Part shown: positions 1-64,000 of the stretch, piece by piece
How the letters are laid out: every line of letters begins with the position of its first letter
Numbering within the stretch: the stretch's first letter is position 1
From: Kribbella antiqua
GTDB lineage: Bacteria; Actinomycetota; Actinomycetes; Propionibacteriales; Kribbellaceae
Direction of reading: 5' to 3'
DNA: 64,000 nucleotides
Assembly (NCBI RefSeq): GCF_004345665.1
Contig: NZ_SLWR01000014.1
Coordinates: 124,001-188,000, forward strand
Translations under genes and position numbers: made by a program
Notes under the pieces: generated by a model
The model's input: the letters and a program-made list of their open reading frames with translations, nothing else
Told to the model about the DNA's origin: nothing
The model's database searches: none

Positions 1-414
1 GTCCACGTCACCCGCCCCACCTGGGCCGACCCCACACCCCGCCACAAACTCAGGCTCGGCTCGTACCGACGCCGCCTGCCCACGCATGCCCGGCAGAACA
101 ACCCAGCCTTTGAGCCCGAAACCGTCCAGCCATCACCCCCTGCCCAGACCCCGCGCACCGGCGCGACAGCGACATCCACCGCGAGCATCCACGAGGCAGC
201 TGCGCGGAGCATCCGCGAGGCCGTCGAACTGAGCCTTGGCAAGGCCGTTCGTGTTGACCCCTGGGGAGAGGCCCAGAATCCGGGGGAAGACAAGCAGCCT
301 CTCCGTAACGCAGAGGATCCGCGATCCCGGTGGCGCGCTGACGGCGAGGCGCTCCAAGAAGCGGCGAGATTCGCTGTCTGGGGCGACACCTCGACGACCG
401 GAGCGCCTGCCTAG
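1..414 (+). CDS. Hypothetical protein, C-terminal part (5' end outside window)
   Basis: An open frame runs from the first base to a TAG at 412-414, about 137 codons. It begins with a basic stretch rich in Arg and Pro (KLRLGSYRRRLPTHARQ), followed by a Pro/Ala/Thr-rich linker and a charged, possibly helical segment (IREAVELSLGKAV). I recognise no family. The frame is supported by its length without stops and third-position GC bias, but overlapping antisense frames of similar length exist, so coding status is uncertain. Confidence 0.3.
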   Translation, partial: VHVTRPTWADPTPRHKLRLGSYRRRLPTHARQNNPAFEPETVQPSPPAQTPRTGATATSTASIHEAAARSIREAVELSLGKAVRVDPWGEAQNPGEDKQPLRNAEDPRSRWRADGEALQEAARFAVWGDTSTTGAPA

Positions 415-489
415 ACACAGCCCGGTGGCGGCCAGCACCACGGCGCCGTCGTACGGACCTGTCGGCCCCGCGGGCTCTGTTGCCGCGGG

Positions 490-996
490 CTACTTCTCGG
501 CGACTTGCTGGAGGTGGGCGTAGATGAGTTGGAGGAAGTCTGCGCCGGAGATCGCGGTCAGGGCTGAGGCGATCGTTCGGGTGAGGCGCGGGGCGAAGAG
601 CAGGCCCAGGGTGAGCCCGGTGCCGACCCAGACGGCGAGGCAGAACGGGCAGGTGATCAGTTCGCCGACCGCATGCCGCACTGACCCGTCACGCCGTACG
701 TCTTCCATCACCTCGGACGGCCCACCGGTGTCTTTGTAACGCGCGAACGGCACCCGCAGCGGACTCGTCACAGCATCCTTGGTCAGCAACCGCGCAAGCT
801 TCTGAGTACCGACCGTCACCAACACCAGGTCGTACGGCGAAATCCGCCGACTCCGCGTCCCCACCAGCGCTGCCACAACCCCCGCGACCCCGACCAGCCC
901 CGAGAACGCCGTCATCAACAGCACATAACCCTTCAGCGGCCGCTCGGCTCCCTGCGCGTACTCCTTCGCCTCAGCCTCAACCGTCTCCTTGACCAT
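490..996 (-). CDS. DUF1360 family membrane protein
   Basis: The product is 168 aa. Residues about 23-46 form a hydrophobic segment. A central 'YDLVLVTVGTQKLARLLTKD' segment and a C-terminal 'CPFCLAVWVG' motif (Cys116, Cys119) followed by a second hydrophobic stretch are the hallmarks of the DUF1360 family (PF07098), whose function is unknown. The family is small and membrane-bound, with the Cys-x-x-Cys motif at the start of a helix. It is followed at higher coordinates by two very small membrane-protein genes on the same strand and may be their last co-transcribed partner. Family assignment is from motif recognition; the role is unknown. Confidence 0.75.
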   Translation of the reverse strand: MVKETVEAEAKEYAQGAERPLKGYVLLMTAFSGLVGVAGVVAALVGTRSRRISPYDLVLVTVGTQKLARLLTKDAVTSPLRVPFARYKDTGGPSEVMEDVRRDGSVRHAVGELITCPFCLAVWVGTGLTLGLLFAPRLTRTIASALTAISGADFLQLIYAHLQQVAEK

Positions 997-1024
997 GCCC
1001 CGCCGGTACCCACCGCCACGCGCA

Positions 1025-1207
1025 CTACTGCGGCTTCGGCGACGCAGTCAGCCGCAAGAAGATCAGCAGCATGGTGAGCAGTGGGAGTACGACGGTCCAG
1101 GCGGTCGCCACCGAAGCGGCGAAGGCGCCGACGACGAGCAGCACAGCCGACAAGCGTGGGCGGCAGATGCCGAGCCGGCGGGCGAGGACCTGACGGCGTG
1201 TGCTCAT
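1025..1207 (-). CDS. Small membrane protein (60 aa), unknown function
   Basis: A 60-aa protein starts at the ATG at 1207 (MSTRRQVLARRLGI). A basic N-terminus is followed by one long or two short hydrophobic helices (residues about 19-52, rich in Ala, Val and Leu). The start was chosen because the upstream in-frame extension is arginine/proline-rich and overlaps the next gene. It lies 5 bp downstream of the stop of the next small membrane protein, so co-transcription is likely. No family recognised. Confidence 0.5.
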   Translation of the reverse strand: MSTRRQVLARRLGICRPRLSAVLLVVGAFAASVATAWTVVLPLLTMLLIFLRLTASPKPQ

Positions 1208-1212
1208 CCCGC

Positions 1213-1449
1213 TTAGAGGACCTCGCCTTTGACGAGTTGGATGCCTAGGCCGAAGATGCCGCCGAGGGCTGCCCAGCCGAGGACGAAGGGCAGGAAGGTC
1301 AGGCCCCAGACCTCCAGGCAGGTGTCCGAACCGGCGAGGACGCAGCCTGGGGCTGCGGTGGCTGCTTGGTTGAAGATGAACCACCCGAGCGCGGCCCCGA
1401 CCAGCGAGCCGATGCCTGATGTCGCGAAGTACCCCTGAAGCGCTCCCAT
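1213..1449 (-). CDS. Small membrane protein (78 aa), unknown function
   Basis: The start at 1449 (MGALQGYF) is preceded by a GAGGGGGAGC ribosome-binding sequence; an in-frame start 12 codons upstream would place this site inside the gene. The protein has a glycine-rich hydrophobic segment (about 13-28), a short loop with two Cys (CVLAGSDTC) and a second hydrophobic segment (about 46-70). It resembles the many two-helix actinobacterial membrane proteins without a known role. Confidence 0.6.
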   Translation of the reverse strand: MGALQGYFATSGIGSLVGAALGWFIFNQAATAAPGCVLAGSDTCLEVWGLTFLPFVLGWAALGGIFGLGIQLVKGEVL

Positions 1450-1515
1450 GATGCTCCCCCTCGTACCTGTGATGGCACGTCCCAATGGCTACATCGTGCG
1501 AACCGGGGTCGGCCG

Positions 1516-2724
1516 TTACAGAGAGTTGTGAGCCAGCCAGCCTGAGGGGTTCTGGCGGACGTCCTCGATCACCGTGAGAGCGGCGCCGATGACGGCGGCG
1601 TCAGGGCCGAGCATGGCGGGGCGTACGGCGACTGTGGACCAGCGGGAGCTGAGGACGCGGCGGCTCAGTTCGGCCTGGATGTTGTCGACGAGCCAGGACG
1701 ACAGCAACGAGTAGCTGCCGCCGAGCAGGATGGTGTCCATGTCGAGGAGGTTGACCAGGTCCGACAGCGCGATCCCGAGCGCAGTACCGGCGGCGTCGAG
1801 CGCGGCGAGGGTCCGCTTGGAGCCCGCGTCGGCGCGGGTGACGATCGTGGCTGGCCCGTCCACGCTGCCTGGACCGAAGATGGCCTCCACGCTGGCGTAG
1901 GTCTGAAGGCAGCCGTTCGCACCGCACGGGCAGGCGCGCCCGTTGGGAAAGACCGTTACGTGGCCCAGCTCGCCGCTCCACCCCCGGGCGCCCCGCAGCA
2001 GCTGACCGTTGAGCACCAGCCCGGCGCCCAGGTCGAGCTCGCCGGACACGTACGCGAAGTTCCGCAGGTCCTCGTCGCTGGCGTAGAGCTCACCCAACGC
2101 CGCCAGGTTCGCCTCGTTGTCCACGGCAATCGGCAGGTCGTCCAGCGCCGTCCGCAGCAGCGTGCCGGCGTCCACGTCGCGCCAGCCTTGCTGCGGCGCG
2201 AATTTCACCACGCTGCGCTCGGCAACAGGCCCAGGCACCGACACCATGCCGCCGACAACGGTCAGGCCTTCGTCAGCCACGGCAGCGGTCGCCTCGCGCG
2301 CCATTGTGGCCAGCTCGGTCAGGATGGTCTTCGGACGTCGGCCCGGGCGGATCGGCGGGGAGAAACTGAGATGCCGCACAGTTCCGGTCAAGTCGACCAC
2401 GCACGCGGCGAGGTGGTCCCCGCGGATGTCCAGCCCCAGCCCGGCCGGCCCCTGTCGCGACAACGTCAGACCGACCCGCGGACGGCCCGCGCCGCCACCG
2501 TGCACCGGCGCAGCCTCGGCGATCAGCTGCCCCAACACGAGATCGTCGACGATGCGCGACACCGTCGGCTTGGTCAGGCCGGTCAGCTCGACCAGCTCGG
2601 TGCGCGAGATCGGCCGGTCACCCGCGGAGAGGATGTGGCGGAAGACCAGTCCGAGATTGAGATGGCGCAGTCCCTCCTGGCGCACCGGGGCATCCCCTGG
2701 CGGCAGGGTTCGGGCCCGCGTCAC
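1516..2724 (-). CDS. ROK family transcriptional regulator
   Basis: The product is 402 aa: an N-terminal winged helix-turn-helix (segment SRTELVELTGLTKPTVSRIV) followed by a ROK sugar-kinase-like domain. The ROK zinc motif CxCGxxGC is intact (CPCGANGC, near residue 265), as is the 'DNEANLAALGE' region near residue 205. ROK repressors of this architecture (NagC/Mlc/XylR type) respond to sugars or sugar phosphates. The GTG start at 2724 overlaps the stop of the upstream DUF6807 gene (GTGA), so the two are translationally coupled. A longer frame upstream would run inside that gene and is rejected. Its likely targets are its own operon and the divergent pectinase gene; the ligand is inferred only as a plant-sugar derivative. 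Confidence 0.9.
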   Translation of the reverse strand: MTRARTLPPGDAPVRQEGLRHLNLGLVFRHILSAGDRPISRTELVELTGLTKPTVSRIVDDLVLGQLIAEAAPVHGGGAGRPRVGLTLSRQGPAGLGLDIRGDHLAACVVDLTGTVRHLSFSPPIRPGRRPKTILTELATMAREATAAVADEGLTVVGGMVSVPGPVAERSVVKFAPQQGWRDVDAGTLLRTALDDLPIAVDNEANLAALGELYASDEDLRNFAYVSGELDLGAGLVLNGQLLRGARGWSGELGHVTVFPNGRACPCGANGCLQTYASVEAIFGPGSVDGPATIVTRADAGSKRTLAALDAAGTALGIALSDLVNLLDMDTILLGGSYSLLSSWLVDNIQAELSRRVLSSRWSTVAVRPAMLGPDAAVIGAALTVIEDVRQNPSGWLAHNSL

Positions 2725-3560
2725 CGCGCGGTCCTCGTTAGGTCGACCAACTCCGCGGCCTCGTCGTCGGACAGTTCCCCGTCCGCGACGACCGTGGCGA
2801 TCGAGCGGACCGCCGTACCGCCGGGTGGCAAGGTCAACGGGACGTCCCAGCTGAGAGCCGATCCGACGCCGGTGTAGTCGCGCGTACGGACGAACCACGG
2901 ATCGGCTCGGGTGACGTCGTCGGCTGCGGTGAACACCAGCGTCCAGGCCGCCCCGGTGACCGCGATCCAGTCACACGTCTGCCCGTGTACGGCGTCCAGC
3001 CCGACACCGGCCGGGCCGAAGACGCGGTTCGACCCTGGTGCGCGCCAGAAGAAGCCGCCGTACCCAGCGCCGGTGCGGCCCGCAGCGGCCGGGCTGCGGA
3101 TCTCGAGCGGACGGTCGGTCGCGTTGGTCAACGCGAAGCTCAAGCCCAGCACCCAAGCGGTGTCCGTTGCACCGCGCGCGGTCAGCACCCGCTCCTCGGT
3201 CAGGAGAGTCTCGCCCGCGGGAGACGACCAACGCACGGCATGTGCCAACTGCGAAGGCCGTTGCTCCAGCCAGCGCTCGTGCCGCTGGATGCCTTGGTTG
3301 TCGAGCCAGGCCGGACCGTGTCCGGCGATGTACGTGCGACCGCCCCAGAAGTTCGCGCCGTCGACGTCAGGCACCGCGATACTCACGCCGGCGTGGTGCC
3401 GATGCGAGGCCGGCATCAGCTCGGTGACGACCGTCCCCGCGGGAGTCGTCACCGGATGCAGGTACGGGCGCGGCGCATAGGCCAGCGGGAGATCCGGCTC
3501 CCACACGTAGCGCGCGAGCGTCCGGCCCTCCACGACGAGATCCGCGGCTGATTCGGTCAT
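2721..3560 (-). CDS. DUF6807 (PmoA-like) family protein, copy 1
   Basis: The product is 279 aa. Conserved features are 'YAPRPYLHPV', 'HRHHAGVSIAV', 'NFWGGRTY', 'GAGYGGFFWR' and a C-terminal 'DPWFVRTRDYTGVG' block, typical of the DUF6807 family, often annotated 'methane oxygenase PmoA' by misleading transfer. There are no membrane segments, so a cytoplasmic soluble beta-rich protein is likely, possibly sugar-active. It is the first gene of an operon with the ROK regulator and diverges from the pectinase gene. A paralogue sits at 8760-9566 behind the sugar ABC importer, which points to carbohydrate catabolism rather than methane oxidation. Confidence 0.85.
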   Translation of the reverse strand: MTESAADLVVEGRTLARYVWEPDLPLAYAPRPYLHPVTTPAGTVVTELMPASHRHHAGVSIAVPDVDGANFWGGRTYIAGHGPAWLDNQGIQRHERWLEQRPSQLAHAVRWSSPAGETLLTEERVLTARGATDTAWVLGLSFALTNATDRPLEIRSPAAAGRTGAGYGGFFWRAPGSNRVFGPAGVGLDAVHGQTCDWIAVTGAAWTLVFTAADDVTRADPWFVRTRDYTGVGSALSWDVPLTLPPGGTAVRSIATVVADGELSDDEAAELVDLTRTAR

Positions 3561-3605
3561 CGGGCCTGATCATACGGCCGCCTCCAGCCGGATTGGGACA
3601 ACTCG

Positions 3606-3618
3606 CGAAACTTATTCG
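3606..3618. promoter_or_regulatory. Candidate operator between the DUF6807/ROK operon and the pectinase gene
   Basis: CGAA-ACTTA-TTCG is an inverted repeat in the divergent intergenic region. It lies 20 bp upstream of the -35 box of the pectinase gene and is flanked by an outer CTCG/CGAG pair. It resembles the repeats at 15540-15559 and 15621-15633 in front of the LacI-controlled importer. A ROK or LacI regulator could bind; unproven. Confidence 0.4.
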
Positions 3619-3637
3619 AGATGATTAGGTAAAGCCA

Positions 3638-3667
3638 TTGACACTAATTGCTGACCGCTCGTAAGGT
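3638..3667 (+). promoter_or_regulatory. Sigma-70-type promoter of the pectinase gene
   Basis: A perfect -35 TTGACA (3638-3643) is followed after 18 bp by TAAGGT (3662-3667), which fits the actinobacterial TAnnnT -10. It points to the gene starting at 3705, giving a leader of about 30 nt with the AGAAGGG ribosome-binding site at 3691-3697. Confidence 0.6.
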
Positions 3668-3704
3668 CCCGGTCACACTCGCCTTCGCAGAGAAGGGTCA
3701 GCAG

Positions 3705-5609
3705 ATGTATCTCTCCGCCCTCCTAGCCCCAGTGATCACGGTCAGCTCGCTCCTGACCGCCGTACCGGCTCACGTCCAAGCCGACAAGCTCACCGTCGCC
3801 GCCGACGGGTCCGGGCAGTACCGGACCGTCCAGGCCGCGATCGACGCGGTCCCCGCCAACAGCCCCACCCAGATCGTCATCGAGATCAAGCCCGGCACCT
3901 ACCGCGGCGTCATCAGCATCCCGTCCAGCAAGCCGAACATCCGGCTGGCCGGCCTCGGCAGCGATCCCTCGAAGGTCATCATCGTCGAGAACCACTTCGC
4001 CGGCGGCCTCAAGCCCGACGGTACGGCGTACGGCACCTCCGGGAGCGCCACCGCCACCATCAGTGGGGCCGGCTTCAGCGCCCACAACCTGACGATCTCC
4101 AACGACTTCGACGAAGCCGCCAACACCGACAAGCCCGGTCACCAGGCCGTCGCACTCAACCTGGCCTCGGATCGCGCGGTACTCACCAATGTGCGCCTGC
4201 TCGGCAACCAGGACACGTTCCTGCTCAAGGACTCGGCCCGCGCATACATCAAGACCTCGTACATCGCGGGTGACGTCGACTTCATCTTCGGCGGGGGCAT
4301 CGCGGTGTTCGACCGCAGCGAGATCCACACCGAGGCGCGCGGTGGTTCCGTCACCGCCGCGAGTACGCCGGTCGACCGCGCGTACGGCTTCCTCTTTGTT
4401 CAGTCCCGCTTCACGAGCAGTGCACCAGCAGCCTCGACCAGCCTCGGCCGTCCCTGGCGAGCGGCCGGCCAGGTCGTCGTACGCGACTCCGTCCTCGGCG
4501 CGCACATCAACACGACGCAGCCCTGGACCGACATGTCCGGGAACACCTGGCAGGCCGCACGATTCGCGGAGTACAAGAACACCGGACCCGGCTCGGGCGT
4601 CAACGCGAACCGGCCGCAGCTCACCGATCCGCAAGCCGCCGGCTACACCGCGGCGAAGTACCTGGCCGGCACCGACGGCTGGAATCCCCTGCAGGGCCAC
4701 GCGGCTCCCACCTGGTCGGACACCGCGGACGGGTTCGCCTCACTCGCCGGCGGTACGACGGGAGGCCGCGGCGGCCAGACCGTCACCGTGACCAACCAGG
4801 CCGACCTGGTCCGGTACGCCGCCGCGACCGAGCCCTACGTGATCCGGGTCGCCACCACCATCCCGATCATTCCGCGCGGCACGATGATCCGGGTCGCGTC
4901 GAACAAGACGATCGTCGGCGTCGGCACCAGCGGCCAGCTCGCGTACGGCGGTTTCTACGTCACCACCGGCATGCGCAACGTCATCATCCGCAACCTGACC
5001 ATCCGCGACACCCTGATGCCCGACGACGATCCGGACGACAAGGTCTACGACTACGACGCGATCCGGCTCGACACCGCCGACCACATCTGGATCGACCACA
5101 ACCACCTGACCCGGATGAACGACGGCCTGCTCGACAGCCGCAAGGACACGACGTACCTGACCGTGTCGTGGAACGTCCTGTCCGACAACAACAAGTCGTT
5201 CGGGATCGGCTGGACCGCCAACCTGACGGCGCAGATGACGATTCACCACAACTGGATCTACAACTCCACGCAGCGCAACCCCAGCATCGACAACGTCGCC
5301 CGGGCCCACCTGTACAACAACTACCTGCAGAACGTGAGTGCCTACGGCAACTTTGTCCGCGGCCTCACCAAAGCGGTGATCGAGAACAGCTACTTCGACA
5401 CCGTCCACAACCCGTACTACGTCGAGGCCGGCGAGCTGGTCCAGCGCGGCAACCGGACCGTGAACTGCACCTGGTCCGACGGGCTCGTCACCGAGAAGGG
5501 CACCGCGTTCACCCCGAGCGCCTTCTACAACTACACCCTCGACCCGGTCGAGAACGTCCCGGCGCTGCTCCGCACCCAGTCCGGGCCGCAGGCAACCATC
5601 GGCCTCTGA
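3705..5609 (+). CDS. Secreted pectinesterase-pectate lyase fusion
   Basis: The product is 634 aa. The start at ATG 3705 was chosen for AGAAGGG 7 bp upstream and because it begins directly with a signal peptide (MYLSALLAPVITVSSLLTAVP, cleavage near AHVQA). Residues about 28-330 are a CE8 pectin methylesterase: 'GNQDTFLL' (near 168) and 'DVDFIFGGG' (near 190) carry the two catalytic aspartates, and 'LGRPW' (near 247) the conserved Arg. Residues about 345-634 are a PL1 pectate lyase beta-helix: 'HIWIDHN' (near 462), 'VSWNVLSDNNKS' and 'HHNWIYNSTQRNPSI' (near 514-528) with the catalytic Arg. One polypeptide could thus de-esterify pectin and cleave the resulting polygalacturonate outside the cell. 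It is followed 13 bp later by the lipoprotein of an ABC importer, consistent with uptake of the products. Confidence 0.93.
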   Translation: MYLSALLAPVITVSSLLTAVPAHVQADKLTVAADGSGQYRTVQAAIDAVPANSPTQIVIEIKPGTYRGVISIPSSKPNIRLAGLGSDPSKVIIVENHFAGGLKPDGTAYGTSGSATATISGAGFSAHNLTISNDFDEAANTDKPGHQAVALNLASDRAVLTNVRLLGNQDTFLLKDSARAYIKTSYIAGDVDFIFGGGIAVFDRSEIHTEARGGSVTAASTPVDRAYGFLFVQSRFTSSAPAASTSLGRPWRAAGQVVVRDSVLGAHINTTQPWTDMSGNTWQAARFAEYKNTGPGSGVNANRPQLTDPQAAGYTAAKYLAGTDGWNPLQGHAAPTWSDTADGFASLAGGTTGGRGGQTVTVTNQADLVRYAAATEPYVIRVATTIPIIPRGTMIRVASNKTIVGVGTSGQLAYGGFYVTTGMRNVIIRNLTIRDTLMPDDDPDDKVYDYDAIRLDTADHIWIDHNHLTRMNDGLLDSRKDTTYLTVSWNVLSDNNKSFGIGWTANLTAQMTIHHNWIYNSTQRNPSIDNVARAHLYNNYLQNVSAYGNFVRGLTKAVIENSYFDTVHNPYYVEAGELVQRGNRTVNCTWSDGLVTEKGTAFTPSAFYNYTLDPVENVPALLRTQSGPQATIGL

Positions 5610-5622
5610 AAGGCAGACTTCC

Positions 5623-6936
5623 ATGTCACAATCCACACCAAGCCGCCGGAACCTGCTGAAGGCTGTCGGTGTCTCCGCCCTGGGCCTCGGCCTCACCGCC
5701 TGCGGCCGGGGGTTCGGGGGCGGCGGCGACTCCTCGGAGTCCGGCACCGTCCAGCTCAACATGGTCTGGTGGGGCGACGCCACCCGGGCGCAGAAGACCC
5801 AGGCCGCGCTCGACATCTTCCTCCAGGAAAACCCCGGCATCACGACCAAAACGGAGTACCAGGACAGCGGCCCGTACAAAGACAAACTGGCCACCCGGTT
5901 CGCCGCCGGCAACGCGCCGGATCTGGTCGCGATGCGGACCGACTCCCTGCGCGAGTACGCCGATCGCGGGTCGCTGCTCGACCTGAACAAGCACACCGAC
6001 CAGCTCAACCTGACCGCGCTACCGCCCAACATCCGCAACATCGGGGCCGTCGGCGAGCAGCTGTACGGCGTACCGTCCGGGCTCAACACCATCGGCTTCG
6101 TCGTCAACAAGACCATCACCGACAAGTACGGCGTACCGATCCCGGACGGAGACACCTGGGCCTGGAAGGACCTGGCCGCGTTCGCCAAGGAGATCTCGGC
6201 CAAGAGCGGCAAGAAGGTGTACGGCACCGGCTTCGAGGCCGGCACACTGGCCAACATGGTCGTCTTCACCCGGCAGCGCGGTGAGGACTTCTTCACCGAC
6301 GACGGCCGGCTGGGTGTCAGCGAGGCCACCGTCACCGCCTGGTTCGAGATGATCGAGAAGATGCGGGCCGAGGGCGGCTTCCCACCGGCCGGCTTCTTCG
6401 ACAACATCGGCAGCTCGTCCTCGGAATCACCACTGGCCAAAGGAACGCTGGCCTGCCAGATCATTCCCACCAACAACTTCCTGTCCTACAACAAGGATGC
6501 CGGCGGCAACCTTGCGCTGCTCCGGATCCCTGGTGAGAGCACGGAGCGCCGGCGCGGGCAGACCATCGACACCCCGCATCTGTGGTCGGTCTCGGCGAAG
6601 TCCAAGCACCCGGCCGAGACGTTGAAGCTGCTCGACTTCCTGGTGAACGACGCCCGGGCCTCGAAGGCGACCGGCACCACGCGCGGGGTCCCGGTGAACC
6701 CGAACGTGACCAAAGAGATCGCGTCCACGCTCGCCCTCGACGACCAGGTCGCGACCGACTACCTCACCAAGCTCCAGACCGAGAAACTGCTCCGGTCCTC
6801 CAGCAACCCGCCCGGAGCCAGCGCCATCGCCGCGAGCCTCAAGACGATCGCGACCGAGGTCGAGTTCAAGCGGCAGACCCCGGCCGCCGGAGCGAAGGCC
6901 TTCGTCGCGGCCGGCCAGAAGGCCCTGGCCAGATGA
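5623..6936 (+). CDS. Sugar ABC importer, substrate-binding lipoprotein
   Basis: The product is 437 aa, an extracellular solute-binding protein family 1. The N-terminus has a twin-arginine-like start (SRRNLLKAVG) and a lipobox LTAC, so the mature protein is probably anchored at Cys27 outside the membrane. The 'VWWGDATRAQKTQ' and 'GNAPDLVAMRTDSL' segments are typical of CUT1 oligosaccharide binders. The stop overlaps the start of the first permease (ATGA at 6933-6936). Position behind the pectinase fusion suggests oligogalacturonides or related sugars as ligand (inference). No ATPase gene is present; CUT1 systems commonly use a shared MsmK/MsiK-type ATPase encoded elsewhere. Confidence 0.9.
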   Translation: MSQSTPSRRNLLKAVGVSALGLGLTACGRGFGGGGDSSESGTVQLNMVWWGDATRAQKTQAALDIFLQENPGITTKTEYQDSGPYKDKLATRFAAGNAPDLVAMRTDSLREYADRGSLLDLNKHTDQLNLTALPPNIRNIGAVGEQLYGVPSGLNTIGFVVNKTITDKYGVPIPDGDTWAWKDLAAFAKEISAKSGKKVYGTGFEAGTLANMVVFTRQRGEDFFTDDGRLGVSEATVTAWFEMIEKMRAEGGFPPAGFFDNIGSSSSESPLAKGTLACQIIPTNNFLSYNKDAGGNLALLRIPGESTERRRGQTIDTPHLWSVSAKSKHPAETLKLLDFLVNDARASKATGTTRGVPVNPNVTKEIASTLALDDQVATDYLTKLQTEKLLRSSSNPPGASAIAASLKTIATEVEFKRQTPAAGAKAFVAAGQKALAR

Positions 6937-7871
6937 CAGCTCTGCTCGAGCGGACCACCCGCGCCCGCCCGGCCGCTCCCGCGCGCAAACCAGCACCGCG
7001 GAAGCGCCGCCGGGACCGGGCCGGGTACGTCTTCCTACTGCCCTGGTTCGTCGGCATGCTGTTCACGATCGTGCCGTTCTTCGCCTCGCTGTACCTCGCG
7101 TTCACCGACTACAACCTGCTGAACGCGCCGCGCTGGATCGGGTTCGCGAACTTCCGCGAGATGCTCGCCGACCCGCTCCTGCGGCAGTCGATGAAGGTCA
7201 CCTTCCTGTACACCTTCATCTCGGTCCCGGCATCGCTCGCGGTGGCGCTGCTGGTCGCGATGGTGCTGAACAAGGGAATCCGCGGCCTGGCGGTCTACCG
7301 CGCCGTCTTCTACCTGCCGTCGCTCCTGGGCGGCAGCGTCGCGATCGTGATCCTGTGGCGGCACATCTTCGGTGCCAACGGCATCGTCAACGACCTGCTC
7401 GGCTGGTTCGGCATCCACGGACCGGGCTGGACCTCCGACCCGGACTTCTCCCTAAGCACGCTGATCCTGCTGCACGTGTGGACCTTCGGCTCGCCGATGG
7501 TCATCTTCCTGGCCGGCCTGCGCCAGATCCCGGTCATGTACTACGAGGCCTCCGCGATCGACGGCGCGTCGAAATGGCAGCAGTTCCGCTCGATCACCCT
7601 GCCGCTGCTGAGCCCGATCATCTTCTTCAACCTGATCCAGTCGCTGATCTCGTCGTTCCAGACCTTCACCCAGGGTTTCGTGATGAGCGGCGGCACCGGC
7701 GGCCCGGCCGACTCCACCCTCTTCTACAACCTGTACCTGTACCAGCAGGGGTTCTCGCAGTTCCACATGGGCTACGCGTCCGCGATGGCCTGGATGCTGC
7801 TGGTCATCATCGCCGCGTTCACCGCGATCAACTTCCTGGCCGCGAAGTACTGGGTCTTCTACGAGCAATGA
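6933..7871 (+). CDS. Sugar ABC importer permease 1 (MalF-like)
   Basis: The product is 312 aa with a basic cytoplasmic N-terminus (about 30 residues), six predicted transmembrane helices and the EAA loop 'YYEASAIDGASKWQQFRSIT' that contacts the ATPase. The start is ATG 6933, overlapping the stop of the binding-protein gene. It pairs with the second permease 7 bp downstream, forming a heterodimeric CUT1 channel. Confidence 0.92.
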   Translation: MTALLERTTRARPAAPARKPAPRKRRRDRAGYVFLLPWFVGMLFTIVPFFASLYLAFTDYNLLNAPRWIGFANFREMLADPLLRQSMKVTFLYTFISVPASLAVALLVAMVLNKGIRGLAVYRAVFYLPSLLGGSVAIVILWRHIFGANGIVNDLLGWFGIHGPGWTSDPDFSLSTLILLHVWTFGSPMVIFLAGLRQIPVMYYEASAIDGASKWQQFRSITLPLLSPIIFFNLIQSLISSFQTFTQGFVMSGGTGGPADSTLFYNLYLYQQGFSQFHMGYASAMAWMLLVIIAAFTAINFLAAKYWVFYEQ

Positions 7872-7878
7872 GGCCGAC

Positions 7879-8763
7879 ATGTCGATTGTCCTGAAAGCAC
7901 GACCCGCTGAGGACTCGTACTTCGAGAATCTCGGCAACACCCGGTTCGTCCGCTTCCGGCGGCACCTGATCCTGTGTGCCATCGGGATTGTGATGATGTA
8001 TCCGCTGGCCTGGCTGATCTCCAGCTCGGTCAAACCGAACACACTCATCTTCAAGGACCTGTCCTTGTGGCCGGCTCAGTTCCAGCTGTCGAACTACACC
8101 GACGGCTGGAACGCGTTGCAGCAGCCGTTCAGCATCTACCTGATGAACTCGCTCGTCATCGTCGTACTGAGCATCATCGGAAACCTGCTGTCCTGCTCGC
8201 TGGCGGCGTACGGGTTCGCCCGTTTGGACTTCGGTGGGCGGAAGCTGTTCTTCGCGTTGATGCTCGGGACGATGATGTTGCCGGGTCACGTGCTGCTGGT
8301 GCCGCAGTACATCATGTTCTCCAAGCTGGACTGGCTGAACACGTACTACCCGCTGCTGGTGCCGAACTTCCTTGCCACCAACGCGTTCTACATCTTCCTG
8401 ATGGTGCAGTTCATGCGGGCGTTGCCACGTGAGCTCGACGACGCGGCGCGGATCGACGGCTGCGGGCCGTTCCGGACGTTCTACCGGATCATCCTGCCGC
8501 TCTGCCTGCCGGCGCTGGCCACGACCGCCGTCTTCACTTTCATCTCGGTCTGGAACGAATTCTTCGGCCCACTGCTCTACCTGACCGACCCCGAGCTGTA
8601 CACGGTGCCGCTGGCGCTGCGGCAGTTCATGGATTCCGAGGGCCAGAGTCAGTGGGGGCAGATGTTCGCCATGTCGTTCGTCTCGGTGGCACCGGTCATC
8701 GGGTTCTTCATCGCCGGCCAGAAGTACCTGGTCAAGGGCATCGCGACGACGGGCCTCAAGTGA
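7879..8763 (+). CDS. Sugar ABC importer permease 2 (MalG-like)
   Basis: The product is 294 aa with six predicted membrane helices; the EAA loop reads 'LPRELDDAARIDGCGPFRTF'. It forms the second half of the CUT1 permease. Its TGA stop (8761-8763) overlaps the GTG start of the DUF6807 gene, indicating coupled translation and a shared function. Confidence 0.92.
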   Translation: MSIVLKARPAEDSYFENLGNTRFVRFRRHLILCAIGIVMMYPLAWLISSSVKPNTLIFKDLSLWPAQFQLSNYTDGWNALQQPFSIYLMNSLVIVVLSIIGNLLSCSLAAYGFARLDFGGRKLFFALMLGTMMLPGHVLLVPQYIMFSKLDWLNTYYPLLVPNFLATNAFYIFLMVQFMRALPRELDDAARIDGCGPFRTFYRIILPLCLPALATTAVFTFISVWNEFFGPLLYLTDPELYTVPLALRQFMDSEGQSQWGQMFAMSFVSVAPVIGFFIAGQKYLVKGIATTGLK

Positions 8764-9566
8764 CGAGCTGGCAGCTGGCCTCAGATGGCGCCCTGTTGGA
8801 AGGGCTGGCGCGGTATGTGACGACGTCATCCATGCCGCTCGTCCACAGCCCTCGGCCTTACTTGCATCCGCTGCGATCCCTCGCCGGGCATCAACTCACC
8901 GAGGTCAACCCTGACGACCACCCACACCACTACGGTCTTTCGCTGGCTGTTGCCGATGTCAACGGTACGTCGTACTGGGGCGGCCGCACCTTCGTCCGCG
9001 ACCAGGGCTCGATCATGCTGGCCAATCACGGCCGCCAAGTCAGCACCGGACTCTCAGCCGACGGTCCGGTTTTGACCGACAGCGTGACGTGGCTGGACCA
9101 CCACGACCGCCCACAACTCTTCGAGCAACGTTCATTGACCGCCGCGCCCTTGGCCGAGGGCTGGGCGCTCAGCTGGCGGAGTGAGTTGACCTCGCCGTAC
9201 GGCGTGACGATCGCCAGCCCGGCCACCAACGGCCGCCCGGGCGCCGGCTACGGCGGGATCTTCTGGCGCCATCCCCCGGGCGAGGTGCTCACGCCGTACG
9301 GCAACACCGAATCTGCCGCCCACGGCTCAACCTCGCCTTGGATCGCCCTGACCACCGCGTCGACCACGGTTGTCCTGATCCAGGACGATCCGCTCCCCTG
9401 GTTCGTCCGACGTACCGGCTACACCGGCGCCGGGCCCGCTCTGGCCTGGGACACTCCGCTCAAAATCGCGCCGGGCTGCCCGTTGACGGTCTCGCTCCGC
9501 GCAGTGATCCTCGACCGCCGCCTGACCGCTGACGAGGCAGCGGATCTCGCTAAAGTGGCGCGGTGA
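8760..9566 (+). CDS. DUF6807 (PmoA-like) family protein, copy 2
   Basis: The product is 268 aa. It shares with copy 1 (2721-3560) the blocks 'HSPRPYLHPL', 'DDHPHHYGLSLAV', 'SYWGGRTFV', 'GAGYGGIFWR' and 'PWFVRRTGYTGAGPAL'. The start is the GTG at 8760 inside the stop of the permease gene; an earlier frame start would overlap the permease. The end overlaps the HAD gene (GTGA). Coupling between an importer and a HAD hydrolase argues that the family acts on an imported sugar or its derivative; no reaction can be deduced from the sequence. Confidence 0.87.
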   Translation: MTSWQLASDGALLEGLARYVTTSSMPLVHSPRPYLHPLRSLAGHQLTEVNPDDHPHHYGLSLAVADVNGTSYWGGRTFVRDQGSIMLANHGRQVSTGLSADGPVLTDSVTWLDHHDRPQLFEQRSLTAAPLAEGWALSWRSELTSPYGVTIASPATNGRPGAGYGGIFWRHPPGEVLTPYGNTESAAHGSTSPWIALTTASTTVVLIQDDPLPWFVRRTGYTGAGPALAWDTPLKIAPGCPLTVSLRAVILDRRLTADEAADLAKVAR

Positions 9567-10210
9567 AGATTTCGCATGTCGTGTGGGACTGGAACGGGAC
9601 GCTGCTGAACGACAACGACATCGTGCTGGCCGCGGTCAACGAGGTCTGCGCCGAGTTCGGCCGGGCGAATCTCAGCTGGCTCGAGTGGCAGGCGGCGTAC
9701 GCGCGCCCGATGCGGATCTCGTACGAGCAGGTCCTGGGCCGTGCGCTCGACGACGAGGACTGGGCCCGCGTCGACAAGCTCTACCACGACCGGTACGACG
9801 CACTCCTGCACACGTGCGGCCTCGCGGCGGAGGTTCCGGACGCACTGCGGCGGTTGATGGAGAGCGGGCGCACCCAGTCGCTGCTGTCGATGTGGTTCCA
9901 CAGCCGGCTCACCCCGACCGTCGAACTCTTCGGCCTCACGGAGTACTTCACCCGCGTCGACGGCCTGCCGGGCGAAGTAGGCGGCGGCTCGAAGGCCGAC
10001 AGCCTGGTCCGTCACCTCGAGGCCCAGCGTCTCAACCCGTCCGAGGTCGTCCTGATCGGTGACGTCGTCGACGACGCACAGGCCGCTCAGGCTGCCGGCA
10101 GCCACTGCATCCTCGTCACCACCGGCGCGATGACCCGTACCGCGTTGGAGTCCACCGGCGCCCCGGTGACCAACTCCATCACCGAGGCACTCGACCTACT
10201 GGCGGCTTGA
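9563..10210 (+). CDS. HAD superfamily hydrolase
   Basis: The product is 215 aa, class I HAD with a helical cap. Motif I is DWNGT (nucleophile Asp9, with Asn rather than Asp at +2); motif II Ser is in 'LLSMW'; motif III Lys is in 'GGSKADSL'; motif IV is 'VVLIGDVVDD'. The family includes phosphoglycolate and sugar-phosphate phosphatases. The Asn at the +2 position occurs in a known subgroup (VWDWNGTL) but removes the usual acid/base Asp, so activity should not be assumed. The GTG start at 9563 overlaps the previous stop, making this the last gene of the pectin-uptake operon. Confidence 0.88.
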   Translation: MKISHVVWDWNGTLLNDNDIVLAAVNEVCAEFGRANLSWLEWQAAYARPMRISYEQVLGRALDDEDWARVDKLYHDRYDALLHTCGLAAEVPDALRRLMESGRTQSLLSMWFHSRLTPTVELFGLTEYFTRVDGLPGEVGGGSKADSLVRHLEAQRLNPSEVVLIGDVVDDAQAAQAAGSHCILVTTGAMTRTALESTGAPVTNSITEALDLLAA

Positions 10211-10266
10211 GAACCTTTCGCCGGGCAGGATAGGAGCCCTTCGACGACGGAAGGGACCACTCCACG

Positions 10267-10726
10267 ATGCGGCTCAAGGTGGTGTCCGCCGTACTGGCTG
10301 TGGCCGGCGGCGTCTGGATGCTGTACCTGTTCCTCAGTTTCTCGCAGGTGCAGTACTCCGCGTTTCCTATCACCGAGCCGTTCTACGTCAAGTGCAATCC
10401 GCTCGGCCGGCCCGGCATCACGCCGCCCGACCTGGACGACTCCCTGACGCCTGCCCAGCGTCAGGCCGTGGACACGTACGTGTCGAGGGTCCACGAGGAG
10501 AACGCCTCAGAAAACGAGGGGGCTGGTGCGAGCCAGGGCCGAGCAGTCGATCCTCACCTACTGCGATCAGGCCAGGCAGAACCGCCTGGCCCTCCTGCTC
10601 CTCGCAGCCTCGGCCACCACGGCCCTCGCCACCACCAGCCTCACCCGCCGGCGCTCTACCCCTGCTCCTACCCCTGCCCCTGTGCCTGTCCCCGCCCCGC
10701 AGTACACCCCGCCGGCTGCCTACTGA
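10267..10726 (+). pseudogene. Small membrane protein gene with a one-base frameshift
   Basis: The first frame (ATG 10267) encodes a signal-anchor-like N-terminus (MRLKVVSAVLAVAGGVWMLY) and about 84 sensible residues, then runs into a Pro/Cys/His-rich nonsense tail. From about 10523 another frame continues with a plausible C-terminal half: 'RARAEQSILTYCDQARQNR' and a hydrophobic helix 'LALLLLAASATTALATTSL'. Removing one G from the GGGGG run at 10518-10522 joins them as ...ENEG-LVRARAEQ..., about 152 aa with a helix near each end. Either a true frameshift mutation, a homopolymer sequencing error, or (less likely) two overlapping genes with a GTG at 10526. Family unknown. Confidence 0.55.
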
Positions 10727-10934
10727 GCAGCTGACGCGTTACCTGCGAGTTGTTCAGCTTCCGTTTCCCGTGCCGCCGTGCACCGCGGGCAGGATCGTTT
10801 CGCTCCGACGTCCACTGCGGCGCCCGGTCACGGCGCCCCGCCCTCAGTGCCGCTCCGAGCGGAAATCGAGAAGACTGGACCCGGCTTTCACCGAAAGCAA
10901 AGGTCCGCCCACCTCAGGTTCAAGGAGCATCCCC

Positions 10935-12374
10935 ATGGCTGTTGCTCGTCGTTCCGTCCTCCGTGGTGCCGCCGTCGGCGCCGCGGGCGTCGGTTTCACC
11001 ACCGTCGGCGCCGTACCCTCGCTCGCCGAATCCACCCCTGGTCCAGAGCGTGCGCCGTACCCGGTCCACAAGCCGTTCCCGCCGCTGATGGACGACCCCA
11101 AGGGTCTCCTCGCGTTGCCGCCCGGCTTCAAGTACACGGTCGTCACCCGCGCCGGCGAGACGAAGCTCGCGACCGGCCAGCCGACGCCGGGCGCGCATGA
11201 CGGTACGGCGGTCTTCGGGACCGGCCGGAACAACTACCTGCTGATCCAGAACCACGAGATCGGCAGCAACAACGCGCTCGGTGTCCCGCAGATCGAAGGC
11301 ACCGTGTACGACACCGGCGTCGGATCCGCGGGCGGTTGCACCGTCATCTCCGTCGATCGTGACGGCACCAACCTCGGCGAGTGGGTCGGCATCTCCGGCA
11401 CCCTCACCAACTGTGCCGGCGGCCCGACGCCGTGGGGCACGTGGCTCACCTGCGAGGAGACCGAGAACAAGGCGAACGGCACCACGCGGCTCAAGGACCA
11501 CGGCTACGTCTTCGAGGTCTGGGGCGACGGGGAGACCGCGCACCCGGTCCCGCTCAAGGCCCTCGGCCGCTACGCTCACGAGGCCCTCGCGGTCGACAAG
11601 GACCGCAGGCACGTCTACCTGTCCGAGGACGCCTCCGGCCCCAACGGTCTCTTCTACCGCTGGACCGCGCCGGCCGGCTACAAGCTCGGCCCGAGCAGCT
11701 GGCAGGACCTCGCCGACGCCGGCTTCGGCACCCTCGAGGCGATGGCGATCCTCGGTGACGACGGCAAGCCGATTCCGGACGTCGCGTACCTGACGTCGGC
11801 CCAGCTGCTCCGCCCGTTCCGGGTCGCGTGGGTGCCGGTGCCCGACCGGGACGCGGTCACGGTTTCCTGCCGCAAGCAGTTCACCGACGGCCAGGTCACC
11901 CGGGGCAAGAAGTTCGAGGGCGTCTTCGGCACCGACGCCGGCGTGTACGTCGTCAACTCGTACGCGGAGGCCGGCACCGCGGACCTCTCGGCCGACGCCA
12001 TCCCGCACGACGGCATGGTCTGGTTCTACAACTACCAGGCGAACACCATCCAGCTGGTCACGTACTTCCCGAGCAACACCGCCGCGGACAAGGGCCCCGA
12101 GGCGAAGTACGACGACTACAACTTCGACGGCCCGGACAACGTCACTGTCACGCCGTGGGGCTCGCTGATCCTGGCCGAGGACGGCAATGCCAGCAGTCAC
12201 GTGCTGAGCTCGACGCCGGGTGGACCGACGTACGCGATCGCCCGCAACATGCTGAACGACTCCGAGTTCACCGGCCCCGCCTTCTCCGCCGATGGCAAGG
12301 TCCTCTTCGTCAACATGCAGACGCCGGGCATCACCTTCGCCATCACCGGCCCGTGGCAGACCTATCTCGGCTGA
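10935..12374 (+). CDS. Tat-exported PhoX family phosphatase (DUF839)
   Basis: The product is 479 aa. The start at ATG 10935 follows AAGGAG (10922-10927). The N-terminus has a twin-arginine motif (ARRSVLRGAAVGAAG), so the protein is probably exported folded. The body carries PhoX/DUF839 features: 'AHDGTAVFGTG', 'LIQNHEIG', 'GGCTVISVDRDG', 'NCAGGPTPWGTWLTCEE' and 'DGPDNVTVTPWGSLILAEDG'. PhoX enzymes are Ca2+/Fe-dependent phosphomonoesterases of the periplasm or cell surface, used under phosphate limitation; no Pho-box was identified here. It is convergent with the second sugar importer, with a strong hairpin between them. Confidence 0.88.
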   Translation: MAVARRSVLRGAAVGAAGVGFTTVGAVPSLAESTPGPERAPYPVHKPFPPLMDDPKGLLALPPGFKYTVVTRAGETKLATGQPTPGAHDGTAVFGTGRNNYLLIQNHEIGSNNALGVPQIEGTVYDTGVGSAGGCTVISVDRDGTNLGEWVGISGTLTNCAGGPTPWGTWLTCEETENKANGTTRLKDHGYVFEVWGDGETAHPVPLKALGRYAHEALAVDKDRRHVYLSEDASGPNGLFYRWTAPAGYKLGPSSWQDLADAGFGTLEAMAILGDDGKPIPDVAYLTSAQLLRPFRVAWVPVPDRDAVTVSCRKQFTDGQVTRGKKFEGVFGTDAGVYVVNSYAEAGTADLSADAIPHDGMVWFYNYQANTIQLVTYFPSNTAADKGPEAKYDDYNFDGPDNVTVTPWGSLILAEDGNASSHVLSSTPGGPTYAIARNMLNDSEFTGPAFSADGKVLFVNMQTPGITFAITGPWQTYLG

Positions 12375-12387
12375 TCAGGCCTGGTGA

Positions 12388-12418
12388 GGTCATCCCCGCC
12401 CCCCGTGCGGGGATGACC
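12388..12418. terminator. Bidirectional hairpin between convergent genes
   Basis: Perfect 12-bp arms GGTCATCCCCGC (12388-12399) and GCGGGGATGACC (12407-12418) enclose a 7-nt loop. It lies between the stop of the PhoX gene and the stop of the oppositely oriented permease gene. No T-tract; GC-rich hairpins without T-tracts are common as actinomycete terminators. Confidence 0.75.
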
Positions 12419-12419
12419 C

Positions 12420-13277
12420 TCAGCCCTTGAAGGCGCCGTCCATGATGCCGCTGACGAGGCGGCGGCCGACGAAGGCGAACAGGATGAGCATCGGAATGGT
12501 GGCCAGGAACGAGCCCGCCATGGCGAGACCGAGATCCACGACGTAGCTGTTCTGCAGCGCCTTGATGGCGATCTGCGCCGTGTACATCTCCGGCGACTTG
12601 AGGATGATGAACGGCCAGAGGAAGTCGTTCCAAGCCGTGACAAACCCGAGCAGACCTAGCACGAACGCGGCTGGCCGGACCAGCGGGAAGGCGATCTGCC
12701 AGAAGATCTGCCACGAGTTCGCCCCGTCGATCCGGGCCGCCTGCAGCAACTCGTCGGACACGGTCGACGCGATGTGCTGACGCATCCAGAAGATGCCGAA
12801 CGCACTCGCCAGCCCGGGCACGATCAGCGCCTGCAACGTGTCCACCCACCCGAGCTTCGACATGATCATGTACTGCGGAATGACGGCCAGCTGCGTCGGC
12901 ACGGTCATCGTGAGTACGACGATCAGGAACAGCGTGTTCCGGCCGGGAAAACGCAACTTGGCGAACGCGAATCCGGCCAGCGCGCAGAGCACACCGTGGC
13001 CGACGCCGATCGCCACCGCGACGACGGCGCTGTTGATCAGCGATCGTACGAACGGAACCGTGCTGAACACGAGCTCGGTGAGGTGGAGGAGGTTTCCGCC
13101 GGGGACGATCCGCGGCGGCATCTTGTAGGCGGTCGCGGAGTCGTTCGACGCCACGACGAACATCCAGTACAGCGGGAAAACGGCGATCACCACGGCGAGG
13201 GTCAGCAGAACGTAGACCCACCACGGCACCCGGTCGATCCGGCCCCCGCGCCGGAGGCGCAAAATCAACCCAGTCAT
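12420..13277 (-). CDS. Second sugar ABC importer, permease 2 (MalG-like)
   Basis: The product is 285 aa with six predicted membrane helices; the EAA loop reads 'SDELLQAARIDGANSWQIFW'. The start at 13277 overlaps the stop of permease 1 (ATGA). It is the last gene of a three-gene importer operon reading leftward from the divergent LacI promoter region. Confidence 0.92.
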   Translation of the reverse strand: MTGLILRLRRGGRIDRVPWWVYVLLTLAVVIAVFPLYWMFVVASNDSATAYKMPPRIVPGGNLLHLTELVFSTVPFVRSLINSAVVAVAIGVGHGVLCALAGFAFAKLRFPGRNTLFLIVVLTMTVPTQLAVIPQYMIMSKLGWVDTLQALIVPGLASAFGIFWMRQHIASTVSDELLQAARIDGANSWQIFWQIAFPLVRPAAFVLGLLGFVTAWNDFLWPFIILKSPEMYTAQIAIKALQNSYVVDLGLAMAGSFLATIPMLILFAFVGRRLVSGIMDGAFKG

Positions 13278-14233
13278 GGCTTCTCCCGGCGGATTCGCGT
13301 GGACAGGAGGAAGTTCAGTAGTGCGAAGGCGACGACGAGGATGAACAGCGAGACGCCGATCGCCGCGCCGTACCCGAACTTGAACTGGCCGAAGCCCTGC
13401 TCGAACAGGAACAGCGTGAGGGTCTGGCATTGCCGGACCGGTCCACAGGTCAGCGGCGCGCTGCGCGACACGAGCAGCGGCTCGGTGAAGATCTGCAACC
13501 CGCCGATGGTCGAGGTCACGATGGTGAACACGATCACCGGACGTAGCGACGGGATGGTGATGTACCGGAACTGCTTCCAGTTGCCGGCGCCGTCGACCGA
13601 CGCGGCCTCGTAGATGTCGCGCGAGATCGCTTGCAGCGACGCGAGATAGAGCAAGGTCGTGTACCCGGTCCACCGCCAGATCACCATGGTCGCGATCATC
13701 AACTGGCTCCCCCAGGTGGACTGGGCGAAATTGACCGGGCCGACGCCGATGAGGTGTAGGACCCAGTTCAACAGGCCGTAGTCGCGATCGAAGAGCTGGG
13801 CGAACACGACCGTCGTCGCCGCGACCGACGTGATGTACGGGACGAGCATCGACATCCGGAACAGCGTCGCGAACCGCAGCCGCGTGTGGTTGAGCAGATG
13901 CGCGATGCCGAGCGCGATCAGCAACTGCGGCACCGTCGATAGGAACCAGATGCCGATGGTGTTCCGCATCGCGTTCCAGAACCGCGGGTCGTCGAACAGG
14001 CGGGCGAAATTGTCCAGGCCGACGAAGGTGTGCTCCCCCACCGGGTTCCAGTCGAACAGAGCGACGTAGAACGTGAACAGCAGGGGGAACAGGCCGAAGA
14101 CGGCGAAGATCAGGAAGAACGGCGCGATATAGGCGTACGGCGCGATCCGCTCGCCGATGCTGTCGCGCACCCGGCGCCTCGACGCCGCTGGTGGCGCGGT
14201 CGAGGCGCGGGGCGCGGTGAGAGTACTGGTCAC
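13274..14233 (-). CDS. Second sugar ABC importer, permease 1 (MalF-like)
   Basis: The product is 319 aa. The start is the GTG at 14233 (VTSTLTAPRAS), which overlaps the stop of the binding-protein gene (GTGA). After a cytoplasmic N-terminus of about 40 residues come six predicted helices and the EAA loop 'SRDIYEAASVDGAGNWKQF'. A large first periplasmic loop is absent, as usual for actinobacterial CUT1 proteins. Confidence 0.92.
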   Translation of the reverse strand: MTSTLTAPRASTAPPAASRRRVRDSIGERIAPYAYIAPFFLIFAVFGLFPLLFTFYVALFDWNPVGEHTFVGLDNFARLFDDPRFWNAMRNTIGIWFLSTVPQLLIALGIAHLLNHTRLRFATLFRMSMLVPYITSVAATTVVFAQLFDRDYGLLNWVLHLIGVGPVNFAQSTWGSQLMIATMVIWRWTGYTTLLYLASLQAISRDIYEAASVDGAGNWKQFRYITIPSLRPVIVFTIVTSTIGGLQIFTEPLLVSRSAPLTCGPVRQCQTLTLFLFEQGFGQFKFGYGAAIGVSLFILVVAFALLNFLLSTRIRREKP

Positions 14234-15495
14234 TTGCCGATAGCCGTCTTGATGTTCTTCAACGCGGTGTCCCACGCCGTGCCCGGATCACCCTTGCCCT
14301 GCTCGACGTTGGTGAGCACGTTCTGGAACTCCTGGCCGATCGCCGAGCTGTCCGGTCCGATGTAGAACGGCTTCAGGCCCAGCAGGGACTCGGTGTAGAT
14401 CTTCCCGGTCGGTGCGTTCGAGAAGAACGGGTCCTTGTGCGAGGTCAGCTGCGCATCCTTGTACACCGCCGGAGTCGACGGAAGTGAACCCGAGCCGACG
14501 TAGTGCGCGAGCTGCGACTGCGGCGACTGCATCTCCTTGATGTAGTTCCAGGCCGCCTGCTGGTTCTTGGCGTTCTTGGGGATCGCGAGGTAGCTGCCAC
14601 CCCAGTTGCCGGCGCCGCCCGGGATGGTGGCGATATCCCACTTCCCCTTGGTGGCCGGCGCGTTGGAGCGGATCCCGCCCAGCATCCAGGACGGCGCCGC
14701 GAGTACGGCGAAGTCGCCCTTGGCCATGCCCGCGGACCAGCCCTCCGAGAACGAGCTGAGTTTCGCCGTGATGCCTGCCTGCGCGGCCGTCAGCGCGTAG
14801 TCGAACGCCTCCTTGACCTGCGGGCTGTGGTCGTAGGCCAGGTTGCGATCGGCGTCGTAGAACTTCATGTCCCCCTGGTTCACGGCCTGGTAGAACACGC
14901 TGGTCGACGCGTTGTCGACGAACGGCTTGCCGGTCGCCGCCTTGTACTGCTTGCCCACCTCGATGAACTTGTCCCAGGTCGGCCAGAGTTTGCTGACCGC
15001 GTCCCGGTCGGTCGGCAGCTTGGCCGCCGCGAAAAGATCCGTCCGGTACGCGATCGCCAGACCGCCCACGTCGGTGGGAACGCCGAGCACCTCACCATCC
15101 TTGGCGACGCTCTGCGACCACACCCAATCCAGGTAGTCCTTCTTGACGTCATCCGCGCCGAGGCTGCGCAGGTCGACGAAGTTCTGCGGCTGTTCGACGA
15201 ACTTCGGCAGGTCGTCGCCCTGGATCAGCACCAGGTCCGGCACCTTGCCGCCGGCCAGCGCCGTCGTCAGCGCCTGCGCCGTCTCCACCGACGAGCCGAC
15301 CTCGGTCAGCTTGATGTGGATGTCGGGATGCTTCTGCTGGTACTCGTCGACTGCGGCCTTCTGATTGATCCCGGAGAACGACCAGAACTCGAACGACTTC
15401 TGGTCGCCCCCGTCGTTCCCGGAGCCGCCACCGGAACATCCGGCGGCGGCGAGCGTCACGGCGGCGGCTATGGCGACGGCGATACGACTTCTCAC
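14230..15495 (-). CDS. Second sugar ABC importer, substrate-binding lipoprotein
   Basis: The product is 421 aa, solute-binding protein family 1. The GTG start at 15495 has a strong AGGAGG 7 bp upstream. The signal peptide ends in lipobox AAGC (Cys about 22), followed by a Gly/Ser linker. The body resembles CUT1 oligosaccharide binders (DIHIKLTEVG, GKVPDLVLIQGDDL). The ligand cannot be read from the sequence. It is the first gene of the operon and is expected to be controlled by the divergent LacI regulator through the operator-like repeat 45 bp upstream. Confidence 0.92.
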   Translation of the reverse strand: MRSRIAVAIAAAVTLAAAGCSGGGSGNDGGDQKSFEFWSFSGINQKAAVDEYQQKHPDIHIKLTEVGSSVETAQALTTALAGGKVPDLVLIQGDDLPKFVEQPQNFVDLRSLGADDVKKDYLDWVWSQSVAKDGEVLGVPTDVGGLAIAYRTDLFAAAKLPTDRDAVSKLWPTWDKFIEVGKQYKAATGKPFVDNASTSVFYQAVNQGDMKFYDADRNLAYDHSPQVKEAFDYALTAAQAGITAKLSSFSEGWSAGMAKGDFAVLAAPSWMLGGIRSNAPATKGKWDIATIPGGAGNWGGSYLAIPKNAKNQQAAWNYIKEMQSPQSQLAHYVGSGSLPSTPAVYKDAQLTSHKDPFFSNAPTGKIYTESLLGLKPFYIGPDSSAIGQEFQNVLTNVEQGKGDPGTAWDTALKNIKTAIGK

Positions 15496-15539
15496 GGCAA
15501 ACCTCCTGCAGTGCCTGCATCCCAGGCCAGGCCCGAAAG

Positions 15540-15559
15540 TTTCGAAGCTGAGTTCGAAA
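15540..15559. promoter_or_regulatory. Candidate LacI operator in front of the second importer
   Basis: TTTCGAA-GCTGAG-TTCGAAA is a perfect 7-bp inverted repeat 45 bp upstream of the lipoprotein start, in the intergenic region shared with the lacI-type gene. Spacing and position fit a repressor site. Confidence 0.5.
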
Positions 15560-15620
15560 TGATTGCGGGAACTGTAAGACGGGTCACAGGCGACGTCAAC
15601 GGTTCGTTCCGGAAGTAGCT

Positions 15621-15647
15621 CCGAAACATTCGGCTCGGGGTTACACT
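15621..15647 (+). promoter_or_regulatory. Operator-like palindrome and -10 element before the LacI gene
   Basis: CCGAA-ACA-TTCGG (15621-15633) is a perfect 5-bp inverted repeat. It is followed by TACACT (15642-15647), a good actinobacterial -10, only 7 bp before the ATG at 15655. No Shine-Dalgarno is visible, so a leaderless transcript with autorepression is plausible. Confidence 0.45.
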
Positions 15648-15654
15648 CGCCGCC

Positions 15655-16662
15655 ATGACGGGTCGCACCGAACCGATGACGGTCACCCAGATCGCCGAAC
15701 TGGCCGGCGTCTCGGTCCCGACGGTGTCGCGGGTCATCAACGGCCGGTCCGACGTCTCGCCGCGGACTCGCGCCCTGGTCGAGGAGGTCATTCGCGAACA
15801 CGGGTTCCGGCGACTGAAGAAGCCCGGCGCCAAGGCCGCGTTGCTCGAGCTCGTCTTCCACGAGCTCGAGGGCGCGTACGCGATGGAGATGATCAAGGGG
15901 GTCGAACGCGTCGCCGATGAGAACGGGCTGGCCGTCGTACTCTCCGAGATGCACGGGCACACGCCCGGCATGAGCTGGATCGAGGGCGTCCTGGCCCGCA
16001 GGCCGATCGGCGTCATCGCGGTCTTCTCCGGTCTCACCCCGGAACAACGCGACCAGATCCGCAGCCGGGACATCCCGTTCGTCCTGGTCGATCCCACCGG
16101 TGACCCCGGACACGAGTTCCCGTCGGTCGTGGCCAGCAACTGGAGCGGCGGCTTCTCGGCCACCCGGCACCTACTCGACCTGGGACACCAGCGAATCGCC
16201 ACGATCACCGGACCGAGCCGGATGCTCTCCAGCCGTGCCCGCCTCGACGGCTACCGGGCAGCCATGGACGACGCGCGTACGCCGATCACACCCGACCTGA
16301 TCTACGAAGGCACCTTCCTGCCCGAGGACGGCCTGATCCACGGCCGCACACTCCTCGCCCTACCGGACCGCCCCACCGCGGTTGTCACCCACAACGACCT
16401 CCAAGCCCTAGGCCTCTACCAGGCGGCAGCCGAAGCCGGCCTACGCATCCCGGACGACCTCAGCGTCATCGGCTTCGACAACCTCCCCATCACCGCCTGG
16501 GTCACCCCACCCCTCACCACCATCCACCAACCCCTCACCGAAATGGCCGCCGCAGCCGCCACCCTCGCCATCGCCCTAGGCCGCGGCGAAACCCCCACCC
16601 ACCACCGCCTCGAACTAGCCACCGAACTAATAACCCGAGCCAGCACCGCCCCACCTACTTGA
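15655..16662 (+). CDS. LacI family transcriptional regulator
   Basis: The product is 335 aa: an N-terminal helix-turn-helix (VTQIAELAGVSVPTVSRVIN), a hinge region, then a periplasmic-binding-protein-like sensor domain with 'GFDNLPITAWVTPPLTTI' near the C-terminus. The start at 15655 is favoured by the -10 element 7 bp upstream; an alternative ATG is at 15676. It diverges from the second sugar importer and is its likely sugar-responsive repressor. Confidence 0.92.
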   Translation: MTGRTEPMTVTQIAELAGVSVPTVSRVINGRSDVSPRTRALVEEVIREHGFRRLKKPGAKAALLELVFHELEGAYAMEMIKGVERVADENGLAVVLSEMHGHTPGMSWIEGVLARRPIGVIAVFSGLTPEQRDQIRSRDIPFVLVDPTGDPGHEFPSVVASNWSGGFSATRHLLDLGHQRIATITGPSRMLSSRARLDGYRAAMDDARTPITPDLIYEGTFLPEDGLIHGRTLLALPDRPTAVVTHNDLQALGLYQAAAEAGLRIPDDLSVIGFDNLPITAWVTPPLTTIHQPLTEMAAAAATLAIALGRGETPTHHRLELATELITRASTAPPT

Positions 16663-16749
16663 GCTCATGAACCACCCCGGGTTTGATGCGCACCTCCTTC
16701 GCTCAGGCGGCATCGGCCGTTTACAGGGATGCGCCGGCAGACCTGGCAC

Positions 16750-16794
16750 GTGACCGTCCGTGCACCCGAGTGAGTCGGATGGACGGACGGTCAC
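16750..16794. terminator. Long hairpin between convergent genes
   Basis: Perfect 12-bp arms GTGACCGTCCGT (16750-16761) and ACGGACGGTCAC (16783-16794) with a 21-nt loop that contains an inner CCGA/TCGG stem. It lies between the stops of the LacI gene and the secreted-protein gene on the other strand and probably terminates both. No T-tract. Confidence 0.65.
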
Positions 16795-16833
16795 ATTGAC
16801 TGGGTAGCCCTGGATCGGGTGCGGGCTATCCCG

Positions 16834-18603
16834 TCATGGCAACAGGTCTGGACCGGGGCAGCCGTACGTCGCGTCGCACGACGGCTTCTGGGTTGCGAAG
16901 TAGGCGGTCAGCCAGGGCTTGGCGCTCTGATTGCCCTGGACCGTCGAGATGTAGGTCTCCGCACGAGAGTCATGCCAGACGCCTGAGTACCAAGCGCCGG
17001 CGCAGCCCCACAAGTCCCCGGCCCTGTAGCTACTGCCCAGTCCCCAACGCCAGCCTTCGTAGCAGCCACGGATCTGCGAGGCCATGTAGTCCAGCGCCAT
17101 CGCGGTGGAGTCTCTGGTGAACGGGAATGTCCCGTTCTGGTTTCCCGCCCAGTTGAAGCCCCAGGATGGGTTCCACCAGGACATGATTCCGACTATGGAG
17201 AAGGTCTTCGGGCACAAGCCGTCGCCGTAATCCTTCTGATAGTCATAGCCGCCGCTGCTCGCGAGCCCGGAGCAGTAGGTCTTGCGGGCGGCGTAGGGCT
17301 CGGAACTGAACCAGTCTCCACAGCCGTACTGATCGGCACACCGGCCGGAGGAGTAGGTCTCGTACTGGAACCATGTCGACTCGGTGTAAGCCTCGGCGCG
17401 CAGGTAGTTGTCCGGCAGCCCCCATTTGCATGCGGCCCATTGAATGATCTCGTCGGTTGTGCCGCTGAATTGACCATCGACCCTCGGCAGCAGCCAGGAG
17501 TCCCAGCGCGGGTCGTATGTGCCCAAACCCGATCTGGGTCGCGAGGCGAACGAATTGTGGACCGCAGCGGCGTCGACCAGGTGGTGATTGCGCTTGTAGT
17601 TGTCCGGCCGCGGTTCCCACGTCGAGCGGTGCACGGCGGCGGCACAGGTACTGCCGCTCGGTAGCGAGCCTACGTTGCCCGGCGAGACAAGAGTCGTGAA
17701 GTAACCGCTCGTCGGTGGCGGCGCAGACGATGTGGTCGGCGAGGTGCTGCTCGTCGGAGTCGGGCTGGGCGACGTCGATGTAGTCGACGATGGCGCCGGC
17801 GACGTCGCAGTGGCTGTCGGGGAGGACGTGGCACTGACCGTCGGTGAAGACGTGGCAGTGGCCGTCGGGGAGGACGTGGCGCTGGCTGTCGGGGAGGACG
17901 TAGCGCTGGCCGTCGGTGAAGACGTGGCACTGGCCGTCGGAGCTGCAGTCGGTGATCCGGAGTCGCTGATCGCGTAGTCATCCGTCGTGAGTGAGCCCGC
18001 CGACTGCAACTCGAAACCGAAGCTGATCGCGGTTGCATCCGCCGGAAGCTCAGGTGTGACGTACTCGGCCTGTGTCCAACTGCTTGCCACCGGCAGCGTC
18101 GAGCCGCTGGTCCAGCGTACCCAGGTTCCCGATGTGTCCCGGTAGGACGCGGTGAGGTGGGCCTGTCCACCGGTGTGATACCACCCGCTGAGCGTGTACT
18201 GGTGTCCGGGGATCACCGCTGGACCGCATCCACTGGAGCCCATCTGGACGAACAATCCGCGCATCCCGGACCGGTAGCCGGTGATGGTCACCTGCTCTGC
18301 CCGGCTACCGCTGTGTGCAGCTGTGGTCCACGTGAAGCTGTACCGGTTCTTTCCGTAACCCTGCGGCTGCCAGCAGTCCGGGACGCGATCATTGTTCGCG
18401 TCGGATTCCAGCGACGGATTCGTCATCGAGATGGTTGTCGCATCGGCGGATCCGATGTTGCCTAGCGATGTCAGCATCACAACCAGCGCCGCCAGCGCGG
18501 TTACGCCCGCGACACCCGAGAGCCAGCGATCGCGGCGGCGGAGATGGCGGAGGCGTGCGACCGGCGAGGGCCGGTCCGTTCGGGTCTGCCGGTGCCGGCT
18601 CAC
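16834..18603 (-). CDS. Secreted modular protein, carbohydrate-binding-like plus transglycosylase-like domain
   Basis: The product is 589 aa. The GTG start at 18603 follows GGTGAGG. A basic N-terminus and one hydrophobic segment (about 30-50) form a signal peptide or anchor. Residues about 58-230 form a beta-rich module with a galactose-binding-like look (NPSLESDANNDRVPDCWQPQ). Next is a Ser/Thr/Pro/Ala linker built from 8-residue repeats. The Cys-rich C-terminal domain (about 330-589) contains 'LRAEAYTESTWFQY', similar to the catalytic-Glu helix of lytic transglycosylases, and 'YDYQKDYGDGLCP'. A role in peptidoglycan turnover fits the c-di-AMP riboswitch upstream, which in actinobacteria typically controls cell-wall hydrolases. 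The enzymatic call is tentative. Confidence 0.7.
   Translation of the reverse strand: MSRHRQTRTDRPSPVARLRHLRRRDRWLSGVAGVTALAALVVMLTSLGNIGSADATTISMTNPSLESDANNDRVPDCWQPQGYGKNRYSFTWTTAAHSGSRAEQVTITGYRSGMRGLFVQMGSSGCGPAVIPGHQYTLSGWYHTGGQAHLTASYRDTSGTWVRWTSGSTLPVASSWTQAEYVTPELPADATAISFGFELQSAGSLTTDDYAISDSGSPTAAPTASATSSPTASATSSPTASATSSPTATATSSPTVSATSSPTATATSPAPSSTTSTSPSPTPTSSTSPTTSSAPPPTSGYFTTLVSPGNVGSLPSGSTCAAAVHRSTWEPRPDNYKRNHHLVDAAAVHNSFASRPRSGLGTYDPRWDSWLLPRVDGQFSGTTDEIIQWAACKWGLPDNYLRAEAYTESTWFQYETYSSGRCADQYGCGDWFSSEPYAARKTYCSGLASSGGYDYQKDYGDGLCPKTFSIVGIMSWWNPSWGFNWAGNQNGTFPFTRDSTAMALDYMASQIRGCYEGWRWGLGSSYRAGDLWGCAGAWYSGVWHDSRAETYISTVQGNQSAKPWLTAYFATQKPSCDATYGCPGPDLLP
17797..17940 (-). repeat. 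24-bp tandem repeats coding the Ser/Thr/Pro linker
   Basis: Five adjacent 24-bp units run from 17821 to 17940, with a diverged sixth at 17797-17820. Each encodes the octapeptide SPTASATS or close variants (SPTATATS, SPTVSATS). The whole number of codons keeps the frame, so copy number can vary freely. The unit is a linker repeat, not a CRISPR. Confidence 0.9.
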
Positions 18604-18765
18604 GACCTCACCCCCCGAACGGACGAGCTCCTCAGCGGGTCGTTGACTGCGCCACGTTTCAGCGTGGCAGGGTGCGAGACGATGCGTTGAACAGGACGAT
18701 TGACGGCCGTACGTGGGCACGCACGAACGCCGTGACGGTATCGGGGCAAGGCAAAACCTCCGCCA

Positions 18766-18944
18766 CGCCTACGGGGTCAGCTGTCGGGTTCGGGCGCGGT
18801 GGTGCCCGGCCTAGCCGTCGATGCGACGCGGCTTCACCCCAAGGCCGTGCAAGGCACGACCGGTGGACCTGGAGGGCCCGGGTGGGTCCCCCGCTCCCGC
18901 CATCTGGATCGCAGGGGGCGCCTGGATCGTGGCGGGACTAGGCG
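18766..18944 (-). promoter_or_regulatory. c-di-AMP riboswitch (ydaO/yuaA class)
   Basis: Read on the minus strand, the leader of the secreted-protein gene contains the diagnostic blocks of this class: 'GTCCCGCCACGATCC', 'GCGGGAGCGGGGGACCCA', 'GGGGTGAAGCCGCG' and the 3' block 'GAACCCGACAGCTGACC' followed by GTAGGCG. The closing P1 stem pairs CGCCTA (18944-18939) with TAGGCG (18771-18766). It lies about 160 nt upstream of the GTG at 18603 and explains most of the 435-bp gap. In this class c-di-AMP binding usually switches expression off. Confidence 0.88.
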
Positions 18945-19038
18945 TACCGACCAGACGCTGGTATTTGAACGGCCGAGGGGGCGTCGGCCCGCCGAACGAT
19001 ACACGATCGTTACCTTGCAGGCTATGCCCGTGTTTGGG

Positions 19039-19695
19039 TCATCTTGCCAACCACTCGCCGGTCTCGACACTGACCAGGTCGTTGCGCACCGCCGCGGTGA
19101 CCGCCTCGAGCTGGGAGTGAACGCCGAGCTTGGTGAGCACGCTTTGGATGTGAGTGCGGGTCGTCGTGGCGCTGACGCCCATGGACCGGGCGCAGACGAT
19201 GGCGCTCTCACCGCGGACCAGGTGGGACAGCACCTCGCGTTCCCGCGGAGTCAGATAGCGCGCCAGCCGCTGCACATCGGAGCGCTCGATGTGTCGACGA
19301 CTCGCATGGCCGTCTCCGGAAGGTTGGTAGATCACCTCGCCCGCGTGCACGCGGGCGATCAGTGTCACCAGATCCTCGATCCGCTGCCGCTTGTCGACGA
19401 ATCCGTCCACGCCGGCCGCCGTGCCGGCGGCCACCACGCCCGGCTGGATCACCGCAGTGAGAAGAACGAGTTTGGCATCCGGTGCGGCTGCCCGCACATT
19501 CAGGAGTACGTCGAGGAAGCTGCCGGACGGGTGGTCAATGTGCAGCAGACACATATCGACCGGTTCGGTCCTCAGTACCGCGAGCGCCCGGTCGGGCGAG
19601 TCGGTCACGGCCACCACTGTGTTTCCGGCCTCCTCGAGAAGCAGCGCGAGTGCTTCGGCCAACACGGCATGGTCGTCGCAGATCAGCAGTCGCAC
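19039..19695 (-). CDS. LuxR-type response regulator with atypical receiver
   Basis: The product is 218 aa: a receiver domain (1-125) followed by a LuxR HTH (LTPREREVLSHLVRGESAIV). The acidic pair Asp7-Asp8, switch Thr80 and Lys102 are present. The phosphoacceptor position reads LLH rather than LLD (His52 in 'MCLLHIDHPSG'), with an Asp two residues later. Normal phosphorylation is therefore doubtful. The GTG start at 19695 was chosen because it begins at the first receiver strand with GAAAGG upstream. No histidine kinase lies in the window. It may control the neighbouring exopolysaccharide or cell-wall genes. Confidence 0.85.
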   Translation of the reverse strand: MRLLICDDHAVLAEALALLLEEAGNTVVAVTDSPDRALAVLRTEPVDMCLLHIDHPSGSFLDVLLNVRAAAPDAKLVLLTAVIQPGVVAAGTAAGVDGFVDKRQRIEDLVTLIARVHAGEVIYQPSGDGHASRRHIERSDVQRLARYLTPREREVLSHLVRGESAIVCARSMGVSATTTRTHIQSVLTKLGVHSQLEAVTAAVRNDLVSVETGEWLAR

Positions 19696-20051
19696 CGAAG
19701 TCCGCCTTTCGCACCGCACGGACAACCCACGGCGAGCCACACAGGCCGTGAGGTCCTTGGATGCGTGCCCGACCCGGCGACGTGCACGCGACCCGGAGAG
19801 GATCGCCCCCCATCGGACTCTGGCCCGACCTGGCCCCCAAACCCGGCCGGCACAGCCCATACGCTCACCGCCTCATAATTGAGGCTAAAACCAAGTCAGC
19901 ACCGTCGATTGGCGAATGTCAAGCGAGAGCATTGCCTTGATCGGACGCCTCCCAGGAGAAGTACGGGACGCGCCGGAAATATGACCAAGAGTAGAGATTT
20001 GGGTGGTTGAGCCCACCACGGTGCCGCAGAAATTGAGCGCGTTGCGCTGCG
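19696..20051. other. Intergenic region between two response-regulator genes
   Basis: A 356-bp stretch with lower GC near 19880-19995 (ATAATTGAGGCTAAAACC and nearby). It is presumably the promoter region and leader of the 19695 gene. I see no convincing gene, RNA or repeat. Confidence 0.4.
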
Positions 20052-20711
20052 TCAACGGCCAGACGGGCGCATACCGGCGCGAAGGGCCGTCGCGGATGCC
20101 TCGAGTGCGGAGTGCAGAGCCAGCTTGGTGAGCAGGCGCCGGATGTGGGTGCGCACAGTGTTCGTGGACACCCCGAGACGCATCGCTGTCTCGGCGCGGC
20201 CGAGACCGTCGACCATGCATTGCAGGACCTCCCGCTCTCGCAGGGAAAGTTCGACGAGCGGGTCGGGTATTCCGTCGGCGTCCCGGCCGGTGACGAGGCG
20301 TCGCAGCACGTCTGCGAGCAGTGCAGGCGGGAACCAGGCCTCACCTCGGGCGACGAGGCTGATGACCCTCACGATCAGGTCGCCATCGGCTGTCTTCGGG
20401 ACCCACGCCAATGCGCCGTGCCGGACGGCGTCCACGACCGGATCGACGCCGGCAGCCGCACTGAGAACCAGCGGTCGTGTAGACGGATGCCACATATGCA
20501 TGTGATCGAGAACGTCGATGCCTGTCGCGTCACCGAGAGCCAGGTCGAGCACGGCGACGTCCGGATGGCCTGTCGCGAGGATGGCGTACGCCTGCCGCGC
20601 GCTCTGTGCGGGGGGCAGCAACTCGAGACCGACCTCCCTGGCCAGCCGGCCGACGAGCGCATCAGTGAACAGCGTGTCGTCGTCCACAATCATGACCCGG
20701 ACATGCGCCAC
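20052..20711 (-). CDS. LuxR-type response regulator
   Basis: The product is 219 aa from the GTG at 20711. The receiver has Asp10-Asp11, phosphoacceptor Asp56 (VLDLALGD), Ser84 and Lys106. The C-terminal HTH reads 'LSLREREVLQCMVDGLGRAE'. It is a canonical NarL/FixJ-type regulator, in contrast to its neighbour at 19039. The start is uncertain: the frame is open further upstream, and a GAGGAAG-like site near 20750 is too far from this GTG. It diverges from the lipoprotein gene at 20957, suggesting local control of the polysaccharide locus. Confidence 0.85.
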   Translation of the reverse strand: MAHVRVMIVDDDTLFTDALVGRLAREVGLELLPPAQSARQAYAILATGHPDVAVLDLALGDATGIDVLDHMHMWHPSTRPLVLSAAAGVDPVVDAVRHGALAWVPKTADGDLIVRVISLVARGEAWFPPALLADVLRRLVTGRDADGIPDPLVELSLREREVLQCMVDGLGRAETAMRLGVSTNTVRTHIRRLLTKLALHSALEASATALRAGMRPSGR

Positions 20712-20956
20712 GTCGCGATTCTTGCTGTCGTCGACGCTCTCCGCTTCCTCTAAATTGATGAGGCCGTGAAATTTGTTCTTTATGAGGGTCTGTTCTCGAA
20801 TGCGTAGTGCGCACGTCCGGTTCCAATTTGGCGTCTCCGCGACCCCTGCCACTACCCGAAAGAATTGCTCCGCGTCGCTATTCCGCGGTGTATCGTGAGC
20901 CCATCGGCGGCGTAGAACGAAAAGCGGCCCGAAGGCCGCCGGGGTCGAGGAGCCTG

Positions 20957-21625
20957 GTGACGTTGTCCAGATCCCTCTCGAGGAAGCTGCTCTTCGCTTT
21001 GGGTATCGTCGTGCTCGCCGCCTGTATCGAGACGCCCGCCGTGGTGCCGCCCCCCGCCAGCGTCCGCCCGTCCGGAACTGGCCCGGCTACTGTGGGGATC
21101 TGGTTGACGGCGGCAGTGCGGGCGGATGGCGCGATGGACATCATCGAGACTGTCAAGCTGCGCAGTGCCGTCGACCACGTCTCGCTGAACTTGCCTCCGG
21201 TCCGGAGCGCCCTACGAGCACCGCCTCCAAGCGAGCCCTCCGCAATCTCTCTTCGCGGCGTAGCGGACGGTCGCCCCCTGGTCCTGGCGCCCAGCGAAGT
21301 TCGCGGGGCGATCGACCTGCCGATGTACGGGCTGGTCACCCGCCTGGAGTTGCGGTACCGGCTGACGGGTGCCACGGTCCGGAGCAAACCGTCCAGAGGA
21401 CGGCGCGCGCTAGCGGTCGTCGCGCCGCTGACCGCTTCGGCAGACCCCACGCTCCCCACCACGATCCGGGTGACCGGAGCAGTTCTGCTGAATGCCTTCT
21501 GCCCGCGACTCGCCGAACAACTGTGCGCCGTCGGTGACCCGCCGCGGCTGTCCGTCCGCTCCCGGATCTCGGCTCAGAAGGCAGTAGTCGTACTGCAACT
21601 CGACCTCCCGGCACCGCCACGATAG
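20957..21625 (+). CDS. Predicted lipoprotein, unknown function
   Basis: The product is 222 aa; the GTG start has GAGGAG 5 bp upstream. A signal peptide (LSRKLLFALGIVVLAAC) ends in a lipobox VLAAC. The mature part starts with a Pro-rich stretch and is then predicted beta-rich; two Cys lie near the C-terminus (AFCPRLAEQLC). No family recognised. It is convergent with the Wzz/kinase-like gene (10-bp gap) and divergent from a response regulator, so it may be a surface component of the polysaccharide machinery. Confidence 0.7.
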   Translation: MTLSRSLSRKLLFALGIVVLAACIETPAVVPPPASVRPSGTGPATVGIWLTAAVRADGAMDIIETVKLRSAVDHVSLNLPPVRSALRAPPPSEPSAISLRGVADGRPLVLAPSEVRGAIDLPMYGLVTRLELRYRLTGATVRSKPSRGRRALAVVAPLTASADPTLPTTIRVTGAVLLNAFCPRLAEQLCAVGDPPRLSVRSRISAQKAVVVLQLDLPAPPR

Positions 21626-21635
21626 CCGTCGGAGA

Positions 21636-23087
21636 TCATCGGTGGCCGCTGTCGGCCGGCGTGACCGGGATCCCGCCGTCTCCCGGTCCGGGTCCGGTCG
21701 CTTCTCCCGGCCTCGACCGCTGGTTGCCCGGGACCCCGATGAAAAGGCCTCTGGGCGGCGTCACCCAGCGGAGCGGCATCCGCTGGTCGGCGATGAGTAC
21801 CGACCCGATCAACCGACCGCCCGCCTGTTCGATCTCCACGCTGGCGGTCCGGACAGCGCTGCGCGACGAGTGGCGAGTGTGAGCGACCAGCAGTGTCATG
21901 TCGGTGAACGCGACAATGGCCGCGGTGTCGGCTGAGGACAGCACCGGTGGCGCGTCGACCAGGACAAGATCCGCGTCGCGGCACAGCGTCGGAAGGATCG
22001 CGCGCATCGTGTCGGCGAGTACGTAGCCCGGAGGCGCTGCCAGTCCAGGAGGAACCGCCTGAAGCCTATCGATTCCAGTGCCGAGCAGCGCCCTGTCGAG
22101 CGGTGCATGCCAGCTCGCGACGTCCACGAGACCGATGCTGTTGTCCACGCTCAAGAGTCGGGCGAGTTCCCTCTGGTGTGAGTCGGCACAGACCAGGATG
22201 ACCCGCTTTCCGGAGAGCGCCAGAGCCGCCGCCAGGTTCGCGGCACAGACAGCTCGGCCGTGGTGTCCGACGGCGCTGGTGAGCACGAGAGTCTGAGCAT
22301 CGCGTGTCGACGCGACGTGTAGAACCTTCGTTCGGAGGTAGCGGAAGGCCTCGGACGTTGCGGACTGCGGAGCCCGCAGGATCGCCAGTGGGGCACTGGG
22401 GCCGGACGGCAGTCTCCAGGTCGAGGGTACGGACGCGAGAGTGGGGGCACGAGTCTGCAGCTCGAGGTCGCGCGCACCGCGGAGCCGGTCGTCGAAACGA
22501 TCGCGGACGACGGCGGTCACGACGCCGAGCACAAGGCCGACCAGAAGGGCGACACCCAGGTTCAGCGGGTAGTTCGGCCCGGACGGCGTGTCCGGCAGGC
22601 TCGCAGGGGTGATCACCGTCGCTTTAGGGCTGCTCTCGTCGGGCTTTGCCTGTCCGGACCGGTACTTGATGTACGCGTTGGCGAACGCACTGGCACGCCA
22701 CCTCGCCTCCTGTGGGTTCGAGGAGGTGTACGCGAACCGGAGCACGTGCGTGTCGACCGGCACCTTGACCGACAGGCCCTGCGTGAGGTCGGCCAGCGGC
22801 GCACGGAGCGCCTTGGCGGCCAGCGCCGCGACGCTTCCCGACGTCGCGATCTCCCGCTCGGTCCCCATGTCGGGCGCCTGCGGCGCGGCGCCTTTCGGAA
22901 CCGCGCGCGGCTCGACGACGACGGTCTCGACGGACGTGTACTCCGGCGGTTGGGTGCGCGTGATCCCGTACGCCGTGCCGACGGCCGCCAGAGTGAACGC
23001 GAGAACGAGGAGCGCATACCTCCGGAGCACGGTCGCGTACGCAGCCGGAGCTCGTCCACCACTCCGCTCCGGTGGCGTGGTACTCAT
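21636..23087 (-). CDS. Wzz/BY-kinase-like chain-length protein with degenerate ATP site
   Basis: The product is 483 aa; the start at ATG 23087 has GGGGAG upstream and overlaps the stop of the preceding gene (ATGA). Residues about 20-45 and 178-200 are transmembrane helices flanking a Wzz-type external domain with a Pro-rich segment before the second helix (DTPSGPNYPLN). The C-terminal half is a CpsD/MinD-like ATPase fold. Its Walker A is 'AVGHHGRAVCAANLA', without the P-loop Lys and Ser/Thr; the A' motif reads VCAD; Walker B 'LVLVDAPPVLSSADT' is kept. The tail has no tyrosine cluster. It probably acts in polysaccharide chain-length control without autokinase activity. Confidence 0.82.
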   Translation of the reverse strand: MSTTPPERSGGRAPAAYATVLRRYALLVLAFTLAAVGTAYGITRTQPPEYTSVETVVVEPRAVPKGAAPQAPDMGTEREIATSGSVAALAAKALRAPLADLTQGLSVKVPVDTHVLRFAYTSSNPQEARWRASAFANAYIKYRSGQAKPDESSPKATVITPASLPDTPSGPNYPLNLGVALLVGLVLGVVTAVVRDRFDDRLRGARDLELQTRAPTLASVPSTWRLPSGPSAPLAILRAPQSATSEAFRYLRTKVLHVASTRDAQTLVLTSAVGHHGRAVCAANLAAALALSGKRVILVCADSHQRELARLLSVDNSIGLVDVASWHAPLDRALLGTGIDRLQAVPPGLAAPPGYVLADTMRAILPTLCRDADLVLVDAPPVLSSADTAAIVAFTDMTLLVAHTRHSSRSAVRTASVEIEQAGGRLIGSVLIADQRMPLRWVTPPRGLFIGVPGNQRSRPGEATGPGPGDGGIPVTPADSGHR

Positions 23088-24592
23088 CCCAGCTCCCCGC
23101 CGCCTCGAGTGCACGCGGATGCCCGCGTCGTCGCCAATGGCAGGGACTCGCCGTCCCCACTCCCTTCGAAGGTCTCACCTCGGTGACAGCGCGTCAACGC
23201 GAGCAGAGCGAAGAGCAGGTCAGCCGATCCCCGGTACGTGACATGCGGATCGAAGATCATCAGCACGGCACAGACCGCGACGGCGACGACAGACACGGCA
23301 CCGGCGATGCTGCCGGCCCCCTGCCCGAACCGTGCTGCCCGCCAGCCTTGGCGCAGGCTCGCGCGGACGAAGAACAGATAGGCGGCGAGCAATGGGATCC
23401 CGCCGCCCCAGAGCAGCCAGATGTATCCGCTCTCGATCCAGACATATCCGGTCGCCTGAATGGCCACCGGAACCCTTGCCCCCGGCCGCACCCCGAGCAG
23501 GAAGTTCCAGTCGGAGAAGAGTTCTGGCAGGAAGTAGCTGCTCAGGTTGCGCAGCCGGCCGATCCAGCTCGCTGGAAGACCATGCACGGACTGGAAGCCG
23601 CTGAGCCGCTCGGCGACCACCGGCCACAGCACGAGGAACCCGGCAATGCCCGCCGGTGCAGACATCAGCGGGATATTCCACGACCGGCCGACGATGGCGA
23701 CCGCGACGACAGCGACCAGCAAACCGAAGAAACTCGAGAACTCTCCGGACGCGAGACAGCCGAAGATGAGCAGGACCGCGGCGGGCGCAAGCAGTGCGCG
23801 CCGACGGCCCTGCATCCAGAAGCAGGCCACGATCGCGAGGTTGAACATCATCAGATCTGCGGCTGCGGCTGGGAGTGCCAATGTCGAGCCACCGCGAGGC
23901 TTGGACAGGGCGCCGACGTACCCGAACGGCGCGTAGTACATCGCTAGCAGGCTACGCACGCCCAGCAGGTCGAGTGCCTGCAGGATGCCGATGACCGCGA
24001 CGACGCCCGCCGTGCAGACCGAGATCCACAAGCAGCGTCTTATCTGCCGATCCGTGGTGACGCTCGCTCGCACGATGGCGTAAACCGCCACGAACTTCCA
24101 CAGCACGAGGGCGTACAGGTAGTCGTCCTGGCTCGGTGTGCGATGCCGCAGGAGCATCCAGAGCAACGGTATGACCGAGTTGGCAACGGACATCAGCAGC
24201 AACGCCCACGCGACGGCCGTCAGCCGGACCCTCAGCTCATGCCCAGTGCGCATCAGGACTATCGCTCGCGTTACCAGGGTGGCGGCAAGGACGAAGTACA
24301 GCGCTTCGTTCGGCCTGAGCACCGGGATCGCGGTGCCACGGTCGATGCCGGCGACCAGCGGGGTGACGCCGACGACGAGGTATGCGGCGAGTGCCGGTCG
24401 GGCCCAGACACAGGCAGCCAGAAGCAGCACGGCCGTGCCACCGAGCGCGATTGCCGGTGATTCGGCCGCCAGCCAGCCGCCTCCGCCCGCGACCACCAGA
24501 CCGCCAAGGACGACAGCACGCGGGGGCAGCCCGTCGTGTCGCCGGGGCAGGGCGGGCCGATCCATCCGACCGCCGAGCTCGGTCATCGCCAT
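23084..24592 (-). CDS. O-antigen ligase/Wzy-like polysaccharide membrane protein
   Basis: The product is 502 aa, with some ten to twelve hydrophobic segments across the first 450 residues and a large loop near residues 330-400 (WIGRLRNLSSYFLPELF) in the position of the O-antigen ligase/polymerase catalytic loop. The start at 24592 has GAGGAG 9 bp upstream; ATG 24586 is an alternative. It lies between the chain-length protein and the flippase in one operon, which fits a Wzy-like polymerase. Family call is from topology and context. Confidence 0.72.
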   Translation of the reverse strand: MAMTELGGRMDRPALPRRHDGLPPRAVVLGGLVVAGGGGWLAAESPAIALGGTAVLLLAACVWARPALAAYLVVGVTPLVAGIDRGTAIPVLRPNEALYFVLAATLVTRAIVLMRTGHELRVRLTAVAWALLLMSVANSVIPLLWMLLRHRTPSQDDYLYALVLWKFVAVYAIVRASVTTDRQIRRCLWISVCTAGVVAVIGILQALDLLGVRSLLAMYYAPFGYVGALSKPRGGSTLALPAAAADLMMFNLAIVACFWMQGRRRALLAPAAVLLIFGCLASGEFSSFFGLLVAVVAVAIVGRSWNIPLMSAPAGIAGFLVLWPVVAERLSGFQSVHGLPASWIGRLRNLSSYFLPELFSDWNFLLGVRPGARVPVAIQATGYVWIESGYIWLLWGGGIPLLAAYLFFVRASLRQGWRAARFGQGAGSIAGAVSVVAVAVCAVLMIFDPHVTYRGSADLLFALLALTRCHRGETFEGSGDGESLPLATTRASACTRGGGELG

Positions 24593-24602
24593 CGGCGGCT
24601 CC

Positions 24603-26228
24603 TCAACCAGAACCGGCCAGCTTGCCGCGGAGTCGGGCGAGACCGCGGATGCCGGACGAAAGCTCCGGCGCGCGCCACATCGCTTGCACCGCAAGGTAGG
24701 TCGCGCCACCCACGACCGCCGCCGCGACCACCGCCAGTCCGGCGGTCGGGATCACCCGGGCAGTGAGCCAGGCGGGGCCCGCCATCAATGCCGCGCCCGC
24801 GCAGATCCGCAGCAACGACGGGACGAGCCGCTCGGTTCCGCGTCGACCCCACCGCTCGGCAGACCGGCTGAGTAGGCCGGCTGCGACCGCGACTGCGGTC
24901 GAGAACGCCAGACCGATCATGAACAGGACCGCCGTACCGCCCACCGACCCCGCCAATCCCAGCAGGGCGAAGCAGGTGACGGCCTGCACCAGCATGGCCA
25001 CCAGCGGGGACCGGGTGTTCTCGCGGGCATAGCACGCGTACGACGAGATCGTGAAGGCGGTCTGACCGATCACGGCGGGCGCGAGAGCAGCGAGGGCGAC
25101 GGCGACCATCGCGGGGCCAGTGGCCGAGTCCATGCGGCCGAAGGAGAGCAACTCCGCGAGGGGCTTGGCCAAGGTGAGGTAGCCGACCGCGGCGGGAATG
25201 GTCAAGAACAGTGCGAACGCGTACCCGCGTAGCAGTGTGTCCCGGTAGAGCATGGCTTGGCCGGCGTTGTACATCCGAGCCAACCGGGGCAGCACCGCGA
25301 GCGCCGTCGGGGTGACTCCGAGTGCTATGGCCAGATAGTAGAAATTGAGTGCGACACCGAATGCGATGACGCCGCCGGGCACCCGGTTCGCAAGCGCGAG
25401 CATCGTCAGTACCTGCATGGCCATCAGAACCGCCTGCCCGAGCGACGAGAGCGCTCTGCGCAGGAGCGCCCGCACCTCGGGGTCGTTCCAACCGCTCCGC
25501 GGCAGCAGTGTGACCCCAGCACGCCTGGCACCCCACCACTGAACGCCGGCATGCAGTACCACCGCCCCGGTGGTGCCGAGGCCGAGCAAGAGCAGCTCGC
25601 CTCGCGGAAGATCGTCCAGGGTCGCGCCGGTGCCGTATGTGACCGCGGCCAGAGCCAGCACGGCGATCATGCCGACATTCTCGAGCGCGGGCGCCGCCGC
25701 CGCGAGGGCGAATCGGCGCCGCGCGTGCATGATCGCGCTCGCCGTGCCGATGACGGCGTAACAGAAGACCTGGGGCATGAACATCACGATCAGCCATCGG
25801 CCCACCCGCTCCTGATCGGCACCCACCTCGCCAGTGCCGCCGGGTGACGCCACGCGCAACAGGAGCGGCGCCAGCCAGATCACAAGCGGCGTCGCGACCG
25901 CGAGTCCGAGCACCGTGAGGCCGAAGAAACCGCCGGCGACCCGCTCCGACGCCGCGCGGTCGTCGGCATCGATGTGCCTGACGAGCGCCGGGACGAGCAG
26001 CGAGGTGAACAGGGAGCCCGCAAGCAGTCCGTAGTACACGAGGTTGGGCAGGGCGTTGGTGAACTGGAACGTGTTGCCGAGGAAGGTTGGCCCAAGTACG
26101 GCGCCGATCGCCATGATCTTGACGACGCCGGTGACCCGGCTCAGTACGGTCCATGCGGCGACCGTGATCGAATCGCCGACTGCGTCGGCGGCCGAACTAT
26201 GCTCCCGGACGCCGGCCACCGTCGTCAC
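24603..26228 (-). CDS. MurJ/MviN-type lipid-linked oligosaccharide flippase
   Basis: The product is 541 aa with about fourteen predicted membrane helices. N-terminal features match MurJ: 'VLSRVTGVVKIMAIGAVLG', 'FLGNTFQFTNALPNLVYYGL', 'GSLFTSLLVPALV'. Classical MurJ flips lipid II. In actinobacterial exopolysaccharide loci, MurJ-like proteins often occupy the Wzx place, which is the more likely role here. The GTG start (26228) overlaps the sugar-transferase stop. Confidence 0.85.
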   Translation of the reverse strand: MTTVAGVREHSSAADAVGDSITVAAWTVLSRVTGVVKIMAIGAVLGPTFLGNTFQFTNALPNLVYYGLLAGSLFTSLLVPALVRHIDADDRAASERVAGGFFGLTVLGLAVATPLVIWLAPLLLRVASPGGTGEVGADQERVGRWLIVMFMPQVFCYAVIGTASAIMHARRRFALAAAAPALENVGMIAVLALAAVTYGTGATLDDLPRGELLLLGLGTTGAVVLHAGVQWWGARRAGVTLLPRSGWNDPEVRALLRRALSSLGQAVLMAMQVLTMLALANRVPGGVIAFGVALNFYYLAIALGVTPTALAVLPRLARMYNAGQAMLYRDTLLRGYAFALFLTIPAAVGYLTLAKPLAELLSFGRMDSATGPAMVAVALAALAPAVIGQTAFTISSYACYARENTRSPLVAMLVQAVTCFALLGLAGSVGGTAVLFMIGLAFSTAVAVAAGLLSRSAERWGRRGTERLVPSLLRICAGAALMAGPAWLTARVIPTAGLAVVAAAVVGGATYLAVQAMWRAPELSSGIRGLARLRGKLAGSG

Positions 26229-26896
26229 AGGCCGTTTCTCGCCAGGACGGCTGGCACGGTTCGGAGCAGGATCAGCAGGTCGAACATCAAACTCTGCCGT
26301 TCGACGTACTCCAGATCGAGCTCGAGCGTCTGGCGCATGGTGAGCCGGTTGCGGCCGCTGGTCTGTGCAAGCCCGGTCAGGCCCGGTACGGCGAGAAAGC
26401 GGTCACGGCACGGCGGACCACAGAGGTCGGCCTCCCACGGCAGCATCGGGCGCGGCCCGACGAGGGACATCTCACCCCTCAGCACGTTAACTAGCTGGGG
26501 CAGCTCGTCAAGGCTGGTCCGGCGTAGGAACCGGCCGACCCGGGTGATCCGCGGGTCGGCTTCCAGCTTGTAGAGGCCGGACTCGCCACCGACCTCTGGG
26601 TTGTCCGACAGCAGCCGCTGCATGTAGTGCCGATGGATGTCGTCCGGACAGTGGTCATACATGGTCCGGAACTTGTACATCAGGAACGGCCGGTGGTCGC
26701 GCCCTAGGCGAATTTGCCGGAACAGCGCCGGGCCCGGTGTGGTCGCCCGGACGATCGTGGCGATCACCAGCATCGCCGGTCCCGCAAGCGTGAGGCACGC
26801 GACGGCCACAACCAGGTCGAGAACCCGCTTCGCGACCCTGCGACCCACGACCGGGCGGGTCCGGACGCGCGCGCTCGGCCGGGCGATGCCCGTCAT
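26225..26896 (-). CDS. Priming sugar transferase (polyprenyl-phosphate glycosyl-1-phosphate transferase)
   Basis: The product is 223 aa. One N-terminal membrane segment (KRVLDLVVAVACLTLAGPAML) is followed by the catalytic domain with 'GPALFRQIRLGRDHRPFLMY', 'KFRTM', 'RRTSLDELPQL', 'SLVGPRP' and 'PGLTGLAQTSGR'. The length matches the single-helix WbaP/PglC-like class rather than the five-helix class. It starts repeat-unit synthesis by moving a sugar phosphate to undecaprenyl phosphate. Its start overlaps the acetyltransferase stop (ATGA). Confidence 0.92.
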   Translation of the reverse strand: MTGIARPSARVRTRPVVGRRVAKRVLDLVVAVACLTLAGPAMLVIATIVRATTPGPALFRQIRLGRDHRPFLMYKFRTMYDHCPDDIHRHYMQRLLSDNPEVGGESGLYKLEADPRITRVGRFLRRTSLDELPQLVNVLRGEMSLVGPRPMLPWEADLCGPPCRDRFLAVPGLTGLAQTSGRNRLTMRQTLELDLEYVERQSLMFDLLILLRTVPAVLARNGL

Positions 26897-27582
26897 GGCG
26901 ATTCCCGCTCGGTTCGCACCGATCCGGCCGCCCTGCGGTGTGCCATTCGGAGCCGGTGCCCGTCGCCAGGCACAGCCTCGACGCGCCGGCTGATCTCGAC
27001 GAGGTCCTCGATCCGGCCGTGCACCATGGCGGGGTTGCCGTAGGCAACGCAGCCGTCCGGCACATCCCTGGTGACGACGGCTCCGGCGCCGACCAGCGCC
27101 TCCGCCCCGATCCGGACGTAGGGCAGCAACGTCACGTTGACACCGATCCGGGCACCGGGTCCGATCGACGGTCCGGACATCAGCCGGGCGGACGCCGGAT
27201 CACCGGGATAGAGGTCGTTGGCCACGGTGACGCCTGGCGCGAGGAATGCGCCGGCGCTGATCTCCGTGAACTGAGCTAGGTAACAGTTGGCATGGATCTT
27301 CACTCCGTCCCCGATGCGGCAGCCGTAGTCGACGACCGAGTTGCTCCAAACGCACACGTCATCACCGATGACGCATTCCTCGCGGATGACGACGTTGTGC
27401 CCGGTCTCGAAGCGAGCTCCGATGTGTGAGCCCCCGTAGATGACCGTGCCGCTGCGCAGGTGGGCGCCTGGCGCCAGCACCAGCCGCTCGGTACTGTCCT
27501 TGATAGGCCGGCCGGGCTGGTATCCGACGATGACGCCTGCATCGGCATGGAGCGGCTCGATCAACGGCGCGTCACTGGCCAT
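26893..27582 (-). CDS. Hexapeptide-repeat sugar N-acetyltransferase (WlbB/WbpD-like)
   Basis: The product is 229 aa; the start at ATG 27582 has AGGAGAGCC just upstream and lies 11 bp inside the aminotransferase gene. The central part is a left-handed beta-helix of hexapeptide repeats (VIREECVIGDDVCVWSNSVV and following), then 'GVTVANDLYPG' and 'VVTRDVPDGCVAYGNPA'. This pattern is typical of acyltransferases acting on 3-amino nucleotide sugars. With the neighbouring aminotransferase and oxidoreductase it resembles the WlbA-C/WbpB-E-D route to 2,3-diacetamido uronic acids. Confidence 0.87.
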   Translation of the reverse strand: MASDAPLIEPLHADAGVIVGYQPGRPIKDSTERLVLAPGAHLRSGTVIYGGSHIGARFETGHNVVIREECVIGDDVCVWSNSVVDYGCRIGDGVKIHANCYLAQFTEISAGAFLAPGVTVANDLYPGDPASARLMSGPSIGPGARIGVNVTLLPYVRIGAEALVGAGAVVTRDVPDGCVAYGNPAMVHGRIEDLVEISRRVEAVPGDGHRLRMAHRRAAGSVRTERESP

Positions 27583-28765
27583 AGGCGGCTCTCCTGGATT
27601 TCCGATTCCTATGCACAGCCGGCCGTCGGACAAGCTCCAGATCCGCTGACGACCGACCACCTGGGACGAGTTCGCACAGCGCAGCGGAGACGCGGGCGAC
27701 CTGGCGTGTCTGCAGCTGTGGAAACAGCGGCAGAGACAGCACTTCGTTGGCGGCCTGCTCGACGACAGGCAGCGGTGCGGTGGCGAAATGCTCGTACGGC
27801 GGCTGCCGGTGGCAAGGGATCGGATAGTGGATTCCGGTCCTGATCCCAAGCTCGTCGAGGCAGGCACGTACTGCATCTCGTCGTGGAACCCGGGCGACCG
27901 CGAGGTGGTAGACGTGGCCGGCCTCTTCTCTGGCCCCCACCAGACGCACCCCGGAGTCCGCCAGCTGCCGCTGGTACTCCGCGACCAGTGCGCGGCGCGA
28001 CTCTGTCCACCTGTCGAGGTGCGGAAGCTTCGCCGAAAGGACCGCGGCCTGCAGGGCGTCGAGTCGGCTGTTCGTGCCGACCTCGACATGCTGGTGGTGA
28101 GACCAGCTCGCCCTGCCGTGATCACGCAAGCACTCGAGCCGCCGCGTGAGTTCGGAGTCATTGGTCACCACCGCGCCGGCGTCGCCGAAGGCGCCGAGAT
28201 TCTTGGCGGGATAGAAGCTGAAACACCCGGCGCTGCCGAACGATCCCGCTCGGCCATCACGCCAGGTCGCACCATGCGCCTGGGCGGCGTCCTCGACGAC
28301 GGCGATGCCCGCCCGGTTCGCCACCTTGCCGAGTGCGTCCATGTCCGCCATCTGCCCGTAGAGCTGAACGACGATGACCGCCGCCGTCCGGCCCGTGATC
28401 GCCGCCTCGAGGTCGTCCGCGCCGATCAGCAACGTCTCCGGGCTGACGTCGGCGAAGCGCGGGACGGCGCCGGCCAGCACGACAGCCTCCACGGTTGCCA
28501 CGAACGTGTTCGCCGGCACGACGACATCGTCACCGTGGCCGATGCCCAGCGCCTGCAGCGTCAGTCGCAGCGCATCGGTGCCGTTGGCAACGCTGACGGA
28601 GTGCTTCGTGTGGCAGTATGCGGCCCACTCCTGCTCGAAGCGCTCGACGGCGGCGCCGCCGATGAACTCGTTCCGGTCCAGGAGGCCGGACCAGGCCGCC
28701 TCAACGTCGTCACGGACCTCGCCGGTCATTGCCCCTAGGTCGGTGAAGGGGATGACGTCGGTCAT
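27572..28765 (-). CDS. DegT/DnrJ/EryC1/StrS sugar aminotransferase
   Basis: The product is 397 aa, PLP-dependent. Conserved features are 'NGTDALRLTLQALGIG', 'VVEDAAQAHGA' and 'SFYPAKNLGAFGDAGAVVT' with the PLP-binding Lys. The family aminates keto nucleotide sugars. Its neighbours, a Gfo/Idh/MocA oxidoreductase (would supply a 3-keto sugar) and a hexapeptide acetyltransferase (would acetylate the amine), give a coherent three-step pathway. The start overlaps the oxidoreductase stop (ATGA). Confidence 0.92.
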   Translation of the reverse strand: MTDVIPFTDLGAMTGEVRDDVEAAWSGLLDRNEFIGGAAVERFEQEWAAYCHTKHSVSVANGTDALRLTLQALGIGHGDDVVVPANTFVATVEAVVLAGAVPRFADVSPETLLIGADDLEAAITGRTAAVIVVQLYGQMADMDALGKVANRAGIAVVEDAAQAHGATWRDGRAGSFGSAGCFSFYPAKNLGAFGDAGAVVTNDSELTRRLECLRDHGRASWSHHQHVEVGTNSRLDALQAAVLSAKLPHLDRWTESRRALVAEYQRQLADSGVRLVGAREEAGHVYHLAVARVPRRDAVRACLDELGIRTGIHYPIPCHRQPPYEHFATAPLPVVEQAANEVLSLPLFPQLQTRQVARVSAALCELVPGGRSSADLELVRRPAVHRNRKSRRAAYGQ

Positions 28766-29892
28766 CGCGGCACGGGCTCGAGCGTCGGCTCGCGGTCCGG
28801 CTGGCCGGCATTGCCGTGCTTAGTGCCGGAGGTGTCCTTCACCTTGCCGTTGCGGATCTCATCGACGCTGACGGGACGCCCGAGGAGCAGCGACAGCTGT
28901 GCGCACTCGAGCACCTCGACGACGGCAAGGCCGTTCGTCCCGTCCGTGAGTGGACGCTCACCCTTGAGGATGCACTCGACGAAGTGGCCGTCCTCGACCG
29001 CGAGTGGCTCGTCGGACGCCAGGAACGGCGACACGATGTCGCCGTAGCGATACGACATCGGTGGCAGTGTGAGGCTCTCGTCACCCGAACTGCCGTATTC
29101 GGCCGGGAACAGAACGCCCTTGTCATGAATCCGGATTCGTTCCTCCGACGCCAGGTCGTCGTACACCGCCATCTTCCGACTGCCGACCGCGGTGACCCGG
29201 CGGACCTTGCACGGATCAAGCCAGCTGACGTGGATGTTCGACGACATGGTGGAGTCGGCGTAGATCAGCCGCAGGTAGGCCACGTCCTCGAACCGCGCGT
29301 CGACGTGCCTCCAGCCCCAGGCCTGCACGGCCACGGGAGTCCGACCGAGAACGTTGTTGATGATCGAGACGTCGTGCGGCGCGAGATCGAAGATCACGTT
29401 CACGTCGCCTTGGTACAAGCCGAGGTTGAGCCGCTGTGTGTTGATGTAGTAGACGTCGCCCAACACGCCGGTCTGAATCAGCTCCCGCAGCTTCCAGACT
29501 GCCGGGCTGTATTCGAAGGTGTGGCCGACCATCAGCGTCACCCCTGCCGCATCGGCCGTGGCGATGAGGTGGCGCGCGTCGGCGGACCTGGTGGTCAGCG
29601 GTTTCTCCACGAGAACGTGTTTGCCGGCCTCGAGCGCGAGCGTCGCCAGTGGTGCGTGCGTGGTCGGCGGAGTGGCGAGGATGACCGCGTCGACATGGGT
29701 CAGCGCCTGCTCCAGCGTGGTGAAACAGGCGCTTGCCGGGAAAGTGTGTCCTACGCTGTGCAGCCGGCCCTCGCGACCGTCGACCAGGACGACCCGGTCC
29801 ACTGCATCGATCGAGTGCAACACTCGAACATGTTTGGACCCCCAGTAGCCGCAGCCGACCACTCCGACCCGCAGGCCGGCGCCCAGTCCCAT
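28762..29892 (-). CDS. Gfo/Idh/MocA oxidoreductase (WlbA/WbpB-like)
   Basis: The product is 376 aa from ATG 29892 (a GTG one codon earlier is possible). The Rossmann motif is 'VGVVGCGYWGSKHVRV'; 'EKPLT' and 'VGHTFEYSP' are conserved for the family; 'DLAPHDVSIIN' carries the catalytic His region. The family oxidises sugars with NAD(P). As first gene of the leftward operon it probably makes the 3-keto nucleotide sugar used by the aminotransferase. The UDP-sugar 6-dehydrogenase needed to make a uronic acid precursor is not in the window. Confidence 0.9.
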   Translation of the reverse strand: MGLGAGLRVGVVGCGYWGSKHVRVLHSIDAVDRVVLVDGREGRLHSVGHTFPASACFTTLEQALTHVDAVILATPPTTHAPLATLALEAGKHVLVEKPLTTRSADARHLIATADAAGVTLMVGHTFEYSPAVWKLRELIQTGVLGDVYYINTQRLNLGLYQGDVNVIFDLAPHDVSIINNVLGRTPVAVQAWGWRHVDARFEDVAYLRLIYADSTMSSNIHVSWLDPCKVRRVTAVGSRKMAVYDDLASEERIRIHDKGVLFPAEYGSSGDESLTLPPMSYRYGDIVSPFLASDEPLAVEDGHFVECILKGERPLTDGTNGLAVVEVLECAQLSLLLGRPVSVDEIRNGKVKDTSGTKHGNAGQPDREPTLEPVPR

Positions 29893-30098
29893 CACAGACC
29901 CCCTGCCTCGATTCCCCCGCCCCCAAGCCGCGTGAGCGACCGCTTGTCCGGCTCGTCAGGCCTGGACTCGCTTCTTTACCGTCTGTTACGGAGGTCGGCA
30001 TCCGGCACCCGCATATGGACGACACTGTGTACGCCGAATACCGGATTTCCGGCCCGTCTCCCACCAAATACGCTCGGCTGCAGTGGAGGGGGTTCACG

Positions 30099-31748
30099 GT
30101 GCGTCGATCAAAGGTGTCGGCACCTGTCGGCCGGGCTGCTCGGGTATCACTCGAGCACAGAGGCAACTCGTTGCTGCGCGCTTTCCTGGGGACGATCCTC
30201 GTTGCTCTCGCGCTCCAGGCGTGGCCTCAGGCGGCGCCCGAGGCGGACGCGGCCGACCCCGCGACCGTCGTCTCGCTGACGTTCAACGACGCGCACGTGA
30301 GCGCATACACCTATGCGCGCCCGATCCTGCAAGCTCACGCCATGAACGCCACGTTCTACTTGGCCAGCGGCTGGATCGACAAGTCGTTCGCGTGCTGCAT
30401 GCCGTGGTGGCAGGTGGACGACCTGTACCGCGACGGCAACGAGATCGGTGGAATGGGTACCGATCACAAGGATCTGACCCAGACGTACTTCACCGACTGG
30501 ACCCAGGACTACGCCTACAAGCGGCAACAGGTCTGTGGCGACTGGCAACGGCTCTCCGACAGTGGCTATGACCCGCAGACCTTCGCCTACCCGGCGGGGG
30601 CGTATCGCTATACCTACCCCGACGCGAGCACGGCTCAGAGCATTGTGAAGAGCTGTGGTTATCGATCCGCGCGGGCTGCAGGCGGGCTGTCCCCCACCGG
30701 CCCGGTCTATAGCGAGACGCTTCCGCCCAAAGACGCTTACGCCGTACGGACGCCGAACAACTCGTCGACGGCACCTCTGCAGCTGTCGACGCTGCAGAGC
30801 TGGGTAACGGGTGCCGCAACCCATGGCGGTGGCTGGGTGCCGCTGGTGTTCAACCAGGTCTGCCACAACGGCGCCTCGACCTATTCGTCGTGCATGTCGT
30901 CGTCGAAACCGATTGACGACAGCGTGTTCGGCGCGCTGCTCGACTGGCTCGCGAACGCCGGCCAGCCCGGTGGTGCGCCCGCGGGCACGACCGTCCAAAC
31001 CGTCCGCCAGGCGATAGGCGCGCCTGCGCAGCCGACACTGCCGCCGCGGCCGACGGTCGTCTCACTGACCTTCGACGACGGCGACGCCAGCCAGTACGAG
31101 ACGCTGCCGATGCTGACGGCTCACGGCATGCGCGGCACCTTCTATATCTCGTCGAGCAACAAGACCATCACGTGGCCGCAGGTCAGCGACCTCTACGCCG
31201 CCGGAAACGAGATCGGCGGTCACACCGCGAACCATGTCGACCTGACCAGCTCCAACCTCACGAACGACCAGAAGGTCCGCGAGGTGTGCGACGACCGGCA
31301 AACGTTGATCCAGCGTGGCTACAACCCGGTCAGCTTCGCCTATCCGTTCGGCTCCTACGACCAGAACGCGCAGAACATAGTGCAGTCGTGCGGGTACCAG
31401 TCCGGTCGGCGGGCCGGTGGTGCGACTCAGACCGGACCGACCTACTCCGAGACGATCCCGCCCGCCAACGCGTACACGATCCGGACGGCGTATCGGGCCG
31501 CTACCAACGAGCTGCAGCTCGCGGACCTGACGGCGCCCGTCACCGCTGCCGCAAGTCACGGGGGCGGCTGGGTGGTCCTGGTCTTCCACGAGATCTGCGT
31601 CCAGGGCCAGAGCAACTTCAACTCCTGCATGGCGTCTTACAAGCCGGTTCGGAACACCACCTTCAATGTATTCCTTGACTGGCTCCGCGACAGCCCACCG
31701 CCGGACACAAGTGTGCGGACGGTCGGTCAGGTGATGAACGTTGCATGA
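30099..31748 (+). CDS. Secreted tandem polysaccharide deacetylase (NodB) protein
   Basis: The product is 549 aa; the GTG start follows a GGAGGGGG site (30084-30092). After a signal segment (SLLRAFLGTILVALALQAW) come two NodB domains. In domain 2 (about 320-549) motif 1 is TFDDGD and motif 2 HTANH, giving the Asp and His-His metal ligands. In domain 1 (about 58-305) these read TFNDAH and MGTDH, lacking the metal-binding Asp and first His, so it is probably non-catalytic. Each domain has conserved Cys pairs. The enzyme likely deacetylates the exopolysaccharide (or peptidoglycan) outside the cell. It diverges from the oxidoreductase operon. Confidence 0.88.
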   Translation: MRRSKVSAPVGRAARVSLEHRGNSLLRAFLGTILVALALQAWPQAAPEADAADPATVVSLTFNDAHVSAYTYARPILQAHAMNATFYLASGWIDKSFACCMPWWQVDDLYRDGNEIGGMGTDHKDLTQTYFTDWTQDYAYKRQQVCGDWQRLSDSGYDPQTFAYPAGAYRYTYPDASTAQSIVKSCGYRSARAAGGLSPTGPVYSETLPPKDAYAVRTPNNSSTAPLQLSTLQSWVTGAATHGGGWVPLVFNQVCHNGASTYSSCMSSSKPIDDSVFGALLDWLANAGQPGGAPAGTTVQTVRQAIGAPAQPTLPPRPTVVSLTFDDGDASQYETLPMLTAHGMRGTFYISSSNKTITWPQVSDLYAAGNEIGGHTANHVDLTSSNLTNDQKVREVCDDRQTLIQRGYNPVSFAYPFGSYDQNAQNIVQSCGYQSGRRAGGATQTGPTYSETIPPANAYTIRTAYRAATNELQLADLTAPVTAAASHGGGWVVLVFHEICVQGQSNFNSCMASYKPVRNTTFNVFLDWLRDSPPPDTSVRTVGQVMNVA

Positions 31749-31769
31749 GCTGCCAAGCGGAGGGTCCTT

Positions 31770-32438
31770 ATGACCATGAGCTACCCGACGCAACTACTGA
31801 GGCCGAGCGCCATCACTGAGCGGGCGCTCGGTGTTTGCAGGCTGTACGTCGTACGGCACGGCACGACCACCATGAACGTCGAAAACCGCTATCGCGGACG
31901 ACGTGACATCCCACTGGACGCACAGGGGTATCAGGACGCGGTCGACGCCGCCCGCTTGCTGTCGAAGGTCGGCCTGACCGCCGTCTACACCGGGCCGCTG
32001 CGGCGCACGATTGCCACTGCGCAGATCATCGCGGACGAGGCACGGGTGCCGGACCTGCGCATCCTGCACGGGCTCAACAACGTCGACTACGGGGCCTGGG
32101 AGGGCATGACCGCCGACGAGGCGATGATGTACGACCCGGTGGCATTCGGCCTGTACCGGACCTCGCCCAGCCGCGCGGCCTGTCCGCTCGGCGAACGGCT
32201 GAGCGACGCCCAGGACCGCATGATCGGTGCCCTGCAGCTGATCGGCTCCCGGCACCTCGGCGAGACAGTCGCCGCGGTCACGCACGCGGTCATGATCCGC
32301 CTCGCCGTCGCCCGTCTCAATGGCGTGGACGCGGAGTCCTGGCGGATCCCTGTCGGGCGCGGATCGTTGTGCGGCTTCGAGATCGACGCCGCCGGAACCC
32401 GGCTGACGGACCTGCCTGCCGGCAGCGACGTCGACTGA
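31770..32438 (+). CDS. Histidine phosphatase (phosphoglycerate-mutase-like) family protein
   Basis: The product is 222 aa with GGAGGG upstream. The catalytic 'YVVRHGTTTMN' motif, 'YTGPLRRTIATAQII', 'YGAWEGMTADEA' and the second His in 'VTHAVMIRL' are all present, so the enzyme should be active. Members dephosphorylate sugars, cofactors or phospho-nucleotides. Its place between deacetylase and glycosyltransferase, and near a sulfotransferase, would suit either a sugar-phosphate or a PAP-type by-product as substrate (speculation). Confidence 0.87.
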   Translation: MTMSYPTQLLRPSAITERALGVCRLYVVRHGTTTMNVENRYRGRRDIPLDAQGYQDAVDAARLLSKVGLTAVYTGPLRRTIATAQIIADEARVPDLRILHGLNNVDYGAWEGMTADEAMMYDPVAFGLYRTSPSRAACPLGERLSDAQDRMIGALQLIGSRHLGETVAAVTHAVMIRLAVARLNGVDAESWRIPVGRGSLCGFEIDAAGTRLTDLPAGSDVD

Positions 32439-32439
32439 C

Positions 32440-33654
32440 ATGGGCCACCTGCACCGCCGGAACGGCTCAGCGCCGTACGACGCCGTACCCCGCATCCTCT
32501 TTCTCGTCGAAAACGTGGCCCTCGCGCGTGACCACCGGCTGCGGAAGCAGGCGGAAGCCCTCGTGGCGGAGGGATTCGCAGTCTCGGTGATCTGTCGCCG
32601 CGACCCCGGCAACCACGGGCTGGCGGGCGTGCGGCTGTACGAGTACGCCGCGCCGGCAGACGCCGCCTCGAAGCTCGGCTTCGTCCGTGAGTACGGCTAC
32701 TCGTGGTTGATGGCGGCCGGACTGACCCTGCGAGTGTTGCTCACGGAGGGCTTCGACGCCGTCCAGGCATGCGGCAATCCCGACATCTACTTCACGATCG
32801 GAGCGCCGCTCAAGCTGTTGGGCAAGCCATTGGTGTTCGACCAGCGTGACCTCGCGCCTGAGCTCTACGCGGCCAGGTACGGGCGGGACGGCGGAGCTGT
32901 TCACCGCACGCTGCGCTGGTTGGAACGGGTCAGCTACCGCAGCGCGGACCACGTGATCACGGTCAACGACTCGCTGCGCGACGTCGCATACCGGCGTGGG
33001 GAACTGCCACCTGGCACGGTCACCGTGGTCGGGAACGGTCCCGCACTGGCCCGCACAGGCCGGCGGCAGCCTCGCCCGGAGCTGAGACACGGCCGCCGGC
33101 ATCTCGTCTGCTGGCTCGGTCTGATGGGGCCGCAGGATCGCGTCGACCATGCGCTGCGTGCCATTCACGAACTTGTCCACGGGGCCGGCAGGAACGACAC
33201 GCACTTCGCGTTCGTAGGCGAGGGTGAGGCTCGCGAACCGAGCGAGATGCTCGCGGCCGAGCTGGGGCTTCGCGACTGGGTGAGCTTCCCCGGCTGGGTG
33301 GACGAGGAGGAGGCATTCACCTACCTGTGCACCGCGGACGTCGGCCTCGAGCCGAACCTGGAGGAGATCGTCTCGCCGGTGAAGGGGATGGAGTACATGG
33401 CCTTCGCGCTTCCTTTCGTGGCCTTCGACCTGAAAGAGACGAGAGCACTCGCAGGACCCGCCGCCTGTTACGCGCGCCCGGGGGATGACGCGGAGTTCGC
33501 ACGGCTTATCGCTGAGCTGCTCGACAATCCAGAACGCCGCGCGGCGATGGGCCAGGCCGGCCGGCTCCGAGTGGAGCAAGCGATCGCGTGGGACCACCAG
33601 CAGCCGGCGTACGTCGACGTGTACCGGCGGCTGCTCGACCGGGAAGTGGTGTAG
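32440..33654 (+). CDS. Glycosyltransferase family 4 protein
   Basis: The product is 404 aa with a GT-B fold. The N-terminal acceptor domain starts 'PRILFLVENVALARDHRLRK'. The C-terminal domain has 'FAFVGEGEAREPSEML', 'VSFPGWVDEEEAFTYL' and the donor-site segment 'VGLEPNLEEIVSPVKGMEYM'. It probably adds one sugar of the repeat unit. It begins one base after the phosphatase stop and abuts the sulfotransferase gene. Confidence 0.9.
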   Translation: MGHLHRRNGSAPYDAVPRILFLVENVALARDHRLRKQAEALVAEGFAVSVICRRDPGNHGLAGVRLYEYAAPADAASKLGFVREYGYSWLMAAGLTLRVLLTEGFDAVQACGNPDIYFTIGAPLKLLGKPLVFDQRDLAPELYAARYGRDGGAVHRTLRWLERVSYRSADHVITVNDSLRDVAYRRGELPPGTVTVVGNGPALARTGRRQPRPELRHGRRHLVCWLGLMGPQDRVDHALRAIHELVHGAGRNDTHFAFVGEGEAREPSEMLAAELGLRDWVSFPGWVDEEEAFTYLCTADVGLEPNLEEIVSPVKGMEYMAFALPFVAFDLKETRALAGPAACYARPGDDAEFARLIAELLDNPERRAAMGQAGRLRVEQAIAWDHQQPAYVDVYRRLLDREVV

Positions 33655-34464
33655 GTGACGGGATCGGCGCTCGGGCGCCTGAGGTATGTCCTACGGAGCA
33701 GGATCGCCGAATATCCGGCGCTGTACTTGCCGCTCGCACGGAGGAAGTACCCGGGACCGAGCCCCGAGGTCGTCGGCTGTGAGACCGAACTGGTCATCGA
33801 CGGCTACACCAGATGTGCGAGCACGTTCGCCGTGTACGCATTCCAGATTGCCCAGCCGCGGCCGGTGCGCGTCGCTCACCATCTGCATGCACCAGCCCAG
33901 CTGATCGCCGCCGCCAAAGCACGGACGCCGGCTCTTGCCCTGATCCGCGAGCCGAAGGGGGCGATCCTCTCGCAGCTGGTTCGCGAACCATGGGTGGCCC
34001 TCGCCGACGCCCTCGTGGGGTACGCCAGGTACTACGAACGCGTCATGCCGTACACGCCGTACCTGGTGGTTGCAGACTTCGACGATGTTACCCGGGACTT
34101 CGGTGCGGTGGTCCGGCGGCTCAACGCACGATTCGGTACGACGTTCGTGCCCTTCGAGCCGACGGAGGTGAACGTACGGACCTGCCTGGAGTTGATCCGT
34201 GAGCGGCCGAGCCTGTCGCCGGCGCTGCTCGGGTTCGAGTCCGGAACCGTTTCGATCTCCGAATGGAGAGCAAGCCACAAGGGGGATCCAGAGGCAGCGA
34301 CAGACCCGCGCCGGGATGTGTGGGTGCCATCCGCTGACCGGGAGCGATCCAAGGCGGCATTGCATCAGGAGTGGTTGCGTCCCGAGCTCGCGTCCCGCCG
34401 CGCGCGTGCATGGCGGGCGTACGAGGAGTTTCGCGCCGATGCAAACGGGGGATGCGATGACTGA
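33655..34464 (+). CDS. PAPS-dependent sulfotransferase
   Basis: The product is 269 aa; the GTG start directly follows the glycosyltransferase stop. The 5'-phosphosulfate loop reads 'IDGYTRCASTF' and the 3'-phosphate motif Rx7S is 'REPKGAILS'; both are hallmarks of PAPS-using sulfotransferases. The overlap with an ATP sulfurylase gene and the nearby APS kinase supports the assignment strongly. No membrane helix or signal is seen, so it should act in the cytoplasm on a lipid-linked sugar precursor. The exact acceptor is unknown. Confidence 0.85.
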   Translation: MTGSALGRLRYVLRSRIAEYPALYLPLARRKYPGPSPEVVGCETELVIDGYTRCASTFAVYAFQIAQPRPVRVAHHLHAPAQLIAAAKARTPALALIREPKGAILSQLVREPWVALADALVGYARYYERVMPYTPYLVVADFDDVTRDFGAVVRRLNARFGTTFVPFEPTEVNVRTCLELIRERPSLSPALLGFESGTVSISEWRASHKGDPEAATDPRRDVWVPSADRERSKAALHQEWLRPELASRRARAWRAYEEFRADANGGCDD

Positions 34465-35629
34465 GGTAGTCGGTGCCGAGCCGCACGGTGGCGTCTTGGC
34501 CAACCTGCTGGTCGACGCCGACCGGGGCGAGGAACTGAGAGCTCGAGCCACAGCGTGGCCGAGCTGGCGACTCACCGCGCGCCAGCTCTGTGACCTGGAA
34601 CTGCTGTCCGGTGGTGGTTTCTCGCCATTGCGGACGTTTCTCGGCAGGACGGACTACCTGGCGGTGTGCACGTCGATGCGACTCGCCGACGGCACGCTCT
34701 GGCCGGTGCCGGTGACTTTGGACGTACCGGCGAAGATTCCGGCGACGCTCGGTCCGGACGGGGTACTGGCATTGCGGGATCGCGACGGAGCCCTTTTGGG
34801 TGTCCTCCAAGTGACGGAGGTGTACAGGCCGGATCTGCGGGATGAGGCGGCCTGGGTGTTCGGCACCCTCGACCCTGCGCACCCGGGCGTGGATCACCTG
34901 CTGCGTCACACTCATCCGGTGTACGTCACCGGCCGCCTGGAGCTCCTGCGAGCGCCGGTCCACGACGACTTCCAGCAGCTCAGGCATTCCCCGCGAGACC
35001 TGCGGGTCGAGTTCGAGCGGCGCGGGTGGACGAGCGTGGTCGCGTTCAACACACGCAATCCCATGCACCGTGCGCACCAAGAGGTGACTCTACGCGCGCT
35101 TGACGAGACCGGCGCCAATCTGCTGATCCACCCCATCGTGGGCATCACGCGTCCGGGCGACATCGACGCGGCCACAAGGGTGCGCTGCTACCAGTCGGTC
35201 CTTCCGAGCTACCCACACGGGCGGGTGATGCTGTCATTGTTGCCTCTGGCAATGCGCATGGCCGGACCGCGTGAAGCCCTGTGGCACGCGATCATCCGCA
35301 AGAACTACGGAATCACGCACTTCATCGTCGGTCGCGATCACGCAGGTCCCACCGACGTCACCGGCCGGCCCTTCTACGGCCTGTACGACGCACAGGAGCT
35401 CGTTCGTAGCCACGCGGCCGAACTCGGCGTGGGTGTGGTAGCGGTTCCGCAACTGGTGTACGTGCACGATCTCGGAAAGTACCTGCCCGAGGACGAGGTT
35501 CCTGCCGGCGCCCGAACTGTGATCGTGTCGGGCACGGAGATACGCCGCCGGCTCAAGGACGGAGATGAACTGCCCGAGTGGTTCACCCCGGCGGCGGTGG
35601 GAGCAATTCTGCGGCGTTCGGTGTTCTAA
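34457..35629 (+). CDS. sat: Sulfate adenylyltransferase (ATP sulfurylase)
   Basis: The product is 390 aa of the single-chain Sat type (not CysDN). The start at ATG 34457 follows CGGGGGATG and overlaps the sulfotransferase end by 8 bp. An N-terminal PUA-like domain is followed by the catalytic domain with 'FNTRNPMHRAHQE' (near 200) and 'VGRDHAGPTD' (near 292), the ATP and sulfate binding motifs. It makes APS from ATP and sulfate, feeding the APS kinase encoded convergently. Coupling with a sulfotransferase indicates sulfate ester formation rather than assimilation. Confidence 0.93.
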   Translation: MTEVVGAEPHGGVLANLLVDADRGEELRARATAWPSWRLTARQLCDLELLSGGGFSPLRTFLGRTDYLAVCTSMRLADGTLWPVPVTLDVPAKIPATLGPDGVLALRDRDGALLGVLQVTEVYRPDLRDEAAWVFGTLDPAHPGVDHLLRHTHPVYVTGRLELLRAPVHDDFQQLRHSPRDLRVEFERRGWTSVVAFNTRNPMHRAHQEVTLRALDETGANLLIHPIVGITRPGDIDAATRVRCYQSVLPSYPHGRVMLSLLPLAMRMAGPREALWHAIIRKNYGITHFIVGRDHAGPTDVTGRPFYGLYDAQELVRSHAAELGVGVVAVPQLVYVHDLGKYLPEDEVPAGARTVIVSGTEIRRRLKDGDELPEWFTPAAVGAILRRSVF

Positions 35630-37047
35630 GCGCTCGCCGCGGGTATCCAGCCGCCGGCCTCGAGATGGCGAACGACCAACGCCAGGCAGGCCGCTTCGTC
35701 GAGTGTTGACGTGTCGATCCGCAGAGCGGCGTCGGGTGGCTCGTCGTACCTGTCACTGATGCCGGTGAACTGCGGTAGCAAACCTGCTCGGGCACGCCGA
35801 TAGAGTCCCTTCACATCCCGGCGCTCGCATTCCGCAAGAGGTGTGGACACGTGCACCAGCACCAGGTCGCCGACGGCCTCGACCATCGACCGGACGGCCG
35901 CACGGCTCTCGAGATACGGCGCGATCGGAGCGCACACCGCGATCCCGCCGTGCCGCGCGACTTCGGCGGCGACGAAGCCGATCCGTCGTACATTGAGGTC
36001 GCGCCCGGCGTGGTCGAAACCCAGTCCCGCGGACAGCATCCGGCGTACGCCGTCACCATCGAGCAAGGTCACCGTCCGCGTCGTCTGCTCGTGCAGGTGC
36101 TGCACCAGGCCGCGGGCGAGGGTCGACTTGCCTGACCCGGAGAGGCCGGTGAAGAAGACCACCAGGCCGCGGCGGGCTCGTGGCGGTCGCCACGAGCTGA
36201 GCACGGGCGCCGCAGCGGCAAGCGCGGGCTCGTCAAGGCTCCCATCCGTTGCTGAAAGCAACGAGTCGAGAGCGCGCTGCCAGGTTGCGTCGTCGGCGCC
36301 GTTGAGCAGCTCGATACCTTCGAGTGTGTCCTGGGTCAGCTGATGCCGAGCGGCCGCCGCGAACCAAAGATGGGTACCGTTCGACCAGCGGGCCAGGGCA
36401 GCTGCGAGCTCGCGATCGGTTGAAGCATCCGCCCGCAGCGCCAGCGACACGTCGACCAGCGCGAACCGCTCTGGAAGCATCTCCGCCAGACACCGTCGCA
36501 GCAGGCGCGCGGGGAGCCCGTCCGGGGTCGCGCCCGCCATCGGCGCGAGCACGACCACGTCCGCGTGCATACCGTTTGCCGCGATCTCGATTCCCCGGAT
36601 ATCGGCCGTGGTCAACGGACGCGCCGGGACGACGACGATCCTGGACCGCTGGATGCGGGGTTGTGCCTCCTCGACCTCGTATCCGAGAGACTGAACGTAT
36701 CCCTCGACGACTCCCTCGTCCGCCGATGCGGCGAAATTGTAGGTCAGGTCGTCGAGAACGGCGATCGGACGCGACTCCTCGTCGACGATGACAAGCTCGC
36801 CGTTTGCCGCCGCCTTGGCACGATCGATTTCACCGAGCCGGACGCGCGCACGCCCCGTCGGTGGTACCGACCTTCCGGTGGTCGCATCGCCCAGCACGTT
36901 GAGCGGCAACGCGACACCCGACAGTTCCAGTCGTAGGTCGGCCAGCGCGCGATCGTCCAACATCACCGCCGGCGCAGATTGCGCCGCGGACTGCGCGCGG
37001 ATGGCACTCTCGGTCCGGTCGTTCAGCACGACGACCAGCGCTCCCAT
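35626..37047 (-). CDS. cysC: APS kinase with N-terminal ATP-sulfurylase-like domain
   Basis: The product is 473 aa. The C-terminal 180 residues are a complete adenylyl-sulfate kinase: P-loop 'FFTGLSGSGKSTLARGL', 'LLDGDGVRRMLSAGLGFD', 'DLNVRRIGFVAAEVARHGG'. The N-terminal about 290 residues resemble a sulfurylase scaffold (AVMLDDRALADLRLELSGVA, 'ARVRLGEIDRAKAAANGELV') but lack the NxMHxxH and GRDHAG motifs, so this part looks non-catalytic. The start at 37047 is weakly supported (only AGGTTG upstream). The gene is convergent with sat; the stops overlap within CTAA at 35626-35629. Together they make PAPS for the sulfotransferase. Confidence 0.88.
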   Translation of the reverse strand: MGALVVVLNDRTESAIRAQSAAQSAPAVMLDDRALADLRLELSGVALPLNVLGDATTGRSVPPTGRARVRLGEIDRAKAAANGELVIVDEESRPIAVLDDLTYNFAASADEGVVEGYVQSLGYEVEEAQPRIQRSRIVVVPARPLTTADIRGIEIAANGMHADVVVLAPMAGATPDGLPARLLRRCLAEMLPERFALVDVSLALRADASTDRELAAALARWSNGTHLWFAAAARHQLTQDTLEGIELLNGADDATWQRALDSLLSATDGSLDEPALAAAAPVLSSWRPPRARRGLVVFFTGLSGSGKSTLARGLVQHLHEQTTRTVTLLDGDGVRRMLSAGLGFDHAGRDLNVRRIGFVAAEVARHGGIAVCAPIAPYLESRAAVRSMVEAVGDLVLVHVSTPLAECERRDVKGLYRRARAGLLPQFTGISDRYDEPPDAALRIDTSTLDEAACLALVVRHLEAGGWIPAASA

Positions 37048-37252
37048 TTCGACATCAACCTGGATGGCATGTCGCCACGCGGCCAGTGTGCATGAAGGAT
37101 GACGCCCGGGCCAGCGCGGAGGCGCACGTACGTCATTTTGAGGATCCCCGACGGCGAAGCATCCATGACGATGGGTGGGGCGTGGGTGGTGGTCCGGCCG
37201 CATGCGGTCGGGCGCGTGGCCGGGACGATGCGTTGAGGCCAGGGGAGGATGT

Positions 37253-38605
37253 ATGCCGACCGAGACGTTGACTCCTCTAGTCCTCGGGTTGCTACTCCTC
37301 ATCGGGGGCGCGAGCCTCCTGGGACAGGTCGCTGCCCGCCTGCGGCAGCCCAAAGTAGTCGGCGAGATACTGGCCGGTGTACTCCTGGGGCCATCTCTGC
37401 TAGGCCTGTTGGCCCCCGGCGTGACCGCGGACCTCTTTGGTGACGGTGACCAGGATCCAGCGACAGCCGTTCTGGGGTTCCTTTATCACCTGGGGCTCCT
37501 CATGCTGATGTTCGTCGCGGGCGCGAGTGTGCGCAATGTATTGGCGAAGGAGAACCGGAGGCCGACGGCCTGGCTTCTCGGGCTGGGCACCCCGCTCCCG
37601 TTCTTTCTCGCGCTTGGCATCGCTGCGGTCCTTCCGTTGGACGCTGTCATCGGCGAGGCAGGCAGCAGACCCGCAGTCATGCTGGTGATTGCCATTGCGG
37701 CTGCCGTCACCTCGATTCCCGTGATCAGCAAGATCTTCTACGACCTCGGTATTCTGCACACCAGATTCGCGAGCCTGATGCTCGGTAGGGCCGTTCTCGA
37801 AGACATTGTGCTTTGGGGGGTGCTCGCCCTTGCGACGGCCATCGCGTCCGCCACGGTTGCCTCGGCTGGCGGGGCCCTGGCCGAGGCGGTTTCTATCCAT
37901 GTTGCTACAAACATCGTGTATATCGTTCTTGCGATGACGGCGGCGCCGGCCGTCCTGCGACGTCTCGGCCGAGCCCGATGGAATGTCGTAGCGAGCCAGG
38001 CGCCCATCGCCTGGATAATGGTTGTCCTCCTCGGCTACGTCGCTACGGCGGCATACCTTGACGTCACCCTTGCATTCGCCGCGTTTCTAGCCGGTTTCGG
38101 GATCGTGGGCGGCATGAGCCGCACCGAACACCACCGCCTGCGAGCGCCTTTGGACTCTACAATCCAGGTCTCATCTGCTGTCTTCATCCCGCTGTACTTC
38201 GCGATCGTCGGATTCCGCCTCGACTTCACTCGTGGGTTCTCGGGGCCAATGCTGGTCACCTTCCTCGTCGGGTCGTCCGTGGTCGTCCTGCTGTCGATTG
38301 GACTGGCGGCCAGACTGGCCGGCTTCCGTGGCCTCGATATCGCCAATCTCGCCATCACGTGCAATGCGCGCGGCGGACCGGGCATAGTGCTCGGCAGCGT
38401 CGCCTTCGACGCCGGTATCATCAATGCCCCCTTCTTCACGACGCTCGTCTGTACCGCCGTCCTGACCTCCCAGGCGTGCGGTCTCTGGCTTGACTTCGTC
38501 TTGCGCAAAGGGTGGCCATTGCTCTCAAGTGAAGGCCCTGCGGACCTTCACAGCTCATCACCCAACGCGCCGTCGACAAACGCCGCCGCTCGATCCAAAA
38601 CCTAG
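37253..38605 (+). CDS. Cation/proton antiporter (CPA2/Kef-type)
   Basis: The product is 450 aa; an AGGGGAGG site precedes ATG 37253. About twelve to thirteen membrane helices are predicted. 'RQPKVVGEILAGVLLGPSLLG' is the conserved N-terminal motif of the family, and 'VLEDIVLWGVLAL' corresponds to the ion-binding helix (with Glu-Asp). No C-terminal TrkA-N or USP domain. It could export Na+ or K+ in exchange for protons, or move solutes in the sulfated-polysaccharide region; the link to the locus is only positional. Confidence 0.88.
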   Translation: MPTETLTPLVLGLLLLIGGASLLGQVAARLRQPKVVGEILAGVLLGPSLLGLLAPGVTADLFGDGDQDPATAVLGFLYHLGLLMLMFVAGASVRNVLAKENRRPTAWLLGLGTPLPFFLALGIAAVLPLDAVIGEAGSRPAVMLVIAIAAAVTSIPVISKIFYDLGILHTRFASLMLGRAVLEDIVLWGVLALATAIASATVASAGGALAEAVSIHVATNIVYIVLAMTAAPAVLRRLGRARWNVVASQAPIAWIMVVLLGYVATAAYLDVTLAFAAFLAGFGIVGGMSRTEHHRLRAPLDSTIQVSSAVFIPLYFAIVGFRLDFTRGFSGPMLVTFLVGSSVVVLLSIGLAARLAGFRGLDIANLAITCNARGGPGIVLGSVAFDAGIINAPFFTTLVCTAVLTSQACGLWLDFVLRKGWPLLSSEGPADLHSSSPNAPSTNAAARSKT

Positions 38606-38728
38606 CCGAGCCAGCCACCACGATACTGGTCCTGGCCTGCTCTAAAAGCACTGCTGCGGTGGCAGGATCCCTTAGAAACAAGGATCTGAAGGTGCCGCGC
38701 AAGACACGGGAATCCCTTACAGACAAGA

Positions 38729-38824
38729 CTACTTCAGCTCGGCTGAGGTCTTCCCGAGGAGTCGCCTGGCGACGATGAGTTGCTGGATTTGCTGGGTGCC
38801 TTCGAAGATGTCCAGGATCTTCCC
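38729..38824 (-). pseudogene. Acyl-CoA dehydrogenase C-terminal remnant
   Basis: The last 31 codons before the TAG at 38729 read 'GKILDIFEGTQQIQQLIVAR' then 'RLLGKTSAELK'. This is the characteristic end of acyl-CoA dehydrogenases (I-x-E-G-T-x-x-I-Q motif). Upstream the frame becomes unrelated immediately before a hairpin at 38835. The rest of the enzyme, normally about 350 residues more, is gone. Confidence 0.75.
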
Positions 38825-38834
38825 GGTACAACCG

Positions 38835-38867
38835 AGGGCAGATCGGCCACCAACCCCGATCTGCCCT
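38835..38867. repeat. Perfect 12-bp inverted repeat next to the dehydrogenase remnant
   Basis: AGGGCAGATCGG (38835-38846) and CCGATCTGCCCT (38856-38867) with a 9-nt loop. It begins about ten bases from the point where the dehydrogenase homology stops, so it may mark a deletion or insertion boundary; it could also be a terminator. Confidence 0.6.
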
Positions 38868-39025
38868 CTGACCAGCGGTTTTGTTCTCATCGATTCGTGA
38901 CGTCCGTCGGCGTCTGTCAACGTCCCACGGAGCAGCGACGGAGCAGACGCAACGGGAGTGCACACGTGAATTGCGGAAACGGATTTGAGGGCCTCGCGTT
39001 CCTCAGACATTCGCGCACCGCTCCG

Positions 39026-39451
39026 TCAGATCCAGTGCCGTGTCAGCGGAGCGCGCCCGGCTGCCGCGTCGATCTGCGTCTGGAATTCGCCGCACTGGGT
39101 GAAGTCGTCGTGATCACAGGTCAGCGCGCAGTCGATCATCGTGCGGGAGGCCTGCAGTTGGGCGATGCGTTGGTCCAGATCACAGCGGCGGCGCCGCAAG
39201 ATGCTGCGCCGGGTGGCTGGATTCGTCGCGGCCAGCATCTCCCCGATGTCATCCAGGCTGAAGCTGGCCTGTTTGGCGCGCAGAATGACCGCCACCCGGT
39301 ACCGGTCGCCGTCGCCGTACACGCGCCGATTGCCCTCGACCCTGGCGGGCCGAAGTAGGCCCATCGCCTCCCAGTGCGGCAGGACGTTCGGCGCGAGGCC
39401 GAAACTGCTCGCCAGATCCCCAATGCGCAGCGTCTCGCCGTTTGACTTCAT
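39026..39451 (-). CDS. MerR family transcriptional regulator
   Basis: The product is 141 aa: an N-terminal winged HTH (LRIGDLASSFGLAPNVLPHW) and a dimerisation coiled coil (about 75-105). The C-terminal segment has Cys108, Cys112 and Cys120 ('CALTCDHDDFTQC'), common in actinobacterial MerR proteins; a metal- or redox-sensing role is possible but not shown. Its ATG lies inside a perfect 24-bp palindrome shared with the divergent methyltransferase gene, which suggests tight autoregulation of both. Confidence 0.9.
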   Translation of the reverse strand: MKSNGETLRIGDLASSFGLAPNVLPHWEAMGLLRPARVEGNRRVYGDGDRYRVAVILRAKQASFSLDDIGEMLAATNPATRRSILRRRRCDLDQRIAQLQASRTMIDCALTCDHDDFTQCGEFQTQIDAAAGRAPLTRHWI

Positions 39452-39466
39452 GTCGACATGAAGTCA
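39443..39466. promoter_or_regulatory. 24-bp perfect palindrome, probable MerR operator
   Basis: Half-site TGACTTCATGTC (39443-39454) is followed directly by its exact reverse complement (39455-39466). It includes the start codon of the MerR gene (39449-39451) and ends 4 bp before the GTG (13 bp before the ATG) of the methyltransferase. Both genes must therefore have minimal or no leaders. Confidence 0.8.
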
Positions 39467-39470
39467 GATC

Positions 39471-40196
39471 GTGGGCCACATGTCCAATATCCACCAAGCC
39501 GGCGATACCTCACCCTCCCTGATCGAGCTCTTGGATCGTGCGGATCGCCTGCCCGGTGCAACCGCCCTGCGGGCGCGCTCGTACGAGCTGCTCCAGCTGG
39601 CACCCGGCTCGGCGGTTGTCGACGTGGGCTGCGGAGCCGGCCGTGCCGCCGGTGAATTCCAGTGCATGGGCCACGACGCCCTCGGCATCGACAGCAGCCA
39701 AGGCATGATCACCACCGCGATGAACCGATGGCCGCAGGCACGATTCCGCCGCGGCGACGCCTGCCGGCTTCCCCTCGGCGACTCCGAGGTTGCCGGGTAC
39801 CGCGCGGACAAGGTCTTCCACGAGCTGGCCGACCCCGCGCGGGCCCTGCAGGAGGCGCGGCGAGTTCTCGCGCCGGGCGGCCGGATCGTGCTCATCGGCC
39901 AAGATTGGGACACGATCGCCGTCGAGTCAGACAACCCGTTCGTGACCCGGGCGATCGTGCACGCGCAGGCCGACGCCCAACCCAGCCCGTTCGCCGCCCG
40001 CCGGTTCAGGGCGTCACTCCTGGACGCAGGTTTCACCGACGTGCACCTCGAAATCCACACCGCAGCCCTCACCGACCCAGCGACGTTGCCAATGGTGCTG
40101 AGCTTCGCCGGCCACGCCCGGGGTCCTTTGTTCCTCACGTTGTTCAGGGCTGACCTGGTCGAGCCGATTACCGCCGAGACTGAGCCCGAGGGCTGA
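39471..40196 (+). CDS. Class I SAM-dependent methyltransferase
   Basis: The product is 241 aa from the GTG at 39471 (238 aa if it starts at the ATG at 39480). Motif I is 'AVVDVGCGAGRAAGE', followed by 'ALGIDSSQGMI' and 'RRGDACRLPLGDSEVAG', matching the methyltransferase type 11 fold. The substrate is unknown. Divergent partner of the MerR regulator and its probable target; MerR-methyltransferase pairs often respond to small toxic compounds (inference). Confidence 0.88.
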   Translation: MGHMSNIHQAGDTSPSLIELLDRADRLPGATALRARSYELLQLAPGSAVVDVGCGAGRAAGEFQCMGHDALGIDSSQGMITTAMNRWPQARFRRGDACRLPLGDSEVAGYRADKVFHELADPARALQEARRVLAPGGRIVLIGQDWDTIAVESDNPFVTRAIVHAQADAQPSPFAARRFRASLLDAGFTDVHLEIHTAALTDPATLPMVLSFAGHARGPLFLTLFRADLVEPITAETEPEG

Positions 40197-40204
40197 GCAC
40201 TCGG

Positions 40205-40220
40205 CCGGCGGAGCCGCCGG
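40205..40220 (+). terminator. Short GC-rich hairpin after the methyltransferase gene
   Basis: CCGGCGG-AG-CCGCCGG starts 8 bp after the stop codon. The 7-bp stem has a minimal loop and no T-tract; a plausible terminator. Confidence 0.4.
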
Positions 40221-40304
40221 TGGCGAGGCGGGGTAGTGCGCTCAGTGCCGCTGTTGGCCCACTCATGTGCCCGGCCGCAGGCCCTCTGCCCAGCGAAATC
40301 TCGG

Positions 40305-40349
40305 TGGAGCTGAGGAGACTCGAACCCCTGACCCTCTGCATGCCATGCC
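40305..40349 (-). pseudogene. tRNA or tmRNA 3'-end remnant
   Basis: Read on the minus strand this is GCATGGCATGCAGAGGGTC, then a T-arm AGGGG-TTCGAGT-CTCCT and the acceptor strand CAGCTCC followed by A/ACC. The T-arm pairs correctly, but no matching 5' half (D-arm, 5' acceptor strand) is found upstream. CAGCTCC is the usual 3' acceptor strand of ssrA (tmRNA) and also fits alanine-type tRNAs. A 3' end alone is what is left at an integration (att) site or after a deletion. Confidence 0.65.
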
Positions 40350-40586
40350 TGATTCTCACGACGATGTTCCTGCAGGTCAGACCGCGTTTGAGCTCTCTCT
40401 GACCTGCCTGTCGGAGTGGCCCGCTCGGTGTCTGTCATAGTCCATTGGGATCCATAGCTCTCGGTTACTCTGGGCACGTCCAAGGCACGCGCGAACCGAT
40501 TCTTTACGATGCAACCTCGCCGCGGACGGATCGAGTGCGAGCGTGGGTCGCCGAGCGGAGAGTCACGCCACGGATCGCTCAGTGGA
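40350..40586. other. Non-coding stretch after the tRNA/tmRNA remnant
   Basis: No gene recognised between the remnant and the SnoaL-like gene end. With 40197-40304 the gap is 390 bp and holds only the hairpin and the RNA 3' end noted separately. Confidence 0.4.
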
Positions 40587-40982
40587 TCACGCTCTGTCGA
40601 TGTGCCGGTTCGGCATCGGCTCCGCGAGTGCTGTCCGCCATGTAGGTGCTCGGAACGAGTCCGCGAAGTACTGCGTCTCGTGCACCACCTTCTCGTGAGC
40701 AAACTCCATGATGGAGATCGAGTAGGTTGGCGCGTCGTCGTACGTGATCATGCACTCGCTCACCCACAGATCTTCACTGCCAACGATCCGCAGCACCGTG
40801 AAGTGCCGATCAGCGGGATGGCCGCCACGTTGCGCCGCAATCGTCGTGCGGCCTCGGAAACGTTCACCTGATTGGGGGTAGTCGAGGATCGCGTCCTCGG
40901 CGTAGATAGCGTGTTCGGCTTCGGTATTACCGCTTTCCGATGCCTGCCAGTGTTTCTCGACTACTGTCCTTGGCGAACCCAT
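40587..40982 (-). CDS. SnoaL-like/NTF2-fold protein
   Basis: The product is 131 aa, the usual length of the family. Features: 'VEKHWQASESGNTEAEHAIYAEDAILDYP' helix-turn pattern (N-terminal), 'SGERFRGRTTI' and 'HETQYFADSFRAPTWRTAL' near the end, typical of NTF2-like polyketide-cyclase-type proteins. These bind or isomerise small molecules; the ligand is unknown. No operon partner in the same direction. Confidence 0.85.
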   Translation of the reverse strand: MGSPRTVVEKHWQASESGNTEAEHAIYAEDAILDYPQSGERFRGRTTIAAQRGGHPADRHFTVLRIVGSEDLWVSECMITYDDAPTYSISIMEFAHEKVVHETQYFADSFRAPTWRTALAEPMPNRHIDRA

Positions 40983-41587
40983 TGCGTTCTCCGTTCTGTA
41001 TGCGGGGAGAGCGGCTGGCTACCTCTTCGAGTGCCTCGCTGCTGTCGACAGCAGGCCAGCCGCCCGACGCCGCCGGCTCGACGCGTGTCGTCCCAAGCGA
41101 CACTGTGGTCGATCGCTGGTCCAAGGCGGCCTCTTCCGATGTCATCCTGATCTCCTCGGCGGTTGTCGATCAGCCTCGCGTGTGGGGCGCCCGGTCGCGC
41201 CCGGGCAAGACCCTGGGCAACACCCCGGTCCGTGCCGCCGGCGCCCGACCACCCCTTCTTCCTTCACGCCATCGACGCGAGTGCCGAGGACATATTGCTC
41301 ATCGCGCTCGTCGGTCCCAGTCGGACGAACCCGGCCCTGACGCGAAGCCAGTGCAATGCACGGGGTGGTCGCCGGAGGAGGTCCAGCGGGCCTGCGCGCT
41401 GGGTGGAGGTGCCGGACAGCAGGTTCCCGCCTGACCCTGCTCAATGCCGGTGCTAAGCCATGGGCCGACCGACCTCTCGTAAACTCGGCTGCGCCGCTCT
41501 ACGATGGGCAACTGCAACGCGATCCGTGGAATCGCCCTGTTGTCGGCAGTTTCGTCGCCCCGGTTCACCGCGTGGGACGGAGGGCGG
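40983..41587. other. Intergenic region upstream of the LAL regulator
   Basis: About 600 bp without a convincing gene. Several overlapping open frames exist on both strands, but none shows a recognisable domain or good ribosome-binding site. It presumably contains the promoters of the SnoaL-like and LAL genes. Confidence 0.4.
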
Positions 41588-44356
41588 ATGCCGGTCGGGC
41601 CGGTCGGGAGCAGCCCCGGGAAGAATCTGCACGGGCGGGCGACGGAGTGCGCGCAGCTCGGCCAGATGCTGGTCGCGGCCCGCTCGGGTGAGAGCCGGGT
41701 ACTGGTGTTGCGAGGCGACGCCGGGGTCGGGAAGTCTGCGCTCCTCGACTTCGCGGTGACCTCGGCTGACGGCATGCGCACGTTGCGGGCACTTGGCGTC
41801 GAGTCCGAGATGGAACTGGCTTTCGCTGCGCTGCATCAGCTCTGTGCACCGTTGCTCGATCGGCTAACGGACGTTCCTGCCCCGCAGCGCGTTGCCCTCG
41901 AGACGGCTTTCGGGGTTCGGGCTGGCGCGCCTCCGGATCGTTTCCTGGTCGCGCTCGCGGTGTTGAGCCTGCTGTCGAACGTGTCGGAGGAGCGTCCGCT
42001 GCTCTGCGTGGTCGACGACGCGCATTGGTTGGACCGGGCGTCGGCTCAGGTCTTGGGGTTCGTCGCGCGTCGGCTGCTGGCGGAGTCGATCCTGCTCGTC
42101 TTCGGTGCCCGTCAGCCGGTTCAGGAGCTGCTCGGACTACCCGAGCTTGAAGTTTCAGGGCTGCGCGAGGTGGATGCCCGCGCCCTGTTGGACTCGGTCA
42201 CTCATACGCGGCTCGATCGACGCATCCGTGACCGGATCGTCGCCGAGACCAAAGGCAATCCGCTGGCCTTGCTCGAGCTTCCTCGCGGGAGGAGCATGAC
42301 CCAGATGGCGGGCGGCTTCGGCCTGCTGCACGCCAGCGCGCTGCCGGACCGGATCGAGCAGAGCTTCCTGAACCGGATCGAGGAGCTGTCCGAGGAATCT
42401 CAGCTGCTGCTGCTGGTCGCGGCCGCGGAGCCCGTCGGCGACCCGGCCTTGATGTGGCAGGCCGCTGAACGGCTCGGTGTGATGCCGGATGCCGCCGTCG
42501 CGAGCGGGACCGACGGCCTGCTGTCGATCGACGAACGCGTCACGTTCCGTCACCCGCTGGTGCGGTCGGCCGTGTACCGGGCAGCGACTGCGGAAGATCG
42601 CCGGGCGGCGCACCTGGCGTTGGCAGAGGTCACCGACGAGCGCCTCGACCCGGATCGCCGGGCTTGGCACCTGGCCTCGGCCGCGGATGGGCCGGACGAG
42701 GCGGTCGCCGTCGAACTGGAGCGGTCCGCCGAGCGCGCCCAGGCAACCGGGGGCCTGGCCGCCGCTGCTGCGTTCCTTCAGCGGTCCTTGATTCTCACGG
42801 CCGACGCCTCGCGGCGGGCTGATCGCGCCCTGGCTGCCGCTGGCGCGAGCCTCCAGGCCGGTGACTTCGATGCCGCGCGACGGTTCGCGGAGGTTGCCGA
42901 ACGGGACGAACAGGACGAATTTCAGGGCGCGCGAGCCCTTCTCCTGCGCGGTCAGATCGCGTTCTCCTCGGGCCTCGGCGGCGATGCTGCGCCGCTGCTG
43001 TTGATGGCAGCCACCCGCCTGGAACCGTTTGATATGAAGCTCGCCCGAGAGACGTACCTGATGGCCTGGGGCGCGGCGATCTTCGCCGGTCAAGGTGAGG
43101 TCATCGTGCAGATCTGTGATGCTGTCCGGGCCTTGCCGCCGGCGGAGGTTCCACGTCCCATCGACCTGGTTCTCGACGGCTATGCCCGGCTGACCGCCAG
43201 CGGACGCGCCGCTGCCACTCCGACGCTGCAGCGCGCCGCCACGGCGGTCGCCCAGCTACCGGTGGAGGACGTGCTGCGGTGGGGCTGGGTGGCTGCGGGA
43301 GCAGGCGCCGCCGTGTGGGATCACGAAGCGATGCTCGCGACCTACACGAGGCAGGTCCAGATCGTCCGGGATGCCGGCGCTCTGGGACAGCTGCCTATCC
43401 ACATCACGACGTTGGCCGTGACGCTCCTGGGGATGGGCGACTTCGCGGGTGCCGCCGCGCTGATCGCCGAGGCCGACGCGGCGGCAGCGGCCACTAGCAG
43501 TCCCATCGCGCCCTACCCTGCTTTGTGGCTCGAAGCTCTACGGGGTCGGGAAGCCGAAGGCGCCGCGCTGATCGTGAGCACGATCGACCAAGCCGGTGCT
43601 GCAGGGCAAAGGCATGGGGTCACCACTGCGCTGTGGGCGGCCGCGGTGCTTTACAACGGCTTGGCCAGGTACGAGGAGGCTGCTTCGGCGGCTCGGGAGG
43701 CCACCGCCAACACCTACGAGCCGTGGGTCTCGGCGTGGGCTCTCCCGGAGCTGATCGAAGCCGCCGAGCGGGGCGGAGATTCGGCGCTCGCGCGAGAAGC
43801 TCTTGAGCGGCTCACCGCGATTACAGCTCCTGCTGGCACCGATTGGGCACTGGGAATCGAGGCCCGGTCACGCGCCCTGGTCAGTAGCGGAACCGAGACC
43901 GACGGCCTGTATTGCGACGCGATCGAGCTGCTCGGGAGGACGCAGATGCGGCCCGAGTTGGCCCGCGCCCATCTGCTCTACGGCGAGTGGTTGCGACGGC
44001 AAGGTCGGCGCGTCGAGGCGCGAGCGCAACTTCGCAGTGCGTACGACATGTTCGTCTCCATCGGCATGGAGGCCTTCGCGGAGCGTGCGCGCCGTGAGCT
44101 CATGGCGACGGGGGAAACGGTGCGCAAGCGGACCGCCGGGGCGTCGGCGAGTGATGAGTTGACGCCGCAGGAGCTGCAGATCGCGCTGTTGGTGCGCGAC
44201 GGCCTGTCGAACCCAGAGGTCGGTGCACGCCTCTTCCTCAGTCCGCGCACGGTCGAGTGGCATCTGCGCAAGGTCTTCGCCAAGCTCTCGATCACCTCGC
44301 GCAGGCATCTGCGCGATGCGCTGGAGGGCTCCGATCGGGCACCCACGCCGGGGTGA
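41588..44356 (+). CDS. LAL-type LuxR family regulator with N-terminal AAA ATPase
   Basis: The product is 922 aa; the start at ATG 41588 has GGAGGG 5 bp upstream. The N-terminal ATPase has Walker A 'RGDAGVGKSALLD' (about 43-54) and Walker B 'LLCVVDDAHWLD' (about 138-149). The long middle is Ala-rich and helical, TPR-like. The C-terminus has a LuxR HTH (LTPQELQIALLVRDGLSNPE, then 'SPRTVEWHLRKVF'). LAL regulators are large ATP-dependent activators of catabolic or secondary-metabolic genes. Its target here is unknown. A degraded copy of its HTH lies at 45862-46029. Confidence 0.9.
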   Translation: MPVGPVGSSPGKNLHGRATECAQLGQMLVAARSGESRVLVLRGDAGVGKSALLDFAVTSADGMRTLRALGVESEMELAFAALHQLCAPLLDRLTDVPAPQRVALETAFGVRAGAPPDRFLVALAVLSLLSNVSEERPLLCVVDDAHWLDRASAQVLGFVARRLLAESILLVFGARQPVQELLGLPELEVSGLREVDARALLDSVTHTRLDRRIRDRIVAETKGNPLALLELPRGRSMTQMAGGFGLLHASALPDRIEQSFLNRIEELSEESQLLLLVAAAEPVGDPALMWQAAERLGVMPDAAVASGTDGLLSIDERVTFRHPLVRSAVYRAATAEDRRAAHLALAEVTDERLDPDRRAWHLASAADGPDEAVAVELERSAERAQATGGLAAAAAFLQRSLILTADASRRADRALAAAGASLQAGDFDAARRFAEVAERDEQDEFQGARALLLRGQIAFSSGLGGDAAPLLLMAATRLEPFDMKLARETYLMAWGAAIFAGQGEVIVQICDAVRALPPAEVPRPIDLVLDGYARLTASGRAAATPTLQRAATAVAQLPVEDVLRWGWVAAGAGAAVWDHEAMLATYTRQVQIVRDAGALGQLPIHITTLAVTLLGMGDFAGAAALIAEADAAAAATSSPIAPYPALWLEALRGREAEGAALIVSTIDQAGAAGQRHGVTTALWAAAVLYNGLARYEEAASAAREATANTYEPWVSAWALPELIEAAERGGDSALAREALERLTAITAPAGTDWALGIEARSRALVSSGTETDGLYCDAIELLGRTQMRPELARAHLLYGEWLRRQGRRVEARAQLRSAYDMFVSIGMEAFAERARRELMATGETVRKRTAGASASDELTPQELQIALLVRDGLSNPEVGARLFLSPRTVEWHLRKVFAKLSITSRRHLRDALEGSDRAPTPG

Positions 44357-44649
44357 TGCCGTCGAACTGTCGCGACCGGAACAAGGCAGTCCTAAGCATG
44401 GGTCTAGGTCGTCGCTGCTCGACCGGAGCCAGTGAGGCAAGGCACGCGACGCCGACGAGCCCAGACGCGAGCACCGAGGCGTCGTCCCACCCGTTCGCGG
44501 GACCTTTGGTCAGGGCGTAGATGAGGCCGCCGAGACCGAGGACGGCAGGAGGCCGCCGACGACGTCGAGCGACAGCGGCCGCGGCGACCGGATCTCGGGC
44601 ACACGGAGCAGTACCAGGGAGGCCGCGACGACGAGAGGGAGGTTGAGCT
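44355..44649 (-). pseudogene. MFS transporter fragment, frameshifted
   Basis: One frame gives 'ELNLPLVVAASLVLLRVPEI' and 'RPLSLDVVGGLLPS'; another continues with 'LASGLVGVACLASLAPVEQR' and 'RPRPMLRTALFRSRQFDGI'. Both match, in order, the middle of the intact exporter at 47963-49489 (LNLPLIAAACWVLRAVPEV; LVPVEQRRPTPMLQTSLFR). The fragment abuts the stop codon of the LAL gene. DNA identity to the intact copy is visible by eye along its whole length. Confidence 0.85.
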
Positions 44650-44838
44650 CCTTATTGGCGCGATGGGCCGTGCGGACGGTCCTTGATGGCATGGCTAATG
44701 ATTCGGTCGCGTAGGCCTCGTTCGCGGCCGAGGCGTGTCCCTGGTGCCGCGATGCCAGTGACTGTCCCTGGCTCGACTGGGCGGCAGACGCGCCAGCGTG
44801 GTCGTGTGGCATCAGCACGAGCGCAAGGAGCGCACATC

Positions 44839-44983
44839 ATGGACATGAAGCTCGAGGTCGTCGTGGTTCCCGTCTCGAACGACCCGGCGTGGCCGACTTT
44901 GCGGATGCGCAGGACGATCCAGGTCAGCGTGGTACGCGGAATGCATGGTGCGCGAACAGGCCGGTACTGAGCTGCCACCGTGA
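44839..44983 (+). pseudogene. VOC (glyoxalase-like) gene remnant
   Basis: It starts with an intact AAGGAG site and 'MDMKLEVVVVPVS', as in the full gene at 50307. It then jumps to 'DPAWP', carries about 30 unrelated bases, and resumes in another frame as 'WYAECMVREQAGTELPP' and stop, matching the C-terminus 'WYADYIVREQAGIELPS' of the full copy. Most of the VOC domain is deleted. The preceding region (44740-44838) also resembles 50200-50306. Confidence 0.85.
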
Positions 44984-45011
44984 GCGACGACGACTCGTCG
45001 AGCGAGCGAAC

Positions 45012-45779
45012 ATGACGGGCAACGCATTGACCGGTGCGGTGGCACTCGTGACGGGGGCGAGCAGCGGAATCGGTGCGGCGACAGCACTCCGGCTCGCCCA
45101 AGAAGGGGCGGCGGTCGGCGTGGTCGGCCGCCGGCGCCAGCGCCTGGACGGACTCGCTGACGACGTCGCCGCGGCGGGCGGGACCGCACTTGTCATCGAG
45201 GCCGACATTACTGATCCCGACCGCGCGGCCGAGGCGATCCAGGTGACCCTGGACCGATTCGGCCGGCTGGACGTCCTGGTCAACAACGCCGGCATCATGG
45301 TCCTCGGCACCGCGCTGCACGCCACGCTCGAGGACTGGGATCGGATGATCGCCCTCAACGTCGATGCGCTCCTCCATGTCACGCATGCGGCCGTGCCGTA
45401 CTTGATCGATGCTGCCGCGACCTCGCCACGTGGCGTGTCCGACATCGTCAACGTGGGCTCTACCGCCGGCCGGGTGGCCCGGCCGGCCAGCAGCGTCTTT
45501 ACCCTGACGAAGTTCGGTCTGAATGGGTTCACCGAAGCGCTGCGTCAGGAGTTGCTGGTGGAGCGGGTGCGAGTGAGCGTGGTCGAGCCTGGCACGGTGA
45601 GCACTGAACTCGTCAACCAGCTCGGGGACGCCGCGCGGGACACTGTGCTTCAGCTGGTGAATGGCATCGAGCCACTGCGGCCGGAGGACATCGCGGACGC
45701 GATCGCCTATGTCGTCACGCGAGAGCGGCGGGTGGCCGTCAACGGGATCCTCGTCCGCGCCGTTGACCAGACCTGGTAG
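45012..45779 (+). CDS. SDR family oxidoreductase with Tyr-to-Phe change
   Basis: The product is 255 aa. Cofactor motif 'TGASSGIG' (15-22), 'NNAG' (near 95) and catalytic Ser in 'NVGSTAG' (near 150) are present. The YxxxK site reads F163-TLT-K167 (VFTLTKFGLNGF), so the catalytic tyrosine is lost by what could be a single A-to-T change (TAT to TTT). Close relatives in this subfamily have VYN(L/A)TKF. It is either inactive or has a non-classical activity. The gene follows the VOC remnant, starting 28 bp after its stop. Confidence 0.87.
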   Translation: MTGNALTGAVALVTGASSGIGAATALRLAQEGAAVGVVGRRRQRLDGLADDVAAAGGTALVIEADITDPDRAAEAIQVTLDRFGRLDVLVNNAGIMVLGTALHATLEDWDRMIALNVDALLHVTHAAVPYLIDAAATSPRGVSDIVNVGSTAGRVARPASSVFTLTKFGLNGFTEALRQELLVERVRVSVVEPGTVSTELVNQLGDAARDTVLQLVNGIEPLRPEDIADAIAYVVTRERRVAVNGILVRAVDQTW

Positions 45780-45861
45780 CGGTCGGATGACCCCCACAGC
45801 CACCAGCCGAGATCCGGGCTGACGGCGCCGGCGCCACGACGCCGTCGTGGGACGAGAGGGG

Positions 45862-46029
45862 CAACGCCGCAGGAGCGGCAGATCGCGCTGCTGGTGCGTG
45901 ACGGCTTGTCGAACCCAGAGGTACCCGGCGCTGTTCTCGAGCCCGCGCACGGTCGAGTGGCACCTCCGCAAGGTCTTCGACAACTTTCGATCAGCTCGCG
46001 CGGGCAGCTCTGGGACGCCTTGCCAGGTG
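45862..46029 (+). pseudogene. LuxR HTH remnant (LAL regulator fragment)
   Basis: DNA and broken reading frames match the 3' end of the LAL gene at 41588-44356: 'TPQERQIALLVRDGLSNPEV' in one frame, then 'SPRTVEWHLRKVFDN' in the next. At least two indels interrupt it. No ATPase part remains upstream. Confidence 0.8.
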
Positions 46030-46066
46030 CGGCTCACGAATCCGTCTCGGATTAGCAGCCCGCCGC

Positions 46067-46828
46067 CTATCCAGGGATGAGTTGTTGCCCGCCGTCGACG
46101 TCATACGTCGCGCCAGTCACGGCAGTGTTGACCATCAGGTGAATGGCGAGCGCTGCAATGTCGGCGGGACCGACCACGCGCCGGATGGGCAGCGTGGCGC
46201 GGAGCTCCTCGCGGCGATTGTCGAGCTCATCGCCGAGGATGCGCGCCGACAGCGGTGTGTCGACGAATCCGGCTGCGATCGCGTTGGCCCGGATCGGCGC
46301 AAGTTCGACGGCGACGTTCGCGGTGATGACGGGCAGCGCCGCAGCAGCGATGGCGGCGATGCTGAGCCCGACACCAGGACGACGCGCGTGCGTGCCGGTG
46401 ATGAAGGTCAGCGAACCACCGGGACGAACGCGCGTGGCGCACGCGCGCGCGATGCGCAGCGAGCCGAGCAGATGTTCGTCGAGCACTCGGAGCGCCCGGT
46501 CGAAGTCCAGGTCGGCGATCGGCGAGTAGAACGGGCCGCCGCCGCTCACCAGTACATGGTCGACCTGCGCCGGCAGGTTGGTGAAGAACTGCTCGAGTCC
46601 GGCCGGGTCGCTCAGGTCCAGCATGGCCGCACTCAGCACGGCGATTTGCTCGGCGGCCCGATCGAGCCGTTCGCGGTTGCGACCGGTGATGATGAGCCGC
46701 GCACCAGCCGAGCGAGCTTGCCGGGCCGTTTCCAGCCCAATACCGGAGCTTCCGCCGATGACGACGACAGCTTGACCGGCAAGGCTCTCTTCGGACTGCT
46801 GTGAGGTGAGGACAGTTGCCTCGGGCAT
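46067..46828 (-). CDS. SDR family oxidoreductase
   Basis: The product is 253 aa. 'AVVVIGGSSGIGLETA' is the nucleotide-binding motif; 'VSGGG' stands in place of NNAG. After 'TFITGTHARRPGVGL' the usual Tyr-x-x-x-Lys is replaced by Ala-rich sequence (SIAAIAAAALPVI), as in a known divergent SDR subgroup. 'ELAPIRANAIAAGFVDTPLS' and the C-terminal 'ATYDVDGGQQLIPG' are standard. Substrate unknown. Confidence 0.86.
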   Translation of the reverse strand: MPEATVLTSQQSEESLAGQAVVVIGGSSGIGLETARQARSAGARLIITGRNRERLDRAAEQIAVLSAAMLDLSDPAGLEQFFTNLPAQVDHVLVSGGGPFYSPIADLDFDRALRVLDEHLLGSLRIARACATRVRPGGSLTFITGTHARRPGVGLSIAAIAAAALPVITANVAVELAPIRANAIAAGFVDTPLSARILGDELDNRREELRATLPIRRVVGPADIAALAIHLMVNTAVTGATYDVDGGQQLIPG

Positions 46829-46871
46829 GGTGTTTCCCTTCTTCTGCGGCGAGGGCCATGGACGCGTGGTC

Positions 46872-47210
46872 CTATGAATGACTGCGGAGCGGCTCGAGTT
46901 GGAGACCGCTGGATGATTCGGTGACCACAGCGATATGACGATGTCGTCGCCACCCGTAGCAGCGGGTGGTCACCGACACGCGCCAGTACGGCGACCGGCC
47001 GCTGTACTGCGTGGCGAGGCGCAGCCGACGATCGAGTCGGGCGCCGCAGTTGAGGCAGTGTGCTTGCGCTACGGGCGCCGCGTACACAAGCCGGATCAGC
47101 CACAGGTCGAGGTCGGTCGGCGACGCGGCCGGCGTAGTACACCCTGGATCAGGGAAGGTGTACGAGGTATTCAAAGCAGCCCAGTACATGCCACTCAGAA
47201 ACCATTCCAT
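46872..47210 (-). CDS. Hypothetical protein with zinc-ribbon-like motif
   Basis: The product is 112 aa from ATG 47210. The N-terminal half has aromatic residues and 'DLDLWLIRLVYAAPVAQAH'; then 'CLNCGARLDRRLRL' and 'VSVTTRCYGWRRHRHIAVVTES'. The CxxC plus a later Cys/His pair could bind a metal. Orientation and spacing fit a gene between the SDR and the Bax-inhibitor-like gene. No family recognised. Confidence 0.5.
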   Translation of the reverse strand: MEWFLSGMYWAALNTSYTFPDPGCTTPAASPTDLDLWLIRLVYAAPVAQAHCLNCGARLDRRLRLATQYSGRSPYWRVSVTTRCYGWRRHRHIAVVTESSSGLQLEPLRSHS

Positions 47211-47267
47211 GGCTCGTCCCTACCGGCGCTCAGATCGGTCCGAGTTGTGGCCCTGGTCGGGGCCCCG

Positions 47268-47930
47268 TCAGTTCCCGTCCGGACGGGAGAAGATCTGCAG
47301 GAAGAAGAGGAAGACGTTCAGGATGTCGAGGAAGATCGACGCGGCCAGCAGCGGCGCCGAGTCCGTGTCCGAGGATCGTCGTAAACGCTGGAAATCGAAC
47401 AGTGTGAGGCCGGCGTAGATCACCAGGCCGAGGATGGAGTAGATCAGCGCACCGTTCGGGATGCGCACGAAGATCAACACGACGCCGAATCCGATCAGAG
47501 CGATGAGAGCCCAGGAGCCGACTCGACCGAGGACCGACAGGTCCCGCCGGGTCGCGTAGCCGGCGGTACCGAATCCTGCGATGAACAGCGCGGTCGCGCC
47601 GCTCGCCTGCCAAAGCACCTGCGGGTTCGTACTCGCGTAGTACGCGAGCGTCGGTGCGGCGGCCAGTCCCATCAGCAGGCCGAAGCCGCCGAGCAGACCG
47701 ACGGTCAGTTCAACGGACTTCTGGCTGCTGAACTGCATGCCGATCAGGCAGCCGAAGGCCGCGAGGAACGCGACGATGCCCAGGCCGCCCCGGAGGTCGC
47801 GGCCGAGGTAGGCGCCGAGTGCGAACAGTCCGGCGGTGACGGCGACGTATTGCATGGTCTGCGCGAACAGGGTGCGCGTCCGGTCGTGCGCTGTCACCCC
47901 GGCCGGTGGATATGCGAGTGAATCGCTCAT
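47268..47930 (-). CDS. Bax inhibitor-1/YccA family membrane protein
   Basis: The product is 220 aa; the start at ATG 47930 has AAAGGAA upstream. Seven predicted membrane helices; the family pattern is seen in 'FGTAGYATRRDLSVLGRVGS' and near the end 'YAGLTLFDFQRLRR' and 'ASIFLDILNVFLFFLQIF'. BI-1 proteins are pH-sensitive Ca2+ leak channels or act in membrane protein quality control; the role here is unknown. It lies 32 bp downstream of the MFS exporter gene on the same strand. Confidence 0.9.
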   Translation of the reverse strand: MSDSLAYPPAGVTAHDRTRTLFAQTMQYVAVTAGLFALGAYLGRDLRGGLGIVAFLAAFGCLIGMQFSSQKSVELTVGLLGGFGLLMGLAAAPTLAYYASTNPQVLWQASGATALFIAGFGTAGYATRRDLSVLGRVGSWALIALIGFGVVLIFVRIPNGALIYSILGLVIYAGLTLFDFQRLRRSSDTDSAPLLAASIFLDILNVFLFFLQIFSRPDGN

Positions 47931-47962
47931 GGTCCGATTCCTTTCCACGGTGCTTTCGAGGG

Positions 47963-49489
47963 TCAGGCGGCTGTGGTGGGTGTGGGCACGGCACAGCCGT
48001 GGATCCGAGGAGCCGCCGCCGGTAGCTTCCGGACCGGGGTGCGGCCGCGCGAGACGAACAGCGTCGTGATGACGGCGGCGGAGACGCTCAGGGCGGCCAT
48101 GACGAGCATCGCTGCCTGATAGTTGGCCGCAAGCGGCCGAACGAGGTCGTGCGAGGTGCCCGCGCCGAGCAAGGCGGGAACGAGCGCGATCATGATCACG
48201 CCCCCGACCCGAGATGCGGCATCGTTGATCGCCGACGCCTCGCCGAGTTCGGAATCATCGACGGCGGCGAGTACGCCCGCAGTGAGTGGCGCAACGGTCA
48301 GGCCGATGCCGAGACCCCACAGGATCGCGCCGGGCAGGATCGCTGCGGCGTAGGGGTCGCCAGGCTGTGCCTTCGACAGCCAGCAGAATCCCCCGGCCAC
48401 GAGCAGGATGCCAGCCGCCATTGGGCAGCGTGTGCCGACGCGTGCGACGAGGCCACCGATGAGAGGGGAGACGATCAGGAAGACGGCCGACTCGGGGATG
48501 AGCGCTGCTCCGGCCTCGGTGGCGCTGTAGCCGAGCCGCAGTTGACATTGCAGGACGACCAGGTAGCTGGCGGCGGCGAGCGCGCCGTAGAACAGGACGG
48601 TTGCCGCGTTGATGGCAACGAATTGCCGGATTCGGAACAGTGACGTCTGCAGCATGGGCGTGGGTCGGCGCTGCTCGACCGGAACAAGCGCGGCCAGGCA
48701 GACGACGCCGACGGCGCCGGAGGCCAGGACCAGGGGGTCGCCCCACCCGGACGCTGGGCCTGCGGTCAGGGCGTAGATCACGCCACCAAGCCCGAGCACG
48801 GTGAGCAGGCCACCGGGCAGGTCGACCGACAGCGGCCGACGCGAGCTGTTCACCTCGGGTACGGCGCGCAGTACCCAGCATGCTGCCGCTATCAGCGGGA
48901 GGTTCAGCAAGAACACATAACGCCACGAGGCGTGGTCGATCAACCACCCTCCACCGTAGGGGCCGAGCGTCGTACCGAGGGTCGAAAGTCCGGCCCACAC
49001 ACCGATTGCCCGTGCGCGGTCGGAGGCTCGCAGCGTGCCGTTGAGCAGAGCCAGGCTGCTCGGCACGACCAGTGCCCCGCCCACGCCTTGGATCAACCGC
49101 GCAGCGATCAGCGCCGCAGCGTTTGGAGCGACCGCGCAGCACAGCGACGCGACGAGCATGACGACGAGGCCGACGATGAGGACCCGGCGTCGCCCGAAGT
49201 GGTCGGCCAGCGCGCCGGCAAGCAACAGCAAGGACGCGACGGTGATCAAGTAGCCGGTCAGCACCCACTGCAGTTCGCTCACCCCGGCGTGCAGGTCCTG
49301 GCCGATCGCAGGTACGGCGACATTGATCATGTACGCGTCGAGGAAGCCGACCATCGAGGCCAGCACCGTGGCGGCGACGAGTGCAATGCCTGTCCCGCTG
49401 CGCAACGCGAACAGCGGCCCGTCGCCCCTGTCCGATCCGGGCCGCGCATCAGTCCGGCCGGATGCTGTCGGCTTCCCGTTGAGTGTCAT
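47963..49489 (-). CDS. MFS multidrug exporter, DHA2 (14-helix) type
   Basis: The product is 508 aa; the start at ATG 49489 follows AAGGAGC and overlaps the stop of the upstream gene (ATGA). 'LDAYMINVAVPAIGQDLHAG' (helix 1), 'LADHFGRRRVLI' (motif A) and 'GGALVVPSSLALLNGTL' (motif C region) identify the EmrB/QacA-like drug:proton antiporters. Probably exports a toxic small molecule, with the isomerase-like, VOC and flavoprotein genes next to it possibly acting on the same compound. A degraded relative lies at 44355-44649. Confidence 0.9.
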   Translation of the reverse strand: MTLNGKPTASGRTDARPGSDRGDGPLFALRSGTGIALVAATVLASMVGFLDAYMINVAVPAIGQDLHAGVSELQWVLTGYLITVASLLLLAGALADHFGRRRVLIVGLVVMLVASLCCAVAPNAAALIAARLIQGVGGALVVPSSLALLNGTLRASDRARAIGVWAGLSTLGTTLGPYGGGWLIDHASWRYVFLLNLPLIAAACWVLRAVPEVNSSRRPLSVDLPGGLLTVLGLGGVIYALTAGPASGWGDPLVLASGAVGVVCLAALVPVEQRRPTPMLQTSLFRIRQFVAINAATVLFYGALAAASYLVVLQCQLRLGYSATEAGAALIPESAVFLIVSPLIGGLVARVGTRCPMAAGILLVAGGFCWLSKAQPGDPYAAAILPGAILWGLGIGLTVAPLTAGVLAAVDDSELGEASAINDAASRVGGVIMIALVPALLGAGTSHDLVRPLAANYQAAMLVMAALSVSAAVITTLFVSRGRTPVRKLPAAAPRIHGCAVPTPTTAA

Positions 49490-50127
49490 GTCCTGCTCCT
49501 TCCACGAAGCCGATGATCGGCGCCGGTTCCTGTGGCCAGCGGGTCGTTGGGATGTGCTGTCAACGGCCATGTCTCGACGGAGAGCCAGTCCGCCATCGGC
49601 AAGGACGCGAGGAGCTCCTGGAGCTGCTCGGCATCGTGAACCTGCCAATGACCGAGGTTCTTGCCGTCGCCGGGCAGTCGCCACAGACGCATCAGATGTC
49701 CCTGCGCCGAGAGCTCGCGAACGCGCCGCGCCTCCAGGGCCGTAACCTCCTCGAGGGCGGCTTCGCTCGTTTCGGGCGGCACGGTGACCGCGAAGGTGGT
49801 GAAGAACTCCGTGCCACCAGGGGTGAGCGCCACCCGGTCGCGTCCTGGATCGTTCGGGTGCGAAGCCAGTGCGGTGACCTCGTCCGTCCGCCAGATCCGC
49901 AGCGGCATCGACGCGAGGACATCCTCGAGGTCCGCCGCACCATCGGCTACGAACAAGCCGAGCGTGCGCCACTCCCCAGGCAGCAGCGGCGGGCGCCACA
50001 GCCGCAGTACTCGTCCCCGACCGGCCAGCTCGGCGGTGTGCGCAGCCTCCCGCGCTCGAACGTCGGTTACGTCAGCTTCTGACACGCCGTCCGGGACACG
50101 CGTGGTCATCGTGACGAGGTACTCCAT
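49486..50127 (-). CDS. Tandem muconolactone-isomerase-like protein
   Basis: The product is 213 aa formed by two similar halves. Half 1 has 'EYLVTMTTRVPDGVSEADVT', 'LRLWRPPLLPGEWRTLGLF'; half 2 has 'EFFTTFAVTVPPETSEAALE', 'MRLWRLPGDGKNLGHW'. Each is a ferredoxin-like domain of the muconolactone delta-isomerase family (normally about 90-100 aa). It is coupled to the exporter gene by ATGA. Likely ring-fission product isomerase or a binding protein; catalytic residues not verified. Confidence 0.8.
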   Translation of the reverse strand: MEYLVTMTTRVPDGVSEADVTDVRAREAAHTAELAGRGRVLRLWRPPLLPGEWRTLGLFVADGAADLEDVLASMPLRIWRTDEVTALASHPNDPGRDRVALTPGGTEFFTTFAVTVPPETSEAALEEVTALEARRVRELSAQGHLMRLWRLPGDGKNLGHWQVHDAEQLQELLASLPMADWLSVETWPLTAHPNDPLATGTGADHRLRGRSRT

Positions 50128-50306
50128 GTCCGTCCTCCGCAGTCAGGTTCGATGTCACGTCCCAACAGTCGGACCACCGGTGTTGGGTTCGCACCCGTGG
50201 CGGTCCCTGGTCACGTGCCGCCAGGGACATTCCCTGGCTCGACGGGGCCGTCGGACGGGCGAGTCTCGTTGCGTTGGCATTCCTATGAGTGCAGGGAGCG
50301 CGAGTT

Positions 50307-50924
50307 ATGGACATGAAGCTTGAGGTCGTCGTGGTGCCGGTCTCTGACGTCGACCGGGCCAAGGACTTCTACAAGGCGTTGGGTTGGCGGTTGGACGCGG
50401 ACTTCGCAACCGACGCGGAGTTCCGCGTGGTGCAGCTGACCCCGCCCGGTTCGCCCACGTCGATCATCTTCGGCACAGGGGTGACGTCGCAGGCGCCGGG
50501 CTCCGCGCAGGGCCTGCACCTTGTCGTGAGTGACATCGAGGGCGCGTACGACGAGTTGGCGCGTCTCGGCGCGGATCCCAGCGAGGTGTTCCACGACGTC
50601 GGCGGCGTCTTTCACCATGCCGGCGATGACGGGCGCGTCGCTGGCCCGGACCCGGAACGGAACAGTTACGGCTCGTTCCTGTCGTTCAGCGACCCGGACG
50701 GCAACGGGTGGGTCCTGCAGGAGGTCACCACCCGGCTGCCGGGACGGATCGACCCTGCAGTCACTTCCTTCGCCTCGGTCCCGGACCTGGCGAGCGCCCT
50801 GCGGCGAGCGGCGGCCGCGCACGGCGAGCATGAGGCGCGGATCGGCGCGGAGGACCCCGACTGGCCGGACTGGTACGCCGACTACATCGTGCGCGAGCAG
50901 GCCGGGATCGAGCTCCCGTCGTGA
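50307..50924 (+). CDS. VOC family (glyoxalase-like) protein
   Basis: The product is 205 aa; the start at ATG 50307 has AGGGAGC upstream. 'KLEVVVVPVSDVDRAKDFYK' is the first beta-alpha module; 'LHLVVSDIEGAYDELARLGA' and 'SFLSFSDPDGNGWVLQEV' the second, with Asp/Glu/His metal-ligand positions plausible. A C-terminal extension of about 60 residues (DPAVTSFASVPDLAS...) is unusual for the family. It overlaps the reductase gene (GTGA), so the two likely act together, perhaps in resistance to or breakdown of an aromatic or electrophilic compound. Confidence 0.87.
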   Translation: MDMKLEVVVVPVSDVDRAKDFYKALGWRLDADFATDAEFRVVQLTPPGSPTSIIFGTGVTSQAPGSAQGLHLVVSDIEGAYDELARLGADPSEVFHDVGGVFHHAGDDGRVAGPDPERNSYGSFLSFSDPDGNGWVLQEVTTRLPGRIDPAVTSFASVPDLASALRRAAAAHGEHEARIGAEDPDWPDWYADYIVREQAGIELPS

Positions 50925-52291
50925 GTGAGTACGACGTCATCGTCCTCGGCGCCGGAGCGCCGGGAGAACACTGCGCCGCGGCGCTGGCCATGGGCGGCGC
51001 ACATGTTGCCGTCGTCGAGCGGGAGCTGCTCGGTGGCGAGTGCTCCTACTGGGCATGCATCCCGTCGAAGACCCTGCTGCGGCCCGGTGAGGCACTCGCC
51101 GCCGCACGCGACGTACCGGGCGCCCGAGAAGCGGTGACCGGTACCTTGGACTCACGTGCCGCGCTGGACTACCGCGACTTCATGGTCTCCAGTTATGACG
51201 ACGCCGGGCAGGTGGCGTGGGCCGATGCCGCCGGCATCGAGGTGCTCCGCGGTCGCGGCCAGCTGGCCGGCCGGCACACGGTCATGGTGGACGATCGGAC
51301 ATACACCGCAGACCACGTGGTGATCGCTACCGGCGCCGACCCGGTGATTCCGCCAGTGCCTGGACTGCGTGACTTGCCCGGCGTGTGGACCAACCGTGAC
51401 GTCACCGGACTCACCGACGTACCTGAGCGTCTGCTCGTCCTCGGTGGCGGGGCCACCGGTGTCGAGATGAGCCAGGCTTTGGCGCGGATGGGCGCGGCGG
51501 TTGTCCTCGTCGAACGCGGCGAGCATCTGCTGCCGCGTGAGCCGCGGGCGGTGGGCGAGGCCGTGGCCATCGCGCTCGCAGCCGACACGGTGGAGGTACG
51601 TGTCGGGACGGGCGCGGAACGGGCGCGGCTCGAGGATTCCGAGTACGTGATCGATCTCGCCGACGGATCGCAGCTCCGCGGCGACCGGCTGCTCGTCGCA
51701 GCAGGCCGCCGGCCACGCGTGGACGGCATCGGCCTGGAGACCGTCGGCATTGCCGCGAACCCACGGGGAATCGCGGTCGACGACAGGCTCGCCGCCGGTC
51801 CCGGGCTCTGGGCGATCGGCGACGTCACCGGGCTGTGGCAGCTCACCCACGTCGGCGAATACCAGGGGCGGGTGGTGGCCGGCAACATCCTCGGCCGGCC
51901 GCGGACGGCGGACTACGAGGCCGTGCCGCGAGTCGTCTACTGCTACCCGCAGGCGGCTTCGGTCGGCGTTGCGGACGGGCCGTTCCTGAGCACAGTGCAA
52001 CTGTCCGCGGTCGCGCGGACCGCGACATACACACGTTCCTACGACACCCAACCGGGCTTCCTGACCGTCGTCTCGGACGGAAACGTGATCACCGGCGCCT
52101 ACGCGGTCGGCCCCGAGGCCGGCGAGTGGCTGCAACAGGCGACCCTCGCTATTCGAGCGCATGTGCCGCTTGCCGTCCTTCTCGACGTGATTCAGCCGTT
52201 TCCGACGTTCTCCGAGGCATTCCTCCAAGCACTGCGCGACATCGACAACCAGGTCACGCAGCTGCAATACGACGCCACATCGGTCACCTAG
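50921..52291 (+). CDS. FAD-dependent pyridine nucleotide-disulfide oxidoreductase
   Basis: The product is 456 aa from a GTG inside the VOC stop. N-terminal FAD motif 'VIVLGAGAPGEHCA'; redox-active 'GGECSYWACIPSK' (Cys41, Cys46); NAD(P)H motif 'LLVLGGGATGVEMSQALAR'; 'LWAIGDVTG' FAD contact. The C-terminal dimer region reads 'IQPFPTFSEAF', where lipoamide dehydrogenase and mercuric reductase relatives normally have a catalytic His-Pro...Glu, so the proton-relay His is replaced. It may reduce quinones or small electrophiles rather than dihydrolipoamide. Confidence 0.88.
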   Translation: MSEYDVIVLGAGAPGEHCAAALAMGGAHVAVVERELLGGECSYWACIPSKTLLRPGEALAAARDVPGAREAVTGTLDSRAALDYRDFMVSSYDDAGQVAWADAAGIEVLRGRGQLAGRHTVMVDDRTYTADHVVIATGADPVIPPVPGLRDLPGVWTNRDVTGLTDVPERLLVLGGGATGVEMSQALARMGAAVVLVERGEHLLPREPRAVGEAVAIALAADTVEVRVGTGAERARLEDSEYVIDLADGSQLRGDRLLVAAGRRPRVDGIGLETVGIAANPRGIAVDDRLAAGPGLWAIGDVTGLWQLTHVGEYQGRVVAGNILGRPRTADYEAVPRVVYCYPQAASVGVADGPFLSTVQLSAVARTATYTRSYDTQPGFLTVVSDGNVITGAYAVGPEAGEWLQQATLAIRAHVPLAVLLDVIQPFPTFSEAFLQALRDIDNQVTQLQYDATSVT

Positions 52292-52943
52292 AACGACATC
52301 ACCATGTCCACCTATCGGCCGTCGAGGTCAACAAGGCACGGCCAGTTCACATCCACCGAGCGCGCCGGACGTAGTCCCCGCCGGGTCAGCCGTGTTGGCC
52401 ATGATGACCGCGCCCCTCGGCACCTTCCTCGCCTCGCCCGAGGCCGCCGACGACTGTCATCCGCCGAGCCGCGATCGAACTAGGCTGGACAGCCAGCTGA
52501 GCCGGTGTTGGCAGGTCTGCGCGGTGAGCTACGCGCGCCAAACGACCGCCCGCGCAGTCAACGCGGCGCGGGTCAGACTCGCCGCGACGGGGAGGACCAT
52601 CGGCCCGTTCGTGCGAGACCAGAATCCGCTGGCATCGGAGGCGTGCTGACCGTCACGATCTCCGCCGCAATGCGGCGACACCGCCAGACCACGGCCACCT
52701 GTCAGATCAGCCAACCCACAGGCGCCCTTGACCAAGGCCGCCTCGGCCCCGGAGCGATGTTGCGCTGTGTCCCCGGTGGACGTCTCACCGGGACATAGGC
52801 CCGGAAACCCGCTGGTCGCGCTTCTGCTCGGAACGTCCCCAGACTCCCGCGTGACGACACACCGACTTTTCCCAGGTTCAAACACGCCGAGCTGTCAGCG
52901 GGTGAAAGCAAACTCGCACCAGCCGGGCTTGACTAGTGCAGAG
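52292..52943. other. Unassigned region between the flavoprotein gene and the SRAP remnant
   Basis: About 650 bp with no recognisable gene, tRNA or transposase. Short open frames on both strands have no domain signature. Given the truncated genes to its right it may be scrambled remnant DNA. Confidence 0.4.
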
Positions 52944-53192
52944 AATCTTCGCGCCGACCTTGATGTCCTTGGCCCAGAAGGGCAGCAAGCCCCAGCGGAA
53001 CGCCCGAAGCTCCCGGACCGGATCGGTGTCCCCATCTGCGGCCTCGGGAAGCCGGGCCAAGACGACCGGGTTGTCCTTGGTCGGCGTGACGTTGAAGTCC
53101 TGGCCGCGCAGCTCGTCGGCGTTCTGCTCCTCGACCACGAACCGCTCAAGCAGCTCGGACCGGCTCGCGACCGATGCGTACCGTCCACACAT
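52944..53192 (-). pseudogene. SRAP (YedK/HMCES-like) gene, N-terminal fragment
   Basis: From ATG 53192 the sequence reads 'MCGRYASVASRSELLERFVV', 'FNVTPTKDNPVVLAR' and 'RWGLLPFWAKDIKVGAKI'. This is the N-terminal third of an SOS-response-associated peptidase, with catalytic Cys2. After about residue 83 the frame diverges and stops at 52878; the rest (normally about 220 residues in all) is missing. The intact protein crosslinks to abasic sites in single-stranded DNA. Confidence 0.82.
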
Positions 53193-53219
53193 ACCGGCCA
53201 GCCTGCCACGCGACAGCGA

Positions 53220-53958
53220 CAATCATGCCGGTGCGACGGTGGTGCTGGTCGAGGAGGACGGCGTACTGCTCGGTGCGGTTGCTGTTCGCGACGAGATCCG
53301 GCCGGAGGCGACGGAGGCGGTCGCGATGCTCCGGCGTCAGGGCGTCGAGGTGGTCATGCTGACCGGCGACAACGCGCGTACGGCGGCCGCCATCGCAGCG
53401 CAGGCGGGGATCGACGACGTCCGGGCCGAGCTGCTACCCGAGGACAAGGCGCGAATTGTCACCGGACTGAAGGCGCGCGGCCCAGTCGCTATGGTCGGTG
53501 ACGGAATCAACGACGCACCGGCGCTGGCCACCGCGGAGGCGGGTATCGCGATGGGTGTGATGGGCAGCGACGTTGCCATCGAGGCGGCCGACGTCGCGCT
53601 GATGGGCGAGGATCTGCGCCGGCTTCCGGACGCGATCGCACACACCCGCGCGGCGCGCCGGATCTTCACCCAGAACCTCGTGCTGTCCGGCAGCATCCTG
53701 GTCGCCTTGGTGCCGCTAGCTGCGACCGGCGTACTCGGACTGGCCACGGTCGTCGCCGCGCACGAGCTGGCCGAAGTTCTGGTCATCGCCAACGGCATCC
53801 GCGCCGGCCGGCGCAGCCACCTGCCTATCCACCAGGCGGTGCGGACGGCCGCTGTCCGGGGCCCGGAGCTGGTGCTTCCGGCCGGCCGCACGATGCTGTT
53901 CCTGAGTTCTGCCAGTACGACGTGCTGCAGTGACGGCCCCTGCATCTGCGACCACTGA
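53220..53958 (+). pseudogene. P1B-type metal ATPase, C-terminal fragment
   Basis: The frame from about 53220 encodes the end of the P/N domain region and last helices: 'VVMLTGDNARTAAAIAAQAG', 'VAMVGDGINDAPALATAEAG', then two membrane segments and 'AAHELAEVLVIANGIRAGR'. The phosphorylation motif DKTGT, the N-terminal six helices and metal site are absent. The C-terminus ends in a Cys/His tail (TTCCSDGPCICDH) that could bind a metal. The left boundary is only about 28 bp from the start of the divergent SRAP fragment. Cannot transport as it stands. Confidence 0.85.
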
Positions 53959-53974
53959 GCCGGACGATCGAAGG

Positions 53975-54571
53975 TCAGGGTTGGGTCGTGGCCTTGATGA
54001 TGGCGTTGATCGCGGCGGAAATTCGGGCGGCGGCCAGGTCGGCGTCTGGTTGGCCGGCGTCGAGCCAGGCGATGACGGCCTCGAGGACGACGATCGGGAT
54101 CAGGTGCGCCGCCCAGTCTCGCCAAGGCCCGGCGGGGATCTCGTCGCTGAGGTGGCGGTCGGCGATCTGTGTCCCGCTGGAGCGGATCTGGTCGATCACG
54201 TCGCCGAATTCGGGCTCCCGGGCGGCGTGCCGGAACAGGAGCCGGAAGCCGTCGGGGTCGGCAGCGGCTGCACGGAGCAGCGCTGGTATGGCGTCGGCGT
54301 CGTACTCCCCGGTGCCGACGGTCTCGTCGAGCCGCTGACAGGCGCGGTCGAGCACCGCGCGGTAGAGCTCGGACTTCGAGGCGAAGTGCCGGTAGACGAT
54401 CACGTGGGTGATCCCGGCCTCCGTGGCGACGTCGTCCAGCGCGGTCGAGGCGTAGCCGCCGCGTGCGAAGGCACGGGTGGCGGCGCCGAGGATCTGCTCG
54501 CGCCGCTCGGCCCGCGGAAGCCGCCGGGCGGGTGCAGCCGAATCAACCCCGGCACTCACTGGAGCCACCAT
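53975..54571 (-). CDS. TetR family transcriptional regulator
   Basis: The product is 198 aa; the start at ATG 54571 has GTAGGAGGAC directly upstream, better than the ATG 11 codons before. The N-terminal HTH reads 'QILGAATRAFARGGYASTAL' and 'GITHVIVYRHFASKSELYRA'. The C-terminal ligand domain is not conserved enough to name a ligand. It diverges from a cytochrome P450 gene with 73 bp between starts, a common arrangement in which TetR represses both. Confidence 0.9.
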   Translation of the reverse strand: MVAPVSAGVDSAAPARRLPRAERREQILGAATRAFARGGYASTALDDVATEAGITHVIVYRHFASKSELYRAVLDRACQRLDETVGTGEYDADAIPALLRAAAADPDGFRLLFRHAAREPEFGDVIDQIRSSGTQIADRHLSDEIPAGPWRDWAAHLIPIVVLEAVIAWLDAGQPDADLAAARISAAINAIIKATTQP

Positions 54572-54584
54572 CGTCCTCCTACTT

Positions 54585-54632
54585 GTTAACTCCGAACTAT
54601 ACATCTACGGTTGTTTAAGCCAGCTTGTACAA
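54585..54632. promoter_or_regulatory. Divergent promoter/operator region of the TetR-P450 pair
   Basis: Short perfect palindromes GTTAAC (54585-54590) and TTGTACAA (54625-54632) flank an AT-richer stretch (AACTATACAT). TTGTACAA lies just upstream of the P450 ribosome-binding site and is a reasonable TetR half-site pair. Exact -10/-35 boxes are not assigned. Confidence 0.35.
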
Positions 54633-54644
54633 ACGGAGGTTTCC

Positions 54645-55820
54645 ATGACCGATCTCGCTCAGCTTCCGTTCGAGCAACTGCACCCGCTGGACGCCGCACC
54701 GCAACTGCGTGAGCTGCAGCGGCGTGGTGTGATCCACCGGATCCGGACGGCTGTCGGCGACGAGGCGTGGCTCGTCACCGGTCACACCGAGGTTCGGGAG
54801 CTGCTCGACGATGCTCGTCTCGGCCGCGCTCACCCGGCGCCGGAGACCGCCGCGCGGACCGGCGAATCGGCACTGTTCGGCGGTCCCATGGGCAACTTCG
54901 ACACCGAACAGGCGGACCACGCCCGGATGCGGTCGCTGCTGCAGCCTCACTTCAATCCCCGGCGGATGCGTGCGCTGCGGCCGCGGATCGAAGCGCTGAC
55001 GGCACAGCTCATGGACGACCTGGCGGCACATGGATCCCCGGCCGACCTGCACGCGGCGGTGGCAGAGCCGCTGCCGATCCTGGTGATCTGCGAGCTTCTG
55101 GGCGTTCCGTACGACGACCGCGACCAGTTCCGGTCCTGGACGGCCGATGCGGCGAACATCCAGGATCGTGCTCGCTCCGAACGCGGGCTGGGTGAGCTGT
55201 ATGGCTACGGGCTGCAGTTGGTCGCCCGGAAGCGAGCGGAGCCGGCCGATGACGTGATCTCCGGACTGTGTGCCGCCGAAGGTGTGTCCGACGCCGAGGC
55301 TGCCGGCCTGTCGATGGCCCTGTTGTTCGCCGGGCACGAGACGACAGTCGTCCAGATCGGGATGGGTGCATTGTTCCTGCTGGCCAACCCAGAGCAGTGG
55401 CAAGCGCTGACCCGTGACCCTGCGTTGGTGCCCGGTGCGGTCGAGGAAATCCTGCGGGCACCGGCGAAAGGCGGCGGTGGGATTCCCCGCTACGCGCGCA
55501 CCGATCTCGAGATCGACGGTACGACGGTTCGTGCCGGCGAACTGGTGTTGCTGGACAACGGTGCCGCCAACCACGATCCGGCCGTCTTCCCCGATCCCGA
55601 CCGGGTCGACGTACGACGGAAGGCTGGGGCTCACCTCACCTTCGGGCATGGCGCGCGGTACTGCATCGGTGCGCCGCTTGCCCGCATCGAGTTGCAAGCC
55701 GTCTTTACGCAACTGGTCGAGCGCTTCCCGCGGCTGACTCTCGCGGTCGACGCGGGTGATGTGGTCCTCCGGCGCAACATGCTGACCGGAGGCCTGGCCG
55801 AGTTGCCTGTGCGTTGGTGA
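54645..55820 (+). CDS. Cytochrome P450
   Basis: The product is 391 aa, a soluble class I bacterial P450; ATG 54645 follows GGAGGT. I-helix 'LLFAGHETTVVQ', K-helix 'EEILR' (ExxR) and heme-binding 'FGHGARYCIGAPLARIE' (Cys near 339) are intact. No ferredoxin or reductase gene is adjacent. It is probably induced by a ligand of the TetR regulator; substrate unknown. Confidence 0.93.
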   Translation: MTDLAQLPFEQLHPLDAAPQLRELQRRGVIHRIRTAVGDEAWLVTGHTEVRELLDDARLGRAHPAPETAARTGESALFGGPMGNFDTEQADHARMRSLLQPHFNPRRMRALRPRIEALTAQLMDDLAAHGSPADLHAAVAEPLPILVICELLGVPYDDRDQFRSWTADAANIQDRARSERGLGELYGYGLQLVARKRAEPADDVISGLCAAEGVSDAEAAGLSMALLFAGHETTVVQIGMGALFLLANPEQWQALTRDPALVPGAVEEILRAPAKGGGGIPRYARTDLEIDGTTVRAGELVLLDNGAANHDPAVFPDPDRVDVRRKAGAHLTFGHGARYCIGAPLARIELQAVFTQLVERFPRLTLAVDAGDVVLRRNMLTGGLAELPVRW

Positions 55821-55831
55821 GCTGGCCCGGC

Positions 55832-56212
55832 TCAGTTGCTGGCGGCCCGGGCAGCGGCGGCGAGCTCGTCGGTGGCCTTGTCGATGTTGTCGGCTGTGGT
55901 TCCGCGACCGAGGGAGAGCCGGATCGCGGCGACAGCCCGAGCGCGGTCCATATCCATCGCAGACAGGACAGGAGACGGCTCCGGACCACCGCTGTGGCAG
56001 GCCGAACCGGTGGATACCGCGATGGTCGGCGCGTTGCGGAGCACCTCGGAACCGACGGTGCCCTTGATGCTGACGTTGAGTGTGTTCGGCAGTCTGAGCC
56101 CTGAAGGTCCGTTCAGCAACACACGGCCGGGCAGAGCATCGACGAGGTGGTCGTGGAGCGTGTCGCGGAGTTTCTGGATTCGGTGCCGGTCACCGAGGTG
56201 CTCCACGGCTAG
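55832..56212 (-). pseudogene. Cysteine desulfurase (NifS/IscS-like), C-terminal fragment
   Basis: The frame reads 'HRIQKLRDTLHDHLVDALPG', 'LPNTLNVSIKG', 'IAVSTGSACHSG' (catalytic Cys loop) and 'AIRLSLGRGTTADNIDKA', then a normal stop. The N-terminal about 250 residues, including the PLP-binding Lys, are missing; the homology starts near 56212. Not functional. Confidence 0.85.
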
Positions 56213-56503
56213 TCGACCGCAGAACGGCGCTCGGCGGCCGAGCGGGCAGTCCGAAAACGCACAGAGGCTGTCCACTTTGCGAACCTCGCCCTCGGCGAGC
56301 TGAAGCCCGAGACACCGCCCAGTCTCCGGGCGATAAGACCGGTGGGGATTGCTGGTGGAGATGGGATGTGAGGTCGCACGGCGCCTGGTGATTCTGCTTC
56401 GGATCCTGGAGCGGGGCCCGGCACCGTACGGAGTGCTTGGCGAAGACGCGATCCTCGACGCCTGGTTCGGGATCCGCGCACCGATCCTGCCCGAGCCGGT
56501 CAG
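56213..56503. other. Unassigned stretch between two gene remnants
   Basis: About 290 bp between the cysteine desulfurase and DNA ligase remnants. A plus-strand frame from about 56230 gives 'TEAVHFANLALGELKPETPP', which looks protein-like but matches nothing I know. Probably another fragment. Confidence 0.3.
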
Positions 56504-56902
56504 CTATCCGCGGAAGTCGGCGAACAGCGGTACGTCATCCGGGGTCAGATCTGGGCGATAGCGCGCGTAGCGGAGCCCATGGCGCCACTGGCCGGACTGC
56601 ATGGCCGCGTCGGCCAGGACCTCTATGACGACCAGCGGCTGCACCTTGGTGAGGGGCTTCTTCGAGTCGCGGCCGCCCCAGCGCACCGAGCTGATCTCGT
56701 CCGGCCACGGGTGCCCGCGCCTGGCGGGTTTCAGTGCGGCGCCGAGCTCGGCGGACTGGGCCGCGGAGAGTGGAACGGTGCGGCCGACCATCACGAGCTC
56801 GTCTGCTTCGGTGTAGCGGCCGGCGATCACCACCTCGGGGTGGCGCAGGGATCCGAGGACGCCGCCGGCGATTACGTCGACAGTGTCGCGCCGCTTGACC
56901 TT
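56504..56902 (-). pseudogene. ATP-dependent DNA ligase, 3' part
   Basis: The frame beginning inside the 8-bp repeat at 56902 reads KVKRRDT, then 'VDVIAGGVLGSLRHPEVVIA', 'GRYTEADELVMVGRTVPL', 'HPWPDEISSVRWGG', 'LTKVQPLVVIEVLADAAMQS' and 'RYRPDLTPDD', ending at TGA. This is the OB-fold and C-terminus of an actinobacterial LigC/LigD-type ligase. It continues the fragment at 60250-60636, from which it is separated by a 3.35-kb insertion. Confidence 0.85.
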
Positions 56903-57126
56903 TCGTCGGGGTCTTTAGGCGCGTCGCGCACTGTCGTGTTGAGGGTGTTGATCAGTACGTGTGCGACGCCCCTCTCGAGAACTGCCTGAGGTCGACGGCA
57001 AGCAGGCTGCTGAATGGGAGCACGCTGTGCGGGATCGCGGCCTGAGCGGGCATCACGGGGTGCGCGCACCGTGCTCTGCCAACCTCGCCATGCAAAGGAT
57101 CTCCTGCCGGCGGAGGGCCGCGAGAA

Positions 57127-59820
57127 GTGTCGCGCCCGATCTTGCGGCGTGATGATGGGGGTGTGGCCGAGCTTCCGTCTGGGACGGTCTCGATGTTGTT
57201 CTCCGACGTCGAGCAGTCGACGCGTCTGTTGACACGCCTTGGCCGGGCGTATGAGCAGGCTCTTGATAGCTACCGACTGGCCCAGCGGGCGGCATGGGCA
57301 GGGTTCGGCGGCGTGGAGATGGGTACCGAGGGCGACAGCTTTTTTGTGGTGTTCTCGACCGCGGAGGACGCAGTTGGAGCCGCTGTCCAGGCACAGGTCG
57401 CTCTTGGCGGGCTCGAGTGGCCAAACGATGAGCAGGTTAGGGTGCGCATGGGCATCCACACCGGCACCCCGCGGGTCCACGGCCTGGACTACGTAGGGCT
57501 CGATGTTCACCGGGCCGCGCGGATCGCGGCGGCCGCGCATGGCGGTCAGGTGGTGGTCTCCGATGCGACCGCCAAGCTCGTCGCTGGCCGGCTGCCGGCG
57601 GGGGTTTCGCTGCGGGACCTCGGCACGCACCGATTGAAGGACCTCGACGCGCTTGAGCACGTCTACCAGCTCGTGATCCCCGGTTTGCCGGTCGACTTCC
57701 CGCCGCTGAAATCACTCGGAACCAGCGCGAGCCTCCCAGTCACCACTACCCCTCTGCTGGGTCGCCACACCGAGATGACCGATCTGGTCAGCTTGTTGGC
57801 GGACCCACAGGTTCGCCTGGTCACGCTCACGGGCCCGGGCGGGTCGGGAAAGACCCGGCTGTCGATCGCGGCCGCACGTCAGGTCGCCGAGCAGTTCCCG
57901 GACGGAGTGTGCTTTGCATCTTTGGCTGCCTTCACGAACCCCGGCCTCATCTGGAGCACCATCGGGGACGTCCTCGGTCTGCCCTCCGACCGGCGCGCAC
58001 CGCCTGCCTTCTTCGAATCCGTGGCGCCGCTGTCGGCATTGTTTGTACTGGACAACCTCGAGCAGATGGACGGAGCAGCAGCGGCCGTGGACCAGCTACT
58101 GCACGCAACCACAGAGATCGTTGTCCTCGCGACCTCGCGACGACCCCTCAACCTGGCCGGTGAACATCAATACGCCGTGTTGCCGCTCGCGCTCCCGACC
58201 GAGGACACGCCGGAGGCGGCGGAAGCATCAGCGGCGGTGCGGCTGTTCGTCGACCGGGCCCGAGCCGTGCGCCCTTCGTTTGCCTTGACACCCTCCAACG
58301 CCGCAGACGTGTCGGAGATCTGTCGACACCTCGACGGCCTGCCGCTGGCCATTGAGCTCGCCGCCGCCCGCACCAACGTGCTCGGGCCACGGGCTCTCCT
58401 GCTCCGCCTCGAACAGGCCCTCGACCTGCGCGGTTCCGACGTCGACCGACCGGCCCGACACACCTCACTCCGGGCCACCATCGACTGGTCCTACCGCCTG
58501 CTCAACGCGCAACAGCGTCTGCTGTTCCGACACCTCGGCGTGTTCGCTAGCGGCGCGGACCTCGAGGCGTTGGCGGCGGTTCATGCGGACGAGGCCGGGA
58601 GAGGCACCCAGCTGATCGATCTGGTCGCGGACCTGGTCGACGCCAGCCTGGTGACAGTGACCGAGGATGACGACGGCGAGCCCAGGTTCGCGATGCTGGA
58701 GACCGTCCGGTCATTCGCCGTCGAGGAGCTCGCCCAAGCTGGCGAGCTTGCTGACGTGCGCCGAAGGCACGCCGCACACTACGTCCAGGTTGCCGAACGG
58801 CTGGAGGCGCGCCGGGTACTGACGACGCCCGCACAGGTACAGCGCGGGGGCCGTCTGTTTGATGTGGAGCGGAACAACTTCCGGGAGGCATTGACCTGGG
58901 CTAGCGCCCCGGGCGGCGACGCGGGGAATAGCGCCGGATCGAATCGAAATCTCGGGCTGGCCTTGCTGTCCAGCGTGGCGTGGATATGGAAGCACGTGGA
59001 CCTCGACGAAATTCGCCACTGGTTGGAGGCCTGCCTCAAGAACCCGCACGGCGGCCAGACCGCAGCATTGGGCCGGTGCCTCGCCGATTACGCCGAGACC
59101 CTGGAGCTTCAGGGAGAACTCCTCGACGGGCGCGATGCGGCCCGCCGAAGCGTTGAGATCCTGCGGAGACTAGGTGACTCCGAACTGCCCAATGCCCTGG
59201 CAGCTCTGGGCGATCTCGAGGGTGCACTCGGGGACCGAATCGCGGGCCGACGCGCCATGGAGGATTCCGTGCTGCGTGCACGGGAACTGGCCGACAGCTT
59301 CTTCCTCGGAGACGTGCTTGCGCGTCTGGCTCTCCTGGACATTGACGAGGAGAACTGGGAACACGCGCTCGAGCTGCTGCACGAGGCGGTCGGCGTGTCC
59401 CGCAGTTATGGTAGCGACTACATGGCAATCCGGGCCAACCACAACATCGCTTTCGTTCTGCGTAAAACCGGCCGCGCCAAGGAGGCTCACGAGCTGATGT
59501 CCGCGCAGCTGCAACAGTCCCTGAGCCTGGAAAGCACCCTCAACCTCGCGCTCTTCGCCGAGGACTACAGTGCCGTAGTCGCTGAGGCAGGATTCCCAAG
59601 GTGGACGCCGGTTCTGCTCGGGGCTGCCGACGCCGAACTTGAACAAAGGGGGGTCGCCCGCGATCGCTGGCAAGAAGCCCCGATCGCGGACGCCCACGCC
59701 GCGGCGCGACCGACCATGACTCCCACCGAGTGGACCGACGCCTACCAACGAGGACACAGCATGACCATCAGAGAGGCACTCGAGAGCGCCATCGCCGCAA
59801 CCACCGCCCCAGACGACTGA
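57127..59820 (+). CDS. Class III nucleotide cyclase / NB-ARC ATPase / TPR regulator
   Basis: The product is 897 aa; GTG 57127 has GGAGGG about 11 bp upstream, GTG 57163 is an alternative. Residues about 15-185 are a class III cyclase catalytic domain: metal Asp27 (SMLFSDVEQSTRLL), 'GTEGDSFFVVF' with the second metal Asp near 74, 'RVRMGIHTG' and 'YVGLDVHRAARIAAAAHGGQ'. Residues about 205-500 are an AfsR/NB-ARC-like ATPase (P-loop 'TLTGPGGSGKTRLSIAA', 'LFVLDNLEQM', 'CRHLDGLPLAIELAAAR'). The remainder is helical TPR. No DNA-binding domain is seen, unlike AfsR. It may sense a signal and make cAMP, or use the cyclase fold as a regulatory domain. It sits inside the insertion that splits the ligase. 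Confidence 0.88.
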   Translation: MSRPILRRDDGGVAELPSGTVSMLFSDVEQSTRLLTRLGRAYEQALDSYRLAQRAAWAGFGGVEMGTEGDSFFVVFSTAEDAVGAAVQAQVALGGLEWPNDEQVRVRMGIHTGTPRVHGLDYVGLDVHRAARIAAAAHGGQVVVSDATAKLVAGRLPAGVSLRDLGTHRLKDLDALEHVYQLVIPGLPVDFPPLKSLGTSASLPVTTTPLLGRHTEMTDLVSLLADPQVRLVTLTGPGGSGKTRLSIAAARQVAEQFPDGVCFASLAAFTNPGLIWSTIGDVLGLPSDRRAPPAFFESVAPLSALFVLDNLEQMDGAAAAVDQLLHATTEIVVLATSRRPLNLAGEHQYAVLPLALPTEDTPEAAEASAAVRLFVDRARAVRPSFALTPSNAADVSEICRHLDGLPLAIELAAARTNVLGPRALLLRLEQALDLRGSDVDRPARHTSLRATIDWSYRLLNAQQRLLFRHLGVFASGADLEALAAVHADEAGRGTQLIDLVADLVDASLVTVTEDDDGEPRFAMLETVRSFAVEELAQAGELADVRRRHAAHYVQVAERLEARRVLTTPAQVQRGGRLFDVERNNFREALTWASAPGGDAGNSAGSNRNLGLALLSSVAWIWKHVDLDEIRHWLEACLKNPHGGQTAALGRCLADYAETLELQGELLDGRDAARRSVEILRRLGDSELPNALAALGDLEGALGDRIAGRRAMEDSVLRARELADSFFLGDVLARLALLDIDEENWEHALELLHEAVGVSRSYGSDYMAIRANHNIAFVLRKTGRAKEAHELMSAQLQQSLSLESTLNLALFAEDYSAVVAEAGFPRWTPVLLGAADAELEQRGVARDRWQEAPIADAHAAARPTMTPTEWTDAYQRGHSMTIREALESAIAATTAPDD

Positions 59821-60249
59821 CGCAGATTCCTGCACTCAATTTCCGTGCACTCAAGCGCCCCGCGATGGCCGCATCCCGAAACGTGAGCGTTGACACCCGC
59901 TCATCATCGGCAGATCCGGTAGTTGGAGCGGCGCGCGTCAGCGCACTCGGACCGTGGTCTGTAGCAGTGTGACCCATCTCTGGCAATTCCGTCATGACGA
60001 TCGTCCCAGGAGAGTTGCATAGCGATTGACAGGCAGCACTATCGATCCCGGCAGCGCGTGCCGCGGACCCCGACGCTCTTACTCGCCGCCATCGCGACGA
60101 CCCACAGCTGAGCCTCGCGGCGTCACAGCAAACTGTTGTCCGCAGCGTGTCCGACAGGTGTCGCTCACAGTCATGCTCCACGCGAACGGCTGCTGTCCTG
60201 GTCGTATGTCCGACGGGTGAACTCGTAGAACACCGCGACCCCAACAGAA
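59821..60249. other. Right-hand non-coding part of the insertion
   Basis: About 430 bp after the cyclase gene up to the duplicated target site. No gene recognised. It contains the right tip of the inserted segment (ACCCCAACAGAA before the repeat). Confidence 0.4.
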
Positions 60250-60636
60250 TTGACCTTGACCCAGCCGCGCCGACCGCCGATATACCGGGTCGCAGCACCT
60301 TTGACCACCAGGCCCTCGATGCCCATCGCGTCGGGCAGTACGTCGAACCGCTCCTGGGCCTCGTCGAGGCTGTCAGTGACGGGTGACAACTGCAGCGGCC
60401 CAGCGGCCCAATTCGATGCGAGTTTTTCGAGGCGGCCGCGGCGTACCGTCCAGCGCTGCGTGCGCAGATCGACGCCGGCCGCCGCCAGCACGTCGAACGC
60501 GACGTACGACGCCGGCACTTCGGCGACCAGCTTCCGCGCATTGGACGGAGCCGTGACCAGGCGCCGCTGGAGTGCGTCAAAGCTGAGTTTCCCGTCGAGC
60601 AGGATTACCACTTCCCCGTTTATGTTTAGCTGGCAG
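60250..60636 (-). pseudogene. ATP-dependent DNA ligase, 5'-truncated central part
   Basis: On the minus strand: 'NGEVVILLDGKLSFDALQRR', 'NARKLVAEVPASYVAFDVLA', 'DAMGIEGLVVKG' (motif IV) and 'RYIGGRRGWVKV' (motif V), then the insertion boundary. This is the adenylation domain of the ligase whose end is at 56504-56902. The catalytic Lys motif (KxDG) and N-terminus are also missing, since homology fades above about 60636, so the gene suffered a second loss. Confidence 0.85.
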
Positions 60637-60651
60637 CTGCTTGGCCGTGAG

Positions 60652-60673
60652 CGTCGTGGACATGTCCACGACG
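60652..60673. repeat. 22-bp perfect palindrome
   Basis: Half-site CGTCGTGGACA (60652-60662) followed directly by its reverse complement (60663-60673). It lies between the ligase remnant and the ABC transporter genes, in a gap without a gene; could be an operator, a recombination site or part of a terminator. Confidence 0.55.
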
Positions 60674-60872
60674 GCGTGGTTGCTCCGGTTGCCCGATGTC
60701 AGATCTGGGCTCGGGCGGAATGGAACTGTGGCCATCGGCAACTCCTCGCCTGAACTCGCCGGGTCTTTCCAGCTCGAGCTCGCCCTTCGGGCTTTGAGAG
60801 ATCAGATCTGTGGCGGCTCCCGGCGTCGGTCGCCGATTTCCGGGCGTCGCCGACGCCGTGTAAGTGCTTGGC
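60674..60872. other. Gap after the ABC transporter pseudogene
   Basis: About 200 bp; nothing recognised. On the minus strand this is the region downstream of the transporter stop. Confidence 0.35.
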
Positions 60873-62633
60873 TTACCGGTAGCCGCGGGCTTGGAGTTCG
60901 TAGAGTTCGGCGTAGTGGCCCGCGTTCGCGACTAGGTTGGCGTGACGGCCGACCTCGACGATCTTGCCTTGGTCCAGCACGACCACCAGGTCTGCGGCGG
61001 CGACCGTCGAGAACCGGTGTGTCACCAGTAGCGTCACGGCGCCTCTCCGACCGGCTTGGCGTGCGGCGGCGGTGTACCGCTCGAACAGGTTGTGCTCGGT
61101 GGCCGCGTCGAGGGCGGAGGTCGGCTCGTCCAGGACCAGCAGGAGCGGGTGCGGCCGCATCATGCCGCGACTTAGGGCGAGCCGTTGCCATTGGCCACCA
61201 GACAGGTCGACTCCGCCCGCCCAGGTGGTGCCGAGCTGGGTCGAGAGGCCGTCGGGAAGAGCTTGCAGGACGTCCTCGGCGGCGCCGTCGTGCAGCGCCT
61301 GGTGGATCCGGTCCTCGTCGTCAACCCGGTCCAGGTCTCCCACACCGACCACCTCGCGCGCTGCGAGCTCGAAGGTGGCGTAGTCCTGGAACGCGCCCGA
61401 CATCCGCGCCCGCCAGGTTGTAGTGGGTCAGGTCCGTGCCGTCGAGCAGGATGCGGCCGCGTGTCGGCTGGTAGAGGCCCGCCAGCAGCTTCACCAGGGT
61501 CGATTTGCCGGCGCCGTTCTCGCCGACGAGGGCTACCACCGAGCCCGCAGGGAGCCCCAGGTCCACGTCGGTAATCGAGTCGCGGTCCGCGCCGGTGTAC
61601 CGGAAGCCCAGCCCTTCGAGGCGGATGGCAGTCTTCAGCCGGGCCGGCGGCTCGAGCTCGCCGCGATGGGCCTCGCCGACCTCGGCCGCGTAGTCCTGCA
61701 GCCACAGGAAGCGCGAGGTGTTGCGCACCACGCGCTCGATGTCTTGGACGGCGAAGGAGACGATCCCGCTGACTCGCTCCAGTCCGCTGACCACGCCGAG
61801 CGCGACCACCAGGGACTGCACCGACACCGAACCGGCGATCACGTCGTGGGTCATCCACGCCAGCAGCGTGACGGCTGATCCGAAGAACAACCCGGAGACC
61901 GCGGCTGCCAGACCCGCGTTCTGAGCCGACGCCCGTACGCCCGGCGCGCGCCAGGCCCTTACCGAATCCCGGACCCGTTGCTGCAACTCGCGCTGCAGAC
62001 CGAATACGCGGGTCTCCGCGCCCGCATCCGCGGATGTGGTCAGGTCGATCAGGTGACGGGACAGCCGGCTCGGGGCGGCGCTTCGCTCCTCGGCGACGGT
62101 TCCCCATCGCATCGACCAGCGCGTCGTCAACAACCGCGGGACACCCAGTGCGACCAGCACCAGGAGCCGCCAGTCGGCCGAGACCGCCACCAGCAGGACG
62201 CTCGCCGCGTACACCAGGGAGTTCACGGTGTTGATCAGGATATTGAGGCTGCCGCCAAGGATGCCGTCATCGTCCCGGAGCATCTGCATGCGGTCCAGGT
62301 AATCGGCGGTCTCGAGATGATCGAGGCTCGGGACGCTGGCGGTGAGCTCGACGATCTTCACGTCGAAGGCGAAGCCGACCTGTTCCATCAGCGCCACGCG
62401 GGCGTTGGTACCGATGGTCTGCAGCACGTTGCTCAGCGCGGTCGAACCGACCAGTGCAGCAGCCGCGAGCAGCAGTTGGCGGGTATCGCGGTCGATCGCG
62501 CCAGCTGCGAAGATTCCGATGAACAGGGGGTGGCGGCCGTTAGAACTCTGCTGGCGGTCTCGGTCAGGCTGAGCAGGGCCATCCGAGGGCTCGCCCGTAC
62601 CGAGGTGGACAGCACTAGCCAGAGACCGCGCAA
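60873..62633 (-). pseudogene. ABC half-transporter gene with two frameshifts
   Basis: Three consecutive frames make up one exporter of about 585 aa. Frame 1 (TTG 62633): '[20 protein letters not shown]' up to 'VLTAAT'. One missing base in a C5 run (62526-62530) shifts to frame 2, which encodes the membrane domain and '[20 protein letters not shown]' to 'DLTHYNLAG'. Near 61408-61418 a second shift leads to frame 3: '[20 protein letters not shown]', '[20 protein letters not shown]', 'LLLVLDEPTSALD', 'VTHRFST'. An 8-bp loss between direct CTGGCGG repeats would explain the second shift (inference). It starts 8 bp after the stop of the partner half-transporter. Confidence 0.82.
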
Positions 62634-62641
62634 CGTCTGGT

Positions 62642-64000
62642 TTATCCGACCGGCTCCTGGCTCTCATCGCCGGCCAGTGTCTCGCTACCGGCCTGGGCGA
62701 ATCTGCGGGCTTGGAGGGTGAACATCTCGGCATAGCGGCCGCCAGCGCGCAGCAGCTCGTCGTGGCTCCCGTCCTCCACGATCCCCGCCCCGGGATCAAG
62801 CACCACGATCCTGTCGACGTGACGGACGCTGGACAGCCGGTGGCTGACCAGGATCGTCGTCACGTCCTGCGTGACCTGCAGGAACCGATCGAACAAGGCC
62901 GTTTCCGCGCGAACATCCAGCGCAGCAGTCGGTTCATCGAGGATCAACACACCCGCTCCCCCGGCCACCGCCGCGAGTGCCCGGGCCAGCGCCACGCGCT
63001 GCCATTGCCCGCCGGACAGGTCGGTGCCGCCCTCATACTCGGCGGACAGGATGGTGTCCCAGCCATGCTCGAGACGCTCCAGCAGATCGTTGCCACCAGC
63101 ATCGACCAACGCTCGGTTCAGGACCCGCTGGTCATGGTGCCGCGCAATCGCACCGAATCCGACATTGTCGCGCAAGGAAAGGTGGTATCGGACAAAGTCC
63201 TGGAAGATCACCGCCACCCGCCGCCTGGCCGTAGGGCTCTCGGCAGGGTCTGCTCCGTCCACCCGGACGGTGCCTTGGTCGGGTCGATACAAGCCGCAGA
63301 GGAGCTTGATCACTGTCGACTTCCCTGCGCCGTTCACTCCCACGATGGCCACCGACTGGCCGGCCGAGATGTGCAGGCTGAGACCGCTGAGTGCCGGGTC
63401 GTCCCGTGTCGGATAAGTGAAGGCGGCGTTTTCGACCGCACGGTCCTCCTGGCTCGGCTCGGACTGGTGGTCCTCGGAGCTCAATACGGCTGGGTGGGTC
63501 TCGGAAAGGCCGACCTCCCGGCGGAGGCGCGTCAGCTCGACGGTCGCCGCCGTACTCTGGCCGAGCGCCATCTGGGGATCTCCGAGGATGCCGAACGCTT
63601 CGAGCGCCAGCATGGCCTGGATCAAGGTGATCACGCCGGCCAGGCCGACGGCTCCGGTGGCGACATCGTTGACGAGCAGGGCCAACGCGCCCCCCACCGC
63701 GACAGCCATCACGAGGCAGCACAGGTAGACCGGCCGCAGCCCTTGCTTTCGCAACGGCCAGAGGGCAGCCATCGCCGAGAGCCAGGTGGCGCGGTACCGA
63801 TCCACCAGCCAGTCCGTCAGCCCGAACAGCCGGACCTCCTTGGCCGTCTCGGTCTGGACTAACAGCCCGCGGACGTAGCGTGCCCGCCGGAGTTCGCTCG
63901 CCGAGCTCTGCAGTAACTTGTCGAACGCCGTGTTCAGCCAGGTCGTGTAGGTCTTGGACAACAGCATGAACGAGGCGGCGATCAGGAAGGGCACCCACCA
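62642..64000 (-). CDS. ABC half-transporter, permease-ATPase (5' end outside window)
   Basis: More than 450 C-terminal residues are visible. The membrane part has helices near '[20 protein letters not shown]' and '[20 protein letters not shown]'. The ATPase has Walker A '[15 protein letters not shown]', signature '[14 protein letters not shown]', Walker B '[12 protein letters not shown]' and H-loop 'VSHRLSS', all intact. It would form a heterodimeric exporter with the downstream half-transporter, which is frameshifted. Substrate unknown; peptide or lipid export is typical for this type. Confidence 0.9.

Follow-up and report, generated by a model that had tools for sequence, protein, structure and literature searches.

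In the 64,000-nt stretch of Kribbella antiqua DNA analysed here (the window), a c-di-AMP riboswitch of the ydaO class probably lowers the expression of a secreted-looking modular enzyme with a lysozyme-type fold that would act on a glycan of the wall or the matrix. The riboswitch is a genuine and ordinary member of its class, and in one other lineage it is conserved jointly with the gene. The encoded protein consists of an N-terminal stretch, a module resembling carbohydrate-binding modules, a repeat linker and a C-terminal domain, in this order, and its gene is the last one of an exopolysaccharide cluster (Table 1).

Table 1. Features of the riboswitch, the gene behind it and the neighbouring cluster, in coordinates of the window
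Feature	Position	Strand	Basis
Coding sequence, 589 aa and stop, GTG start; secreted-looking modular enzyme	16834..18603	-	Open frame; start agrees with L008
C-terminal domain, lysozyme-superfamily-like fold, without Pfam/NCBIfam name	16837..17703	-	Model, profiles, alignment
Codon of E108 of the C-terminal domain, candidate catalytic acid	17380..17382	-	Invariant in 31/31, end of helix 98-108; catalysis putative
Ser/Thr/Pro linker repeat, 24-bp unit, 5.8 copies	17801..17940	-	Repeat analysis
CBM_4_9-like module	17943..18438	-	Pfam E 0.019, below cut-off
Arg-rich, then hydrophobic N-terminal stretch, signal-peptide-like	18439..18603	-	Read from translation
Leader, aptamer to start codon; possible anti-SD 18752-18743, SD 18616-18606	18604..18764	-	Folding, terminator search
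c-di-AMP (ydaO class) aptamer, P1 5' strand to P1 3' strand	18765..18945	-	RF00379 at 18930-18753; outer P1/P2 arms via 54 other aptamers
P2, UCCCGCCA (18937-18930) with UGGCGGGA (18902-18895)	18895..18937	-	8 pairs, 27-nt loop
P1 5' strand ACGCC	18941..18945	-	Partner GGCGU at 18769-18765
Response regulator (Response_reg and GerE), upstream	19042..19695	-	Pfam
Second response regulator (Response_reg and GerE)	20055..20852	-	Pfam
Exopolysaccharide cluster	21636..37353	.	Pfam
Cluster members: MurJ flippase, DegT, Gfo/Idh, polysaccharide deacetylase, GT4, ATP sulfurylase, APS kinase			Pfam match
Cluster member, Wzz-like			Pfam match below cut-off
Cluster members, polymerase-like and sulfotransferase-like			Named from reading, no Pfam match

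The aptamer and its conservation

A reading of the sequence only, made earlier, had placed a ydaO-class riboswitch on the minus strand at 18766-18944, about 160 nt before the GTG at 18603. A covariance-model search, set beforehand as the check, confirmed the class, with RF00379 (c-di-AMP, ydaO class) scoring 44.9 bits at 18930-18753 of the minus strand, above the gathering cut-off of 38 bits (E 3.3e-7 in the 64-kb window). RF00379 is the sole Rfam match at gathering score in the window, and the second-ranked family in 18400-19300 has E 0.04. The Rfam alignment begins at 18930 and assigns P1 to an inner CGCC, with 2 of the 25 pairs of the window aptamer being non-standard in this register. The 5' boundary of the sequence-only reading, correct to within one base, is better than that of Rfam, as the 5' arms of both P1 and P2 fall outside the Rfam match: the closing P1 is formed by 18945-18941 and 18769-18765, its 3' end lies at the proposed distance from the GTG, and the P2 hairpin with its 27-nt loop is situated between the inner and the outer P1.

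These outer helices were compared in 55 aptamers, 54 from the genus (including the one of the window) and one from locus L008, which encodes the closest relative of the window protein. The 5' motif of the outer P1 is present in all 55. P2 of at least five pairs was found in 53 of them, this count being biased toward pairing, since the script discards non-standard pairs and the aptamers are related to one another (L121 was scored one pair out of register); in the two misses, L008 and L120, an extra C and a mismatch, respectively, are seen by eye. Pairs 1, 2 and 4 of P2 are C-G in some aptamers and U-A in others, thus both sides vary in step.

Directly after the P1 5' strand, at 18940, the window aptamer has U, while the other 54 have G, and this substitution may change the affinity. 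The window aptamer shares with the RF00379 ydaO/yuaA leaders the sequence blocks, the helices and the place ahead of a gene for an envelope-type enzyme, but differs from them in the long P2 loop, which is usual in the genus, in U18940 and in its low score, the lowest among the 54 aptamers of the genus.

L008 comes from a metagenome-assembled genome labelled Pseudonocardiales, and its C-terminal domain is 82% identical to that of the window protein. RF00379 is found upstream of this gene as well, with 42.6 bits. The two aptamers are identical in 79% of positions (131 of 165 columns, 18930-18766), and in 63% of the 30 columns before 18930, where the P1 and P2 5' arms lie, whereas the identity is 42% in the upstream flank, 45% in the remaining leader and 41% at the start of the coding sequence. 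At the level of sequence comparison, 79% in the aptamer against 41-45% in the flanks speaks for selection on the aptamer. Against this, in the Rfam register 19 pairs are unchanged, two are changed on one side, four are broken and none is changed on both sides. In a tree of 18 aptamers, with a long-branch warning elsewhere in the tree, the window and L008 aptamers group together at 99/99, apart from the NlpC aptamer of the window's own genome. The CBM_4_9-like modules of the two proteins are 57% identical, and the gene neighbours of the two loci differ; therefore, aptamer, module and domain have been kept together while the neighbours differ.

The C-terminal domain occurs in 5 of the 38 genus genomes. 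Ahead of the four other Kribbella copies (L004-L007), no c-di-AMP aptamer was found in the 1.5-kb flanks, either at the gathering cut-off or with E up to 5, and among the 45 domain-bearing genomes searched, the riboswitch stands ahead of the domain only in that of L008. Of the 49 loci covered, 19, including L017, were analysed with cmscan; the other 30 rest on a genome-wide RF00379 search with stricter filters in the 45 genomes (all except the one of L017), which yielded either no match in the genome or a match not fitting the locus. All 38 genus genomes have at least one c-di-AMP aptamer. The genome of the window contains two, together with one gene with a diadenylate-cyclase (DAC) domain (E 9.2e-26), whose presence suggests that the host is able to make c-di-AMP.

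The modular protein and its C-terminal domain

The start codon agrees with that of the L008 gene (VSRHRQ and MSHQRR, compared by eye). Two elements of the architecture proposed earlier, a linker of 8-residue repeats and a Cys-rich domain with a Glu-bearing helix, were recovered by the repeat analysis and the structural model, respectively. The third, a binding-like module, stood in part: a match to CBM_4_9 (PF02018) is present, but with 15.7 bits against the required 25.9 it is below the threshold of this family. The module was found in one of the 38 genus genomes, the window's own, and its single-sequence structure model (pLDDT 36.7) is too poor for use.

The C-terminal domain comprises 289 aa and has no Pfam or NCBIfam match; the window protein falls outside the SLT/GH23 profiles and has no credible sequence relatives in the PDB. 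The AlphaFold model of the domain (mean pLDDT 83.9, pTM 0.87) was compared with known structures by Foldseek, where the best E was 0.57 and nothing was under 0.001. The top rows are nevertheless muramidases, lytic transglycosylases, a GH124 cellulase and a goose-type lysozyme, with unrelated chains lower in the list. Realignment by VIA-align, which re-examined the Foldseek list, places MltF first (Z 8.8, 4.3 A, 129 aligned), followed by an EtgA fusion (Z 8.6) and goose-type lysozymes (Z up to 8.0, 4.2 A over 137), with MltC, MltE, Slt, Tse3, a chitinase (Z 6.9) and the GH124 cellulase (Z 6.2) further down; Z is at least 8 for 5 of the 234 chains. Judging by their titles and known folds, we take the 50 rows listed to be lysozyme-superfamily enzymes, endolysins or T7 core proteins.

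The family was studied using 49 loci of the domain, found by a pattern scan of genome contigs. The alignment includes 31 sequences, that of the window and those of 30 loci (L033 was excluded, its range containing a stop codon; the others were not chosen). At E up to 1, Pfam matches of these members are SLT in 8 of 31 (best 1.2e-5), Glucosaminidase in 6 (best 3.5e-4) and SLT_3 in one. Single matches to ChW and to FATC were disregarded as coincidental. E108 is invariant in all 31 sequences, as are, among other positions, D130 and Y251. In SLT/GH23 enzymes, the catalytic Glu is part of an ES motif and is followed by a G-L-x-Q motif. The former is represented by E108-S109, Ser following in nearly all members, while the latter is seen as GLxQ in distant members and is replaced by GIMSW in the window protein and the close group.

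A Z score near 8 does not settle the matter on its own and could reflect a common arrangement. The assignment of the modelled domain to the lysozyme superfamily is credible because one superfamily fills the list, a helix-terminal Glu is conserved and relatives have SLT matches; support for a lysozyme-like fold is moderate. Thus the term transglycosylase-like, applied earlier, appears justified at the level of the modelled fold and of weak profile matches in relatives, with the window protein itself having no match to a named family. What the domain has in common with SLT (PF01464)/GH23 proteins and goose-type lysozymes is the modelled fold, the Glu at the helix end and the weak matches in 8 of 31 relatives; it differs from them in having no match of its own, in being Cys-rich and in GIMSW at the place of GLxQ.

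A phage or plasmid origin was considered and rejected, no match being found in plasmids or phages. Separately, three distant matches (30-33%) were observed in viral contigs.

Exopolysaccharide clusters and the riboswitch targets of the genus

Neighbourhoods of the domain were compared using 14 proteins of the window stretch as tblastn queries (E<=1e-8). Among the close loci, where the domain is at least 50% identical, 17 of 18 have at least one homologue of the biosynthetic genes of the window cluster. The exception is L008, with none in its 10.7 kb, and the matches at L016 are weak (76 and 79 bits). Such homologues were found at 4 of 31 distant loci and at 1 of 36 background loci, the latter being riboswitch neighbourhoods that are shorter (mean 7.6 versus 13.8 kb), partly overlapping and in one case the L008 stretch again. 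When 111 frames in the neighbourhood of the domain at 17 close loci were scanned with Pfam, MurJ was identified in 8 and group 1 glycosyl transferases in 10; the frames were chosen by a GC-position rule, with three very long frames and all L008 neighbours left out. Because of these 17 of 18 loci and the neighbour scan, the domain, by sequence similarity, usually belongs to an exopolysaccharide cluster in the close group, a context that the sequence-only reading had not noted, and peptidoglycan is therefore not the sole candidate substrate.

Close members of the domain occur in actinobacterial and in Chloroflexi-labelled genomes. Within 21636-29895 of the window, DegT and Gfo/Idh score higher against L011 and L028 (Pseudonocardiales bins) than against L020, L021 and L023 of the Kribbella group, and MurJ scores higher against L011 than against the same three loci, which is a hint of horizontal acquisition. 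In Nocardioides-labelled genomes, frames of about 2,100 aa with similarity to the polysaccharide deacetylase of the window lie beside the domain gene (L010:1660-7851, L013:1550-7948, L017:1340-7807, all on the minus strand).

The targets of the 54 genus aptamers were classified by tblastn to exemplars, with Pfam run on one exemplar per target kind and on both GAF-like proteins. A gene of the NlpC/P60 type follows 38 aptamers, L107-like proteins follow 7, L108-like proteins 5 and GAF-like proteins 2; one aptamer precedes the window gene, and one has none of these kinds behind it. The L107 exemplar (L107:8072-9832, minus strand) combines CBM96 with a domain lacking a Pfam match, which we take to be GH26-like, and the L108 exemplar (L108:10012-11592, plus strand) combines CBM96 with GH16. 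Both have a Thr/Pro linker, and 12 of the 54 aptamers are ahead of similar proteins. Hence the c-di-AMP regulon of the genus seems to extend beyond peptidoglycan peptidases. The CBM96 proteins have in common with the window protein the switch, a binding module, a Thr/Pro linker and a domain resembling glycan enzymes, while the binding modules and the catalytic domains differ.

Other arrangements were observed in this inventory. Aptamers of the GH16 and NlpC types share a strand in G013:C75, G017:C1 and G037:C1, separated by about 19-22 kb. The aptamer-preceded GAF-like proteins (L089:1693-2709, plus strand; L117:2080-2988, minus strand), an unusual target, are related (34% identity), and a sub-threshold GAF_2 match fits one of them. 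In the genome of L036, two c-di-AMP aptamers on opposite strands form a back-to-back pair with 254 bases between them (G062:C25:67574-68099).

Control of the gene and the substrate of the enzyme

A Streptomyces SLT-domain hydrolase reportedly has a c-di-AMP switch. Literature searches for a SwlA riboswitch in Streptomyces and for ydaO together with Kribbella found no report, and in a search for a c-di-AMP riboswitch with glycoside hydrolase or Kribbella the riboswitch was absent among the matches listed.

The control of wall hydrolases by this class in actinobacteria, stated in the sequence-only reading, is in print, as far as the available portions of the sources go: the rpfA switch of Streptomyces coelicolor acts as an OFF control via premature termination (PMC10117811), the nlpC switch of Corynebacterium glutamicum as an OFF control that is probably translational (PMC9960051), and in S. 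venezuelae low c-di-AMP is proposed to raise six wall hydrolases (PMC11481543). By analogy with these studies, expression of the window gene should fall when c-di-AMP is high. The rpfA and nlpC systems resemble the window in that a ydaO-class switch of an actinobacterium precedes the gene for an enzyme that cleaves the wall; they differ in the enzymes, Rpf and NlpC/P60 there and an unnamed lysozyme-fold family here, with a CBM-like module and a gene that closes an exopolysaccharide cluster (PMC10117811, PMC9960051).

Near the leader, neither a consensus terminator nor, in a search covering the sigma-70 type, a promoter was found. When the Rfam pairs are enforced, with P1 off register, the possible anti-SD pairs with the SD at 0.84-0.87. 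Still, a translational switch by SD occlusion is retained as a conjecture, since most of the SD is paired in the model with the aptamer enforced as well as in the free state. The leader folds no better than shuffled sequences (z 0.12), and in the L008 leader no such anti-SD is seen by eye at that place.

In the preferred explanation, high c-di-AMP would act via the switch in the 5' leader, presumably by ligand binding, and less enzyme would be made. The enzyme, probably exported, would be held to a glycan by the CBM-like module via the flexible linker, and the lysozyme-fold domain would cut a glycan of the wall or the matrix, E108 being the likely acid. A drop in c-di-AMP, for example after an osmotic change, would then allow synthesis of the enzyme and loosening of the envelope or the matrix.

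This explanation presupposes a working aptamer. That the aptamer has decayed or serves another ligand, the gene thus escaping c-di-AMP control, is very improbable: its bottom rank among the genus aptamers, the U18940 unique among 55 and the two non-standard Rfam pairs might be taken as decay, but the contrast between the aptamer and its flanks in the comparison with L008 and the intact 8-bp P2 argue against it. Somewhat less remote, yet still improbable, is a C-terminal domain that has the fold without the catalysis and functions in binding or scaffolding, as the GIMSW of the close group could suggest; the invariance of E108, D130 and Y251 is contrary to this.

For the substrate of the enzyme, two versions were considered. 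The chances are about even that the enzyme is a peptidoglycan cleaver under c-di-AMP control, which would open the wall to allow growth or the export of polysaccharide. The top fold matches, which are lytic transglycosylases and goose-type lysozyme, the SLT and Glucosaminidase matches of relatives and the rpfA and nlpC precedents (PMC10117811, PMC9960051) are consistent with this, though the attached module weakly resembles CBM_4_9 rather than a named peptidoglycan-binding module. The enzyme could also be dedicated to the exopolysaccharide that the neighbouring cluster makes, as its depolymerase or lyase, so that c-di-AMP would tune the secreted matrix, a possibility we regard as rather unlikely. 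It agrees with the frequencies of cluster genes at close, distant and background loci, with the presence in the fold list of lysozyme-fold enzymes of other glycans (the chitinase and the GH124 cellulase), and with the 12 genus switches before proteins similar to the two CBM96 exemplars, one of which contains GH16. However, the sole other riboswitch-linked copy, in L008, is the very locus with no cluster gene, such genes are likewise missing from 27 of 31 distant loci, the background loci are shorter and partly overlapping, and the targets of actinobacterial c-di-AMP switches described in the available portions of PMC9960051, PMC10117811 and PMC11481543 are cell-wall related.

Riboswitch control of actinobacterial wall enzymes is already known; what is new here is the enzyme family and its setting. 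A further-reaching idea, tentative and in our estimate unlikely, is that c-di-AMP controls the remodelling of a secreted, perhaps sulfated polysaccharide, with a new family of lysozyme-fold hydrolases or lyases cutting the product of its own cluster; the CBM96 enzymes behind other switches of the genus point the same way. As the family is unnamed in Pfam and NCBIfam and its close members reside in exopolysaccharide clusters, a link from c-di-AMP to the matrix would be directly testable.
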